This document shows, piece by piece, positions 1 to 37,504 of a stretch of DNA of 37,504 nt (its first letter is position 1; each line of letters begins with the position of its first letter). Position numbers and translations under genes: made by a program. This stretch comes from Peptostreptococcus anaerobius VPI 4330 = DSM 2949 (lineage in GTDB: Bacteria > Bacillota > Clostridia > Peptostreptococcales > Peptostreptococcaceae). The notes under the pieces are model-generated. The model was given only the letters and a program-made list of their open reading frames with translations, did not search any database and was not told where the DNA came from. Location: assembly GCF_000381525.1 (NCBI RefSeq), contig NZ_KB906623.1:1-37504 (forward strand), written 5' to 3'.

Positions 1-210
1 CAAAATGGAAAAGTAGAAAGAAGTCACAGGGAAGATGGTAAGATTTTATATAATCGAAAAGTATTTACTAGCGAAAAAGATCTGATAAATCAGGTGGCAA
101 AGCATGAAAGAAGATATAATAGTACGGCAAAAACAAGTTTAAAATTTAAAAGTCCAAATGAAGTTGTAGAAGAGTATTTCAAAAATACAGCCTGCTATTG
201 TGAAAATTAA
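1..210 (+). pseudogene. 3' end of a DDE-type (IS481/IS3-like) transposase gene, cut by the window edge
   Basis: Frame 1 is open from the first base to TAA at 208-210 and encodes 69 residues. It begins with NGKVERSHREDGK, the block around the last catalytic Glu of rve-type (retroviral integrase fold) transposases. The usual C-terminal tail with a YN and a SPNEV-type motif follows. The start lies outside the window, so it cannot be said whether the gene is intact. A 10-bp inverted repeat just downstream may be part of the element end. Family assignment is by motif only; IS3 and IS481 are not separable from this fragment. Confidence 0.75.
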
Positions 211-217
211 AATGAAC

Positions 218-253
218 TAAGTCAAGGTACGCAAAGCTTTACTCCTTGACTTA
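218..253. repeat. Inverted repeat behind the transposase fragment
   Basis: TAAGTCAAGG (218-227) is matched by its reverse complement CCTTGACTTA (244-253) around a 16-nt loop that contains AAAGCTTT. There is no T-run after it, so an insertion-sequence terminal structure is as likely as a transcription terminator. Confidence 0.4.
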
Positions 254-363
254 TCCATTTATAATTTTCGATAAAATAGCAAGTATTTTGAAAAACTTTC
301 TCGTAAGTGTAACATATGTATTGACAACTAAGAACTTGACACTGTCATTATACAACCAAACTA

Positions 364-392
364 TTTACAATTATTAAATAAAATTGTATAAT
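364..392 (+). promoter_or_regulatory. Sigma-A-type promoter for the 427-1563 gene
   Basis: A TTTACA -35 element (364-369) and a perfect TATAAT -10 element (387-392) are separated by 17 bp. They lie about 35 bp upstream of the ATG at 427. This supports a separately expressed gene rather than a passenger of the upstream transposase. Confidence 0.55.
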
Positions 393-426
393 TTATATAA
401 TATTGATAGAGAGAGGAATTTCGAAA

Positions 427-1563
427 ATGAGCAGTGATTTAAAGTTTTTTTTAAGTAATGAACTTAATATCAATATCCAAATAACTAATAATCAAGTTAT
501 GGATCCTCTATTATGTAAAAGAGCTATATTGTTAGAAAAATTAATAGATATAGATATTTCTAACAATAATCCGGATTTTATATCTAACTTTCTTAAAGAG
601 TTGAATAATTTTTTACTAGAAATAAATTCTATCGATGTTAATATTAATAATACAATCAATAAAATTATATCTTCATTTCCTGAATATACTAGAGCTGTAG
701 TTTCACTTTCTACTATAATAAAATCTCATGAATATTGGAGAAAAAGTATAGTTAAATTAATTTTTATGTTAAAAGAACATAAAACAATAAAAGCTAAAAT
801 GTTTAATTTCAAAAAACCTGTCAGTAGAATAAACTTAAATACTCTTCAATTTTCAAATGACTATCCATATATTTATTTATATAAGAGTTATAAAATCAAC
901 CATAATTTAAATTTATTATTCATAACTAAAGAGTTTAATGATAGTATCTTTGATTTTAATATTGATATATTTGATTTGCTTATATTGAGATCTATTAATG
1001 ATTTCTATACAAATAATATCTTCAGATTTAATTATACTTCTTTGTTTAAGTATATAAGTACAAATTGTTCAAATATTGTTACTAATAAGCAAGTTAGTGA
1101 TATTAAAAAATCTATTTCAAAGCTAAGAAACATAAATATTATTTTAGATTATAAGTTAACAAATCAAATATATAAAGAACAATTACTTTATTTAACAGAA
1201 ATAGATGAATCTAGTTTTTTAATTTTAAGAGATTCTTTTTTATATAGATTAGCTACTGATTTAGATTTATATTATAAATTTGATTTTAATATTATTGATA
1301 TGCCTATATCTATGACAAAACGAAATCTTTCTTTAAGGGAATACTTAATACACAAAATATTACTTAATGATAGTAAATTTATAAAGTTAAATTTTGATAC
1401 CATATATTTTGATTTTAAAGTTGATAGCAATCAATCAAAAAAAAGTATTAGAGATACTATAACAAAAATACTTGAATACTGGTTAAGTATTAAAATATTA
1501 GAATTTTATAATTTTAAAATGATAAATCATCAATATATCGATATTATAGTACAAAAAATTTAA
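427..1563 (+). CDS. Orphan AT-rich protein of unknown function, possibly with two winged-helix regions
   Basis: A 378-residue protein I do not recognise. I start it at ATG 427 because GAGAGG at 411-416 gives a 10-nt spacing; an in-frame TTG at 403 lies upstream of that site. The sequence is rich in Asn, Ile, Leu, Lys and Tyr, and its codons are nearly all A/T-ending, clearly unlike the metabolic genes to the right. There is no signal peptide or clear membrane segment. Two regions (about residues 185-245 and 300-370) alternate helices with basic turns in a way that recalls the tandem winged helices of plasmid or phage replication initiators. That is only an impression of secondary structure. 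Its position between a transposase fragment and an intron relic suggests acquisition. The intron relic's 3' end lies one base past the stop codon. Confidence 0.6.
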   Translation: MSSDLKFFLSNELNINIQITNNQVMDPLLCKRAILLEKLIDIDISNNNPDFISNFLKELNNFLLEINSIDVNINNTINKIISSFPEYTRAVVSLSTIIKSHEYWRKSIVKLIFMLKEHKTIKAKMFNFKKPVSRINLNTLQFSNDYPYIYLYKSYKINHNLNLLFITKEFNDSIFDFNIDIFDLLILRSINDFYTNNIFRFNYTSLFKYISTNCSNIVTNKQVSDIKKSISKLRNINIILDYKLTNQIYKEQLLYLTEIDESSFLILRDSFLYRLATDLDLYYKFDFNIIDMPISMTKRNLSLREYLIHKILLNDSKFIKLNFDTIYFDFKVDSNQSKKSIRDTITKILEYWLSIKILEFYNFKMINHQYIDIIVQKI

Positions 1564-1859
1564 ATCGAGTAGGGAGGACTTTCTCCTCCCTCTCACACCA
1601 CGGAGCGTGCCGTTCGGCACTCCGCGGTTCAATTCATGTAATAATCTAAACAACTAATGAGTCCTCGCTTTGCGAGGATTTCTTTTGTTATCTTGCGAAG
1701 TCCTGTTGTTTTGACTTCCGCCTGATAATGGTCTGCAAATCCTACAGATTGTCTCGCCATCACCTCACGGTGATAACCTTGCAAGTTGCTATAAGGTTCG
1801 TCGGCAACTACGCCCTACGTGGACTTTCACCACAGACTGACGGCATGCCCGTCATACTC
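1564..1859 (-). mobile_element. ORF-less group II intron relic (IIC-like), inserted behind the asr terminator
   Basis: Read on the minus strand, 1859 down to about 1740 resembles domain I of bacterial group II introns: a GGTGAAAGTCCAC hairpin, then a GTAGTTGCCGACGAACC segment and GCAACTTGCAAGG. About 1691-1624 can be read as the last 20 or so codons of a maturase ending in TGA (KEILAKRGLIS, then LDYYMN). A 34-nt domain V-like hairpin follows (ACCGCGGAG paired with CTCCGTGGT, 2-nt CG bulge, GAAC loop). Next is a domain VI-like stem (GGGAGGA/TCCTCCC) with a candidate bulged A and the end CTACTCGAT at 1572-1564. A functional maturase would need well over 1 kb more, so the ORF is internally deleted. 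The 5' end directly follows the T-run of a hairpin terminator, the usual target of class IIC introns. Confidence 0.7.
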
Positions 1860-1861
1860 AA

Positions 1862-1901
1862 AAAAGGAAGGCCAGGTATTTTTTCCTAGTCTTCCTTTTT
1901 A
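1862..1901 (-). terminator. Rho-independent terminator of asrABC
   Basis: AAAAAGGAAG (1862-1871) pairs with CTTCCTTTTT (1892-1901). The stem is extended by CCAGG/CCTAG-type pairs around a T-rich loop. On the minus strand it ends in a T-run just before the intron relic. It is nearly symmetrical and could also stop plus-strand transcripts. Confidence 0.75.
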
Positions 1902-1973
1902 GTACATTGAAAATTACTTTTAAATATATTAAATACTTTTATAGTATAACATATTTAAATAAGGATTACTGCT

Positions 1974-2948
1974 CTATCTGTTGTATACGGGTCCTGTCCA
2001 GTATATATTCTTACTTTCTATACACTCATCTGGTAGGTATACATCTTTAAGTGCCCACTTTCTAAATTCTTGAAATCCTGTCCTATCAACTATATATCCT
2101 ATATGCTCTTTACCACCTGGAGCCTTTGGATCTATATATTCTTTTACATAGTCATAAGTATTTTCTATGATTTTCACTATGGAGTCTTCATCAACCCACC
2201 TTAGCCAGTCTTCAGCCAATCTTGGATTTTTCTTACCTGTCCTTCCCATGATCATCAACTTGTAGTACTTCTTAGGACTTCTTGTCCAAGCACCCATCGG
2301 ACAATTTAGGACACATTCACCACAACCGATACATTTTTCCTCGTCCCTAACGATCTTGTTGTTTTCACACTTTAGAGCACCTACTGAATAGTTTTTACAC
2401 TTGTTGACACAGGCCATACAAGTTACACACCTGTTCATGTCATACTCTGGCAGGCAAGTACCAATTATACCAAAGTCGTGCATCCTAGCCTTTATACAGT
2501 CGTTTGGACAACCTGTAAGGGCTACCTTAAAATGTAGGTCGTGTGGGAATATAGACTTTTCTATCCTCTTGGCAAACTGAGTAGTATTGTACTGGGCCTT
2601 TGGACAGACCTTGTTACCCACGCAGGCAGATATATTTCTAGTACCTGCTGCATCATAACCCTTGTTTCTCTGGCTCTGGTTGATGTCTAGCTTTTCTATA
2701 ACTGGCTGGATCATCTCATTAACCTGAGGCATATCCTCCATCTTTATTCCAAGAATTTCAAATCCCTGTCTTGTAGTTACATGTATCTGACCATCACCAT
2801 ACTTTGAAGATATCTGAGATACTGTGATCAAACTCTCTGGGTCAATTAGTCCACCTGGAACCCTCACTCTAAGAGATGTCATATACTTATGTTTTGTGAT
2901 TCTAAAAGCATTTTTCATTACTTTTTTTGTATTTAAATCTCTAATCAT
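1974..2948 (-). CDS. asrC: Anaerobic sulfite reductase subunit C (siroheme subunit)
   Basis: 324 residues, the usual AsrC length. It carries the six-electron reduction of sulfite to sulfide in the cytoplasm. The N-terminal ferredoxin-like nitrite/sulfite reductase half-domain (about 20-95) is followed by the siroheme/4Fe-4S cysteines in CVGNKVCPKAQ and TGCPNDC (about 110-150). A 2x[4Fe-4S] ferredoxin insert follows, with CVTCMACVNKC and CIGCGECVLNC (about 173-220). It is the last gene of asrA-asrB-asrC, 11 bp after asrB, and is followed by a hairpin terminator. Its siroheme derives from sirohydrochlorin, the same intermediate that CbiK in this window diverts to cobalamin. Confidence 0.95.
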   Translation of the reverse strand: MIRDLNTKKVMKNAFRITKHKYMTSLRVRVPGGLIDPESLITVSQISSKYGDGQIHVTTRQGFEILGIKMEDMPQVNEMIQPVIEKLDINQSQRNKGYDAAGTRNISACVGNKVCPKAQYNTTQFAKRIEKSIFPHDLHFKVALTGCPNDCIKARMHDFGIIGTCLPEYDMNRCVTCMACVNKCKNYSVGALKCENNKIVRDEEKCIGCGECVLNCPMGAWTRSPKKYYKLMIMGRTGKKNPRLAEDWLRWVDEDSIVKIIENTYDYVKEYIDPKAPGGKEHIGYIVDRTGFQEFRKWALKDVYLPDECIESKNIYWTGPVYNR

Positions 2949-2959
2949 AGCTCTTCCTC

Positions 2960-3760
2960 CTAGTCCACTAATGTCTTTGCAAAATCATAGCTAAATACCG
3001 GTCCATCAAGACAGACATATGTTGAATCCATCTTACAGTGACCGCACTTACCTATACCGCAGTGCATTCTTCTTTCATATGAAACCCAAATATTTTTTTC
3101 GTCCATATTTAACTTTAGGAATTCTCCAACAGAGAACTTCATCATCATTGGTGGACCTACAACCACTGCTGAAGCCTGGTTTACATCTATATTTAATTCT
3201 GGTATATACTTAGTTACAAGACCTACATTTCCTGTATATCCCTCATCTGCCCCATCAACTGTCACTAGGATGTCTAGTTTCTCTGCCCATCTTTCAAGGT
3301 CTTTGGCAAATAATACATCTGCTGGCGACTTAAATCCTACTATCAGCTTGAATGACTTAAATTCTTCCTTATGACCGTATACATACTCTACTATACCCCT
3401 TACTGGAGCTAGGGCTGAACCACCTGCAACTATAACTAGGTCTCTTCCCTTGTATTCATTTATATCAAATCCATTTCCATATGGTCCTCTTAAAAGCAAC
3501 TTGTCGCCTGGCTCATAGCCAAATAGGACACCTGTTACCTTACCCACATTTCTAATAGTAAAGTCTACATAGTTCTCACCTATTCCCGATACTGATATAG
3601 GTGACTCACCGTATTTTGGTAGAGATATCTCATAGAACTGACCTGGCTTTACCTTTGACGTATCGGTCTTAGTCCTAAAAGTCCATTCCTTGTCTGTATG
3701 TTTAGTTATTTCTAGTATTTCACACGCTACTGGTATATATGGGTTGCTACAATTGCACAT
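2960..3760 (-). CDS. asrB: Anaerobic sulfite reductase subunit B (flavin/NADH electron-transfer subunit)
   Basis: 266 residues. It belongs to the ferredoxin-NADP reductase/dihydroorotate dehydrogenase electron-transfer family and passes electrons from NAD(P)H to the iron-sulfur subunits. An FAD-binding barrel is at about 1-100, with the flavin motif GPYGNGF near residue 93. A nucleotide-binding domain follows (VVIAGGSALAPVRG, about 108-121). The C-terminal [2Fe-2S] cysteines are in MHCGIGKCGHCK plus a later VC. It lies 15 bp after asrA and 11 bp before asrC, so it is translated from the same message. Confidence 0.95.
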   Translation of the reverse strand: MCNCSNPYIPVACEILEITKHTDKEWTFRTKTDTSKVKPGQFYEISLPKYGESPISVSGIGENYVDFTIRNVGKVTGVLFGYEPGDKLLLRGPYGNGFDINEYKGRDLVIVAGGSALAPVRGIVEYVYGHKEEFKSFKLIVGFKSPADVLFAKDLERWAEKLDILVTVDGADEGYTGNVGLVTKYIPELNIDVNQASAVVVGPPMMMKFSVGEFLKLNMDEKNIWVSYERRMHCGIGKCGHCKMDSTYVCLDGPVFSYDFAKTLVD

Positions 3761-3775
3761 AATATCCTCCTAATC

Positions 3776-4780
3776 CTATAAGTCTTTTTCTTTCATAGCC
3801 TTGTTTACTTTTTCTATTGCTTCTGAGAATGATATATACTGTGGACAGGCATCATCACATCTACCACACCCAACGCACATATTATATCCAAATCTCTCCT
3901 TGAAATCGTGCATCTTATGCATAGTCTTAAATCTCATCCTCTGACCGTGCTTGTTTCTAAATGCATGACCACCAGCTATGCTAGTATAGCCATCAACCTG
4001 ACATGATGCCCAGACCCTTCTTCTCTCTCCTGCATTTGGGTTTTCCTTGTAGAAGATATCCTGCATAGAAAAACAAGTACAAGTTGGACAGGTAAAATTG
4101 CACCTACCACAGGCTATACATCTTGCATCGTATTCATCCCACATCTCATGACCCTGTAGGTATGTAAAGTCTACATTTTCAGGCACATCAATAGAGAACT
4201 TATTCTCCCTAACATAATCCACTTCAAAGTCAGTCTGACATCCATCAAATACATTTAGGTCTTCGTCCCTTATATCTAAGAATATCTTTCCATCCCTTAT
4301 ATTCATTCCCATATCATACTTATCTGCCTTGTTTGAATCCATGCTTACACAGAAACAATTTCTAAACGACTCCTGACATCCAACCAATACAAATTTGACC
4401 TTGTCCCTATGTCTCTTATAGTAGTAGTCTGGTTCTTCACCATTTTCTAGGTATATCTGGTCTACCCTCTTGACTGCATTTAGGTCACAGGCCCTCAAAA
4501 ATACAAGGCTCTGTCTATCATCTATAGTAGACTCCTTGAACTCACCTTCTGTAAAGTAAAATAATATCTCATTTATAGGTAGTATAGTCTCCTTCGGCGA
4601 AAAATTTGACTTTTCATCCCAAACCATATCTTCGAACTTATTTACAATTGAATACTTTATTAGGTCAGTGTCTGAAAAAGTCCCCCTCTTAGCAAATCTC
4701 TTTGGAGCAAATATCCTGTACTTCTTGCTCAATATCTCTAGTCCCTGGTCAAACGACTCATGACTCAACTCTAGCTTCAT
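3776..4780 (-). CDS. asrA: Anaerobic sulfite reductase subunit A (iron-sulfur subunit)
   Basis: 334 residues, full length for AsrA. It is a [4Fe-4S] electron carrier that links the reductase module to AsrC. Two ferredoxin clusters are visible in the C-terminal half: CIACGRCNFTCPTC (about 222-235) and CVGCGRCDDACP (about 302-313). The N-terminal part is the AsrA/HdrA-type domain without an obvious cofactor motif. ATG at 4780 has GGGGG upstream as a purine-rich ribosome site. It is the first gene of the operon, behind a 240-bp leader with promoter and palindromes. Confidence 0.95.
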   Translation of the reverse strand: MKLELSHESFDQGLEILSKKYRIFAPKRFAKRGTFSDTDLIKYSIVNKFEDMVWDEKSNFSPKETILPINEILFYFTEGEFKESTIDDRQSLVFLRACDLNAVKRVDQIYLENGEEPDYYYKRHRDKVKFVLVGCQESFRNCFCVSMDSNKADKYDMGMNIRDGKIFLDIRDEDLNVFDGCQTDFEVDYVRENKFSIDVPENVDFTYLQGHEMWDEYDARCIACGRCNFTCPTCTCFSMQDIFYKENPNAGERRRVWASCQVDGYTSIAGGHAFRNKHGQRMRFKTMHKMHDFKERFGYNMCVGCGRCDDACPQYISFSEAIEKVNKAMKEKDL

Positions 4781-4844
4781 GCGATTACCCCCTTTGAATA
4801 ACAGTATTTAAATATGCCTCATATTTTTGCAATTGATATCCTAA

Positions 4845-4873
4845 TTGATAATATAATGTTATCATTTTGTCAA
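4845..4873 (-). promoter_or_regulatory. Candidate asrA promoter with a palindrome in the spacer
   Basis: On the minus strand a perfect TTGACA (4873-4868) is followed after 17 bp by TATCAA (4850-4845). The spacer is largely filled by the palindrome TGATAACATTATATTATCA (4864-4846), which could be an operator. The -10 is weak and the exact start is unproven. Confidence 0.4.
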
Positions 4874-4874
4874 T

Positions 4875-4902
4875 AAAAAAACTGTGATATAAATCACAGT
4901 TT
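4875..4902 (-). terminator. Hairpin between the metal transporter operon and asrA; also a CRP/FNR-like palindrome
   Basis: AAACTGTGAT (4879-4888) and ATCACAGTTT (4893-4902) form a 10-bp stem with a 4-nt loop. On the minus strand a T-run follows, so it can end the transcript of the upstream transporter genes. The core TGTGA-N6-TCACA (4883-4898) also equals the consensus of CRP/FNR-family sites and lies just upstream of the asrA -35. Both readings are possible. Confidence 0.5.
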
Positions 4903-4929
4903 CAAATATATATTAAAAAAATGTACAGG

Positions 4930-5040
4930 TGTTAATCTTGGATAAAGATAGATATGAATATACCCCTACTAATCTTAGGTCAACATAGCTATCAATATAC
5001 TAGCACTAGTCTTGGATAAACCTAGCTATCCAGTCCATAT
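4930..5040. repeat. Three degenerate 37-bp tandem repeats at the end of the permease gene
   Basis: TAATCTTGG-like motifs begin at 4933, 4970 and 5007, an exact 37-bp period. Each is followed by GATA/CATAGCTATC-like sequence. The third unit runs over the stop codon into the last codons of the 5022-6128 gene. Confidence 0.6.
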
Positions 5041-6128
5041 AGCTCTACAAGATATTCATATCTCTCGTGCCCTATCGTAGTCAAGTCATAGATGCCATCT
5101 ACAGCCTCGACTAGACCATCTTTTCTAAGCTTGTCAGTAACAATGTCCAATTCCTCATCAGACCAAACCAGGTGTTCCTTGATAGTATCTACCCTATTTT
5201 CTTCATTACTACTTCCATCTATAATATGGTTTCCGACATGAACGATAAACATATCCTTTCTTACCTTGACCTTGAGGTTATTTCTATTTATGACCCTTGA
5301 TACAATACCGTTCTTATTTACCAAAAGGACTAGCATAAATAAAACCATACCAACAACTGCACACATACCAGTCATTGATGCATTTATCTGAATGGATATA
5401 TAACTACCTATTAGGCATGTGATACTTGCAAATACACAAGAAAGTACCAGCATCTTCTTTAGGTCCTTGGATATCAGGTAGGCTGTGGCAGCAGGTGCTA
5501 TAAAAAAGGATAGGACCAATATTGAACCTACAGCATCGAAGGCCGCAACAGCAGTTATGGATGTAAGTGTCATAAAACTATAGAAAATCAAGCCTATAGG
5601 CATACCTATCAATTTTGCATATTCTTCATCAAAACTACTTGTCTTCAAATACCTGTAAAATGCCACTATAAATCCTAGATTTAGTATAAGGGTAACACCC
5701 ATCCTTAAAAAGCTTATCGGAATATATAGGCCCCCTATATTTACAGAATTTAGTGATGCAAATATAACCTCACCCATCAAAACAACGTCTGTATCTATAT
5801 GGGCATTTCTAGCATACCTAGATATAAGTATGACAGCCAAGGAGAAGAACATAGGGAATACAACACCTATAGCATCACTCCTGTCAACCCTCTTGGACCT
5901 TCCGACCAACTCTATAAAGGCCACTGTAATTACTCCAAATACACCAGCACTTATAATCAAAAATGGAGACTCCAAGTCCTTAGTGATAAAAAATGCTAGT
6001 ACTATTCCCAAAAGTACAGAGTGGGATATGGCATCAGCTATCATAGAAAGGTTTCTTAGGACCAAAAATACCCCTAGCAAACTACAGCTTATAGATGTTA
6101 TTAGTAATACTGCCTGTGATCCTAGCAT
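5022..6128 (-). CDS. Metal ABC transporter permease with C-terminal winged-helix domain (TroD-like)
   Basis: 368 residues. Residues 1-275 are an ABC-3 family permease with about eight to nine hydrophobic segments and the conserved LRNLSMIADAISHSVLLGI stretch near the start. This family moves Mn, Zn or Fe across the membrane. From about 290 a soluble domain follows, with the look of the winged-helix tail found in some TroD/MtsC-type permeases (TIKEHLVWSDEELDIVTDKL, then DGLVE and LTTIGHERYEYL). The first codon overlaps the stop of the preceding permease by one base, indicating coupled translation. The role of the DNA-binding-like tail is not known to me. Downstream are 37-bp repeats and a terminator hairpin. 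Confidence 0.88.
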   Translation of the reverse strand: MLGSQAVLLITSISCSLLGVFLVLRNLSMIADAISHSVLLGIVLAFFITKDLESPFLIISAGVFGVITVAFIELVGRSKRVDRSDAIGVVFPMFFSLAVILISRYARNAHIDTDVVLMGEVIFASLNSVNIGGLYIPISFLRMGVTLILNLGFIVAFYRYLKTSSFDEEYAKLIGMPIGLIFYSFMTLTSITAVAAFDAVGSILVLSFFIAPAATAYLISKDLKKMLVLSCVFASITCLIGSYISIQINASMTGMCAVVGMVLFMLVLLVNKNGIVSRVINRNNLKVKVRKDMFIVHVGNHIIDGSSNEENRVDTIKEHLVWSDEELDIVTDKLRKDGLVEAVDGIYDLTTIGHERYEYLVELYGLDS

Positions 6129-7000
6129 TATCTTGTCCTCCTTAATTTTATTGATTTGCTGATAGTTCCATATGGGCCAAACAGCATAGAAAATATAGTT
6201 ATACTACCCATTGATAGTATAATAGTCGGTCCTGTACTCAATCCACTGTAGATAGATGAAAAATAAGTACCAAGTATTGCAGATAGGCCTCCCACAAGAG
6301 AAGCAACTACAAGAACCCTCGAAAACTTTTTAGACCACTGGTTGGCTGCAACACAAGGAAGTATCAAAAAAGAACTTATCAATATTGAACCGACAGCCTT
6401 TAGTCCTATACCAACGAGACCTATTGTCATAAATAATAGAACCCCTTCTATCAATCTTGTGTTAAGACCTATAGTCTTTGAAAACTCAGTATCAAATGTG
6501 AATACAACCAACTGCTTGTAAAACAATATAAATGTAGCTACAACTATTATTGACACCACAACTATCAATTTTATATCTTTTTCCATCATATATGCCGCTT
6601 GACCAAATATATAGTTGCCTAATCCTGACTGTGATGCAGCTTGGTACTTGGGATTTCCCTGTATAATCGACTTGAGTACCATACCAAGTCCAAAAAATCC
6701 GGACAAAAATATTGCCAAACAAGCATCTAGGCTAACCTTTGAATTTCTCTTTGCGACCTGAATCAAAAAATAACTAAGGGCGCCAGCAAGAACTGCTCCT
6801 ACAAATAGCATATTTGGATTTCTCGTTTGAAATACCATAAATATGAGCACTATACCCGGAAAAGAAGAGTGGCCTATAGCATCTCCTATCAGAGATTGTC
6901 CCTTATATAGGTTTAGTGACCCTACTATAGCAGAAGCCACTGCCAAGAATAGAGTACCTATAGAAATTAACTGAAATGTATACGATCTTAGTATCTCCAT
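6128..7000 (-). CDS. Metal ABC transporter permease (TroC-like)
   Basis: 290 residues of ABC-3 family permease with about eight to nine membrane segments and the family signature GQSLIGDAIGHSSFPGI at about 34-50. It starts immediately after the ATPase stop codon (7001) and shares one base with the next permease, so the two permeases are made together, presumably as a heterodimeric channel. It lacks the soluble winged-helix tail of its partner. The substrate is one of the divalent metals Mn, Zn or Fe, judged from the binding protein of the same operon. Confidence 0.9.
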   Translation of the reverse strand: MEILRSYTFQLISIGTLFLAVASAIVGSLNLYKGQSLIGDAIGHSSFPGIVLIFMVFQTRNPNMLFVGAVLAGALSYFLIQVAKRNSKVSLDACLAIFLSGFFGLGMVLKSIIQGNPKYQAASQSGLGNYIFGQAAYMMEKDIKLIVVVSIIVVATFILFYKQLVVFTFDTEFSKTIGLNTRLIEGVLLFMTIGLVGIGLKAVGSILISSFLILPCVAANQWSKKFSRVLVVASLVGGLSAILGTYFSSIYSGLSTGPTIILSMGSITIFSMLFGPYGTISKSIKLRRTR

Positions 7001-7741
7001 CTACTTCCTCCTCGCCATCCACTCAAGAGGACTGATATCCTTAAATATCTCACTACAATTTCCTTGAGCCTTTATAGTTTTGTCAACAACTACCACATTA
7101 TCAAAATAGTCTAGCAGAGTATTCATATCGTGGTGGACCGCTATAACAGTCTTACCCTCCGCCTTAAATTCTTCAAACTTCTCCATTATGATTTTCTCTG
7201 TATTCTTGTCTACACCAGCAAGGGGCTCGTCCATAATATAAATGTCCGCATCCTGGTTTATGGCTCTAGCTATAAATACCCTCTGCTTTTGTCCACCTGA
7301 CAAGTCAGCTATATGCCTGTTTGCATACTCCTCCATCTTCATATGTCTTAGGGCTGATAGGGCTTCTTCCCTTTCTTTTTTGCCCTGCCTTGAAAATAGG
7401 CCCATCTGACCAAATTTACCCATCATGACTACATCTAATACGGATATTGGAAAGTTCCAGTTGACTGTCTCTGTCTGTGGTACATAGGCAACCCTCTGCC
7501 TCACCTGAGAATATTCCTTTCCCCAAAACTCAACCTTGCCAGTAAGTGGACACATTAGACCAAGTATGCCTTTAAGTAGGGTTGACTTACCAGCACCATT
7601 TGGACCTATTATAGCCGTCCTAATCCCCTGGACAAAGTCTACATCAACATCCCAAATTACTGGTGTATCATCATAAGCCATTGTCATGTCTTCTACCCTG
7701 ATGACAGGATTTTCCAATCTAAATCTTTTATTTTTTATCAT
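7001..7741 (-). CDS. Metal ABC transporter ATP-binding protein (TroB-like)
   Basis: 246 residues of a typical ABC ATPase: Walker A GPNGAGKS (about 46-53), Q-loop in YVPQTE, signature LSGGQKQR, Walker B DIYIMDEPLAGVD and a switch His in AVHHD. It energises the two following permeases. An AGGAGG ribosome site lies about 6 nt before the ATG, just behind a terminator-like hairpin that separates it from the binding-protein gene. Confidence 0.93.
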   Translation of the reverse strand: MIKNKRFRLENPVIRVEDMTMAYDDTPVIWDVDVDFVQGIRTAIIGPNGAGKSTLLKGILGLMCPLTGKVEFWGKEYSQVRQRVAYVPQTETVNWNFPISVLDVVMMGKFGQMGLFSRQGKKEREEALSALRHMKMEEYANRHIADLSGGQKQRVFIARAINQDADIYIMDEPLAGVDKNTEKIIMEKFEEFKAEGKTVIAVHHDMNTLLDYFDNVVVVDKTIKAQGNCSEIFKDISPLEWMARRK

Positions 7742-7754
7742 GCACTTCCTCCTA

Positions 7755-7785
7755 TAAAAAATAGGGGGCTCAAAAAAGACCCCCT
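7755..7785 (-). terminator. Intra-operon terminator between the binding-protein gene and the ATPase gene
   Basis: AGGGGG (7763-7768) and CCCCCT (7780-7785) form a GC-rich 6-bp stem. On the minus strand it is followed by ATTTTTTA (7762-7755), a textbook intrinsic terminator. It lies immediately upstream of the ribosome site of the ATPase gene. A leaky stop here would give more binding protein than transporter. Confidence 0.7.
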
Positions 7786-7914
7786 TAATAATTCTTATTT
7801 AACTTTTTTGCCTTTAGTCTTTAGTAGCTTAAAACTATCTTAAATTTAACTTAGTAGTACATGACCAAACTGAGTATATATAAGTAGGCTTAAACTACCT
7901 TCAGTTTTTGTTTA

Positions 7915-8853
7915 TTACTTTAGGTTCTCATTCATTAGTTGAACATTGTGTCTGTACATATCTATAAATGTATCTCCCTTGCTTCCCTTTGGTGCCAGTG
8001 AGTCAGAGAATAGCTCCTTGTCTTCACCTGAAACCACCTTTACATCAAATCCTTTTGATTTTACAATTTCCTTTAGCTTATTCATTCTTTCAGGATTTGT
8101 GGTAGATTCAGCAAATATAGCCTTGATCTTGTGGTCCACTATAAACTGGGCAGTCTTATCTATATCCTTGTTGGCAAGCTCGGAGTCAGTGCTTACTCCC
8201 TGTGGAGCAACTACCTCTATTTTATATGCTCTTGAGAAATAGTTAAACGCATCATGTGGTGTTACTAGATACCTATTTTCCTTAGGAATCTCGCTCAATA
8301 ACTTCTTGTTTTCCTCGTTTAACTTGTCAAGTTCAGCCTTATATGCCTCTGCCTTCTTTGAGTACTCATCCTTCTTTTCTGGAACCAACTTACCTAGTTC
8401 TTCATTGGCTACATCTACTGCCTTCTTGTAAAGGTCTATATTAAACCAGAAATGAGGGTCCTTTATCTTCTTGCCATCTTCTTCCATAACACCAATTTCA
8501 TCATCCTTGAAGTTCTTTGTAACAGCTGTACCCTTCTTCTCTAGGGCTTCAACCATCTTACCTTCAAAATGTATACCGTGGTATAGTAGCAAGTCAGATT
8601 TTTGAATCTTAGTTAGATCATCAGGTTTAGCTACATATAAATGTGGATCTTCCCCCGCTGGAATTATCATATCTATATTTACAGAATCACCTGCTATCTG
8701 TTCTACCATATCTGCCAAAAATGAAGTTGTCACTACTACATTCTTCTTATCCGAACCTGCACTACTTGCTTCCTTCTTAGAACAAGCTGTCGTAAATGCC
8801 AATGCAGTCATCAAAACTACTAATGAAAATACCGAAAATACTTTTTTAATCAT
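7915..8853 (-). CDS. troA: Metal-binding lipoprotein of the ABC transporter (TroA-like, ZnuA/PsaA family)
   Basis: 312 residues. A hydrophobic signal peptide ends in FTTAC, with Cys24 as the likely lipidated residue, so the protein sits on the outside of the membrane. By eye the metal ligands line up with Treponema TroA: His71 in DPHLY, His134 in DPHFW, His200 in TPHDAF and Asp284 in LFSD. The third ligand is His rather than the Glu of PsaA-type Mn receptors, so Zn or Mn is likely. No His-rich ZnuA loop is present. Two Fur-like boxes lie upstream, and a 173-bp gap with a terminator hairpin separates it from the ATPase gene. Confidence 0.88.
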   Translation of the reverse strand: MIKKVFSVFSLVVLMTALAFTTACSKKEASSAGSDKKNVVVTTSFLADMVEQIAGDSVNIDMIIPAGEDPHLYVAKPDDLTKIQKSDLLLYHGIHFEGKMVEALEKKGTAVTKNFKDDEIGVMEEDGKKIKDPHFWFNIDLYKKAVDVANEELGKLVPEKKDEYSKKAEAYKAELDKLNEENKKLLSEIPKENRYLVTPHDAFNYFSRAYKIEVVAPQGVSTDSELANKDIDKTAQFIVDHKIKAIFAESTTNPERMNKLKEIVKSKGFDVKVVSGEDKELFSDSLAPKGSKGDTFIDMYRHNVQLMNENLK

Positions 8854-8886
8854 ACCCTTCTCCTTTATAATAAATTCTTTAGGTAT

Positions 8887-8915
8887 ATGATATCAGTTAT
8901 CAATTGTTTTGTAAA
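8887..8915 (-). promoter_or_regulatory. troA promoter
   Basis: On the minus strand TTTACA (8915-8910) and TATCAT (8892-8887) are spaced by 17 bp, about 35 bp upstream of the start codon. The -10 overlaps a Fur-like palindrome (8888-8902). Confidence 0.5.
8888..8902. promoter_or_regulatory. Second Fur-family-like box, overlapping the -10
   Basis: TGATATCAGTTATCA matches the 7-1-7 consensus TGATAATNATTATCA at all but three positions. It covers part of the -10 and spacer, where repressor binding would block transcription. Confidence 0.45.
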
Positions 8916-8923
8916 TAGTTTTT

Positions 8924-8938
8924 TGATAATAATTATCA
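8924..8938. promoter_or_regulatory. Fur-family box (perfect 7-1-7 palindrome)
   Basis: TGATAATAATTATCA is a perfect 7-1-7 inverted repeat equal to the Bacillus-type Fur consensus. It is located just upstream of the troA -35. Fur, Zur and PerR boxes are similar, so the sensed metal is not decided. Confidence 0.65.
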
Positions 8939-8942
8939 TTCG

Positions 8943-9401
8943 CTATAAATTTCTATAAAACTCTAGTAGCTTATCAAAATCTTCTTTGTCAGGGTGGCTT
9001 ATACTAAAACCTCCAATCAACTTAAGAGGACCATATGTACAATATCCCCTGCACTGGAACTTGCCCTTGAGCTTTATTCCCAATTTGCTGATTTCTTCTT
9101 CAAAGTCCTTTATGTAGTCAACTGATTCTAGTCCAGCAGTAGCTATTGTTACCACGTCTTTATTTGCCAAAGAATCCTTGTATAACCTAGCAAAATCGTA
9201 TATTTCCTTAGCAAGCTTTCCATAATAGACACCTGAAGCAAATATAACCCTGTCATACTGGTCTATATCCAATTCTAATTCTGATACATCTCTATTCTCT
9301 CTTAACTCTAATTTGTCGAACTCAACTTCTCCATCCAAAAATTCAACCAATTTAAGTGTATTTAAATGATGGTTGGAAAAATATACTATTAAGGTCTTCA
9401 T
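8943..9401 (-). CDS. Flavodoxin-like protein at the end of the cobalamin cluster
   Basis: 152 residues with a flavodoxin fold pattern: a first strand MKTLIVYFSNHHLNT with a phosphate-binding-type loop, FASGVYYGKLA at about 54-64, and IATAGLE around 87-93. A small Cys pair (CRGYC) is near 118-122. It would bind FMN and act as a low-potential electron carrier in the cytoplasm. It starts 13 bp after cbiL, so it is probably the last gene of the cobalamin transcript. A role in reducing a corrinoid (Co(II) to Co(I)) or precorrin-6A is plausible but only inferred. Menaquinone-dependent protoporphyrinogen oxidase (HemG-like) flavodoxins are an alternative family. Confidence 0.75.
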   Translation of the reverse strand: MKTLIVYFSNHHLNTLKLVEFLDGEVEFDKLELRENRDVSELELDIDQYDRVIFASGVYYGKLAKEIYDFARLYKDSLANKDVVTIATAGLESVDYIKDFEEEISKLGIKLKGKFQCRGYCTYGPLKLIGGFSISHPDKEDFDKLLEFYRNL

Positions 9402-9414
9402 CTAGTTACCTCCC

Positions 9415-10122
9415 CTATTTTCTTTTCCATTTCTTATTTATCAATATTGTACTAAAATATGGAACCTTCTCAAACTTTAAAACTTCACTTATATCTTCGT
9501 ATACAATCTCATTTTCCATAGATGAATTAGATACCATGATTGCATTTTTACTCAATCCCTTTTTTACAATCAAGTCTACTACATCTTTAAAATTCTTATA
9601 TACCTTCATAAGTACCAAACAATCAAAATCATCAACATAGTAAGAGAGCCTGTCAAATTCATCTGTACATGAAACTACAGCCAAAGACTCCCTGTCCATG
9701 ACAAGAGGAAAATTGTTGCTAGAAGATATGTTGATAAATGAACTAATACCAGGTATAGTCTCAATCTCTATCTTGTTAATCAACCTCTCCAAAAGGTATA
9801 CATAGGTAGAATACACCATAGGATCTCCTAGGGTTATAAAACCTACATGTAATCCTTCTTTGACATCTATTTCAATTTCTCTTGAAATCATATCCCAAGC
9901 CTCAATCTTCTCATCATCATTGTAGTTCATTGGAAAATGTCTTTCTTTTACGATTAAGTCTTCTCTTAAGTAGTCACTCACTATGCCCATGGCTGTACTT
10001 TCTCCACCTTTTTTCGCCTGTGGTGTATATAGGACATCCAATTTTTCAAGTGTTCTAACAGCCCTGATAGTCAGTAGATCACTATCACCGGAACCAACTC
10101 CTATGCCGTATAATTTGCCCAT
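9415..10122 (-). CDS. cbiL: Cobalt-factor II / precorrin-2 C20-methyltransferase
   Basis: 235 residues of the tetrapyrrole methylase fold. The N-terminal glycine-rich loop GIGVGSGDSDLLTIRA (6-21) and YTPQAKKGGES mark CbiL/CobI. The SAM-binding FITLGDPMVYSTY lies near 116-128. It adds the C20 methyl group with S-adenosylmethionine to cobalt-sirohydrochlorin made by CbiK. It starts 3 bp after the cbiK stop, so the enzyme and its substrate-maker are translated in tandem. Confidence 0.93.
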   Translation of the reverse strand: MGKLYGIGVGSGDSDLLTIRAVRTLEKLDVLYTPQAKKGGESTAMGIVSDYLREDLIVKERHFPMNYNDDEKIEAWDMISREIEIDVKEGLHVGFITLGDPMVYSTYVYLLERLINKIEIETIPGISSFINISSSNNFPLVMDRESLAVVSCTDEFDRLSYYVDDFDCLVLMKVYKNFKDVVDLIVKKGLSKNAIMVSNSSMENEIVYEDISEVLKFEKVPYFSTILINKKWKRK

Positions 10123-10125
10123 GAC

Positions 10126-10917
10126 CTATATCTCCTCTTTCAAGTTTCTAAGGAACATATCCTGAACCTCTTCCATCTGGCCTAGACTCTCAAGATGGAT
10201 TACAACATCAAATCCAGCCCTTGTAAACTTGGTCTTCCAAGAGTCTTCAGAATCTCCTGCCATATCTTTTTTGGCATGGACGCCTGCAACCAAAAGAAAT
10301 GGTCTGAGATGGACCTTGTGTATACCATCTTTTTTTAACTGGTCAATTACAGTATCTACATCAGGGTAACCCTCAACAGTTCCAACATATACAGGCAGTC
10401 CCTTTACCTTGATCCTGTATTCAAGACCCGCATATGATGCATGGGCAACATGCTCTGTGCCATGCCCCATAAGTACAAGGACTTCGCCATCTTCTGGATT
10501 GTCTCCTAGGTTTTCCCTAGCCATTTTTTCTATTATGTCTGTTACTTCATCATAATCCTTAGGACTTGAAAGAAGTGGTCTGCCAAGCACTATTTTGTCG
10601 AACTTGTCCTTGTAGTACCTGCATATATCCTTGATCTTATCAAATTCTTCACCATTTATAATATGCAGCGATTGAACCAATACTTCATCATAGCCAGCCT
10701 GGTATATCTCTTCCATGACCTCATCAGGGAATTTAATTATGGTATTTTCTTTTTCCTTTAATTTCTTTATTATCTTTCTAGAAGTCCATGCCCTAAAAAA
10801 ATCATGGTCCTTGAACTCTTGTCTTATCTTGTCTTCACATGCCTCTATTGTAAGTTTTCTAGTGTCGGCATATGAAGTACCAAAACTGACAACCAGTAAA
10901 GCCTTTTTGTTTGCCAT
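10126..10917 (-). CDS. cbiK: Sirohydrochlorin cobaltochelatase
   Basis: 263 residues, the normal size of cytoplasmic CbiK. It inserts cobalt into sirohydrochlorin at the entry of the anaerobic pathway. Family features are LLVVSFGTSYADTR near the N-terminus, VQSLHIINGEEFDKI (about 82-96), a His in LMGHGTEH (about 150-157) and the second catalytic His in VAGVHAKKDMAGD (about 212-224). There is no signal peptide, unlike the periplasmic CbiK variants of sulfate reducers. Such chelatases can also insert iron in vitro, so a contribution to siroheme for AsrC is possible. A 51-bp gap separates it from cbiJ. Confidence 0.95.
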   Translation of the reverse strand: MANKKALLVVSFGTSYADTRKLTIEACEDKIRQEFKDHDFFRAWTSRKIIKKLKEKENTIIKFPDEVMEEIYQAGYDEVLVQSLHIINGEEFDKIKDICRYYKDKFDKIVLGRPLLSSPKDYDEVTDIIEKMARENLGDNPEDGEVLVLMGHGTEHVAHASYAGLEYRIKVKGLPVYVGTVEGYPDVDTVIDQLKKDGIHKVHLRPFLLVAGVHAKKDMAGDSEDSWKTKFTRAGFDVVIHLESLGQMEEVQDMFLRNLKEEI

Positions 10918-10968
10918 AAATCCCTCCTAAATCTATACTTTATATTATCAATTACTATTTATTAATTA

Positions 10969-11733
10969 TTATCCAAAAATTATACTTTCTTCTATCTCTG
11001 ATATATCGTGTACTACTCTCTGATAGTCTATTGTCTTTCTCTTTATTATTATAATAGGTATGCCTAGTTCTTCACAAGCAGCAATCTTGTCCATAAAACC
11101 ACCAGCAAATCCACTCTCCTTGGTAATAACTACATCTACCTCTGCATGCTTGAGCATGGCTACATTTATATCCTTGCTGAAGGGTCCCTTGATAGCCAGT
11201 AAGTTGTCAGCATTTAGACCCATGGCCTCGCAATTTCTTATGACTTCACTTGTAGGAAGGACTCTTGCAACCAAAGACTTAGACTTTAAGAGTTTTACAT
11301 AGGTTCCAAGGTTCTTACTACCTGTGGCTATAAATACATTCTCCCACTGGTCGTTGCCAAGAATCATGGCACAGGCCTCTTCTATTGTATCAACTATGTA
11401 TTCTCCCTGGTATTTAATTTCACCAAGCAAGGACTTTCTCTCAAATCTTATGTATTTTATATCTGTCTCTTCACAGGCATCCATGGCATTTCTCGATACC
11501 TCAACAGCATATGGGTGGGTTGCATCTATTACCTGCCTAACTTCATTTTTAATGATATAGTCCACCATACCATCCTTGTCCATCTTTCCATTTATGATGT
11601 CTTTGGCACGAGACTCTGCTAGGTCTCTTCCAAACTCAGTAACTACAGACAATACAAAATCGCTGATACCTATCTCATATAGTCTATCGCATATTTTTAA
11701 ACTATCTGAAGTTCCTCCTAATACTAGTATCAT
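10969..11733 (-). CDS. cbiJ: Cobalt-precorrin-6A reductase
   Basis: 254 residues of the CobK/CbiJ family. The enzyme reduces one double bond of cobalt-precorrin-6A with a nicotinamide nucleotide. The N-terminal MILVLGGTSDSLKI is the dinucleotide-binding loop. DATHPYAVEVSRNA (about 70-83) and VITKESGFAGGFMDKI (about 203-218) are conserved family blocks. Its start overlaps the cbiH stop by 4 bp (ATGA type), indicating translational coupling. Confidence 0.93.
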   Translation of the reverse strand: MILVLGGTSDSLKICDRLYEIGISDFVLSVVTEFGRDLAESRAKDIINGKMDKDGMVDYIIKNEVRQVIDATHPYAVEVSRNAMDACEETDIKYIRFERKSLLGEIKYQGEYIVDTIEEACAMILGNDQWENVFIATGSKNLGTYVKLLKSKSLVARVLPTSEVIRNCEAMGLNADNLLAIKGPFSKDINVAMLKHAEVDVVITKESGFAGGFMDKIAACEELGIPIIIIKRKTIDYQRVVHDISEIEESIIFG

Positions 11734-12455
11734 ATCCTGTACCCCCTCGGTGTTATTATACTATCATTTTCAATGTATGATTCCTTATTTCCAATTATGA
11801 CCATTGTGGACATATCGCATATATCGTAGTCCATATTTTCAAATGTCATAACATATTTTTCCATATTGTCTCTTCCTGCATTCTTTACAATACCGACTGG
11901 TGTATGACTAGACTTGTACCTAGCCATAACCTCGAATGCTCTTCTTAGGTGGTCTGGTCTGCCCTTGCTCTTCGGATTGTATAAGCATATTACAAAATCA
12001 CCCTGGGCAGCTAGTTCAAGTCTCTTGAGTATGTGGTCCATGGGAGTCATCAAATCACTAAGGCTGATATGGCAAAAGTCATTCATAAGTGGAGCACCAA
12101 GTTCTGCCGCAGCAGATATACTAGAGGTTACACCCTGGACAATCCTTATTTCCTGTCCCCATTCTTCCTTTGTGTTAAGTTCATATACTAGGCCTGCCAT
12201 CCCGTATACGCCAGAGTCTCCTCCACTGATCATAGCTACTATATGACCCTTTTTAGACAGATCTAAGGCTGCCCTTGACCTGTCTATCTCCTGTCTCATA
12301 CCATTTTCTACTACTATCTTATCAGCTACCAGGTCTCTTATTAAGTCTATGTAGGTCTTGTATCCTACTATTATATCGCACCTTTCTATCACTTCAATAG
12401 CCTCTAGTGTCATATGGTCTTTTTTCCCAGGACCAATTCCCACAACATATATCAT
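11730..12455 (-). CDS. cbiH: Cobalt-factor III / precorrin-3B C17-methyltransferase
   Basis: 241 residues of tetrapyrrole methylase. It starts [19 protein letters not shown], and YKTYIDLI follows as in CbiH/CobJ. The SAM loop is MISGGDSGVYGMAG (about 75-88), and DFVICLYNPKSKGRP (about 152-166) is a hallmark of this subfamily. It methylates C17 with ring contraction. It overlaps cbiG and cbiJ by 4 bp on either side. Confidence 0.94.
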   Translation of the reverse strand: MIYVVGIGPGKKDHMTLEAIEVIERCDIIVGYKTYIDLIRDLVADKIVVENGMRQEIDRSRAALDLSKKGHIVAMISGGDSGVYGMAGLVYELNTKEEWGQEIRIVQGVTSSISAAAELGAPLMNDFCHISLSDLMTPMDHILKRLELAAQGDFVICLYNPKSKGRPDHLRRAFEVMARYKSSHTPVGIVKNAGRDNMEKYVMTFENMDYDICDMSTMVIIGNKESYIENDSIITPRGYRI

Positions 12456-13717
12456 CTATTCCACCTCTTATACCTTCCCAAAGAAAGGGTTATTCCATCT
12501 TTCTTATATTTTTTGCCTATCAGGTTGCCCTCGCACAGTATGTGGCATGAGGGTTCAGCTACTGAAGACACTCCCGTAACTTTTTTTACAAAATCCGACC
12601 TCTCATATAGGTCTTCATAATCGACTAGTTGGTCACTGGCAAAAAACTCACTTTTTACAGATTCTTTGTCACAAAAATCCAGTATAGCCCTTTCATGCCT
12701 TTTTAAATCAATGGAGCCTACCATATCTATAGACTTCACATCTATATTTTGCCCTTCCAAGTAGGTATTTATAGCCATATCTAGAACTTGGCTAGCAGTA
12801 TTTTTCCTACAGCCTATACCTAGAACATTGATCCTTGGAACTAGTCTTATTATCTCACACTTGCTATCTTGTATATCAAACAAATAGGCAAACTCAGTCT
12901 TATTTATATCTAGCTTGTCGCTTATTACTATTATACCATAATTAGTCTTAGATTCATCTTGGCTATTATTATTAATCTCATAATTCAAATCTATCACTCT
13001 ATCATCTATATTTTTAAAACCTCTAATAGACTTTTCCCAACCATCAATACCAATCACTAGGTCTCTAAGGTCTGGATCAATATATATATAGGGTCCCTGA
13101 CCCTTTAATATACTAGAGTTGTATTTAAGTGACAATTCTCTTATATTATCCACATTTGCACCTAGTTTTTTAACAAGTAGGTCAAAGGCACCCTTGTCAT
13201 TTATATCCGTGGCTGTTGTTATCACTGGGTTGCCCCCAATTTTATTTGCTATATAGGCAGTCATTTCATTTGCACCTCCCATATGTCCACCTAGGATGCT
13301 GATGACATTTATCCCCAGCTCGTCCATTACAATAACAGCTGGATCGGTAAACTTATCCCTTATAAAAGGAGCGATTGTCCTAATCGCTATACCACTCGCC
13401 ATAATAAATACTAGATAATCAAAATCATTAAAGTACCTGTCTATACTTTTCTTAAAGTCTTTAAAATATAGGAGCTCAGAATCCAAATTCCTATCACTTG
13501 TAAACTTAATCAAGTCTTGGGCCAAGGACCTTGACCTATCAGTAAGATATATATAGGCAAGTTTTTCATTTTTATATCTAGCCCTAGACAATATATCTCT
13601 TGTCCTATCTCCCAAGTCTCTGGTCCTATTCATCAAGTCCATAGTCCTATCCATGGGCCTATCCATCAAATCTCTAGTCCTATTCGTCAATTTGATCACT
13701 TGCCTTCCTGTATTCAT
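12452..13717 (-). CDS. cbiG: Cobalt-precorrin-5A hydrolase with a repetitive N-terminal extension
   Basis: Up to 421 residues. The CbiG proper begins at about residue 52 ([16 protein letters not shown]). Its middle part carries [14 protein letters not shown] and [13 protein letters not shown], the CbiG signature, and the C-terminal domain starts [14 protein letters not shown] (about 291-304). It opens the delta-lactone of cobalt-precorrin-5A with loss of acetaldehyde. The first 50 residues are unusual: NRTRDLM-like heptads repeated about five times, encoded by 21-bp DNA repeats. Translation may begin at ATG 13717 or at the in-frame GTG 13699, which has AGGAAGG just before it; both keep the repeats. 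It overlaps the end of cbiF by up to 38 bp. Confidence 0.92.
13602..13690. repeat. 21-bp tandem repeats encoding heptads at the cbiG N-terminus
   Basis: GTCCTAT-like cores recur at 13602, 13623, 13644, 13656 and 13677, giving 21-bp spacing with one 12-bp partial unit. The length keeps frame and yields the heptads [21 protein letters not shown] and DRTRDIL. Confidence 0.75.
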
Positions 13718-14462
13718 GGCTGAAATATTTTGAATAGAGCATAGAATAGTTGTATTTATCTCCCAAGAAATCCCCTACCAAAATAAGGGCGGTCTTCTTG
13801 ATACCTGCATCTTTTACCTTTTGACTAATGTCCTCTAAAGACCCCATTACAGTCATTTCATCATCCCATGTAGCCTTGTAGACTATAGCAACAGGTGTGT
13901 CTTTCTTATATCCTCCACCTATCAATTCTTCAACTACTTCTTCAATCCTATTCACAGACAAGAATATAGCCATAGATGTTTGGTGGTAGGCAAAAGACCT
14001 AAGGTCCTCCCTCGTAGGAACTGGTGTCCTTCCACCTATCCTCGTAATTATCAGGCTCTGGGAAATCTCTGGAACTGTGTACTCAATGCCAAGGCTTGCA
14101 GCTGCCCCCAAAAATGAACTAACTCCGGCTACAGACTCGTAGTCTATACCAAGTTTTTTGAGTTCCTCTGCCTGCTCCCTGATAGATCCATATATGGATA
14201 TATCACCTGTTTGGAGCCTGACAACAAGCTTATCAGCCCTAGCTCCCTCTCCCATTACTCCAATTATTTCTTCTAGGGTCATATATGCGCTATCATGTAG
14301 GACTACCCCCTCTTTACAATAGTCAAGCAGTTCCCTGTTGACTAAGGATCCTGCATATATAACTATATCCGCCCCTTGTAGCAACTTGTATCCCTTTAAG
14401 GTAATGAGTTCCTTGTCTCCTGGACCAGCACCTACAAAATATATCTTTTCCATATTAATCAA
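13680..14462 (-). CDS. cbiF: Cobalt-precorrin-4 C11-methyltransferase
   Basis: 260 residues of tetrapyrrole methylase with the CbiF opening [32 protein letters not shown] (about 33-46) and [15 protein letters not shown] (about 83-97, SAM loop) follow. It methylates C11 of cobalt-precorrin-4. The ATG at 14462 is preceded on the minus strand by TAGGAGAGG within the last copy of a 22-bp repeat array. The 3' end overlaps cbiG. Confidence 0.95.
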
Positions 14463-14467
14463 CCTCT

Positions 14468-14573
14468 CCTAAATCAGCAAAACCACTTTCCTAAATCAGC
14501 AAAACCACTTTTCTAAATCAGCGAAACTACTTTTCTTAACCAGTGAAATTACCTTTCCTAAATCATTAAAACC
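14468..14573. repeat. 22-bp minisatellite in front of cbiF
   Basis: About five units of CCTAAATCAGCAAAACCACTTT with increasing decay fill the gap between cbiT and cbiF. Units begin near 14468, 14490, 14512, 14534 and 14557. The period is not a multiple of three and no ORF spans it. On the minus strand each unit carries TTTAGGAAA-like purine runs resembling a ribosome site. Confidence 0.8.
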
Positions 14574-14606
14574 AAATATTTCAAACCATATTGTCCGAGC
14601 CTATTT

Positions 14607-15179
14607 TTACCTTTTTGCAGTAACGACAAATATAGGGTTATTGGGTTTAAAGTAATTGCCACTGCCGAGTTTTTCCATCCTAGAAACAGACACCTGTATA
14701 ACCTCTATATCATCAAAACCAGCTTCTTTTATAGATTCTATGTACCTCGTCATGCTCTCGATTAGGATAAAGTTGGCCACTAGTGTTCCACCATCTTCAA
14801 TCCTACCTCTAAGCCACAATACTAGGTCCTCTATTCTAGCACTCGCCCCACCTACAAATACTGAATCAAATTTGCTAGGACTACACCCATCTAGCTTATG
14901 ACTTTCATTTGGTAGGTCTGCACCTATAAGGCTGATATTTTCTAGACCAAACTTTTCTATATTAGCCCTAGTAAGACTAATTGCGTCTGGATTTTTGTCA
15001 ACTGCCAATATCCTTAGGTCTGGGTAGTTTAAGCCAGCCTCTACAGATATAGAACCCGACCCTGTACCTATGTCCAAAAGATACTTCTTTCTTGCTAGGT
15101 CTAGTTTTTGTAGGCTTATAGCCCTTACTTCTTCCTTTGTTATAGGGACCTTGGTCCTTATAAATTCACTATTTTTCAT
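14607..15179 (-). CDS. cbiT: Cobalt-precorrin-6B C15-methyltransferase (decarboxylating)
   Basis: 190 residues, the size of stand-alone CbiT. The opening MKNSEFIRTKVPITKEEVRA is typical. SAM motif I is LLDIGTGSGSISVEAG (about 34-49), and VFVGGASARIEDL (about 107-119) is also conserved. It methylates C15 and decarboxylates the C12 acetate side chain, working with CbiE, whose gene lies just upstream. The ribosome site (AGGTAA) lies in a spacer created by a 43-bp duplication of the cbiE end. Confidence 0.94.
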   Translation of the reverse strand: MKNSEFIRTKVPITKEEVRAISLQKLDLARKKYLLDIGTGSGSISVEAGLNYPDLRILAVDKNPDAISLTRANIEKFGLENISLIGADLPNESHKLDGCSPSKFDSVFVGGASARIEDLVLWLRGRIEDGGTLVANFILIESMTRYIESIKEAGFDDIEVIQVSVSRMEKLGSGNYFKPNNPIFVVTAKR

Positions 15180-15196
15180 AATAACATTACCTGCTT

Positions 15197-15282
15197 ATAA
15201 TTTATATTTTTCTAGCCTTCCTCATCAATATAACAACTGATAATTTATATTTTTCCAGCCTTCCTCATCAATATGACAACTG
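15197..15282. repeat. 43-bp tandem duplication at the cbiE 3' end
   Basis: 15197-15239 and 15240-15282 are two 43-bp copies that differ at only two positions. The right copy holds the last codons and stop of cbiE (stop at 15247-15245). The left copy is now non-coding spacer before cbiT. Confidence 0.9.
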
Positions 15283-15877
15283 CTAGGTCAAATTCTACAT
15301 CTATATTCTTAACTAGTTGAGGACTAGCTTCAATCAATACTTCGTCCTTATATCCTAGCCTATTTCCTATATACATCATATAATTTCCCTGCATATTATA
15401 TAGGTCCCTAGCTAGTTCTATTGGGCCATACTTCCTGTCAGTTACCATGGCCACCTTGTCATGCACCAGCAAAAATTCCATATCCAGGTCTCTTCCATGG
15501 CAACTCGTGATATATAGGTCGTTCATATCTAGGCCAAACCTCGAAAAAGCGTACTGGATAGAGCTAATACCTGGCTCTAGGTCAAGTGATTCCCTTTCAA
15601 AATTTCTAAGTATATAGGAGCCTATCCCATACACTAGGGGGTCACCTGATGCAAGAATACATATATCCTTATCTATATTGTCATCTATATAGGATTTCAT
15701 ATGGTCTAGGTCCTTACTTATAAAGTAGATATCCTTGCCAGATATATCCATCTCACCTAGGACCATATCTATATTTCTTTTTCCACCTATTATAATATCT
15801 GAATTTTTGATCTTATCGAATACCCTCTTAGTCATAAAATGACTCTCTGACGGTCCTATTCCAAGAACTCTTATCAT
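15245..15877 (-). CDS. cbiE: Cobalt-precorrin-7 C5-methyltransferase
   Basis: 210 residues of tetrapyrrole methylase, shortened as usual for CbiE. IRVLGIGPSESHFMTKRVF is the N-terminal loop. SDIIIGGKRNID (about 31-42) and the SAM loop ILASGDPLVYGIG (about 74-86) identify the family. It methylates C5. In other bacteria CbiE and CbiT are fused as CobL; here they are separate neighbours. The start overlaps cbiD by 4 bp. Confidence 0.93.
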   Translation of the reverse strand: MIRVLGIGPSESHFMTKRVFDKIKNSDIIIGGKRNIDMVLGEMDISGKDIYFISKDLDHMKSYIDDNIDKDICILASGDPLVYGIGSYILRNFERESLDLEPGISSIQYAFSRFGLDMNDLYITSCHGRDLDMEFLLVHDKVAMVTDRKYGPIELARDLYNMQGNYMMYIGNRLGYKDEVLIEASPQLVKNIDVEFDLAVVILMRKAGKI

Positions 15878-17046
15878 ATCTCAACTCCTCCAAAGCTTGC
15901 CTTGGCAAGTAGGTTGGAATCCATATCAAACATATATACCTCAACCTCCATGCCATCTTGCCTAAGGTATTTGTAGGCCCTTTTGGCTGCCTTTTGTGCC
16001 AATATATCAAACACATCTTGGTATCCAGCCTCCTTGATAATAGGTAGCATGGCATCTGTTGCAAGACATCCATCAATCCTGTCTAAGAGGTCTTTGTCAG
16101 CCCCCATCATAGCTAGGTTTGCTATCATTATCTCGTTTCTGGCATCTGCAATCCTACTGTGGGAATTGAATATTCCACCAGCTAGTTTGATTAATTTACC
16201 TATATGCCCTGCTAGTATGACCTTTTCAAAGTCCAACCTCCTAGCTTCCATCAGCATATAACCTATAAAATTACTCATCTTGACTACCATATCTTCATTT
16301 ACTTCAAAGTGCTTGACCATGGTATTGTAGCCTATATTCCCCGGCACTAGGACCACTTGTTTGTAGCCTTGGGCCTTTTTGATAGACAAATCTGCTGACA
16401 GGGATTTTTTCCACCCCTCATCACTCATAGGCTCAACTATGCCGCTTGTCCCTATTATTGATATTCCTCCAAGGATTCCTAGGTTTTTGTTGAAGGTATT
16501 TTTAGCTACTTCCTGTCCATCTGGCACAGATATGGTCACTAGTATAGACCTTCCAGCAAGATAACTAGCTATGTCTATATCAGCATCTGACATCACTTCT
16601 AGAATAGATCCTACTATCATATCTATTGGAACCGGATTGATAGCTGGTCTTCCAACTTCTAGACTAAGGCCTGGCTTGGTCACTAGGCCTACTCCTTGTC
16701 CGCCCCTAATCCTTATATAGTCCTTGCCAGTAATAGATTCTGGTCCTATATCCTCATTTCTATCTACAATTTCAACCCTAGAATATATGTCTATCATATG
16801 GGTTGCATCAATATCGTCACCACCATCTTTTTTGACAGAACACTGGCAATAATCTTGACCTATTTTCTGATTTTCTATATCTATAAAGAGGTCTATTCCC
16901 TTGGGAGTGTGAATTTTTACCCTGTCTTCTATATAGGACTTGGTCACAAACATCCACATAGCAGCCTTTGTAGCAGCTGCTGCAGAAGATCCCGTTGTAT
17001 AGCCCCTCCTGTACTTTTTACCTTCTACATATACATACTCTTCCAT
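15874..17046 (-). CDS. cbiD: Cobalt-precorrin-5B C1-methyltransferase
   Basis: 390 residues, full-length CbiD. Its start YRRGYTTGSSAAAATKAA (about 12-29) is the family signature. Further conserved stretches are GGDDIDATHMID (about 74-85) and VLVPGNIGYNTMVKHF (about 230-245), and the C-terminal KLIKLAGGIFNSHSR (about 285-299). It methylates C1 with S-adenosylmethionine and is not related to the tetrapyrrole methylase fold. It lies 8 bp after cbiC and overlaps cbiE by 4 bp. Confidence 0.95.
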   Translation of the reverse strand: MEEYVYVEGKKYRRGYTTGSSAAAATKAAMWMFVTKSYIEDRVKIHTPKGIDLFIDIENQKIGQDYCQCSVKKDGGDDIDATHMIDIYSRVEIVDRNEDIGPESITGKDYIRIRGGQGVGLVTKPGLSLEVGRPAINPVPIDMIVGSILEVMSDADIDIASYLAGRSILVTISVPDGQEVAKNTFNKNLGILGGISIIGTSGIVEPMSDEGWKKSLSADLSIKKAQGYKQVVLVPGNIGYNTMVKHFEVNEDMVVKMSNFIGYMLMEARRLDFEKVILAGHIGKLIKLAGGIFNSHSRIADARNEIMIANLAMMGADKDLLDRIDGCLATDAMLPIIKEAGYQDVFDILAQKAAKRAYKYLRQDGMEVEVYMFDMDSNLLAKASFGGVEI

Positions 17047-17054
17047 AGGTCCAC

Positions 17055-17696
17055 CTAGTCCCTAAAATAATAGTATAGTATTGCATTTATTATGGCTGCA
17101 GCTAGGTTGCTACCTCCCTTACGACCTCTTGATACTATATATTCAAGGTCTGATTCCATGAGTTTTTCCTTGGAATCCTCTGCTCCAACAAAGCCAACTA
17201 CTACACCTATAACTGCCGAAGCCCCCAGCTTGTTTTCCTCATCCAGTTCTATTGCCCTATATATGGCTGTAGGTGCATTTCCAAAAATAAATATCTTGTC
17301 ATTCTTGTCCTGACCAGCTATCTCAACCGCCGCCATAGACCTAGTTATCCCCTTTTCCTTGGCAAGCCTTACAGTCCTCTCATCAGATATAAGGCACTCA
17401 TACCCGCATTCCATAGAGTCTAGTAGCCTCTTGTTGATTCCACTAAGGCCCATAGTCGTATCCGTATAGATAGTAGCCTTGTTTTTTAGGGCATTGACTA
17501 TATTTTCTACAGCCTTGTCACTGATCTTGAGTATATCTAAATAGTCAAAGTCAGCCGTAGTATGTATGGCCCTTTTTATTATCATCTCTTCAATTTTAGA
17601 CCTAAACCTATAGTCTGGCCTAGTCTCATCTATTATGCCTTGAATTATCTCAAAGCTCTTGTTTTCAATTAAACTTGGGTCCTTAATATATTCCAT
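17055..17696 (-). CDS. cbiC: Cobalt-precorrin-8 methylmutase
   Basis: 213 residues of the CbiC/CobH family. The enzyme moves the methyl group from C11 to C12, giving cobyrinic acid. The catalytic His sits in RAIHTTADFDYLD (about 47-59). IYTDTTMGLSGINKRLL (about 95-111) and GVVVGFVGAEDSKE (about 164-177) are conserved blocks. It lies between cobD and cbiD with gaps of 8-9 bp. Confidence 0.95.
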   Translation of the reverse strand: MEYIKDPSLIENKSFEIIQGIIDETRPDYRFRSKIEEMIIKRAIHTTADFDYLDILKISDKAVENIVNALKNKATIYTDTTMGLSGINKRLLDSMECGYECLISDERTVRLAKEKGITRSMAAVEIAGQDKNDKIFIFGNAPTAIYRAIELDEENKLGASAVIGVVVGFVGAEDSKEKLMESDLEYIVSRGRKGGSNLAAAIINAILYYYFRD

Positions 17697-17705
17697 CTCG
17701 ACCTC

Positions 17706-18851
17706 CTACAATATTTGTCTTAGAGAATCCACCAAGACCTCGTTTAGATCGTGTGACTTAATCGCCAACCTAAAATGCCTAGGTGTCAGTCCCTCAAAAG
17801 ATGATGCATCCCTGATAAGTATGGATTTTTCCCTTACCATATCCATTTTTAAATCGTGGGCTGTATCATATTTTGACCTATCATTCAAGCTACACAGGAT
17901 ATAGGCTGTATCACTTTTATGTATGTCTATAGCCGACATCCTTGATAACTCATCCATTAGGTATTCTCTTTCTTTTTTGTATGATTTTCTTGTTTTTTCT
18001 AAGAAATCTAGGTCTTCTAGCACTGCCATAGCCCCCGCCTGGGCAAGAGAATTTACAGACCATGGTTCTTGGATAGACCTTACTTTTTCTACTATTGACT
18101 CATCCCTCGCCATCATATAGCCTAGCCTAAGACCGGGCATACCATATATTTTTGTAAGTGACTTGATAATAATAATCTTGTCATAGTCATACTTAAAACC
18201 ACTATTGTAAGAATAACCCTCACAAAAATCCATAAATGACTCATCTATTATTAGGTACTTGCCATAAGTCCTACAGTGGTCCACTAAAAAATCTAGATTT
18301 CTCAACCTAGCATCCGGAGCTCCTGGATTGCATACTACTATAGCCTCCCTAGGGTCTCTTGCTAGGTCCATATCTTCAAAGGACAGGTATACTTTATCAT
18401 CCGAACCATAAATATCCTTCATAGGGGAGATAATAGGTCCCTTGCCACCTATCCTACTCGACCTTATATGTTCTGAATATAGGGGAGATAGAACCCTCAC
18501 CTTGTCGAAAATATCCAACCTAAAAATAAGGCTGATAAGCTCACTGGCACCATTGCCAACACATATATTATCCCTAGACAATAGTCTCTGATTATCTAAA
18601 ATCGAGTCATCAAATCCTGAACCTAAGATATCACAAGACCTCATATATTGCCTATTTATTGATCTGGCTATCTTATCTCTAAGGTCCACATAGTCTATAT
18701 CTGGATAGGCTCCTATAGAATCTATACTATCTATTATAGCTTCTTTTAGGGCCATTGGAGTGACAGGATTGATGTTTGAGCTATAGTCAATCAGGTCAGA
18801 ACCAATATTGAATTGTCTTTTTATATTTTCTGTATCAGCACCATGACTCAT
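17706..18851 (-). CDS. cobD: L-threonine-O-3-phosphate decarboxylase
   Basis: 381 residues of PLP-dependent class I/II aminotransferase fold. It makes (R)-1-amino-2-propanol phosphate for the nucleotide loop. The opening HGADTENIKRQFN and DYSSNINPVTP is typical of CobD rather than HisC. ICVGNGASELISLI (about 96-109) and the PLP lysine in IIKSLTKIYGMPGLRLGY (about 228-245) are present. The upstream 147-bp spacer is low-complexity. Its neighbour cbiB uses the product. Confidence 0.93.
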   Translation of the reverse strand: MSHGADTENIKRQFNIGSDLIDYSSNINPVTPMALKEAIIDSIDSIGAYPDIDYVDLRDKIARSINRQYMRSCDILGSGFDDSILDNQRLLSRDNICVGNGASELISLIFRLDIFDKVRVLSPLYSEHIRSSRIGGKGPIISPMKDIYGSDDKVYLSFEDMDLARDPREAIVVCNPGAPDARLRNLDFLVDHCRTYGKYLIIDESFMDFCEGYSYNSGFKYDYDKIIIIKSLTKIYGMPGLRLGYMMARDESIVEKVRSIQEPWSVNSLAQAGAMAVLEDLDFLEKTRKSYKKEREYLMDELSRMSAIDIHKSDTAYILCSLNDRSKYDTAHDLKMDMVREKSILIRDASSFEGLTPRHFRLAIKSHDLNEVLVDSLRQIL

Positions 18852-18998
18852 TTGTCTACTCCTCTTATTCTTTATTTTTATTCTTATTTATATTCACTTC
18901 TTATTTATATCTATTTATATTCCTTTATTCCATCATTTCTATTTCTTTCCAATTACTTATTTCTAATTTTATATTCCTATAAAACATATATATTATAA
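18852..18998. repeat. Low-complexity AT-rich spacer with short direct repeats between cbiB and cobD
   Basis: The 147-bp gap is almost all T/A/C on the plus strand. TTCTTATTTATAT occurs at 18881-18893 and again at 18898-18910, with further partial copies. No ORF or riboswitch structure was seen. Confidence 0.5.
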
Positions 18999-19976
18999 CT
19001 AGAACACAATCGCTCTAAAGACAAGCAAGGCCAAAAGACTTACTATACTTGTAACATATAGTAGCTTTATTGAAGATAGTATATCCTCAGCCTGAAGGTC
19101 CCTAGTCTTGTCTCCTATAGTTGGCTTGTATACCTCTTGTCCAAAATACACATTAGTACCACCTAATTGTATGCACAGGGCTCCAGCTACTGCTCCTTCT
19201 GAATATGCACAGTTAGGACTCTTGTGATTTTTCCTGTCCCTATATCCTATTTCTAGGCACTTTCTCCAATCATAACCACATATGGCACTAGCTACTGTAA
19301 AAAATAGTAGGGATAGCCTAGCAGGTATAAAATTAAATACATCATCCAATATTGCTGGATACCTGCCTATGTTTATATACTTTTCATTCTTGTAGCCCAA
19401 CATAGAATCCATGGTATTTACCGCCTTATAAACCATCGCTAGGGGAACTCCACCAAGCATGGCAAAAAATATTGGCGAAATAGTTCCATCTACTGTATTT
19501 TCGGCTACCGTCTCAACTGTCGCCCTGATTATCTCGCTCTCACTCAGACTTGAAGTGTCCCTTCCTACAATATAGGAAAGCTGTAATCTGGTTTCTTTTA
19601 TATCACCCTCAATAAGCTTCTTGTATACTTTTTTGGCCTCAAGGGCAAGACACCTTGTAGACAGGCAGGTAGCCATAAGTATAATTGATATGCCAGTGTC
19701 CAATAAAAAGCCCCACAAGGCCCATGCCCCCATTGGTCCTAATATAAGTCCAAATATATTGCTTATAAATATACTCATTGAGTATGTTATACCAACAAGG
19801 ACTAGCCAAATTGCAAGCCCCCCCATCTTCAAAGACTTAAACCTCAACCTGACCAGTCTTTCGAGATACTTTATCAGTCTGCCCATATATATAACCGGGT
19901 GAGGAAACCCCTCTGGATCACCTATTACAAGATCTACAATGAATGCTACAAAAACTACTACTGAAACAACACCCAT
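18999..19976 (-). CDS. cbiB: Adenosylcobinamide-phosphate synthase (membrane protein)
   Basis: 325 residues with several hydrophobic segments. It attaches aminopropanol phosphate to adenosylcobyric acid at the membrane. Family marks are DLVIGDPEGFPHPVIYMGRLI (about 15-35), the ETVAENTVDGTISPIFF stretch (about 151-167) and CAYSEGAVAGAL (about 257-268). It lies 4 bp after cbiA. In some systems this protein is called CobD, not to be confused with the decarboxylase gene next to it. Confidence 0.94.
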   Translation of the reverse strand: MGVVSVVVFVAFIVDLVIGDPEGFPHPVIYMGRLIKYLERLVRLRFKSLKMGGLAIWLVLVGITYSMSIFISNIFGLILGPMGAWALWGFLLDTGISIILMATCLSTRCLALEAKKVYKKLIEGDIKETRLQLSYIVGRDTSSLSESEIIRATVETVAENTVDGTISPIFFAMLGGVPLAMVYKAVNTMDSMLGYKNEKYINIGRYPAILDDVFNFIPARLSLLFFTVASAICGYDWRKCLEIGYRDRKNHKSPNCAYSEGAVAGALCIQLGGTNVYFGQEVYKPTIGDKTRDLQAEDILSSIKLLYVTSIVSLLALLVFRAIVF

Positions 19977-19980
19977 AGGC

Positions 19981-21354
19981 CTAACCCTCTGTATTGCTCA
20001 AAAGGTAGCAAACTATACTTAGGTTGTTGTAAAAATGGACATGTAGGTAGGAAGCCAGAACATTTTTAGATGAATAACCACCTGACCAGACCATTACAGA
20101 ACTAGAAGTAGTCTTTTTCATATCGAATATGGTCTCCATATCAGATATAAATTCTGAATAATGGAATTCATGACCTCGTAATTGTTGACCCTTGTATGAA
20201 ATAAGATTATCCTTCTTTGCTGTGGCAAGACAATAACCAAATCTCTTTAAGCCCTGTGTCATCTGGCTATATCCATCAAGTATACCTACCATTTGATGCT
20301 TATTGCCCTCTTTATTTATAAGGTACTTGCCTAGGTACATAAGTCCACCGCACTCAGCATATATTGGTTTATTAGCTTCATAAAATTCCCTTATACTATC
20401 GAGCATAGTATTGTTAGATTCAAGCTCTTGGGCATATATCTCCGGATAGCCTCCACCTATATACAAAAGGTCAATCTCAGGCAATTTCTCGTCTCTAATA
20501 GGAGAGAAAAATACAAGCTCTGCCCCTATATCCCTTAGTAGGTCTAGGTTGTCCTGATAGTAGAAATTGAAGGCCTCGTCATAGGCTATACCTATTTTCT
20601 TACCTATAGCAAGATTTTTGACTTCGGGGTCATCTAGGAACATTGTCATTTCAAATGAAGAAGTTATAGATTCACTCTCAGCAAGCTCCAATATCCTGTC
20701 TACATCTACATATTTTTCAATAAGTTGAGCCATCTTATCTACTTTTTGAGATAGGTCCTTGTCCTCTTGACACTGGACTAGACCTAGGTGCCTAGATGAC
20801 ATGACCACGTCATCATTAGGAGGTAGATAACCCAATACTTCAATAGCGCAATATTTTTCTATAGCCGCCTTTATCAGTTTATAGTGGTTGGGATTCTTGA
20901 TATTGTTGACTATAACACCAACTATGTCTACAGACTTGTCCATATGCTTGTAGCCCAAAACAGTTGCAGCTGCAGATGCTCCTGTAGCCTTTGCATCTAT
21001 AACTAGTATGACTGGACACTTAAGGACCTTGGCCATTGCCGATGTAGAACACTTGTTGATATCTGAGCCAACTCCGTCATATAGGCCCATAACGCCCTCT
21101 ATTATTGAGATATCCTTCTGGTTTGCTGCCCTTAAAAATATATACTTAATCTGCTCTTCATCTAGCATATAGGCATCCAAATTCCTAGAATGTATACCTG
21201 TAACGTACTTGTGATAGTTTGGATCTATATAATCAGGTCCCACCTTAAATGGCTGAACTTTTTTACCCCTATCGGTTAGGGCCTTCATCAGTCCAAGACT
21301 GACCGTGGTCTTACCAACACCACTATGGGTGCCTGCTATTAGTATTTTTTTCAT
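19981..21354 (-). CDS. cbiA: Cobyrinic acid a,c-diamide synthase
   Basis: 457 residues, full length. An N-terminal dethiobiotin-synthetase-like ATPase begins with GTHSGVGKTTVSLGL (8-22). The C-terminal glutaminase domain has its nucleophile in YAECGGLMYLG and its His in ASYLHVHF near the end. Both halves are therefore present, in contrast to the CobQ encoded just upstream. It amidates the a and c carboxylates of cobyrinic acid using glutamine and ATP. Confidence 0.95.
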   Translation of the reverse strand: MKKILIAGTHSGVGKTTVSLGLMKALTDRGKKVQPFKVGPDYIDPNYHKYVTGIHSRNLDAYMLDEEQIKYIFLRAANQKDISIIEGVMGLYDGVGSDINKCSTSAMAKVLKCPVILVIDAKATGASAAATVLGYKHMDKSVDIVGVIVNNIKNPNHYKLIKAAIEKYCAIEVLGYLPPNDDVVMSSRHLGLVQCQEDKDLSQKVDKMAQLIEKYVDVDRILELAESESITSSFEMTMFLDDPEVKNLAIGKKIGIAYDEAFNFYYQDNLDLLRDIGAELVFFSPIRDEKLPEIDLLYIGGGYPEIYAQELESNNTMLDSIREFYEANKPIYAECGGLMYLGKYLINKEGNKHQMVGILDGYSQMTQGLKRFGYCLATAKKDNLISYKGQQLRGHEFHYSEFISDMETIFDMKKTTSSSVMVWSGGYSSKNVLASYLHVHFYNNLSIVCYLLSNTEG

Positions 21355-21357
21355 AAG

Positions 21358-22323
21358 TTACACCTTTTCTCGTCTAAAAATTATATTATAGATAGCCCTA
21401 ATATCAAGCTTATCTCTTAGTAATTTGGCTAGTCTGTCGTATTCGCACTCTCTTACAAATTTACCTAATTCACTATCATTCATGATATCCAATCCTTGTG
21501 ATAGCCTAAATTCATTCTCTGCTTTTATCCTAGATATTATGTGGTTGCTACCATCACCTAGAGACTTCTCTAGAGAACTGATAAACCTATCCACATTGTC
21601 CCTAGATTTTCCACTAGCCCCATCTTCTTCATCTATATAAATATCTGCATATGGCACAAGTCCCAAGACAGGTATCTTTATTATATCCTCGAGCATCCTT
21701 ATACCATCTTGAAAAGAGTCCTCGTCGCCCCTGAACTTGTTGATTATAACCCCCTTCACCCTTGACCTATCAGACTTGGTCATAAGCTCTAGGGTACCCA
21801 CAATGGAAGCAAATACGCCGCCCCTATCTATGTCTGCCACCAAGATAACCGGTGAATCTGCTATCTTGGCCATCTCCATATTTGATAGGTCAATCTGGTT
21901 TATATTTATCTCAACAGGACTACCTGCTCCTTCTAGGACAACTATATCCACAGATGATTCTAGGTCCTTGTATATAGCTTCAAGACCTGGTCTTAGGTCC
22001 TTTTTTATCTTCATATACTCTCTTGCCCTTAGCGACCTTATGTATTTTCCATTAAATATAAGGTCTGTCATATGATTGTCGCTAGGTTTTAGTAAAATTG
22101 GGTTCATGGATGCAAGTGGCTCTATCCTAGCAGCCCTAGCCTGAGCAACTTGAGCTATGCCCATCTCGCCACCGTACCTATCAAAGGATGAATTTCTTGA
22201 CATATTCTGTGACTTAAATGGAGCAACCCTATAGCCATCATCCGAGATAATCCTACAAATACCAGTTGCTATCATACTCTTTCCCACATTGGATGCCGTC
22301 CCCTGAAACATTATACAAGCCAT
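21358..22323 (-). CDS. cobQ: Cobyric acid synthase lacking the glutamine amidotransferase domain
   Basis: Only 321 residues, while CobQ/CbiP is usually about 490-510. Residues 1-240 are a clean N-terminal synthetase domain: QGTASNVGKS (7-16), PFKSQNMSRNS, VVLEGAGSPVEINI, VADIDRGGVFAS and NKFRGD. It then reaches LGLVPYADIYIDEEDG (220-235). About 180 residues that normally hold the glutaminase (Cys in GICGGYQ, later His) are missing. The extreme C-terminal tail typical of the family is still there (ECEYDRLAKLLRDKLDI at 292-308). This suggests an in-frame internal deletion, not a frameshift. The enzyme normally amidates the b, d, e and g side chains; here it would need free ammonia or a separate glutaminase. 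Confidence 0.88.
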   Translation of the reverse strand: MACIMFQGTASNVGKSMIATGICRIISDDGYRVAPFKSQNMSRNSSFDRYGGEMGIAQVAQARAARIEPLASMNPILLKPSDNHMTDLIFNGKYIRSLRAREYMKIKKDLRPGLEAIYKDLESSVDIVVLEGAGSPVEININQIDLSNMEMAKIADSPVILVADIDRGGVFASIVGTLELMTKSDRSRVKGVIINKFRGDEDSFQDGIRMLEDIIKIPVLGLVPYADIYIDEEDGASGKSRDNVDRFISSLEKSLGDGSNHIISRIKAENEFRLSQGLDIMNDSELGKFVRECEYDRLAKLLRDKLDIRAIYNIIFRREKV

Positions 22324-22964
22324 TAGTCCACCCTCTTCATCATAGGTCTAATAAGAGACTTGTCATAGGGTATATGCCCCATCATGGACATAACAGGAAA
22401 TCCATCAATAAATTCAATCTTGGTTATGGATGCATTTTCCACCTTAAAATGCCAATGAAGACTAGGATTTTTAGCAATTAAGTGAGAGAGTATATTCCTA
22501 ATAGTCCCCATATGAACACATACAAGTACATTATCTACTTCATTACACTCTTTTATAATATGATCTATGCCCCTAGCATTTCTCTCATAGGCCATCTCAA
22601 TATTTTCACCATCTGGGAAGGTATACATAACATCTCCAGTCATCATTCTTTTGAAATCTTCAGGGTATTCACTTTTTATCTCTTCAAAGGTCTTGCCATC
22701 AAATTTACCAAAGTTCATCTCTCTTAGGTCATCAAGCCCTAGCATTTCAAGGCCCAAATACCTCGATACCTCATCCACAGTCTGCCCTGTCCTCTTTAGG
22801 GTAGACGTGTAGATCCTATCTATATCTATATTTTTCAGGTAGGCATTTAACTGCCTAGCCTGTTGTCTTCCAACATCACTTAGGTCACAGTCACTAAAGC
22901 CTGAGTACCTAAAATTTATATTGTCTACGGTATTGCCATGCCTTACCAAGTACAAATTCTTCAT
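22323..22964 (-). CDS. cobC: Alpha-ribazole-5'-phosphate phosphatase (histidine phosphatase family)
   Basis: 213 residues of the phosphoglycerate-mutase-like superfamily. NLYLVRHGNTVDN (3-15) holds the phosphorylated His. CVHMGTIRNIL (about 148-158) holds the second His. It would dephosphorylate alpha-ribazole phosphate or adenosylcobalamin phosphate in nucleotide-loop assembly. Assignment to CobC rests on the position between cobS and cobQ, since the superfamily is broad. It shares one base with cobQ. Confidence 0.85.
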   Translation of the reverse strand: MKNLYLVRHGNTVDNINFRYSGFSDCDLSDVGRQQARQLNAYLKNIDIDRIYTSTLKRTGQTVDEVSRYLGLEMLGLDDLREMNFGKFDGKTFEEIKSEYPEDFKRMMTGDVMYTFPDGENIEMAYERNARGIDHIIKECNEVDNVLVCVHMGTIRNILSHLIAKNPSLHWHFKVENASITKIEFIDGFPVMSMMGHIPYDKSLIRPMMKRVD

Positions 22965-22990
22965 ATCAACCTCTCATTCTAGCTAGTCAA

Positions 22991-23806
22991 CTAGCCTACC
23001 AGTATAAAAATATAGGCTATAAAAATCATCTCACCCACTTCTATACCACAACCTAATATATCACCTGTCAGCCCACCAATCTTCTTGTATACTCCATGCT
23101 TGATCAGATAAGCCAATATACAAGTGATAAATAGGGACAATAAAACCAAAATAATAGATATCATCTGGTTTAATCCAAATATACTAGTGCCTGTCAATCC
23201 AAGAGCCAAAATCTCTAATAGACCTACAAAAACTATAGAAACTATAAGACTAGTCCTATCGCACTTTCCTATAAATACATTTCCCATTCCATTTTCCCTG
23301 GCAGGCCTAGTCCTGTATGTAAGTAAAAGACCTAGGAATCTTCCAAGTACAGGCATTAATACTATAGGCCATGCCATGTCCTTGTCAATAAAACTAGCAA
23401 GCATACATACCTTTAATACTATGAGTAGTATCAAGGAAATACTAGCATTGGTCCCCATCCTAGAGTCCTTCATTATCTCAAGAATCTGGTCCTTACTCCT
23501 ATAGGAAAATATCCCATCAAAGGTATCTGCAAGTCCATCTAGGTGAAGTCCTCCTGTAAGTACAACCTCAACTAGGACTAGCAAGACCCCTGTAACAAGA
23601 CTATTATTATAAAATGCAGGTACAAGTCTCAATATGTAATAAACAAGACCTAGAATCAGCCCTATAACAAGACCTACTAGGGGGAAAAACACAATTCCCT
23701 TGCCAAGATCTGGATCAAACTTTGAATCCTTTTTTATACTTATCCTAGTTAAAAACTGGAGTATATTTATAAATCTTTCAAGGTCTAATAATTCTCTAAT
23801 CTTCAC
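22991..23806 (-). CDS. cobS: Cobalamin synthase (adenosylcobinamide-GDP ribazoletransferase)
   Basis: 271 residues, polytopic membrane protein with about six hydrophobic stretches. LQFLTRISI near the N-terminus and GGLHLDGLADTFDGIFSY (about 85-102) are the acidic motifs of the family. GMGNVFIG and GGLTGDILG (about 243-251) also fit. It joins adenosylcobinamide-GDP (from CobU) with alpha-ribazole, the last assembly step. It lies 8 bp after cobU. Confidence 0.94.
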   Translation of the reverse strand: MKIRELLDLERFINILQFLTRISIKKDSKFDPDLGKGIVFFPLVGLVIGLILGLVYYILRLVPAFYNNSLVTGVLLVLVEVVLTGGLHLDGLADTFDGIFSYRSKDQILEIMKDSRMGTNASISLILLIVLKVCMLASFIDKDMAWPIVLMPVLGRFLGLLLTYRTRPARENGMGNVFIGKCDRTSLIVSIVFVGLLEILALGLTGTSIFGLNQMISIILVLLSLFITCILAYLIKHGVYKKIGGLTGDILGCGIEVGEMIFIAYIFILVG

Positions 23807-23814
23807 TTAACCAC

Positions 23815-24387
23815 CTACTTTATCCTCACTCCTATTGATGATACAACCATATAGACCTGGTCTGATTGGCTGGCTATATACTGGTTGGACCTTCCAACCA
23901 ATTGGGTATAAAATCTAGACAACTTGTTGTAACTTATACCGCCAAGTCCTATCTCATTGGTTACAAGTACTAGGTCTAGGTCCTTATCCCTAACAGATTT
24001 AACAAAGTCCCTTATCTCATTTAAAACCAGGTCCTCTTTTAACCTACACTTGTCCTGGTCTAGACCATCAAAATCCATATCGTCCTCAAATATAATATTG
24101 GATACCATCATAGTCAGGCAGTCAAGCAGTAAAATACCATGGTCAAAATCATCATTAGCTACAATTTGTCCCAAGTTTTTATAGGCCTCCAGTGTAGACC
24201 AGTTTTTGTCTTGTCTGGCTTGTTGGTGAAGTCTGACCTTTTCTCTCATCTCGTCATCATATACACTTGCAGTCGCTATATAGGTGCAAGAACATGACTT
24301 GTCCTGGCTGATCTTAGTAACCAAGTCTTCAGCAAAGGCAGACTTGCCAGAACTAATACCACCTGTCACTAGTATTATTTGTCCCAT
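23815..24387 (-). CDS. cobU: Adenosylcobinamide kinase / adenosylcobinamide-phosphate guanylyltransferase
   Basis: 190 residues. P-loop VTGGISSGKSAFAE (7-20). VRLHQQARQDKNWSTLEAY (about 51-69) corresponds to the guanylylated-His segment, and LVTNEIGLGGIS (about 141-152) is a family block. It phosphorylates and then guanylylates adenosylcobinamide. The 5' end overlaps cobT by 13 bp. Confidence 0.94.
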   Translation of the reverse strand: MGQIILVTGGISSGKSAFAEDLVTKISQDKSCSCTYIATASVYDDEMREKVRLHQQARQDKNWSTLEAYKNLGQIVANDDFDHGILLLDCLTMMVSNIIFEDDMDFDGLDQDKCRLKEDLVLNEIRDFVKSVRDKDLDLVLVTNEIGLGGISYNKLSRFYTQLVGRSNQYIASQSDQVYMVVSSIGVRIK

Positions 24388-25445
24388 AGGCCTAAGACCC
24401 TTCCTATCTCCAAGTCCTTAAACTCTCCCATGTGGTTGTAGGCATATATAGATGAATCAATTATATTCATGGCAAGGGCTGCTCCTGTGCCCTCACCCAA
24501 TCTCATGTCCATATCCAACATAGGTTTTATACCTAATATAGATAGGGCTGTTTCACTACCCTTTTCATCAGACTTGTGAGACATAATCAAGTAATCCTTA
24601 GATCTTGGATTTATCCTATAGGCTATAAGGGCTGCTGCATAGGATATAAATCCATCAACAACTACCGGTATCCTATTGGCTGCACATCCCAGTATCACGC
24701 CGGTCATACCTCCTATATCGAAACCACCAACCTTGGCTAGCACCTCTATACCATCTGTCGGGTTGGGATTGTTTATCTCTATTGCCTTTCTGACAACATC
24801 TGCCTTGTGTTTTACCCTTTCTAGACCTATGCCAGCCCCAACATCTGCAATATCAATAGGATCCTTACCAGACATAACAGACAAAATAGCTGTAGATGGG
24901 GTAGTATTGGATATTCCCATCTCTCCAATACCTATGATCTTGTAGCCTTCAACTATACACTTTTCTGCTATTTCAATCCCTAGTTCTATTGACTTTACAG
25001 CCTCGTCCATTGTCATTGCTGGACCCTTGGCAATATTATCAGTTCCCTGCCTAATCTTATGGCTGACTACACCATACATGGGCTCATCACCTAGTACACC
25101 AATATCTATAGGTATCAGGTCAGTCTTGTTGAACTTTGCCAATACTCCTACACCTGTCAGTCCCCTAGCAAAGTTTTCCAACTGCATCCTAGTTATAATC
25201 TGAGGTTGCGGTGATACACCTTCATCGTGGACCCCGTGGTCTGCCCCAAAGGCTATAATACATTTTTTAGGCTGGTCCTCTATTTTATTTGTACAATAGA
25301 TACCTGCAAGTTTTTTAGTTATATCTTCTAATTGTCCTAGACTGTCCTTGGGATGTATCTTATCGTCCCACCTCTTTTGTGCCCTCTCTATAGCTCTTTC
25401 ATCAAGAGGGTATATGTTTCTTGAAATACTAACTAATAAATTCAA
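24375..25445 (-). CDS. cobT: Nicotinate-nucleotide:benzimidazole phosphoribosyltransferase
   Basis: 356 residues, full length. It activates the lower-ligand base to alpha-ribazole phosphate. FGADHGVHDEGVSPQP (about 67-82), GIGEMGISNTTPS (about 172-184) and the catalytic Glu in RLGEGTGAALAM (about 316-327) are present. The ribosome site before ATG 25445 is weak; the nearest purine run lies about 20 nt upstream. It is the first cobalamin gene of the cluster, only 71 bp after ctpA. No lower-ligand synthesis gene (bza or bluB) is in the window. Confidence 0.94.
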   Translation of the reverse strand: MNLLVSISRNIYPLDERAIERAQKRWDDKIHPKDSLGQLEDITKKLAGIYCTNKIEDQPKKCIIAFGADHGVHDEGVSPQPQIITRMQLENFARGLTGVGVLAKFNKTDLIPIDIGVLGDEPMYGVVSHKIRQGTDNIAKGPAMTMDEAVKSIELGIEIAEKCIVEGYKIIGIGEMGISNTTPSTAILSVMSGKDPIDIADVGAGIGLERVKHKADVVRKAIEINNPNPTDGIEVLAKVGGFDIGGMTGVILGCAANRIPVVVDGFISYAAALIAYRINPRSKDYLIMSHKSDEKGSETALSILGIKPMLDMDMRLGEGTGAALAMNIIDSSIYAYNHMGEFKDLEIGRVLGLWDK

Positions 25446-25473
25446 CTTTTCACACCATTTCCCTTATATTTAC

Positions 25474-25509
25474 ATATAACCTCCTGCATAGATACACAGA
25501 AGGTTATAT
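25474..25509 (-). other. Hairpin between ctpA and cobT
   Basis: ATATAACCTCCTG (25474-25486) pairs with CAGAAGGTTATAT (25497-25509) with one mismatch and a 10-nt loop. There is no T-run on the minus strand, so a simple terminator is not supported. It occupies half of the only spacer before the cobalamin genes and may be an attenuation or processing site. It does not resemble a cobalamin riboswitch. Confidence 0.5.
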
Positions 25510-25516
25510 AATTTCT

Positions 25517-26677
25517 CTATTTTATTTTTTCTTTTAGATAAGAAATCGCCCTTGGCAACTGGTCTTTTTCTTCCTTGACTTCAATTGTAGGCTTTATTCC
25601 CTTCTCATTGATATATGATCCATTTGGAGTAAAGTACTGGGCTGTTGTAAGCTTGTAACCTGTACCATCTCTTAGGGGAACAACCTGCTGGACAAGACCC
25701 TTACCATATGTAGTTGTACCAACTGAGATACCTGCCTTGTTGTCAAGTATAGCACCTGTCAATATTTCAGATGCTGATGCGGAGTTGCCGTTTGTAAGCA
25801 CAACAATAGGTATAGATATCTTCTCCTTGTCACTAGATCTTAGGTATTCCTTGTTGCCCTTATTGTCCTGAGTATAGACTATAACAGCCTTGCCTAGTAG
25901 CCTGTCTGCTATATTCTCTACTACATCTAAAAGTCCACCACCATCATCTCTAACGTCTACTATAAGACCCTTGATGTTTTTTGCCTCTAAATTCTTTAGG
26001 GCTGACCTAAAGTCATCTGCTGTATCTTCATCAAAACTCTTAATAGATATATAACCTAGATTATTTTCTAGAACTCTAGACTCTATAGTCTGTATTGTAA
26101 TCTGTCTTCTTACAACAATCTTTTCAATCTGTCTATTACCTCTTATAAGAGATATCTTTACGCTTGTACCAGCCTTACCTCTCATATTTTTGACAGCTAT
26201 ATCCATCTCTTGGTATGTATAAGACTTGCCATCGACCCTTACTATAAAATCTCCCTTTTGAATCCCTGCCTCCTTGGCTGGACTCTTGTCAAAGGTAGAT
26301 TCTACCCTGATCCTACCAGTCTCCTTGTCAGCACCTACTGTCATACCAACACCTACATATTTGCCTGATGATGCCTCCAATAGCTGCTTCATTTCGTCTT
26401 TAGTGTAATAGGCTGAGTACACATCTCCTAGCCCTGCAAACAAGCCCTTATATATGCCTGTCTCAAGCATATCCTTGTCTGGCTTTTTGTAAAAGTCTTC
26501 ATTGATCTTCTCACTTAGACTCACTAGCTTCTTATACTGCCTGTATTCCTTGTAGGGTAGTATACCTATTACACCTATTGTAGATAGGACAAATGTTGTG
26601 AATATGGAAGTAACAAGCATGAGAGCTACAGCTCCTATCCACAATTTCCTATTTCTTCTCTTATTTTCTTTTTTCAT
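25517..26677 (-). CDS. ctpA: C-terminal processing peptidase (S41 family, PDZ-containing)
   Basis: 386 residues. A positively charged N-terminus precedes one membrane segment (about 12-36), so the protease faces the cell exterior. A PDZ domain lies at about 95-175 (YVGVGMTVGADKE, GIQKGDFIVRVDGKSY). The catalytic Ser is in NGNSASASEIL (about 297-307) and the catalytic Lys is in TTYGKGLVQQ (about 323-332). It cleaves C-termini of envelope proteins. It follows the transketolase genes by 24 bp and is probably co-transcribed with them. Confidence 0.94.
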   Translation of the reverse strand: MKKENKRRNRKLWIGAVALMLVTSIFTTFVLSTIGVIGILPYKEYRQYKKLVSLSEKINEDFYKKPDKDMLETGIYKGLFAGLGDVYSAYYTKDEMKQLLEASSGKYVGVGMTVGADKETGRIRVESTFDKSPAKEAGIQKGDFIVRVDGKSYTYQEMDIAVKNMRGKAGTSVKISLIRGNRQIEKIVVRRQITIQTIESRVLENNLGYISIKSFDEDTADDFRSALKNLEAKNIKGLIVDVRDDGGGLLDVVENIADRLLGKAVIVYTQDNKGNKEYLRSSDKEKISIPIVVLTNGNSASASEILTGAILDNKAGISVGTTTYGKGLVQQVVPLRDGTGYKLTTAQYFTPNGSYINEKGIKPTIEVKEEKDQLPRAISYLKEKIK

Positions 26678-26701
26678 TAATACACCTTTGTTTCCTTAAA
26701 A

Positions 26702-27640
26702 TTAAAAATCGATGCCCATCAATATCCTCACCTGGTCTACTATATCATCAGTAGTCATATTGAAATGTTCATAGAGTTCCTCTGCCTTTGCTGACATACC
26801 AAATTCATCTGGCACACCAATCTTCTTAACCTTTATTGGGCAGTGTTCAGATATGTATTCACACACTGCTGAACCAAGACCTCCTATTTTACTATGGTCT
26901 TCAATAGTCAGTATGGCCCTAGTATTTTTTGCACAGTCTTCTATAATAGAAGTATCGAGGGGCTTTATCGTAGACATATTTACTACCCTTACATTGATAC
27001 CCTCTTGCCTTAGTAGGTCGCTTGCCTTGATTGAATTAGACACCATAGGACCACAAGCTATTATAGATATATCATCACCATCTCTTAGGACCTTAGACTT
27101 TCCTAACTCAAACTGGTAGTCATCTCCTAGTATATTTTCTACATCTTCCCTGACCAACCTCATATAGGCAGGCCCATCACTATTAGCCAAATATTTTGTC
27201 ATCTGATAAGCCTCTATAGCATCAGCTGGAACTAATACCCTCATATTAGGAAGTACTCTCATAATGGCAATGTCTTCTATGCTCTGGTGGGTTGCCCCAT
27301 CCGGTCCTGTCATAAGACCCGCATGAGTTGAGCAAAGCTTTACATTTAATTTGCCCATACACACTGAGTTTCTTATAATTTCATAAGCTCTCCCTGTCTC
27401 AAAAACAGCGAATGAACTTGCAAATACATTCATGCCTGCTGCTGCAAGTCCTGCAGATACACCTACTAAATTCTGTTCGGCTATACCTACATCCACAAAC
27501 CTATCTGGAAATACAGATTTAAAATATTCAGTCTTTGTAGATTTAGAGAGGTCAGCATCAACAACTACCAACTTATGGTTGCTGTCCCCCATATCCACAA
27601 GAGCCCTACCAAAGGACTCTCTCATTGATTCCGTAAACAT
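26702..27640 (-). CDS. Transketolase, C-terminal subunit
   Basis: 312 residues covering the pyrimidine-binding and C-terminal domains of transketolase (also like the E1-beta type). VVDADLSKSTKTEYF (about 24-38) and VGIAEQNLVGVSAGLA (about 52-67, with the Glu that activates thiamine diphosphate) are clear. LTIEDHSKIGGLGSAV lies at about 244-259. It works with the subunit encoded 9 bp upstream in the pentose phosphate pathway. Split transketolases are common in Clostridia. Confidence 0.92.
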   Translation of the reverse strand: MFTESMRESFGRALVDMGDSNHKLVVVDADLSKSTKTEYFKSVFPDRFVDVGIAEQNLVGVSAGLAAAGMNVFASSFAVFETGRAYEIIRNSVCMGKLNVKLCSTHAGLMTGPDGATHQSIEDIAIMRVLPNMRVLVPADAIEAYQMTKYLANSDGPAYMRLVREDVENILGDDYQFELGKSKVLRDGDDISIIACGPMVSNSIKASDLLRQEGINVRVVNMSTIKPLDTSIIEDCAKNTRAILTIEDHSKIGGLGSAVCEYISEHCPIKVKKIGVPDEFGMSAKAEELYEHFNMTTDDIVDQVRILMGIDF

Positions 27641-27649
27641 TTATACCAC

Positions 27650-28462
27650 CTATCTAAGTTCTTCCATGGCTGTGCTGTAGTCATCACTTGACATAGTCTT
27701 GCTATGCCACTGACACTCACCTTCCATAAAAGAAACTCCCTTACCCTTTATAGTATTAGCTATAACCAATGTCGGTTTGGTATCTATCTTGTCAAAAGTA
27801 TTGAAGGCTCCAAATATCTGGTCAAAATCGTGACCATCAATCTCAAGTACATACCATCCAAAAGCCTCAAACTTCTTGGCAACTGATCCCAAGCTCATGA
27901 CTTCATCAGTGCTACCATCAATCTGTAAACCATTCATATCAACAATAGCCATAAGGTTGTCGAGCTTGTACTGTTTGGCAAACATGGCTGCCTCCCAAAC
28001 CATCCCCTCTTGGAGCTCTCCATCTCCCAGTAAGGCGTAAACATTGTAACCAATATTTTCTATCTTAGATGCCAGAGCCATACCGCACGCAGCTGATAGA
28101 CCTTGCCCCAAGGAACCTGTTGTCATATCAATACCACTTACCTTTAGCATATCCGGGCTACCCTGAAGTATACTATTGTACTGTCTATAACCTTTTAGTT
28201 CTTCATCCATCAAGTAACCTTTCTCGCAAAGTGCAGCATATATAGCTGCAGACGAATGACCCTTAGACATTACAAACCTGTCCCTGTCATCTTTTTTAGG
28301 TTCCTGTGGATTGACATTCATCCTGCCAAAATAAAGTGCAGTGATAATCTCTACACAAGATAAGGAACCACCTGGATGACCAGACTGGGCATTATATATC
28401 ATATCTATTATCTTGCGCCTTATGCTTTTCGCTCTTTCTGATAGATTATCGTAATCAATCAT
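27650..28462 (-). CDS. Transketolase, N-terminal subunit
   Basis: 270 residues, thiamine-diphosphate-binding half. FVMSKGHSSAAIYAAL (about 67-82), TGSLGQGLSAACGMA and the TPP/Mg motif beginning GDGELQEG with the later DMNGLQIDG (about 144-181) are present. It transfers two-carbon ketol units together with the following subunit. It is the first gene of the possible long minus-strand transcript that continues into ctpA and the cobalamin genes. Confidence 0.93.
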   Translation of the reverse strand: MIDYDNLSERAKSIRRKIIDMIYNAQSGHPGGSLSCVEIITALYFGRMNVNPQEPKKDDRDRFVMSKGHSSAAIYAALCEKGYLMDEELKGYRQYNSILQGSPDMLKVSGIDMTTGSLGQGLSAACGMALASKIENIGYNVYALLGDGELQEGMVWEAAMFAKQYKLDNLMAIVDMNGLQIDGSTDEVMSLGSVAKKFEAFGWYVLEIDGHDFDQIFGAFNTFDKIDTKPTLVIANTIKGKGVSFMEGECQWHSKTMSSDDYSTAMEELR

Positions 28463-28538
28463 TTTATCTAGTGTCCTTTCACCATTTATATTCTACATTC
28501 ATATAAATCGACCTGTATTTAAGATGCATAGTAATACC

Positions 28539-28569
28539 TGTCAATATAAATCTAAATTTTATTATACCA
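28539..28569 (-). promoter_or_regulatory. Promoter elements for the transketolase operon
   Basis: On the minus strand an extended -10 TGGTATAAT lies at 28569-28561. A separate perfect TTGACA lies at 28544-28539, with only a poor -10 17 bp later. The extended -10 is the better candidate. The rest of the 28463-28856 gap is AT-rich with no further gene seen. Confidence 0.45.
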
Positions 28570-28778
28570 TATATTACAATCACTTGGTACATTTGTAATT
28601 CTATTGAAACATTTATAAAACTTTATCAAAATAAAATCATCTTTTATTGATATATTAGCAAGATAAAAACCATGACTTAAAACTATGATTTATAAGGGCT
28701 ATCGGCATAATTTCAAAAATTATATAGAGATAATAAAAAAGCTCAGTGAAAACAATAAAAAATGAATCAGCATGAAAA

Positions 28779-28807
28779 TTTACTTTAAAGGCTTTTAATG
28801 GTAAAAT
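28779..28807 (+). promoter_or_regulatory. Promoter for acpS
   Basis: TTTACT (28779-28784) and TAAAAT (28802-28807) are separated by 17 bp, with TGG just before the -10 (extended -10). It lies about 50 bp upstream of the acpS start. Confidence 0.5.
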
Positions 28808-28856
28808 ATATTCTAAGATACTATTAATATAGCCAAAGTTACAGGAGGTGGTCACC

Positions 28857-29234
28857 ATTATTTATGGCATAGGTACAGACATAGTAGAGATAGACAGAAT
28901 AAGGACATCACTTAATAGGAACATTAAACTCCTAGACAAGATGTTTTCACCTCGAGAAATGCAAATGTTAAAGTTAAAGGACTATAAGGCTGAATCTGTA
29001 GCTGGTAATTTTTCAGCCAAGGAAGCTGTTGTAAAATCAGTGGGTACAGGCCTTAGGGGATTTAGACTTCACGATGTAGAAATTCTTAGAGACGACCTAA
29101 ACAAGCCTCTTGTAGTATTTTCAGGGAAATTCAAAGACTACTGTAATAGCATAGGTGTAAGTAATATCATGGTATCAATATCCCATTCAAAAAACTATGC
29201 AACAGCCACAGCAATAGCTATCAAGGAGGATTAA
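28857..29234 (+). CDS. acpS: Holo-[acyl-carrier-protein] synthase, apparent ATT start
   Basis: 125 residues if started at ATT 28857. It transfers phosphopantetheine from CoA to acyl carrier protein. GIGTDIVEIDRI, GNFSAKEAVVKSVGTG (about 48-63) and VSISHSKNYATATAIA (about 105-120) are the family motifs. Start choice: the strong AGGAGG at 28843-28848 overlaps the in-frame GTG at 28848, which therefore cannot use it. ATT at 28857 lies 8 nt downstream of it and gives the usual AcpS N-terminus MIYGIGTD. The only nearby ATG (28864) is out of frame and stops at once. The stop codon is followed one base later by the start of the next gene. Confidence 0.9.
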   Translation: MIYGIGTDIVEIDRIRTSLNRNIKLLDKMFSPREMQMLKLKDYKAESVAGNFSAKEAVVKSVGTGLRGFRLHDVEILRDDLNKPLVVFSGKFKDYCNSIGVSNIMVSISHSKNYATATAIAIKED

Positions 29235-29235
29235 T

Positions 29236-30291
29236 ATGAATAAATATATCAAGAAAAGTATTTTAACTGCCCTAGCCCTTACGATGCTTCTTCCATATGG
29301 GCTAGTATCAAATAATTCAAAGGCAGAAATCAATGTAACAAGAATAGCAGGTGCAAACCGTTTTGAGACTTCTATAAAAGTCAGCCAAAACTTTTTTAAA
29401 TCAAGAAATTCAAGTGCTGTAATAGCAAGTGGAAACGACTTTAGGTCTGCCCTATACGCAAGTTATATGGCGTCCTCTCTTAGGATTCCATTCCTCGTAA
29501 ATTCACCTAGTACGCTTAGGCCCGATGTTGCAAAAGAACTTAGGAGGCTGGGAGTATCAAGGGTATTTTTAGTTGGCAACACATCAACCCTATCAAACAA
29601 GGTAGAAAACGACCTTAGGGGCATGAAGATAAATGTTGAGAGACTAGCAGAAAACAACCAAAAAGACATAAATAGCCTTGTAGACCAAAAAATATACAAT
29701 ACATTCTTCCCTGGCACACCTAGGGGGGATATAGATAGCGGCATAGTAATTAATGATAAGATTTTTCCAGACCTTCTGTCATCAGTTCCTTTTGTAGCTG
29801 AAATGGCAAGGACACAGGGTTCATACCTCGGAGCATATTATAGGCTGCCAGCAACAGATGGCTACAAGTTTATAATAGGAGGAAGGGGAACTGTTCCCGA
29901 TAGCTACAAGACATTTTATGGGGATATAAATGGTATAAATGCTCACAATGACGATGAAAATAGTGGTGAAGAAGCAAACTACTATACAGGAAGGCTAGCT
30001 GGTGGCGATAGGTATGAGACAGCCATAGAAATAGCCAAGGCCTACAAACCAGTACTTAGGAAAAACATCAATACAGTCATCCTAGTAAATGGCAAGGACT
30101 ATACTGACGCTCTTTCTTCAGGTATAGCAGGAGTCTACTCAAACGCTGCAGTCCTTCTTACACCACCAAATGCCCTACACGAATCAACTAAGAGATTTAT
30201 TATGGAAAATGGAATTTCAAAAGTTATAATTATTGGAGGAACATCCTCTGTTTCTAAAAATGCTGAAAACACAGTAAGGAATTTGAGATAA
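29236..30291 (+). CDS. Secreted protein with cell-wall-binding repeats (CWB2)
   Basis: 351 residues. A signal peptide (about 1-30, KKSILTALALTMLLP) exports it. Three CWB2-type units can be followed: 36-135 (RIAGANRFETSIKVS and VFLVGNTSTLS), about 150-230 (less typical, with KFIIGGRGTVPDS) and 253-351 (RLAGGDRYETAIEIA and VIIIGGTSSVS). In C. difficile, sets of three such repeats anchor proteins to the wall polymer. No further domain is fused, so only the anchor is recognised and its function is unknown. An AAGGAGG ribosome site overlaps the acpS end, so the two are co-expressed. Confidence 0.88.
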   Translation: MNKYIKKSILTALALTMLLPYGLVSNNSKAEINVTRIAGANRFETSIKVSQNFFKSRNSSAVIASGNDFRSALYASYMASSLRIPFLVNSPSTLRPDVAKELRRLGVSRVFLVGNTSTLSNKVENDLRGMKINVERLAENNQKDINSLVDQKIYNTFFPGTPRGDIDSGIVINDKIFPDLLSSVPFVAEMARTQGSYLGAYYRLPATDGYKFIIGGRGTVPDSYKTFYGDINGINAHNDDENSGEEANYYTGRLAGGDRYETAIEIAKAYKPVLRKNINTVILVNGKDYTDALSSGIAGVYSNAAVLLTPPNALHESTKRFIMENGISKVIIIGGTSSVSKNAENTVRNLR

Positions 30292-30442
30292 AAAATAGTC
30301 CTTTAAGTTACTTATTTCGGTAGATTATATATGCCCCTGTCACTATAAATATGTACATCCACATACCAAGACCGATACGGTAGAATACCCTCTATTAAAT
30401 ATTTACATTAATTGTAACATATAACTCTCTTTTGTAGAACAG

Positions 30443-30470
30443 TTGTATTTTACAATAAATATGATATAAT
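30443..30470 (+). promoter_or_regulatory. Promoter for the MerR-family gene
   Basis: TTGTAT (30443-30448), a 16-bp spacer and a perfect TATAAT (30465-30470) precede the gene. The spacer is shorter than the 19-20 bp of MerR-activated promoters, so this looks like an ordinary promoter. Confidence 0.5.
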
Positions 30471-30561
30471 TTAGTATATATTGGACTATTTATTAACAAT
30501 GATACACATGGTATTTTTAAGATCTCGCAAGGAAAAAATATTCATGAGAATAGGAGCAAAT

Positions 30562-31425
30562 ATGAAAGCAAAGGAAAAATATTCTATAGGCGAAGTAGAA
30601 AAAATTTGTAATATACCTATAAAAACTTTAAGATACTACGACTCAATAGACCTAGTAGTGCCATCATTTAGGGATTCTGAAACCAACTACAGGTACTATG
30701 ACAAGGGCCAAATGGTAACTATATGCATAGTCCGTAAACTAAGGATGCTAGGCTTTAGTCTTAAGGAAATAAATAATATCATACATAACAACAAGGCCTA
30801 TAGTCTTGAAGAGAGCATAGACTCCAAAATGGTTGAAATCTCCAAAGAAATTGAAGCCTTACAACAAAAGTACACAGAGGGTTGCAAGCTCTCACAAAGA
30901 TTAAAAAAGGGAGTGGATATCTTATCTCTATACTCTAAGGACGAAGCCGAAGCCAGGGGTATAATTATAGAGGAAATCCCTGAATCCTACCTAATCTACA
31001 CTAGGAAAATTATGAAGAGTTATTCAAATAAAGATGTCTCCTTGGAAAGATGGGCTGAACTAATCAATATGTCCAACCAAACAAATATAGAAGACAAGGG
31101 GTCCATACTTGTAACCTACTACTCAGAACCCTTGGAACAGTTCCTCTACAAGGATATAGATATAGAATTTGCCATGTACCTAGATAGCCATCTCCAAACT
31201 GAAAACTGTAGGAAATTCGGTGGATTTACAGCAGCTACAATGGTCCATGTCGGCGACTACTCAAACATAATAAACACCCACATTGAGATGATTCAGTATA
31301 TAAACAAGAATGGTTATAGGATCAAGGGAGATATTTCTGAAGAGTTTATAATATCTCCCTTTGATGTAACAAACCCTGATGAACACGTTACAAAGGTCAT
31401 CATTCCAATAGAGAAAATCAAATAG
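30562..31425 (+). CDS. MerR-family transcriptional regulator with BmrR/GyrI-like effector domain
   Basis: 287 residues from ATG 30562, which has AGGAG 5 nt upstream; an in-frame TTG at 30481 would add 27 residues that do not fit the family. The N-terminal HTH reads YSIGEVEKICNIPIKTLRYYD, followed by the wing with NYRYYDKGQ. A coiled-coil dimer helix lies at about 80-120. The C-terminal part (about 130-287) has the pattern of GyrI/BmrR drug-binding domains. It faces the CoA-transferase operon with convergent ends, so it is not obviously its regulator. The effector is unknown. Confidence 0.88.
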   Translation: MKAKEKYSIGEVEKICNIPIKTLRYYDSIDLVVPSFRDSETNYRYYDKGQMVTICIVRKLRMLGFSLKEINNIIHNNKAYSLEESIDSKMVEISKEIEALQQKYTEGCKLSQRLKKGVDILSLYSKDEAEARGIIIEEIPESYLIYTRKIMKSYSNKDVSLERWAELINMSNQTNIEDKGSILVTYYSEPLEQFLYKDIDIEFAMYLDSHLQTENCRKFGGFTAATMVHVGDYSNIINTHIEMIQYINKNGYRIKGDISEEFIISPFDVTNPDEHVTKVIIPIEKIK

Positions 31426-31474
31426 CTATATCGATGAATATATAAAACTTAATAAATATATGTGTATACGTAGA

Positions 31475-31507
31475 AAAATAGAAGTGTTAAAACAACACTT
31501 CTATTTT
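31475..31507. terminator. Bidirectional terminator between the MerR gene and the CoA-transferase operon
   Basis: AAAATAGAAGTGTT (31475-31488) and AACACTTCTATTTT (31494-31507) form a perfect 14-bp stem with a 5-nt loop. A/T runs flank both sides. It serves both converging transcripts. Confidence 0.85.
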
Positions 31508-31551
31508 GATTAGAATATAATATTGTAGATTAGATTAAATTTATATAAAGA

Positions 31552-32733
31552 TTATAGTATTCCTTCTTCTTTTAACTTTTCAACTTCTTCTTGACTAATG
31601 CCGAATATCTCTGCATTATGCTGGCCTAGAAGTGGTGCTGGTGTGTCTACTGTACCTGGAGTTTCAGATAGCTTCATAACACAACCTTGGAAATACTGGT
31701 CACCAGCAGTAGGATGCTGACAATGAACCATCATTTCACGAGCCTGAATATGTGGATGTTCAATTGCTTCCTTAACATTTAAAACTGGTCCACAAGGTAT
31801 TCCTGCTTCATCCATAATATTTTCTATTTCTTTCTTTGCATAGTCTCTACACCAGTCGGCAATTATGTTCTTTAATTCTGGTTCATAATTGTCACAACGT
31901 AGAGTATTTGTCTTATACCTAGGATCATCTAACAATTCTTCATGGCCTATTGTAGTACAGAACTTAGCAAATAGCCTATCATTACCCACTCCAACAGCTA
32001 CAAATCCATCCTTACATTCATATACATCAAATGGTGCTATAGAAGGGTCTATATTACCATTACGCTCTGGTATTATACCTGCAACTGTGTAGTTAACAAG
32101 GGCATTTTCAAGTAAACTAAATATTGTATCTATCATTGATACGTCAACCAACTGACCCTGTCCAGTTTTTTCTCTATTGTATAGGGCCATCAAGATACCA
32201 ACTGTCAAATAAATTCCTGCAACGTGGTCTGCAACAGAAGGGCCAACCTTTACCGGATTAGTCTCCTTGTATCCAGTAAGATTTATCATACCACCCATAG
32301 CCTGTGCAACTATATCATAACAAGCTCTGTGAGAGATTGGGCTGTTCTGTCCAAATCCTGACCCTGACCCATATATTATAGAAGGGTTTACTTTTCTAAC
32401 TGCTTCATAATCTATACCAAGCCTCTTAGTAACTCCACCCTTGTAGTTTTCTACTAATATATCTGCATCCTTAACCAATTCAAAGAACATTTCCTTACCC
32501 TTTTCTGACTTCAGGTTAAGAGTAGCCCCCTTCTTGTTACGGTTGACATAGCAGTAAAAACCACTTTCTCCACTCTTTTCATCTATTGGTCCCCACTCAC
32601 GACACTGGTCTCCGTTAACCGGTTCTATTTTTATAACCTCTGCACCATAGTCGGCTAACATCATTGTACAGAATGGTCCATTAAGTGCAGAAGTAAGGTC
32701 TATAACTTTTAGTCCTTCAAGAGCTTTCTTCAT
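31552..32733 (-). CDS. Class III (CaiB/BaiF) CoA-transferase
   Basis: 393 residues, the normal length. It moves CoA between carboxylic acids in the cytoplasm. The N-terminal Rossmann part has LKVIDLTSALNGPFCTMMLAD and EVIKIEP. The conserved Asp that forms the acyl-enzyme anhydride is Asp169 in SVADHVAG, and GQGQLVDVSMID follows. It is the last gene of the operon. By analogy with HadA and FldA of the leucine and phenylalanine reductive pathways, it would move CoA from the final acyl-CoA onto a new substrate acid. From the neighbouring lyase genes that substrate may be a beta-amino acid, but its identity is not visible. Confidence 0.92.
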   Translation of the reverse strand: MKKALEGLKVIDLTSALNGPFCTMMLADYGAEVIKIEPVNGDQCREWGPIDEKSGESGFYCYVNRNKKGATLNLKSEKGKEMFFELVKDADILVENYKGGVTKRLGIDYEAVRKVNPSIIYGSGSGFGQNSPISHRACYDIVAQAMGGMINLTGYKETNPVKVGPSVADHVAGIYLTVGILMALYNREKTGQGQLVDVSMIDTIFSLLENALVNYTVAGIIPERNGNIDPSIAPFDVYECKDGFVAVGVGNDRLFAKFCTTIGHEELLDDPRYKTNTLRCDNYEPELKNIIADWCRDYAKKEIENIMDEAGIPCGPVLNVKEAIEHPHIQAREMMVHCQHPTAGDQYFQGCVMKLSETPGTVDTPAPLLGQHNAEIFGISQEEVEKLKEEGIL

Positions 32734-32760
32734 TATTGTTATTCTCCTTTATCCTATTTA

Positions 32761-33138
32761 TTAAAATGTCTCATAGACAAACTGTGCTACTGTAGACAAT
32801 ACTGGTTCTGGAAGTACGTCTATTGAACTTGGGTATGGAGGATCACTAGGTACCTCTATAACCTTGAAGGCTCTAACCTCTATTAATGCCTTGTTTCCTT
32901 CGATCTTCTTTGCTCTTGCTATATATTCCATGTAATCTCCAGCCTGAGATGGAGTGTATAAACGTAACTTCTTAACACCTACACAATGGCCTGTATTGCC
33001 AAATATTTTTGCCATCAATCTCACTGCTGTATCGTTCATAAGAGTGATATTTCTAGCTCCATTTATTAGTCCACCAAGATAAAAAACGTCTCTATTTGAC
33101 ATTCTATAACGGAATGTTACTGTCTGCATATCGTTCAT
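32761..33138 (-). CDS. Small hotdog-fold protein, divergent relative of beta-aminoacyl-CoA ammonia-lyases
   Basis: 125 residues. It resembles 3-aminobutyryl-CoA ammonia-lyase (Kal) and beta-alanyl-CoA ammonia-lyase (Acl) in length and layout. FRYRMSNRDVFYLGGLINGARN (about 9-30) matches their opening with SxxDxxYxGxLVxGA. A TPSQAGDYMEYIARAKKIEGN stretch (about 68-88) matches the VYVGDFMEY block. The acidic CDGDESL-type motif of the partner is replaced by FGNTGHC at about 47-53. It may be a structural or non-catalytic half of a heteromer with the gene product encoded 46 bp upstream. Function is inferred from family memory and context. Confidence 0.65.
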   Translation of the reverse strand: MNDMQTVTFRYRMSNRDVFYLGGLINGARNITLMNDTAVRLMAKIFGNTGHCVGVKKLRLYTPSQAGDYMEYIARAKKIEGNKALIEVRAFKVIEVPSDPPYPSSIDVLPEPVLSTVAQFVYETF

Positions 33139-33184
33139 AATTCTACTCCTTTATAATAAAAATAATTATATTTTAATTTGTTTA

Positions 33185-33658
33185 TTACATTTCATCGTCG
33201 TCTTCTGGGAAGTCGTCAAGATCAAACCAAGGATCTGTAACAAGACCTTCTGGCTGTTCTCCACGCTGTAAGTGCTTCTTAACTACTAGACGAACAAAAC
33301 CTTCTGTACAAAGAACTGGCTCATCAAACCAAACCATATCGCCTTCTTTACAGTCAGTCTTTCCTTCACGAAATGCTGGTGTTGCAAGTTTAAATACTTC
33401 AATCTTACAGTCACGAGAAGAATTACCTACTTTGATAAGTGTAGCCTTGTAGTCTACCATATCTCCTACATATACATCCTTGTAGCATTTAACGTCGTGA
33501 TAACCTAGGCAAAGAGATTCATCACCATCACACAGGATCATTTCCTCTGTCTCAACGTCACCAATGAAATCAAACTGACGTCCAATTGATATTAATCCGT
33601 CTGGATTAGCTGCGTCTGCAGTTGTCATGTTGTAACTTAAATACGATACCTTTCTCAT
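33185..33658 (-). CDS. Beta-aminoacyl-CoA ammonia-lyase-like protein (Kal/Acl family, hotdog fold)
   Basis: 157 residues. ILCDGDESLCLGYHDVKCYKDV (about 42-63) and YVGDMVDYKATLIKVGNSS (about 64-82) strongly recall beta-alanyl-CoA ammonia-lyase of Clostridium propionicum and Kal of lysine fermenters. EPVLCTEGFVRLV near 118-130 fits too. Those enzymes remove ammonia from beta-aminoacyl-CoA to give enoyl-CoA, which Acd/EtfAB of this operon could reduce. The N-terminus (SYNMTTADAANPDGLISIGRQ) departs from the family at the YTGNLVNGA position. A related hydratase activity (beta-hydroxyacyl-CoA) cannot be excluded. It lies between etfA and the second hotdog gene. Confidence 0.72.
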   Translation of the reverse strand: MRKVSYLSYNMTTADAANPDGLISIGRQFDFIGDVETEEMILCDGDESLCLGYHDVKCYKDVYVGDMVDYKATLIKVGNSSRDCKIEVFKLATPAFREGKTDCKEGDMVWFDEPVLCTEGFVRLVVKKHLQRGEQPEGLVTDPWFDLDDFPEDDDEM

Positions 33659-33691
33659 AATTACACCCCCAAGTATATTTTAAATAATGTA

Positions 33692-34798
33692 TTACTTATT
33701 ATTTTTAACCTCTTTAATACTATCTATCATCATCGGTACAATCTTAAATATGTCACCGTTGATACCAATATCAGCACAATCGAATATAGGTGCCTTTTCA
33801 TCCTTGTTTATTGCTATTATCAGTTCAGAATCCTGCATTCCTGCCTTGTGCTGGATAGCTCCTGATATTCCTAGAGCAATGTATATCTTTGGATGTACTG
33901 TCTTTCCTGTCTGACCAACCTGGTGGTCTGCTGATAGCCAACCTGAATCTATAACTGCACGGCTACCACCTACTACACCATTTCCAAATGCATCAGCAAG
34001 ATCTTTAGCTAGCTGTATACCCTTTTCTACGTCTTTGCTTATACCTCTACCTACAGATACTATTACTTCTGCACCTATAAGGTCTACCATGTGTTTAGCT
34101 TCTTTTACGACTTCAAGAACCTTTGTCTTAAGTTCGTCCTTGCCTATATTTACCGGATAGTTTTCAACCTGGCAAGCATTTGCTCTTTCTTCACTATACT
34201 CGCCCTTTTTCATTACACCTGTTCTCACTGTAGACATACATGGTCTAAACCTAGGACATATTATAGTTGCCATTAGGTGGCCACCAAATGCCGGTCTAGT
34301 CATCTTTAAGTTGGTATCTTCCATCTTAAATGTAGTCTTTGATAGGTCCAAAGTAGACGATGTTGCTATAAAGTCAACATAGTTATTCATATCTATATCC
34401 AAGTGAGTACAGTCTGCTGTAAGTCCTGTATGAAGTCTAGCAGCACACCTAGGCGCTAGGTCCCTACCTATATTAGATGCACCTATTAATACAACTTCTG
34501 GCTTTTTATCCATCACTAAGTCACAAAAAACCTTAGTATAGGCATCAGTTGTATAGTCTTTTAGGCTCTCATCGTCACAAATTATAACCTTATCAGCTCC
34601 ATATCCACCTAGGTCTTTGGCTAGGCTCCCAATATCATGACCAAGTATGACACCTACAAGCTGTGAACCTCTCTCGTCAGCCAACTTACGGCCTTCAGAT
34701 ATCAGTTCAAAGTTTGTGTTCATCATGTGGCCATGGCGCTGTTCACAAAACACCCATATATCTTTAAAATCCTCTATTCTAGAACTATTAAATTCCAT
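33692..34798 (-). CDS. etfA: Electron transfer flavoprotein alpha subunit
   Basis: 368 residues. The N-terminal domain includes GHMMNTNFELISEGRKLADE. The C-terminal FAD domain carries VSVGRGISKDVEKGI (about 247-261), GGSRAVIDSGWLSADHQVGQTGKTV (split here as GGSRAVIDSGWLSADH and QVGQTGKTV, about 277-301) and ALGISGAIQHKAGM. It pairs with EtfB to pass electrons to or from the acyl-CoA dehydrogenase. In clostridial relatives such pairs bifurcate electrons from NADH to enoyl-CoA and ferredoxin; this is likely but not proven here. The order acd-etfB-etfA matches the had operon of C. difficile. Confidence 0.94.
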   Translation of the reverse strand: MEFNSSRIEDFKDIWVFCEQRHGHMMNTNFELISEGRKLADERGSQLVGVILGHDIGSLAKDLGGYGADKVIICDDESLKDYTTDAYTKVFCDLVMDKKPEVVLIGASNIGRDLAPRCAARLHTGLTADCTHLDIDMNNYVDFIATSSTLDLSKTTFKMEDTNLKMTRPAFGGHLMATIICPRFRPCMSTVRTGVMKKGEYSEERANACQVENYPVNIGKDELKTKVLEVVKEAKHMVDLIGAEVIVSVGRGISKDVEKGIQLAKDLADAFGNGVVGGSRAVIDSGWLSADHQVGQTGKTVHPKIYIALGISGAIQHKAGMQDSELIIAINKDEKAPIFDCADIGINGDIFKIVPMMIDSIKEVKNNK

Positions 34799-34820
34799 CT
34801 TTGATTGTCTCCTTTCACAA

Positions 34821-35624
34821 TTAGATAAGATGCAGTTTTTCTAATCTATTAGTTAGCTCAGCTACTGTTTCTTTACCATCGCCTTCAAGCATTATTCCTG
34901 TTCCCTTTTGAGGTGGAGTAAATGACTTGAATATATTAGTAGGAGATCCCTTAAGTCCTATAGTTTCAAGGTTGATAAGGGGCTCATCCTTAAGTTCTTG
35001 GAATGAAAGTACAGTCATAGGCTTACTATAGCAGTCCATGATTCCGTTAATAGTCATATAGCGAGGAGATATATCATCATCCTTTACACATGTTATAAGA
35101 CAAGGAGTCTTAGTCTCTATCATCATATAGCCATCTTCTAGCACACGTTTTATAGTCAATTTATTGCCGTCTTTCTTGATTTTGCTAGCATAAGTAACCT
35201 GTGGAACCTCTAATTTTTCTGCTATCTGAGGTCCAACCTGAGCAGTATCTCCATCTATAGCCTGACGACCACAGAATATGATGTCTTCTTCGTTTAGTCC
35301 TAGGTGAGATATTGCTGCAGCTATAATCTGAGATGTAGCATATGTATCAGAACCACCGAATTCTCTAGAAGAAATCAATACAGCGTCATCTGCTCCTATG
35401 GCTAGAATTTCTCTTAGCATACCTTCTGCCTGAGGAGGTCCCATTGTAAGAGCTGTAATCTGGCAGTTCAATTCATCTCTTAATCTTAGGGCCTGCTCTA
35501 GTGCGATCATGTCATCTGGATTTATAATAGCTGCCATAGAGTTACGATTAAGTGTTCCATCAGGGTTAACCGCAACTTTACCAGAAGTATCTGGTACCTG
35601 TTTAACACAAACAAATATTCTCAT
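34821..35624 (-). CDS. etfB: Electron transfer flavoprotein beta subunit
   Basis: 267 residues, the length of clostridial EtfB. MRIFVCVKQVPDTSGKV is the family start. The AMP/FAD-binding region DGDTAQVGPQIAEKLEVPQV (about 124-143) and ALTMGPPQAEGMLREILAIG (about 58-77) are present. It forms a soluble heterodimer with EtfA. It is the second gene, 21 bp after the dehydrogenase. Confidence 0.95.
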   Translation of the reverse strand: MRIFVCVKQVPDTSGKVAVNPDGTLNRNSMAAIINPDDMIALEQALRLRDELNCQITALTMGPPQAEGMLREILAIGADDAVLISSREFGGSDTYATSQIIAAAISHLGLNEEDIIFCGRQAIDGDTAQVGPQIAEKLEVPQVTYASKIKKDGNKLTIKRVLEDGYMMIETKTPCLITCVKDDDISPRYMTINGIMDCYSKPMTVLSFQELKDEPLINLETIGLKGSPTNIFKSFTPPQKGTGIMLEGDGKETVAELTNRLEKLHLI

Positions 35625-35645
35625 TATTCATACACTCCTTTTCTA

Positions 35646-36788
35646 CTATTTCATAACTTCTCTAGCTATAACTACCTTATGTATTTCAGAAGTTCCTTCA
35701 TAAATTTCAGTAATTTTAGCATCACGATACATTCTTTCTAGTGGATAGTCCTTCATATATCCGTAACCACCATGAATTTGGAGTGCCAAGTTTGTCACAT
35801 AACGTGCATTCTCTGCTGCATTTAACTTACACATAGCAGCTTCCTTAGTATGGTTTTTACCAGCATCCTTTAGGTAGGCTGCATAGTAGACAAGAGTCTT
35901 AGCTGCCTCTGTCTTAGTAGCCATGTCAGCTATGTACCACTGGATTCCCTGAAGAGCACCTACAGGCTTTCCAAACTGGACACGTTCCTTAGTATATTTT
36001 ACTGATAGGTCTATGGCACCCTCAGCTACACCTATTGACTGGGCACCTGTTCCGATACGTGCACCATCTAAGGCCTGCATAGCAATCTTAAATCCTTGTC
36101 CTTCCTTGCCTAGTAGGTTGGCCGCTGGAACCCTACAGTCTTCAAATATCAATTCTGCTGTTTCAGATCCATTAAGACCCATCTTTGATTCAATTTTACC
36201 TATGCTAAATCCAGGAGTGCCTTTTTCAACTATTATTGCTGACATACCCCTCAATCCTTTTTCTGGTTGCGTAAGGGCAAACAACAATACTACATCTGCG
36301 CGACTTCCACCTGATATAAAGCACTTAGTACCATTTATGACATATTCATTAGTTTCTGGATCAAGTATGGCTTTTGTCTTGGCAGCACCTGCATCAGAAC
36401 CTGCATTTGGTTCAGTAAGGGCAAATGCACCCAAACTACCGCCCTTTGTAAGTCTAGGTAGAAACGTTTGCTTTTGTTCCTCAGTACCAAACTTATGAAT
36501 GGCATGAGGTGCTATTAAATGTATAGATAATATAGCTGAAGAAGACATACATTTTTTTGCAAACTCAGAAACAGCTATCACCTCTTCAATACTGCCTCCA
36601 CCTGTTCCACCATATTCCTTAGGAATACCTATGCCTGTAAATCCCAACTCTGCCATTTTGCTAAAATTATCTACAGGGAATGTATGGGATAAATCCACAT
36701 CTGCTGCAACTGGCTCTAAGACTTCTTCTGCAAACTGTGCAGCTAACTTTTTAATCATTTCCTGTTCTCTAGTTAATGAAAAATCCAT
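35646..36788 (-). CDS. acdB: Short-chain acyl-CoA dehydrogenase (enoyl-CoA reductase in this context)
   Basis: 380 residues, typical. FALTEPNAGSDAGAAKT (about 116-132) and CFISGGSRADV (about 156-166) are FAD/substrate motifs. LQIHGGYGYMKDYPLERMYRDA (interrupted here as LQIHGGYGYMKD and YPLERMYRDA) and the catalytic Glu in ITEIYEGTSEIH lie near the C-terminus. With EtfAB it would reduce the enoyl-CoA made by the lyase. It is the first gene of the operon, behind a good promoter. The symbol follows AcdB of the had/fld operons; butyryl-CoA dehydrogenase (bcd) is equally possible by sequence. Confidence 0.92.
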   Translation of the reverse strand: MDFSLTREQEMIKKLAAQFAEEVLEPVAADVDLSHTFPVDNFSKMAELGFTGIGIPKEYGGTGGGSIEEVIAVSEFAKKCMSSSAILSIHLIAPHAIHKFGTEEQKQTFLPRLTKGGSLGAFALTEPNAGSDAGAAKTKAILDPETNEYVINGTKCFISGGSRADVVLLFALTQPEKGLRGMSAIIVEKGTPGFSIGKIESKMGLNGSETAELIFEDCRVPAANLLGKEGQGFKIAMQALDGARIGTGAQSIGVAEGAIDLSVKYTKERVQFGKPVGALQGIQWYIADMATKTEAAKTLVYYAAYLKDAGKNHTKEAAMCKLNAAENARYVTNLALQIHGGYGYMKDYPLERMYRDAKITEIYEGTSEIHKVVIAREVMK

Positions 36789-36870
36789 ATGTCATTTCAT
36801 CCTTTCTTGTATTTAATATATACTTATTCAATATTCCTTAAATCAATTACCACCTTAAGTTAAGACTAAG

Positions 36871-36899
36871 TATATATTATATAGTCGCTGTATTGTCAA
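36871..36899 (-). promoter_or_regulatory. Promoter of the acd-etf-lyase-CoA-transferase operon
   Basis: On the minus strand a perfect TTGACA (36899-36894) is followed after 17 bp by TATATA (36876-36871), about 80 bp before the acd start. Upstream (36900-37150) is AT-rich with no gene seen. Confidence 0.55.
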
Positions 36900-37154
36900 T
36901 TAAATAACACTAGATTTTTTGTTTAATTTTAAACCGCTAAAGATAAACCCTCCAGTAGGTGTAGATCTATTTTTTCTATAAAATTTCTATAAAACAGAGA
37001 TGAATCTAAGTAAAATCAGTAAAAATAACTATATATGATAGATTTTCAATGATTCTTTTGTAGAGTTTTTTGACTAGATTAATAAATTCAGTTGAAATTA
37101 AAACAGTATATTTTGTAGCAATGTTTGTATAAATATATTATTTTATAATCATGA

Positions 37155-37280
37155 CCACCCGTCCAACGGGTGGTTTGCACACGGGCTATAAGCCCAAGGG
37201 TTACCGGCCAGCGTCTAAAGGCGCTGGCTTTCACTCTGTTCAAGCTCGGCCTTTGACTCGTCGCTACCCTTTAAAGGGTA
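37155..37280 (-). repeat. Hairpin-rich end of an IS200/IS605-type element
   Basis: Four consecutive inverted repeats: CCACCCGT/ACGGGTGG (37155-37173), GGGCT/AGCCC (37183-37195), GCCAGCG/CGCTGGC (37207-37228) and TACCCTTTAAAGGGTA (37265-37280). They follow the 3' end of tnpA on the minus strand. Subterminal hairpins are what TnpA Y1 transposases recognise. The exact cleavage site is not resolved. Confidence 0.65.
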
Positions 37281-37286
37281 TTTGTA

Positions 37287-37504
37287 TTACTTGCCATCCC
37301 TAAAGGGATCTTCATACTCCTTAACACTTAATTTATCCAAAGCTATATCGTGTCTTTCCTGTTCCTGAATATATTTCCTTATTGTTGCCTCATTTAATCC
37401 CACAGTACTTACATAATATCCTTCAGACCAAAAGTGTCTATTTCCAAATTTGTACTTTAAATTTGCGTGCTTATCGAACATCATCAATGCACTTTTTCCT
37501 TTGA
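37287..37504 (-). CDS. tnpA: IS200/IS605-family transposase TnpA, C-terminal part (cut by the window edge)
   Basis: The frame is open from the window end to the stop at 37287 and gives 71 residues. KGKSALMMFDKHANLKYKFGN and FWSEGYYVSTVGLN fit the second half of the Y1 transposase. The catalytic Tyr is in ATIRKYIQEQ. The HUH half lies outside the window. This family moves single-stranded DNA by a cut-and-paste route. No tnpB is present downstream of it. Confidence 0.88.
   Translation of the reverse strand, partial: KGKSALMMFDKHANLKYKFGNRHFWSEGYYVSTVGLNEATIRKYIQEQERHDIALDKLSVKEYEDPFRDGK

Follow-up and report, generated by a model that had tools for sequence, protein, structure and literature searches.

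We propose that a six-gene operon of Peptostreptococcus anaerobius, located in a stretch of DNA of 37,504 bases (hereafter the window), encodes the closing, reductive stage of a beta-amino acid fermentation for which reductive pyrimidine breakdown is the usual supply, a reading that we consider probable from family scores, residue conservation and gene neighbourhoods. The whole route would most likely run from uracil (thymine) through beta-alanine (3-aminoisobutyrate), its CoA ester and acryloyl-CoA (methacrylyl-CoA) to propionate (isobutyrate).

Organization and control of the operon

An earlier note on this DNA had described acd, etfB, etfA, two distinct Acl/Kal-like hotdog genes and a CoA-transferase gene, and all of these are present on the minus strand between positions 31552 and 36788 (Table 1), where the six open reading frames are separated by intergenic gaps of 21-46 bases. 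The same six-gene neighbourhood, which the note had suggested searching for, does recur, with the full set found in 33 of 40 fetched loci. This grouping is more than chance. A mobile or phage origin of the region was rejected on phage and plasmid searches. Specifically, the 24,901 of 37,504 window bases that were searched gave no match to phages and a single match to plasmids (195 bases, 75.6%, to a chromosome-sized Acetoanaerobium record), and the hdA protein matched two plasmid records at ~30% identity.

Table 1. Coordinates of the operon genes and of the elements that flank them in the window.
Feature	Position	Strand	Description	Basis
acd	35646..36788	-	AcrC-like acyl-CoA dehydrogenase-type acryloyl-CoA reductase subunit, Glu364 catalytic	NCBIfam AcrC
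etfB	34821..35624	-	Electron transfer flavoprotein subunit, AcrB-like	NCBIfam AcrB
etfA	33692..34798	-	Electron transfer flavoprotein subunit, AcrA-like	NCBIfam AcrA
hdA	33185..33658	-	157 aa hotdog subunit, proposed beta-aminoacyl-CoA ammonia-lyase	Acl2 4mtu homology, conservation
hdB	32761..33138	-	125 aa hotdog partner subunit	Acl2 4mtu homology, conservation, hdA fusions
cat	31552..32733	-	Class III (CaiB/BaiF) CoA-transferase, Asp169	Pfam CoA_transf_3
Promoter	36869..36899	-	TTGACA-19 bp-TATACT, MerR-type long spacer	19-bp layout, alignment of five, shuffles
Terminator hairpin	31475..31507	.	Between operon and convergent regulator gene	-15.2 kcal/mol, z -7.3 on minus strand
MerR-family regulator	30481..31425	+	GyrI-like ligand domain, convergent with operon	Pfam MerR_1 and GyrI-like

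The single promoter that had been proposed for the operon is borne out by a TTGACA/TATACT pair whose layout is shared upstream of acd in relatives. We compared 20 upstream regions, hand-picked from acd-holding loci and including several close relatives. A pattern derived from the window, drafted when only the window's own promoter was known, matched 13 of these 20 regions, whereas 500 base shuffles averaged 0.58 matches and never gave more than 4. A 19-base spacer upstream of acd was present in 17 of the regions and a second promoter pattern matched 15, with both of these tests having been devised after all 20 regions had been inspected. A general promoter scan of the window returned 37 promoter-like sites relative to 26.3 in shuffles, and did not list the operon promoter because its spacers were limited to 16-18 bases. 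At the other end, the strong terminator that was said to close the operon is indeed found as a stable hairpin (Table 1). This hairpin was not listed by the general scan. The true start of the convergent MerR-family gene is probably at 30562 as judged by eye, and a relative of this regulator is present somewhere in 33 of the 40 loci. A MerR-type activator probably turns the operon on via the promoter with the 19-bp spacer.

The reductase and the CoA-transferase

Curated NCBIfam equivalog cut-offs for AcrCBA are exceeded by all three reductase subunits, with acd scoring 673.9 bits against AcrC (cut-off 640), etfB 519.5 against AcrB (cut-off 475) and etfA 678.9 against AcrA (cut-off 600). Operon proteins also match the Pfam ETF alpha, ETF beta and acyl-CoA dehydrogenase domains, and the acyl-CoA dehydrogenase Glu364 is kept in 39 of 39 aligned rows. 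The cat product matches Pfam CoA_transf_3 (E 6e-134). Its Asp169, described earlier as intact for this CaiB/BaiF CoA-transferase, is present and invariant in all 36 aligned rows, counting in the window sequence along with relatives at >55% identity.

A paired and diverged putative hotdog lyase

Neither hdA nor hdB has a Pfam match at E 0.001, and their scores against the Kal model NF052388 (64.3 bits for hdA and 58.3 bits for hdB) fall below its cut-off of 160, as do those of two Acl-like proteins (119 and 143). Both match the sequence of the solved Acl2 structure 4mtu, hdA with E 7e-17 and hdB with E 9e-10. In Acl2 numbering, hdA retains the Acl/Kal residues Thr38, Glu39, Asp45, Asp47, Tyr54, Gln129 and Arg130, while hdB retains Tyr19, Gly21, Gly26 and Pro62 and has Arg in place of Glu39. 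At eight columns conserved across Acl and Kal, both proteins have lost the residue. The position of Acl Glu58, a proposed catalytic residue, is occupied by Lys or Glu in hdA and by Arg in hdB. Both observations weigh against the proposed reading.

In a tree that drew a long-branch warning from the tree program, hdA and hdB each form their own starred clade and neither groups with Acl or Kal; the two Acl rows sit beside Kal with weaker support (97/70). Every one of the 38 fetched loci with both genes has them side by side, and in 13 of these 38 they are fused into a single frame. Given the separate clades, the adjacency and the fusions, hdA and hdB very likely form a heteromeric enzyme, as was supposed when they were first read as a two-component hotdog lyase. 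Conservation suggests that this enzyme may have its active site at the hotdog interface, with residues from both subunits. The window genome has hdA and hdB as its only hotdog lyase-like genes. Anaerotignum genomes hold classical Acl-like genes plus hdA/hdB, and thus the role of hdA/hdB in these genomes may be other than simply that of the beta-alanyl-CoA enzyme.

Link to pyrimidine breakdown

When PreT, PreA, dihydropyrimidinase and ureidopropionase-like amidase genes are counted, at least two reductive pyrimidine genes lie within about 10 kb in 16 of the 40 loci, and PreA is encoded somewhere in 17 of the remaining 24 genomes. Pyrimidine genes occur among the operon neighbours at 18/40 loci. 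The genome that contains the window carries genes for dihydropyrimidine dehydrogenase, dihydropyrimidinase and a carbamoyl amidase, the last identified at the subfamily level, on another contig (C10) and unlinked to the operon; in two sister species the pyrimidine set and hdA/hdB are in a single cluster. Laboratory anaerobes with such a linked cluster include Anaerotignum neopropionicum and Terrisporobacter mayombei. Uracil use is reported for P. anaerobius in the portion of PMC9241533 drawn on here.

A PreA-only search at E 1e-90 found PreA absent from 7 of the 40 genomes (L034, L035, L037, L038, L040, L059 and L071), indicating that pyrimidine supply is not universal. A BrnQ-like transporter gene lies within the operon in five of these seven PreA-less loci and is also found in the operon at loci whose genomes have pyrimidine genes. 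Also against the proposed reading, the same-genus genome G043 has an intact PreA and no hdA, and in the class sample 8 of 13 amidase genomes are without hdA. With the window's own genus excluded, a second Fisher test gave p 3e-4, with the 'neither' cell entered as 274 where the correct value is 273.

Proposed pathway and alternatives

The beta-amino acid would be supplied by PreTA, dihydropyrimidinase and N-carbamoyl-beta-alanine amidase. With the product acyl-CoA as donor, the class III CoA-transferase would then place CoA on beta-alanine, and probably also on 3-aminoisobutyrate, after which the hdA/hdB heteromer would remove ammonia to give acryloyl-CoA (or methacrylyl-CoA). The third step, backed by the curated family scores, would be the formation of propionyl-CoA (or isobutyryl-CoA) by Acd and the electron transfer flavoprotein, with this product handing its CoA to the next substrate so that propionate (or isobutyrate) leaves. 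Overall, uracil plus four electrons would give propionate, CO2 and two ammonia, and by taking up four electrons uracil would act as an electron sink. The best reading remains the one set out in the earlier note, in which a beta-amino acid undergoes CoA transfer, loss of ammonia and enoyl-CoA reduction; the set of likely substrates is smaller than the one listed there. The acryloyl-CoA reductase cut-offs passed and the pyrimidine-degradation neighbours make beta-alanine and 3-aminoisobutyrate the likely substrates, rather than the beta-leucine and beta-phenylalanine that the note had included. Since the beta-amino acid need not derive from an aminomutase, an aminomutase-free genome, once held to be a refutation, no longer counts against this reading.

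We consider it unlikely that hdA/hdB are dedicated to the thymine branch, releasing ammonia only from 3-aminoisobutyryl-CoA with isobutyrate as product. Such a role would fit the Acl-like gene next to hdA/hdB in Peptoniphilus stercorisuis L053 and in genome G191, the Anaerotignum genomes with Acl-like genes elsewhere, which suggest a division of labour, and the BrnQ-like carrier of several operons, which belongs to a branched-chain amino acid family. However, the window genome, with just these two hotdog lyase-like genes, could then not use beta-alanine in this way, and its reductase scores as an acryloyl-CoA reductase. That the pair is a hydro-lyase for 3-hydroxypropionyl-CoA or a different 3-hydroxyacyl-CoA, with the operon reducing 3-hydroxy acids, is quite improbable given that the sequence relative of solved structure is an ammonia-lyase and not a hydratase, and that the neighbouring genes produce beta-amino acids.

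Very little credence is given to a role of the operon in the use of lysine (3-aminobutyryl-CoA) or of a beta-amino acid made by an aminomutase, for example beta-leucine or beta-phenylalanine: Kal is the nearest of the curated family models, but the scores lie far under its cut-off and the pyrimidine neighbours noted above also speak against it. Lysine fermentation itself was rejected on the lack of BKACE/Kce in the genome. A fold comparison of the whole fusion returned a double hotdog with acyl-CoA thioesterases at the top, and Acl was not among the 50 matches listed, an absence that is uninformative. Although this ranking would suit hdA and hdB being thioesterases that release the acid from its CoA ester and take no part in elimination, a shared fold shows no function, Acl2 is the best sequence match, CoA recycling is already possible via the CoA-transferase, and without a lyase the operon would have no route to the enoyl-CoA that the reductase requires; we regard this reading as extremely unlikely. 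Carnitine/crotonobetaine metabolism, raised by the CaiB-like transferase and by a hit to a 'choline utilisation' regulator model (99.6 bits relative to a cut-off of 450), was dropped because the neighbours are pyrimidine genes.

Comparison with known systems

The had and fld operons combine a CoA-transferase with a radical 2-hydroxyacyl-CoA dehydratase and acdB-etfBA, and their architecture of CoA-transferase, acyl-CoA dehydrogenase and ETF is shared with the operon described here. No radical dehydratase is encoded among the six open reading frames. The phrase 'in place of a radical dehydratase', used for the hotdog pair earlier, is an analogy, as five such hits occur elsewhere in the genome. 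Kal, the 3-aminobutyryl-CoA ammonia-lyase of lysine fermentation, has the hotdog superfamily and reaction type in common with hdA/hdB; in contrast to Kal, the proposed lyase here is far below the NF052388 cut-off, is encoded by two genes and occurs in a genome without the lysine pathway partner Kce.

The same three proposed steps are found in the beta-alanine fermentation of Clostridium (Anaerotignum) propionicum (CoA-transferase, Acl and AcrCBA), the likeness consisting of the AcrCBA cut-offs passed and of lyase subunits homologous to Acl2. Unlike the C. propionicum system, with its Acl, the proposed lyase here has two paired and diverged subunits in separate clades, and the operon shows pyrimidine gene linkage and has its own MerR-type regulator. 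The CoA-transferase here is of class III, whereas PMC4832176 names the propionate CoA-transferase Pct in the alanine route. As this beta-alanine chemistry is already described, the earlier statement that no known pathway has this gene set stands only for the gene set and its wiring. No description of the two-gene lyase and its pyrimidine wiring was found in the searched open-access literature.

The upstream genes of reductive pyrimidine degradation (PreTA or PydA, PydB and PydC) are in the same genome and are linked in the sister species. Bacterial extensions from beta-alanine that are described in the cited part of PMC7332683 use a transaminase and the semialdehyde enzymes PydD and PydE, whereas CoA activation and elimination are proposed here. 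The beta-valine pathway of Pseudomonas SBV1 (BvaA, BvaB1 and BvaB2) also eliminates ammonia from a beta-amino acid in a CoA-dependent manner, and according to the excerpt of PMC4619459 used here it relies on an ATP-dependent ligase and on lyases of the enoyl-CoA hydratase type, each of which works without the other. These lyases were rejected as a precedent, since their fold differs.

Biological significance

We give an even chance to a broader proposal in which Clostridia of the mouth, the gut and elsewhere would use uracil and thymine as terminal acceptors for four electrons, fermenting them to propionate and isobutyrate via an obligate hotdog heteromer that split from a two-site ancestor and was sometimes re-fused; in 5-fluorouracil degraders the enzyme would meet alpha-fluoro-beta-alanine. 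A possible downstream fate is thereby flagged for this product of 5-fluorouracil. The two-subunit ammonia-lyase, with its partly complementary residue loss, would be a case for the transition of a hotdog homomer to a heteromer. If true, the pathway would constitute a complete and testable route from nucleobase to short-chain fatty acid in anaerobes and an electron sink beyond beta-alanine, and could explain how a Peptostreptococcaceae genome benefits when neighbours provide uracil.

The six-gene operon and its proteins

Open reading frames for all six genes of the operon (acd, etfB, etfA, hdA, hdB and cat) were confirmed where the earlier note had placed them, and its account of their families and terminator also holds. 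The intergenic gaps are 21-46 bases, and a hairpin terminator separates the operon from the convergent gene of a MerR-type regulator. The products of acd, etfB and etfA score above the curated thresholds of the acryloyl-CoA reductase subunit models AcrC (674, cut-off 640), AcrB (519, cut-off 475) and AcrA (679, cut-off 600), respectively, and the CoA-transferase is of class III with Asp169. A Pfam scan gave no match for either hotdog protein, HdA or HdB. Both match the model for 3-aminobutyryl-CoA ammonia-lyase (Kal) with scores under its cut-off, and the best solved-structure relative of both is beta-alanyl-CoA ammonia-lyase 2. A hotdog lyase-like search of the window's genome found only hdA and hdB. 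The table also lists the other features of the window, among which the repeats and open frame at the contig end look, by eye, like the end of a putative IS200/IS605-type element.

Features of the window
Feature	Position	Strand	Remarks
Six-gene operon	31552-36788	minus	
Long anaerobic cobalamin biosynthesis cluster	9415-25445	minus	CbiK, CbiJ, CbiG, CbiD, CbiC, CobD/CbiB, CbiA-type, CobS, DBI_PRT, several tetrapyrrole methylases; ORF 23815-24387 outside scan
Sulfite-reductase-like set of three genes (NIR_SIR, NAD-binding, Fer4_22) and metal-type ABC transporter with ZnuA-like protein	1974-4780 and 5022-8853	minus	
Short inverted repeats	37140-37504		by eye; contig end
71-residue frame	37287-37502	minus	open at contig end

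Recurrence in other genomes

Searching named genome contigs with hdA yielded 40 loci. At set score thresholds, hdA, hdB and the CoA-transferase gene occur together in 37 of these, the complete six-gene set in 33, and a relative of the MerR-type regulator likewise in 33/40. Four of the seven incomplete loci (L062, L070, L071, L072) start or stop at a contig end close to the cluster. The other three are genuinely incomplete within the sequence examined: in L053 the ETF genes are absent and the sole acyl-CoA dehydrogenase is a more distant one, L054 is without reductase genes and L055 is without the CoA-transferase. Hosts include Terrisporobacter, Clostridium, Anaerotignum, Maledivibacter, Peptoniphilus, Pseudoramibacter, Eubacterium, Lachnoanaerobaculum and a Desulfovibrio metagenome bin. 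The genes, their families, the pairing of hdA with hdB and the fusions of the two are all directly observed, as are the linkage to pyrimidine genes and the co-occurrence with them described below.

The window hdA is 94% identical to that of three Terrisporobacter-group genomes and 92% to that of a genome of its own genus (G039), versus about 60% to those of the sister species G041 and G045. These identities suggest that one version of the operon may have moved by horizontal transfer.

The hdA-hdB cassette is duplicated in L034, L035, L036, L049 and L071, with the copies flanking the CoA-transferase gene on both sides in the first four. Several Clostridium/Anaerotignum loci (L034, at 10911-11444, L035, L036, L042, L044-L046 and L049) carry a nitroreductase-like gene 3' of hdB that scores under every curated cut-off.

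Promoter and regulation

Among 20 upstream regions that we chose, several of them from close relatives and so not independent, TTGAC-N, 19 bases and TA(A/T) precede acd in 17; a spacing of 18 occurs in 2/20 and of 20 in none, and spacings of 21 and 14 also fit 13/20 and 10/20 because of repeated TA letters. A pattern allowing 17-21 bases matches 13/20 regions (mean 0.58, maximum 4, in 500 shuffles). MerR-activated promoters have this layout, a 19-bp spacer close to a gene for a MerR protein, and regulation of this kind probably applies here.

Linkage with pyrimidine breakdown

Genes neighbouring the loci code for dihydropyrimidine dehydrogenase (PreT and PreA), dihydropyrimidinase and a carbamoylase-family amidase, with an NCS1 permease gene near some. 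Of these four catabolic genes, two or more are present in 16/40 loci and one or more in 18/40. Of the 24 genomes whose loci have fewer than two, 17 have PreA somewhere (E 1e-90 or better) and seven do not; at L063 and L066, PreA adjoins the fetched stretch or falls inside it. The window's genome carries the whole set on another contig (C10), where curated models confirmed PreA, dihydropyrimidinase and the amidase subfamily, and PreT was identified by homology to an L042 gene (56%) and by dihydropyrimidine dehydrogenase domain II. In G041 and G045 the pyrimidine (upstream) and operon (downstream) parts form a single cluster. Identities to the window there are 62-63% for acd, 46-48% for etfB and 47% for etfA; despite this, the G041 acd product (712.5) is over the AcrC cut-off.

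In one fixed set of 291 Clostridia genomes, hdA is found in seven, the amidase in 13 and both in five, where about 0.3 would be expected (Fisher p 1.5e-6). Eight of the 13 amidase genomes are without hdA. The amidase is missing from two of the hdA genomes: in G334, dihydropyrimidinase, preT and preA still lie at most 10 kb from hdA, and the 19 kb read in G349 contained none of the pyrimidine genes. Within the window's genus (nine genomes), the four with hdA each have full-length PreA; of the five without it, three show only a distant PreA match (E 1e-27 to 1e-29), G043 has an intact PreA and G042 a shortened frame.

Pyrimidine clusters repeatedly contain a gene for a DUF1097 (YcdZ-like) membrane protein (L102:8549-9052, L103:10315-10806, L115:2772-3257), the Pfam domain being confirmed in all three tested; the available part of PMC11036815 mentions a ycdZ-preT neighbourhood. 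In the window's genome, a sigma-54 activator between preTA and hydA (L102:9567-11147) resembles the proline reductase regulator PrdR, at 368 bits under the PrdR cut-off of 795.

Substrate and proposed pathway

The earlier note proposed fermentation of a beta-amino acid or 3-hydroxy acid by CoA transfer, elimination and enoyl-CoA reduction. This mechanism is partly supported, and its setting is most likely pyrimidine (and beta-amino acid) fermentation, with the operon as the reductive end and a heteromeric lyase in it. The reductase, the neighbouring genes and homology to beta-alanyl-CoA ammonia-lyase (Acl) point to beta-alanine as the substrate and acryloyl-CoA as the enoyl intermediate; thymine-derived 3-aminoisobutyrate would take identical steps. 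We infer these substrates, the products, the direction, the regulation and the heteromer active site.

Anaerotignum genomes have classical Acl-like genes alongside hdA/hdB, and the two kinds adjoin in L053 and genome G191, so a division of these two substrates between the Acl-like enzyme and HdA/HdB is possible. A second type of paired Acl-like hotdog genes lies at L116:17811-18690 and L117:9370-10275; the L116 genes reach 134 and 128 against the Kal cut-off of 160, the L117 pair adjoins a different acyl-CoA dehydrogenase, and these are possibly another two-component ammonia-lyase.

Beta-alanine fermentation is established in Clostridium propionicum (PMC4832176; also PMC4619459, in the portion available), and clostridia have long been known to break pyrimidines down reductively (Campbell 1957 and Hilton 1975, as cited in an excerpt of PMC7142369). 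The bacterial extension described in the accessible text of PMC7332683 runs via a transaminase (PydD, PydE). Among the matches listed from the open-access literature, we found neither a joining of pyrimidine breakdown, CoA-dependent deamination and acryloyl-CoA reduction nor a two-gene hotdog ammonia-lyase; this literature, with few subscription papers, hints that both are new. Peptostreptococcus anaerobius is an avid uracil consumer according to the part of PMC9241533 available, which fits the pyrimidine reading if the strain studied there carries the operon.

Finally, in five of the seven genomes without PreA (L034, L035, L037, L038, L040) a BrnQ-type transporter gene lies within the operon, and it may import the beta-amino acid; this idea is only suggestive, since BrnQ also occurs in loci of PreA-bearing genomes (e.g. 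L033, L036). At its core the operon would serve to ferment beta-amino acids, which pyrimidine breakdown would usually supply.
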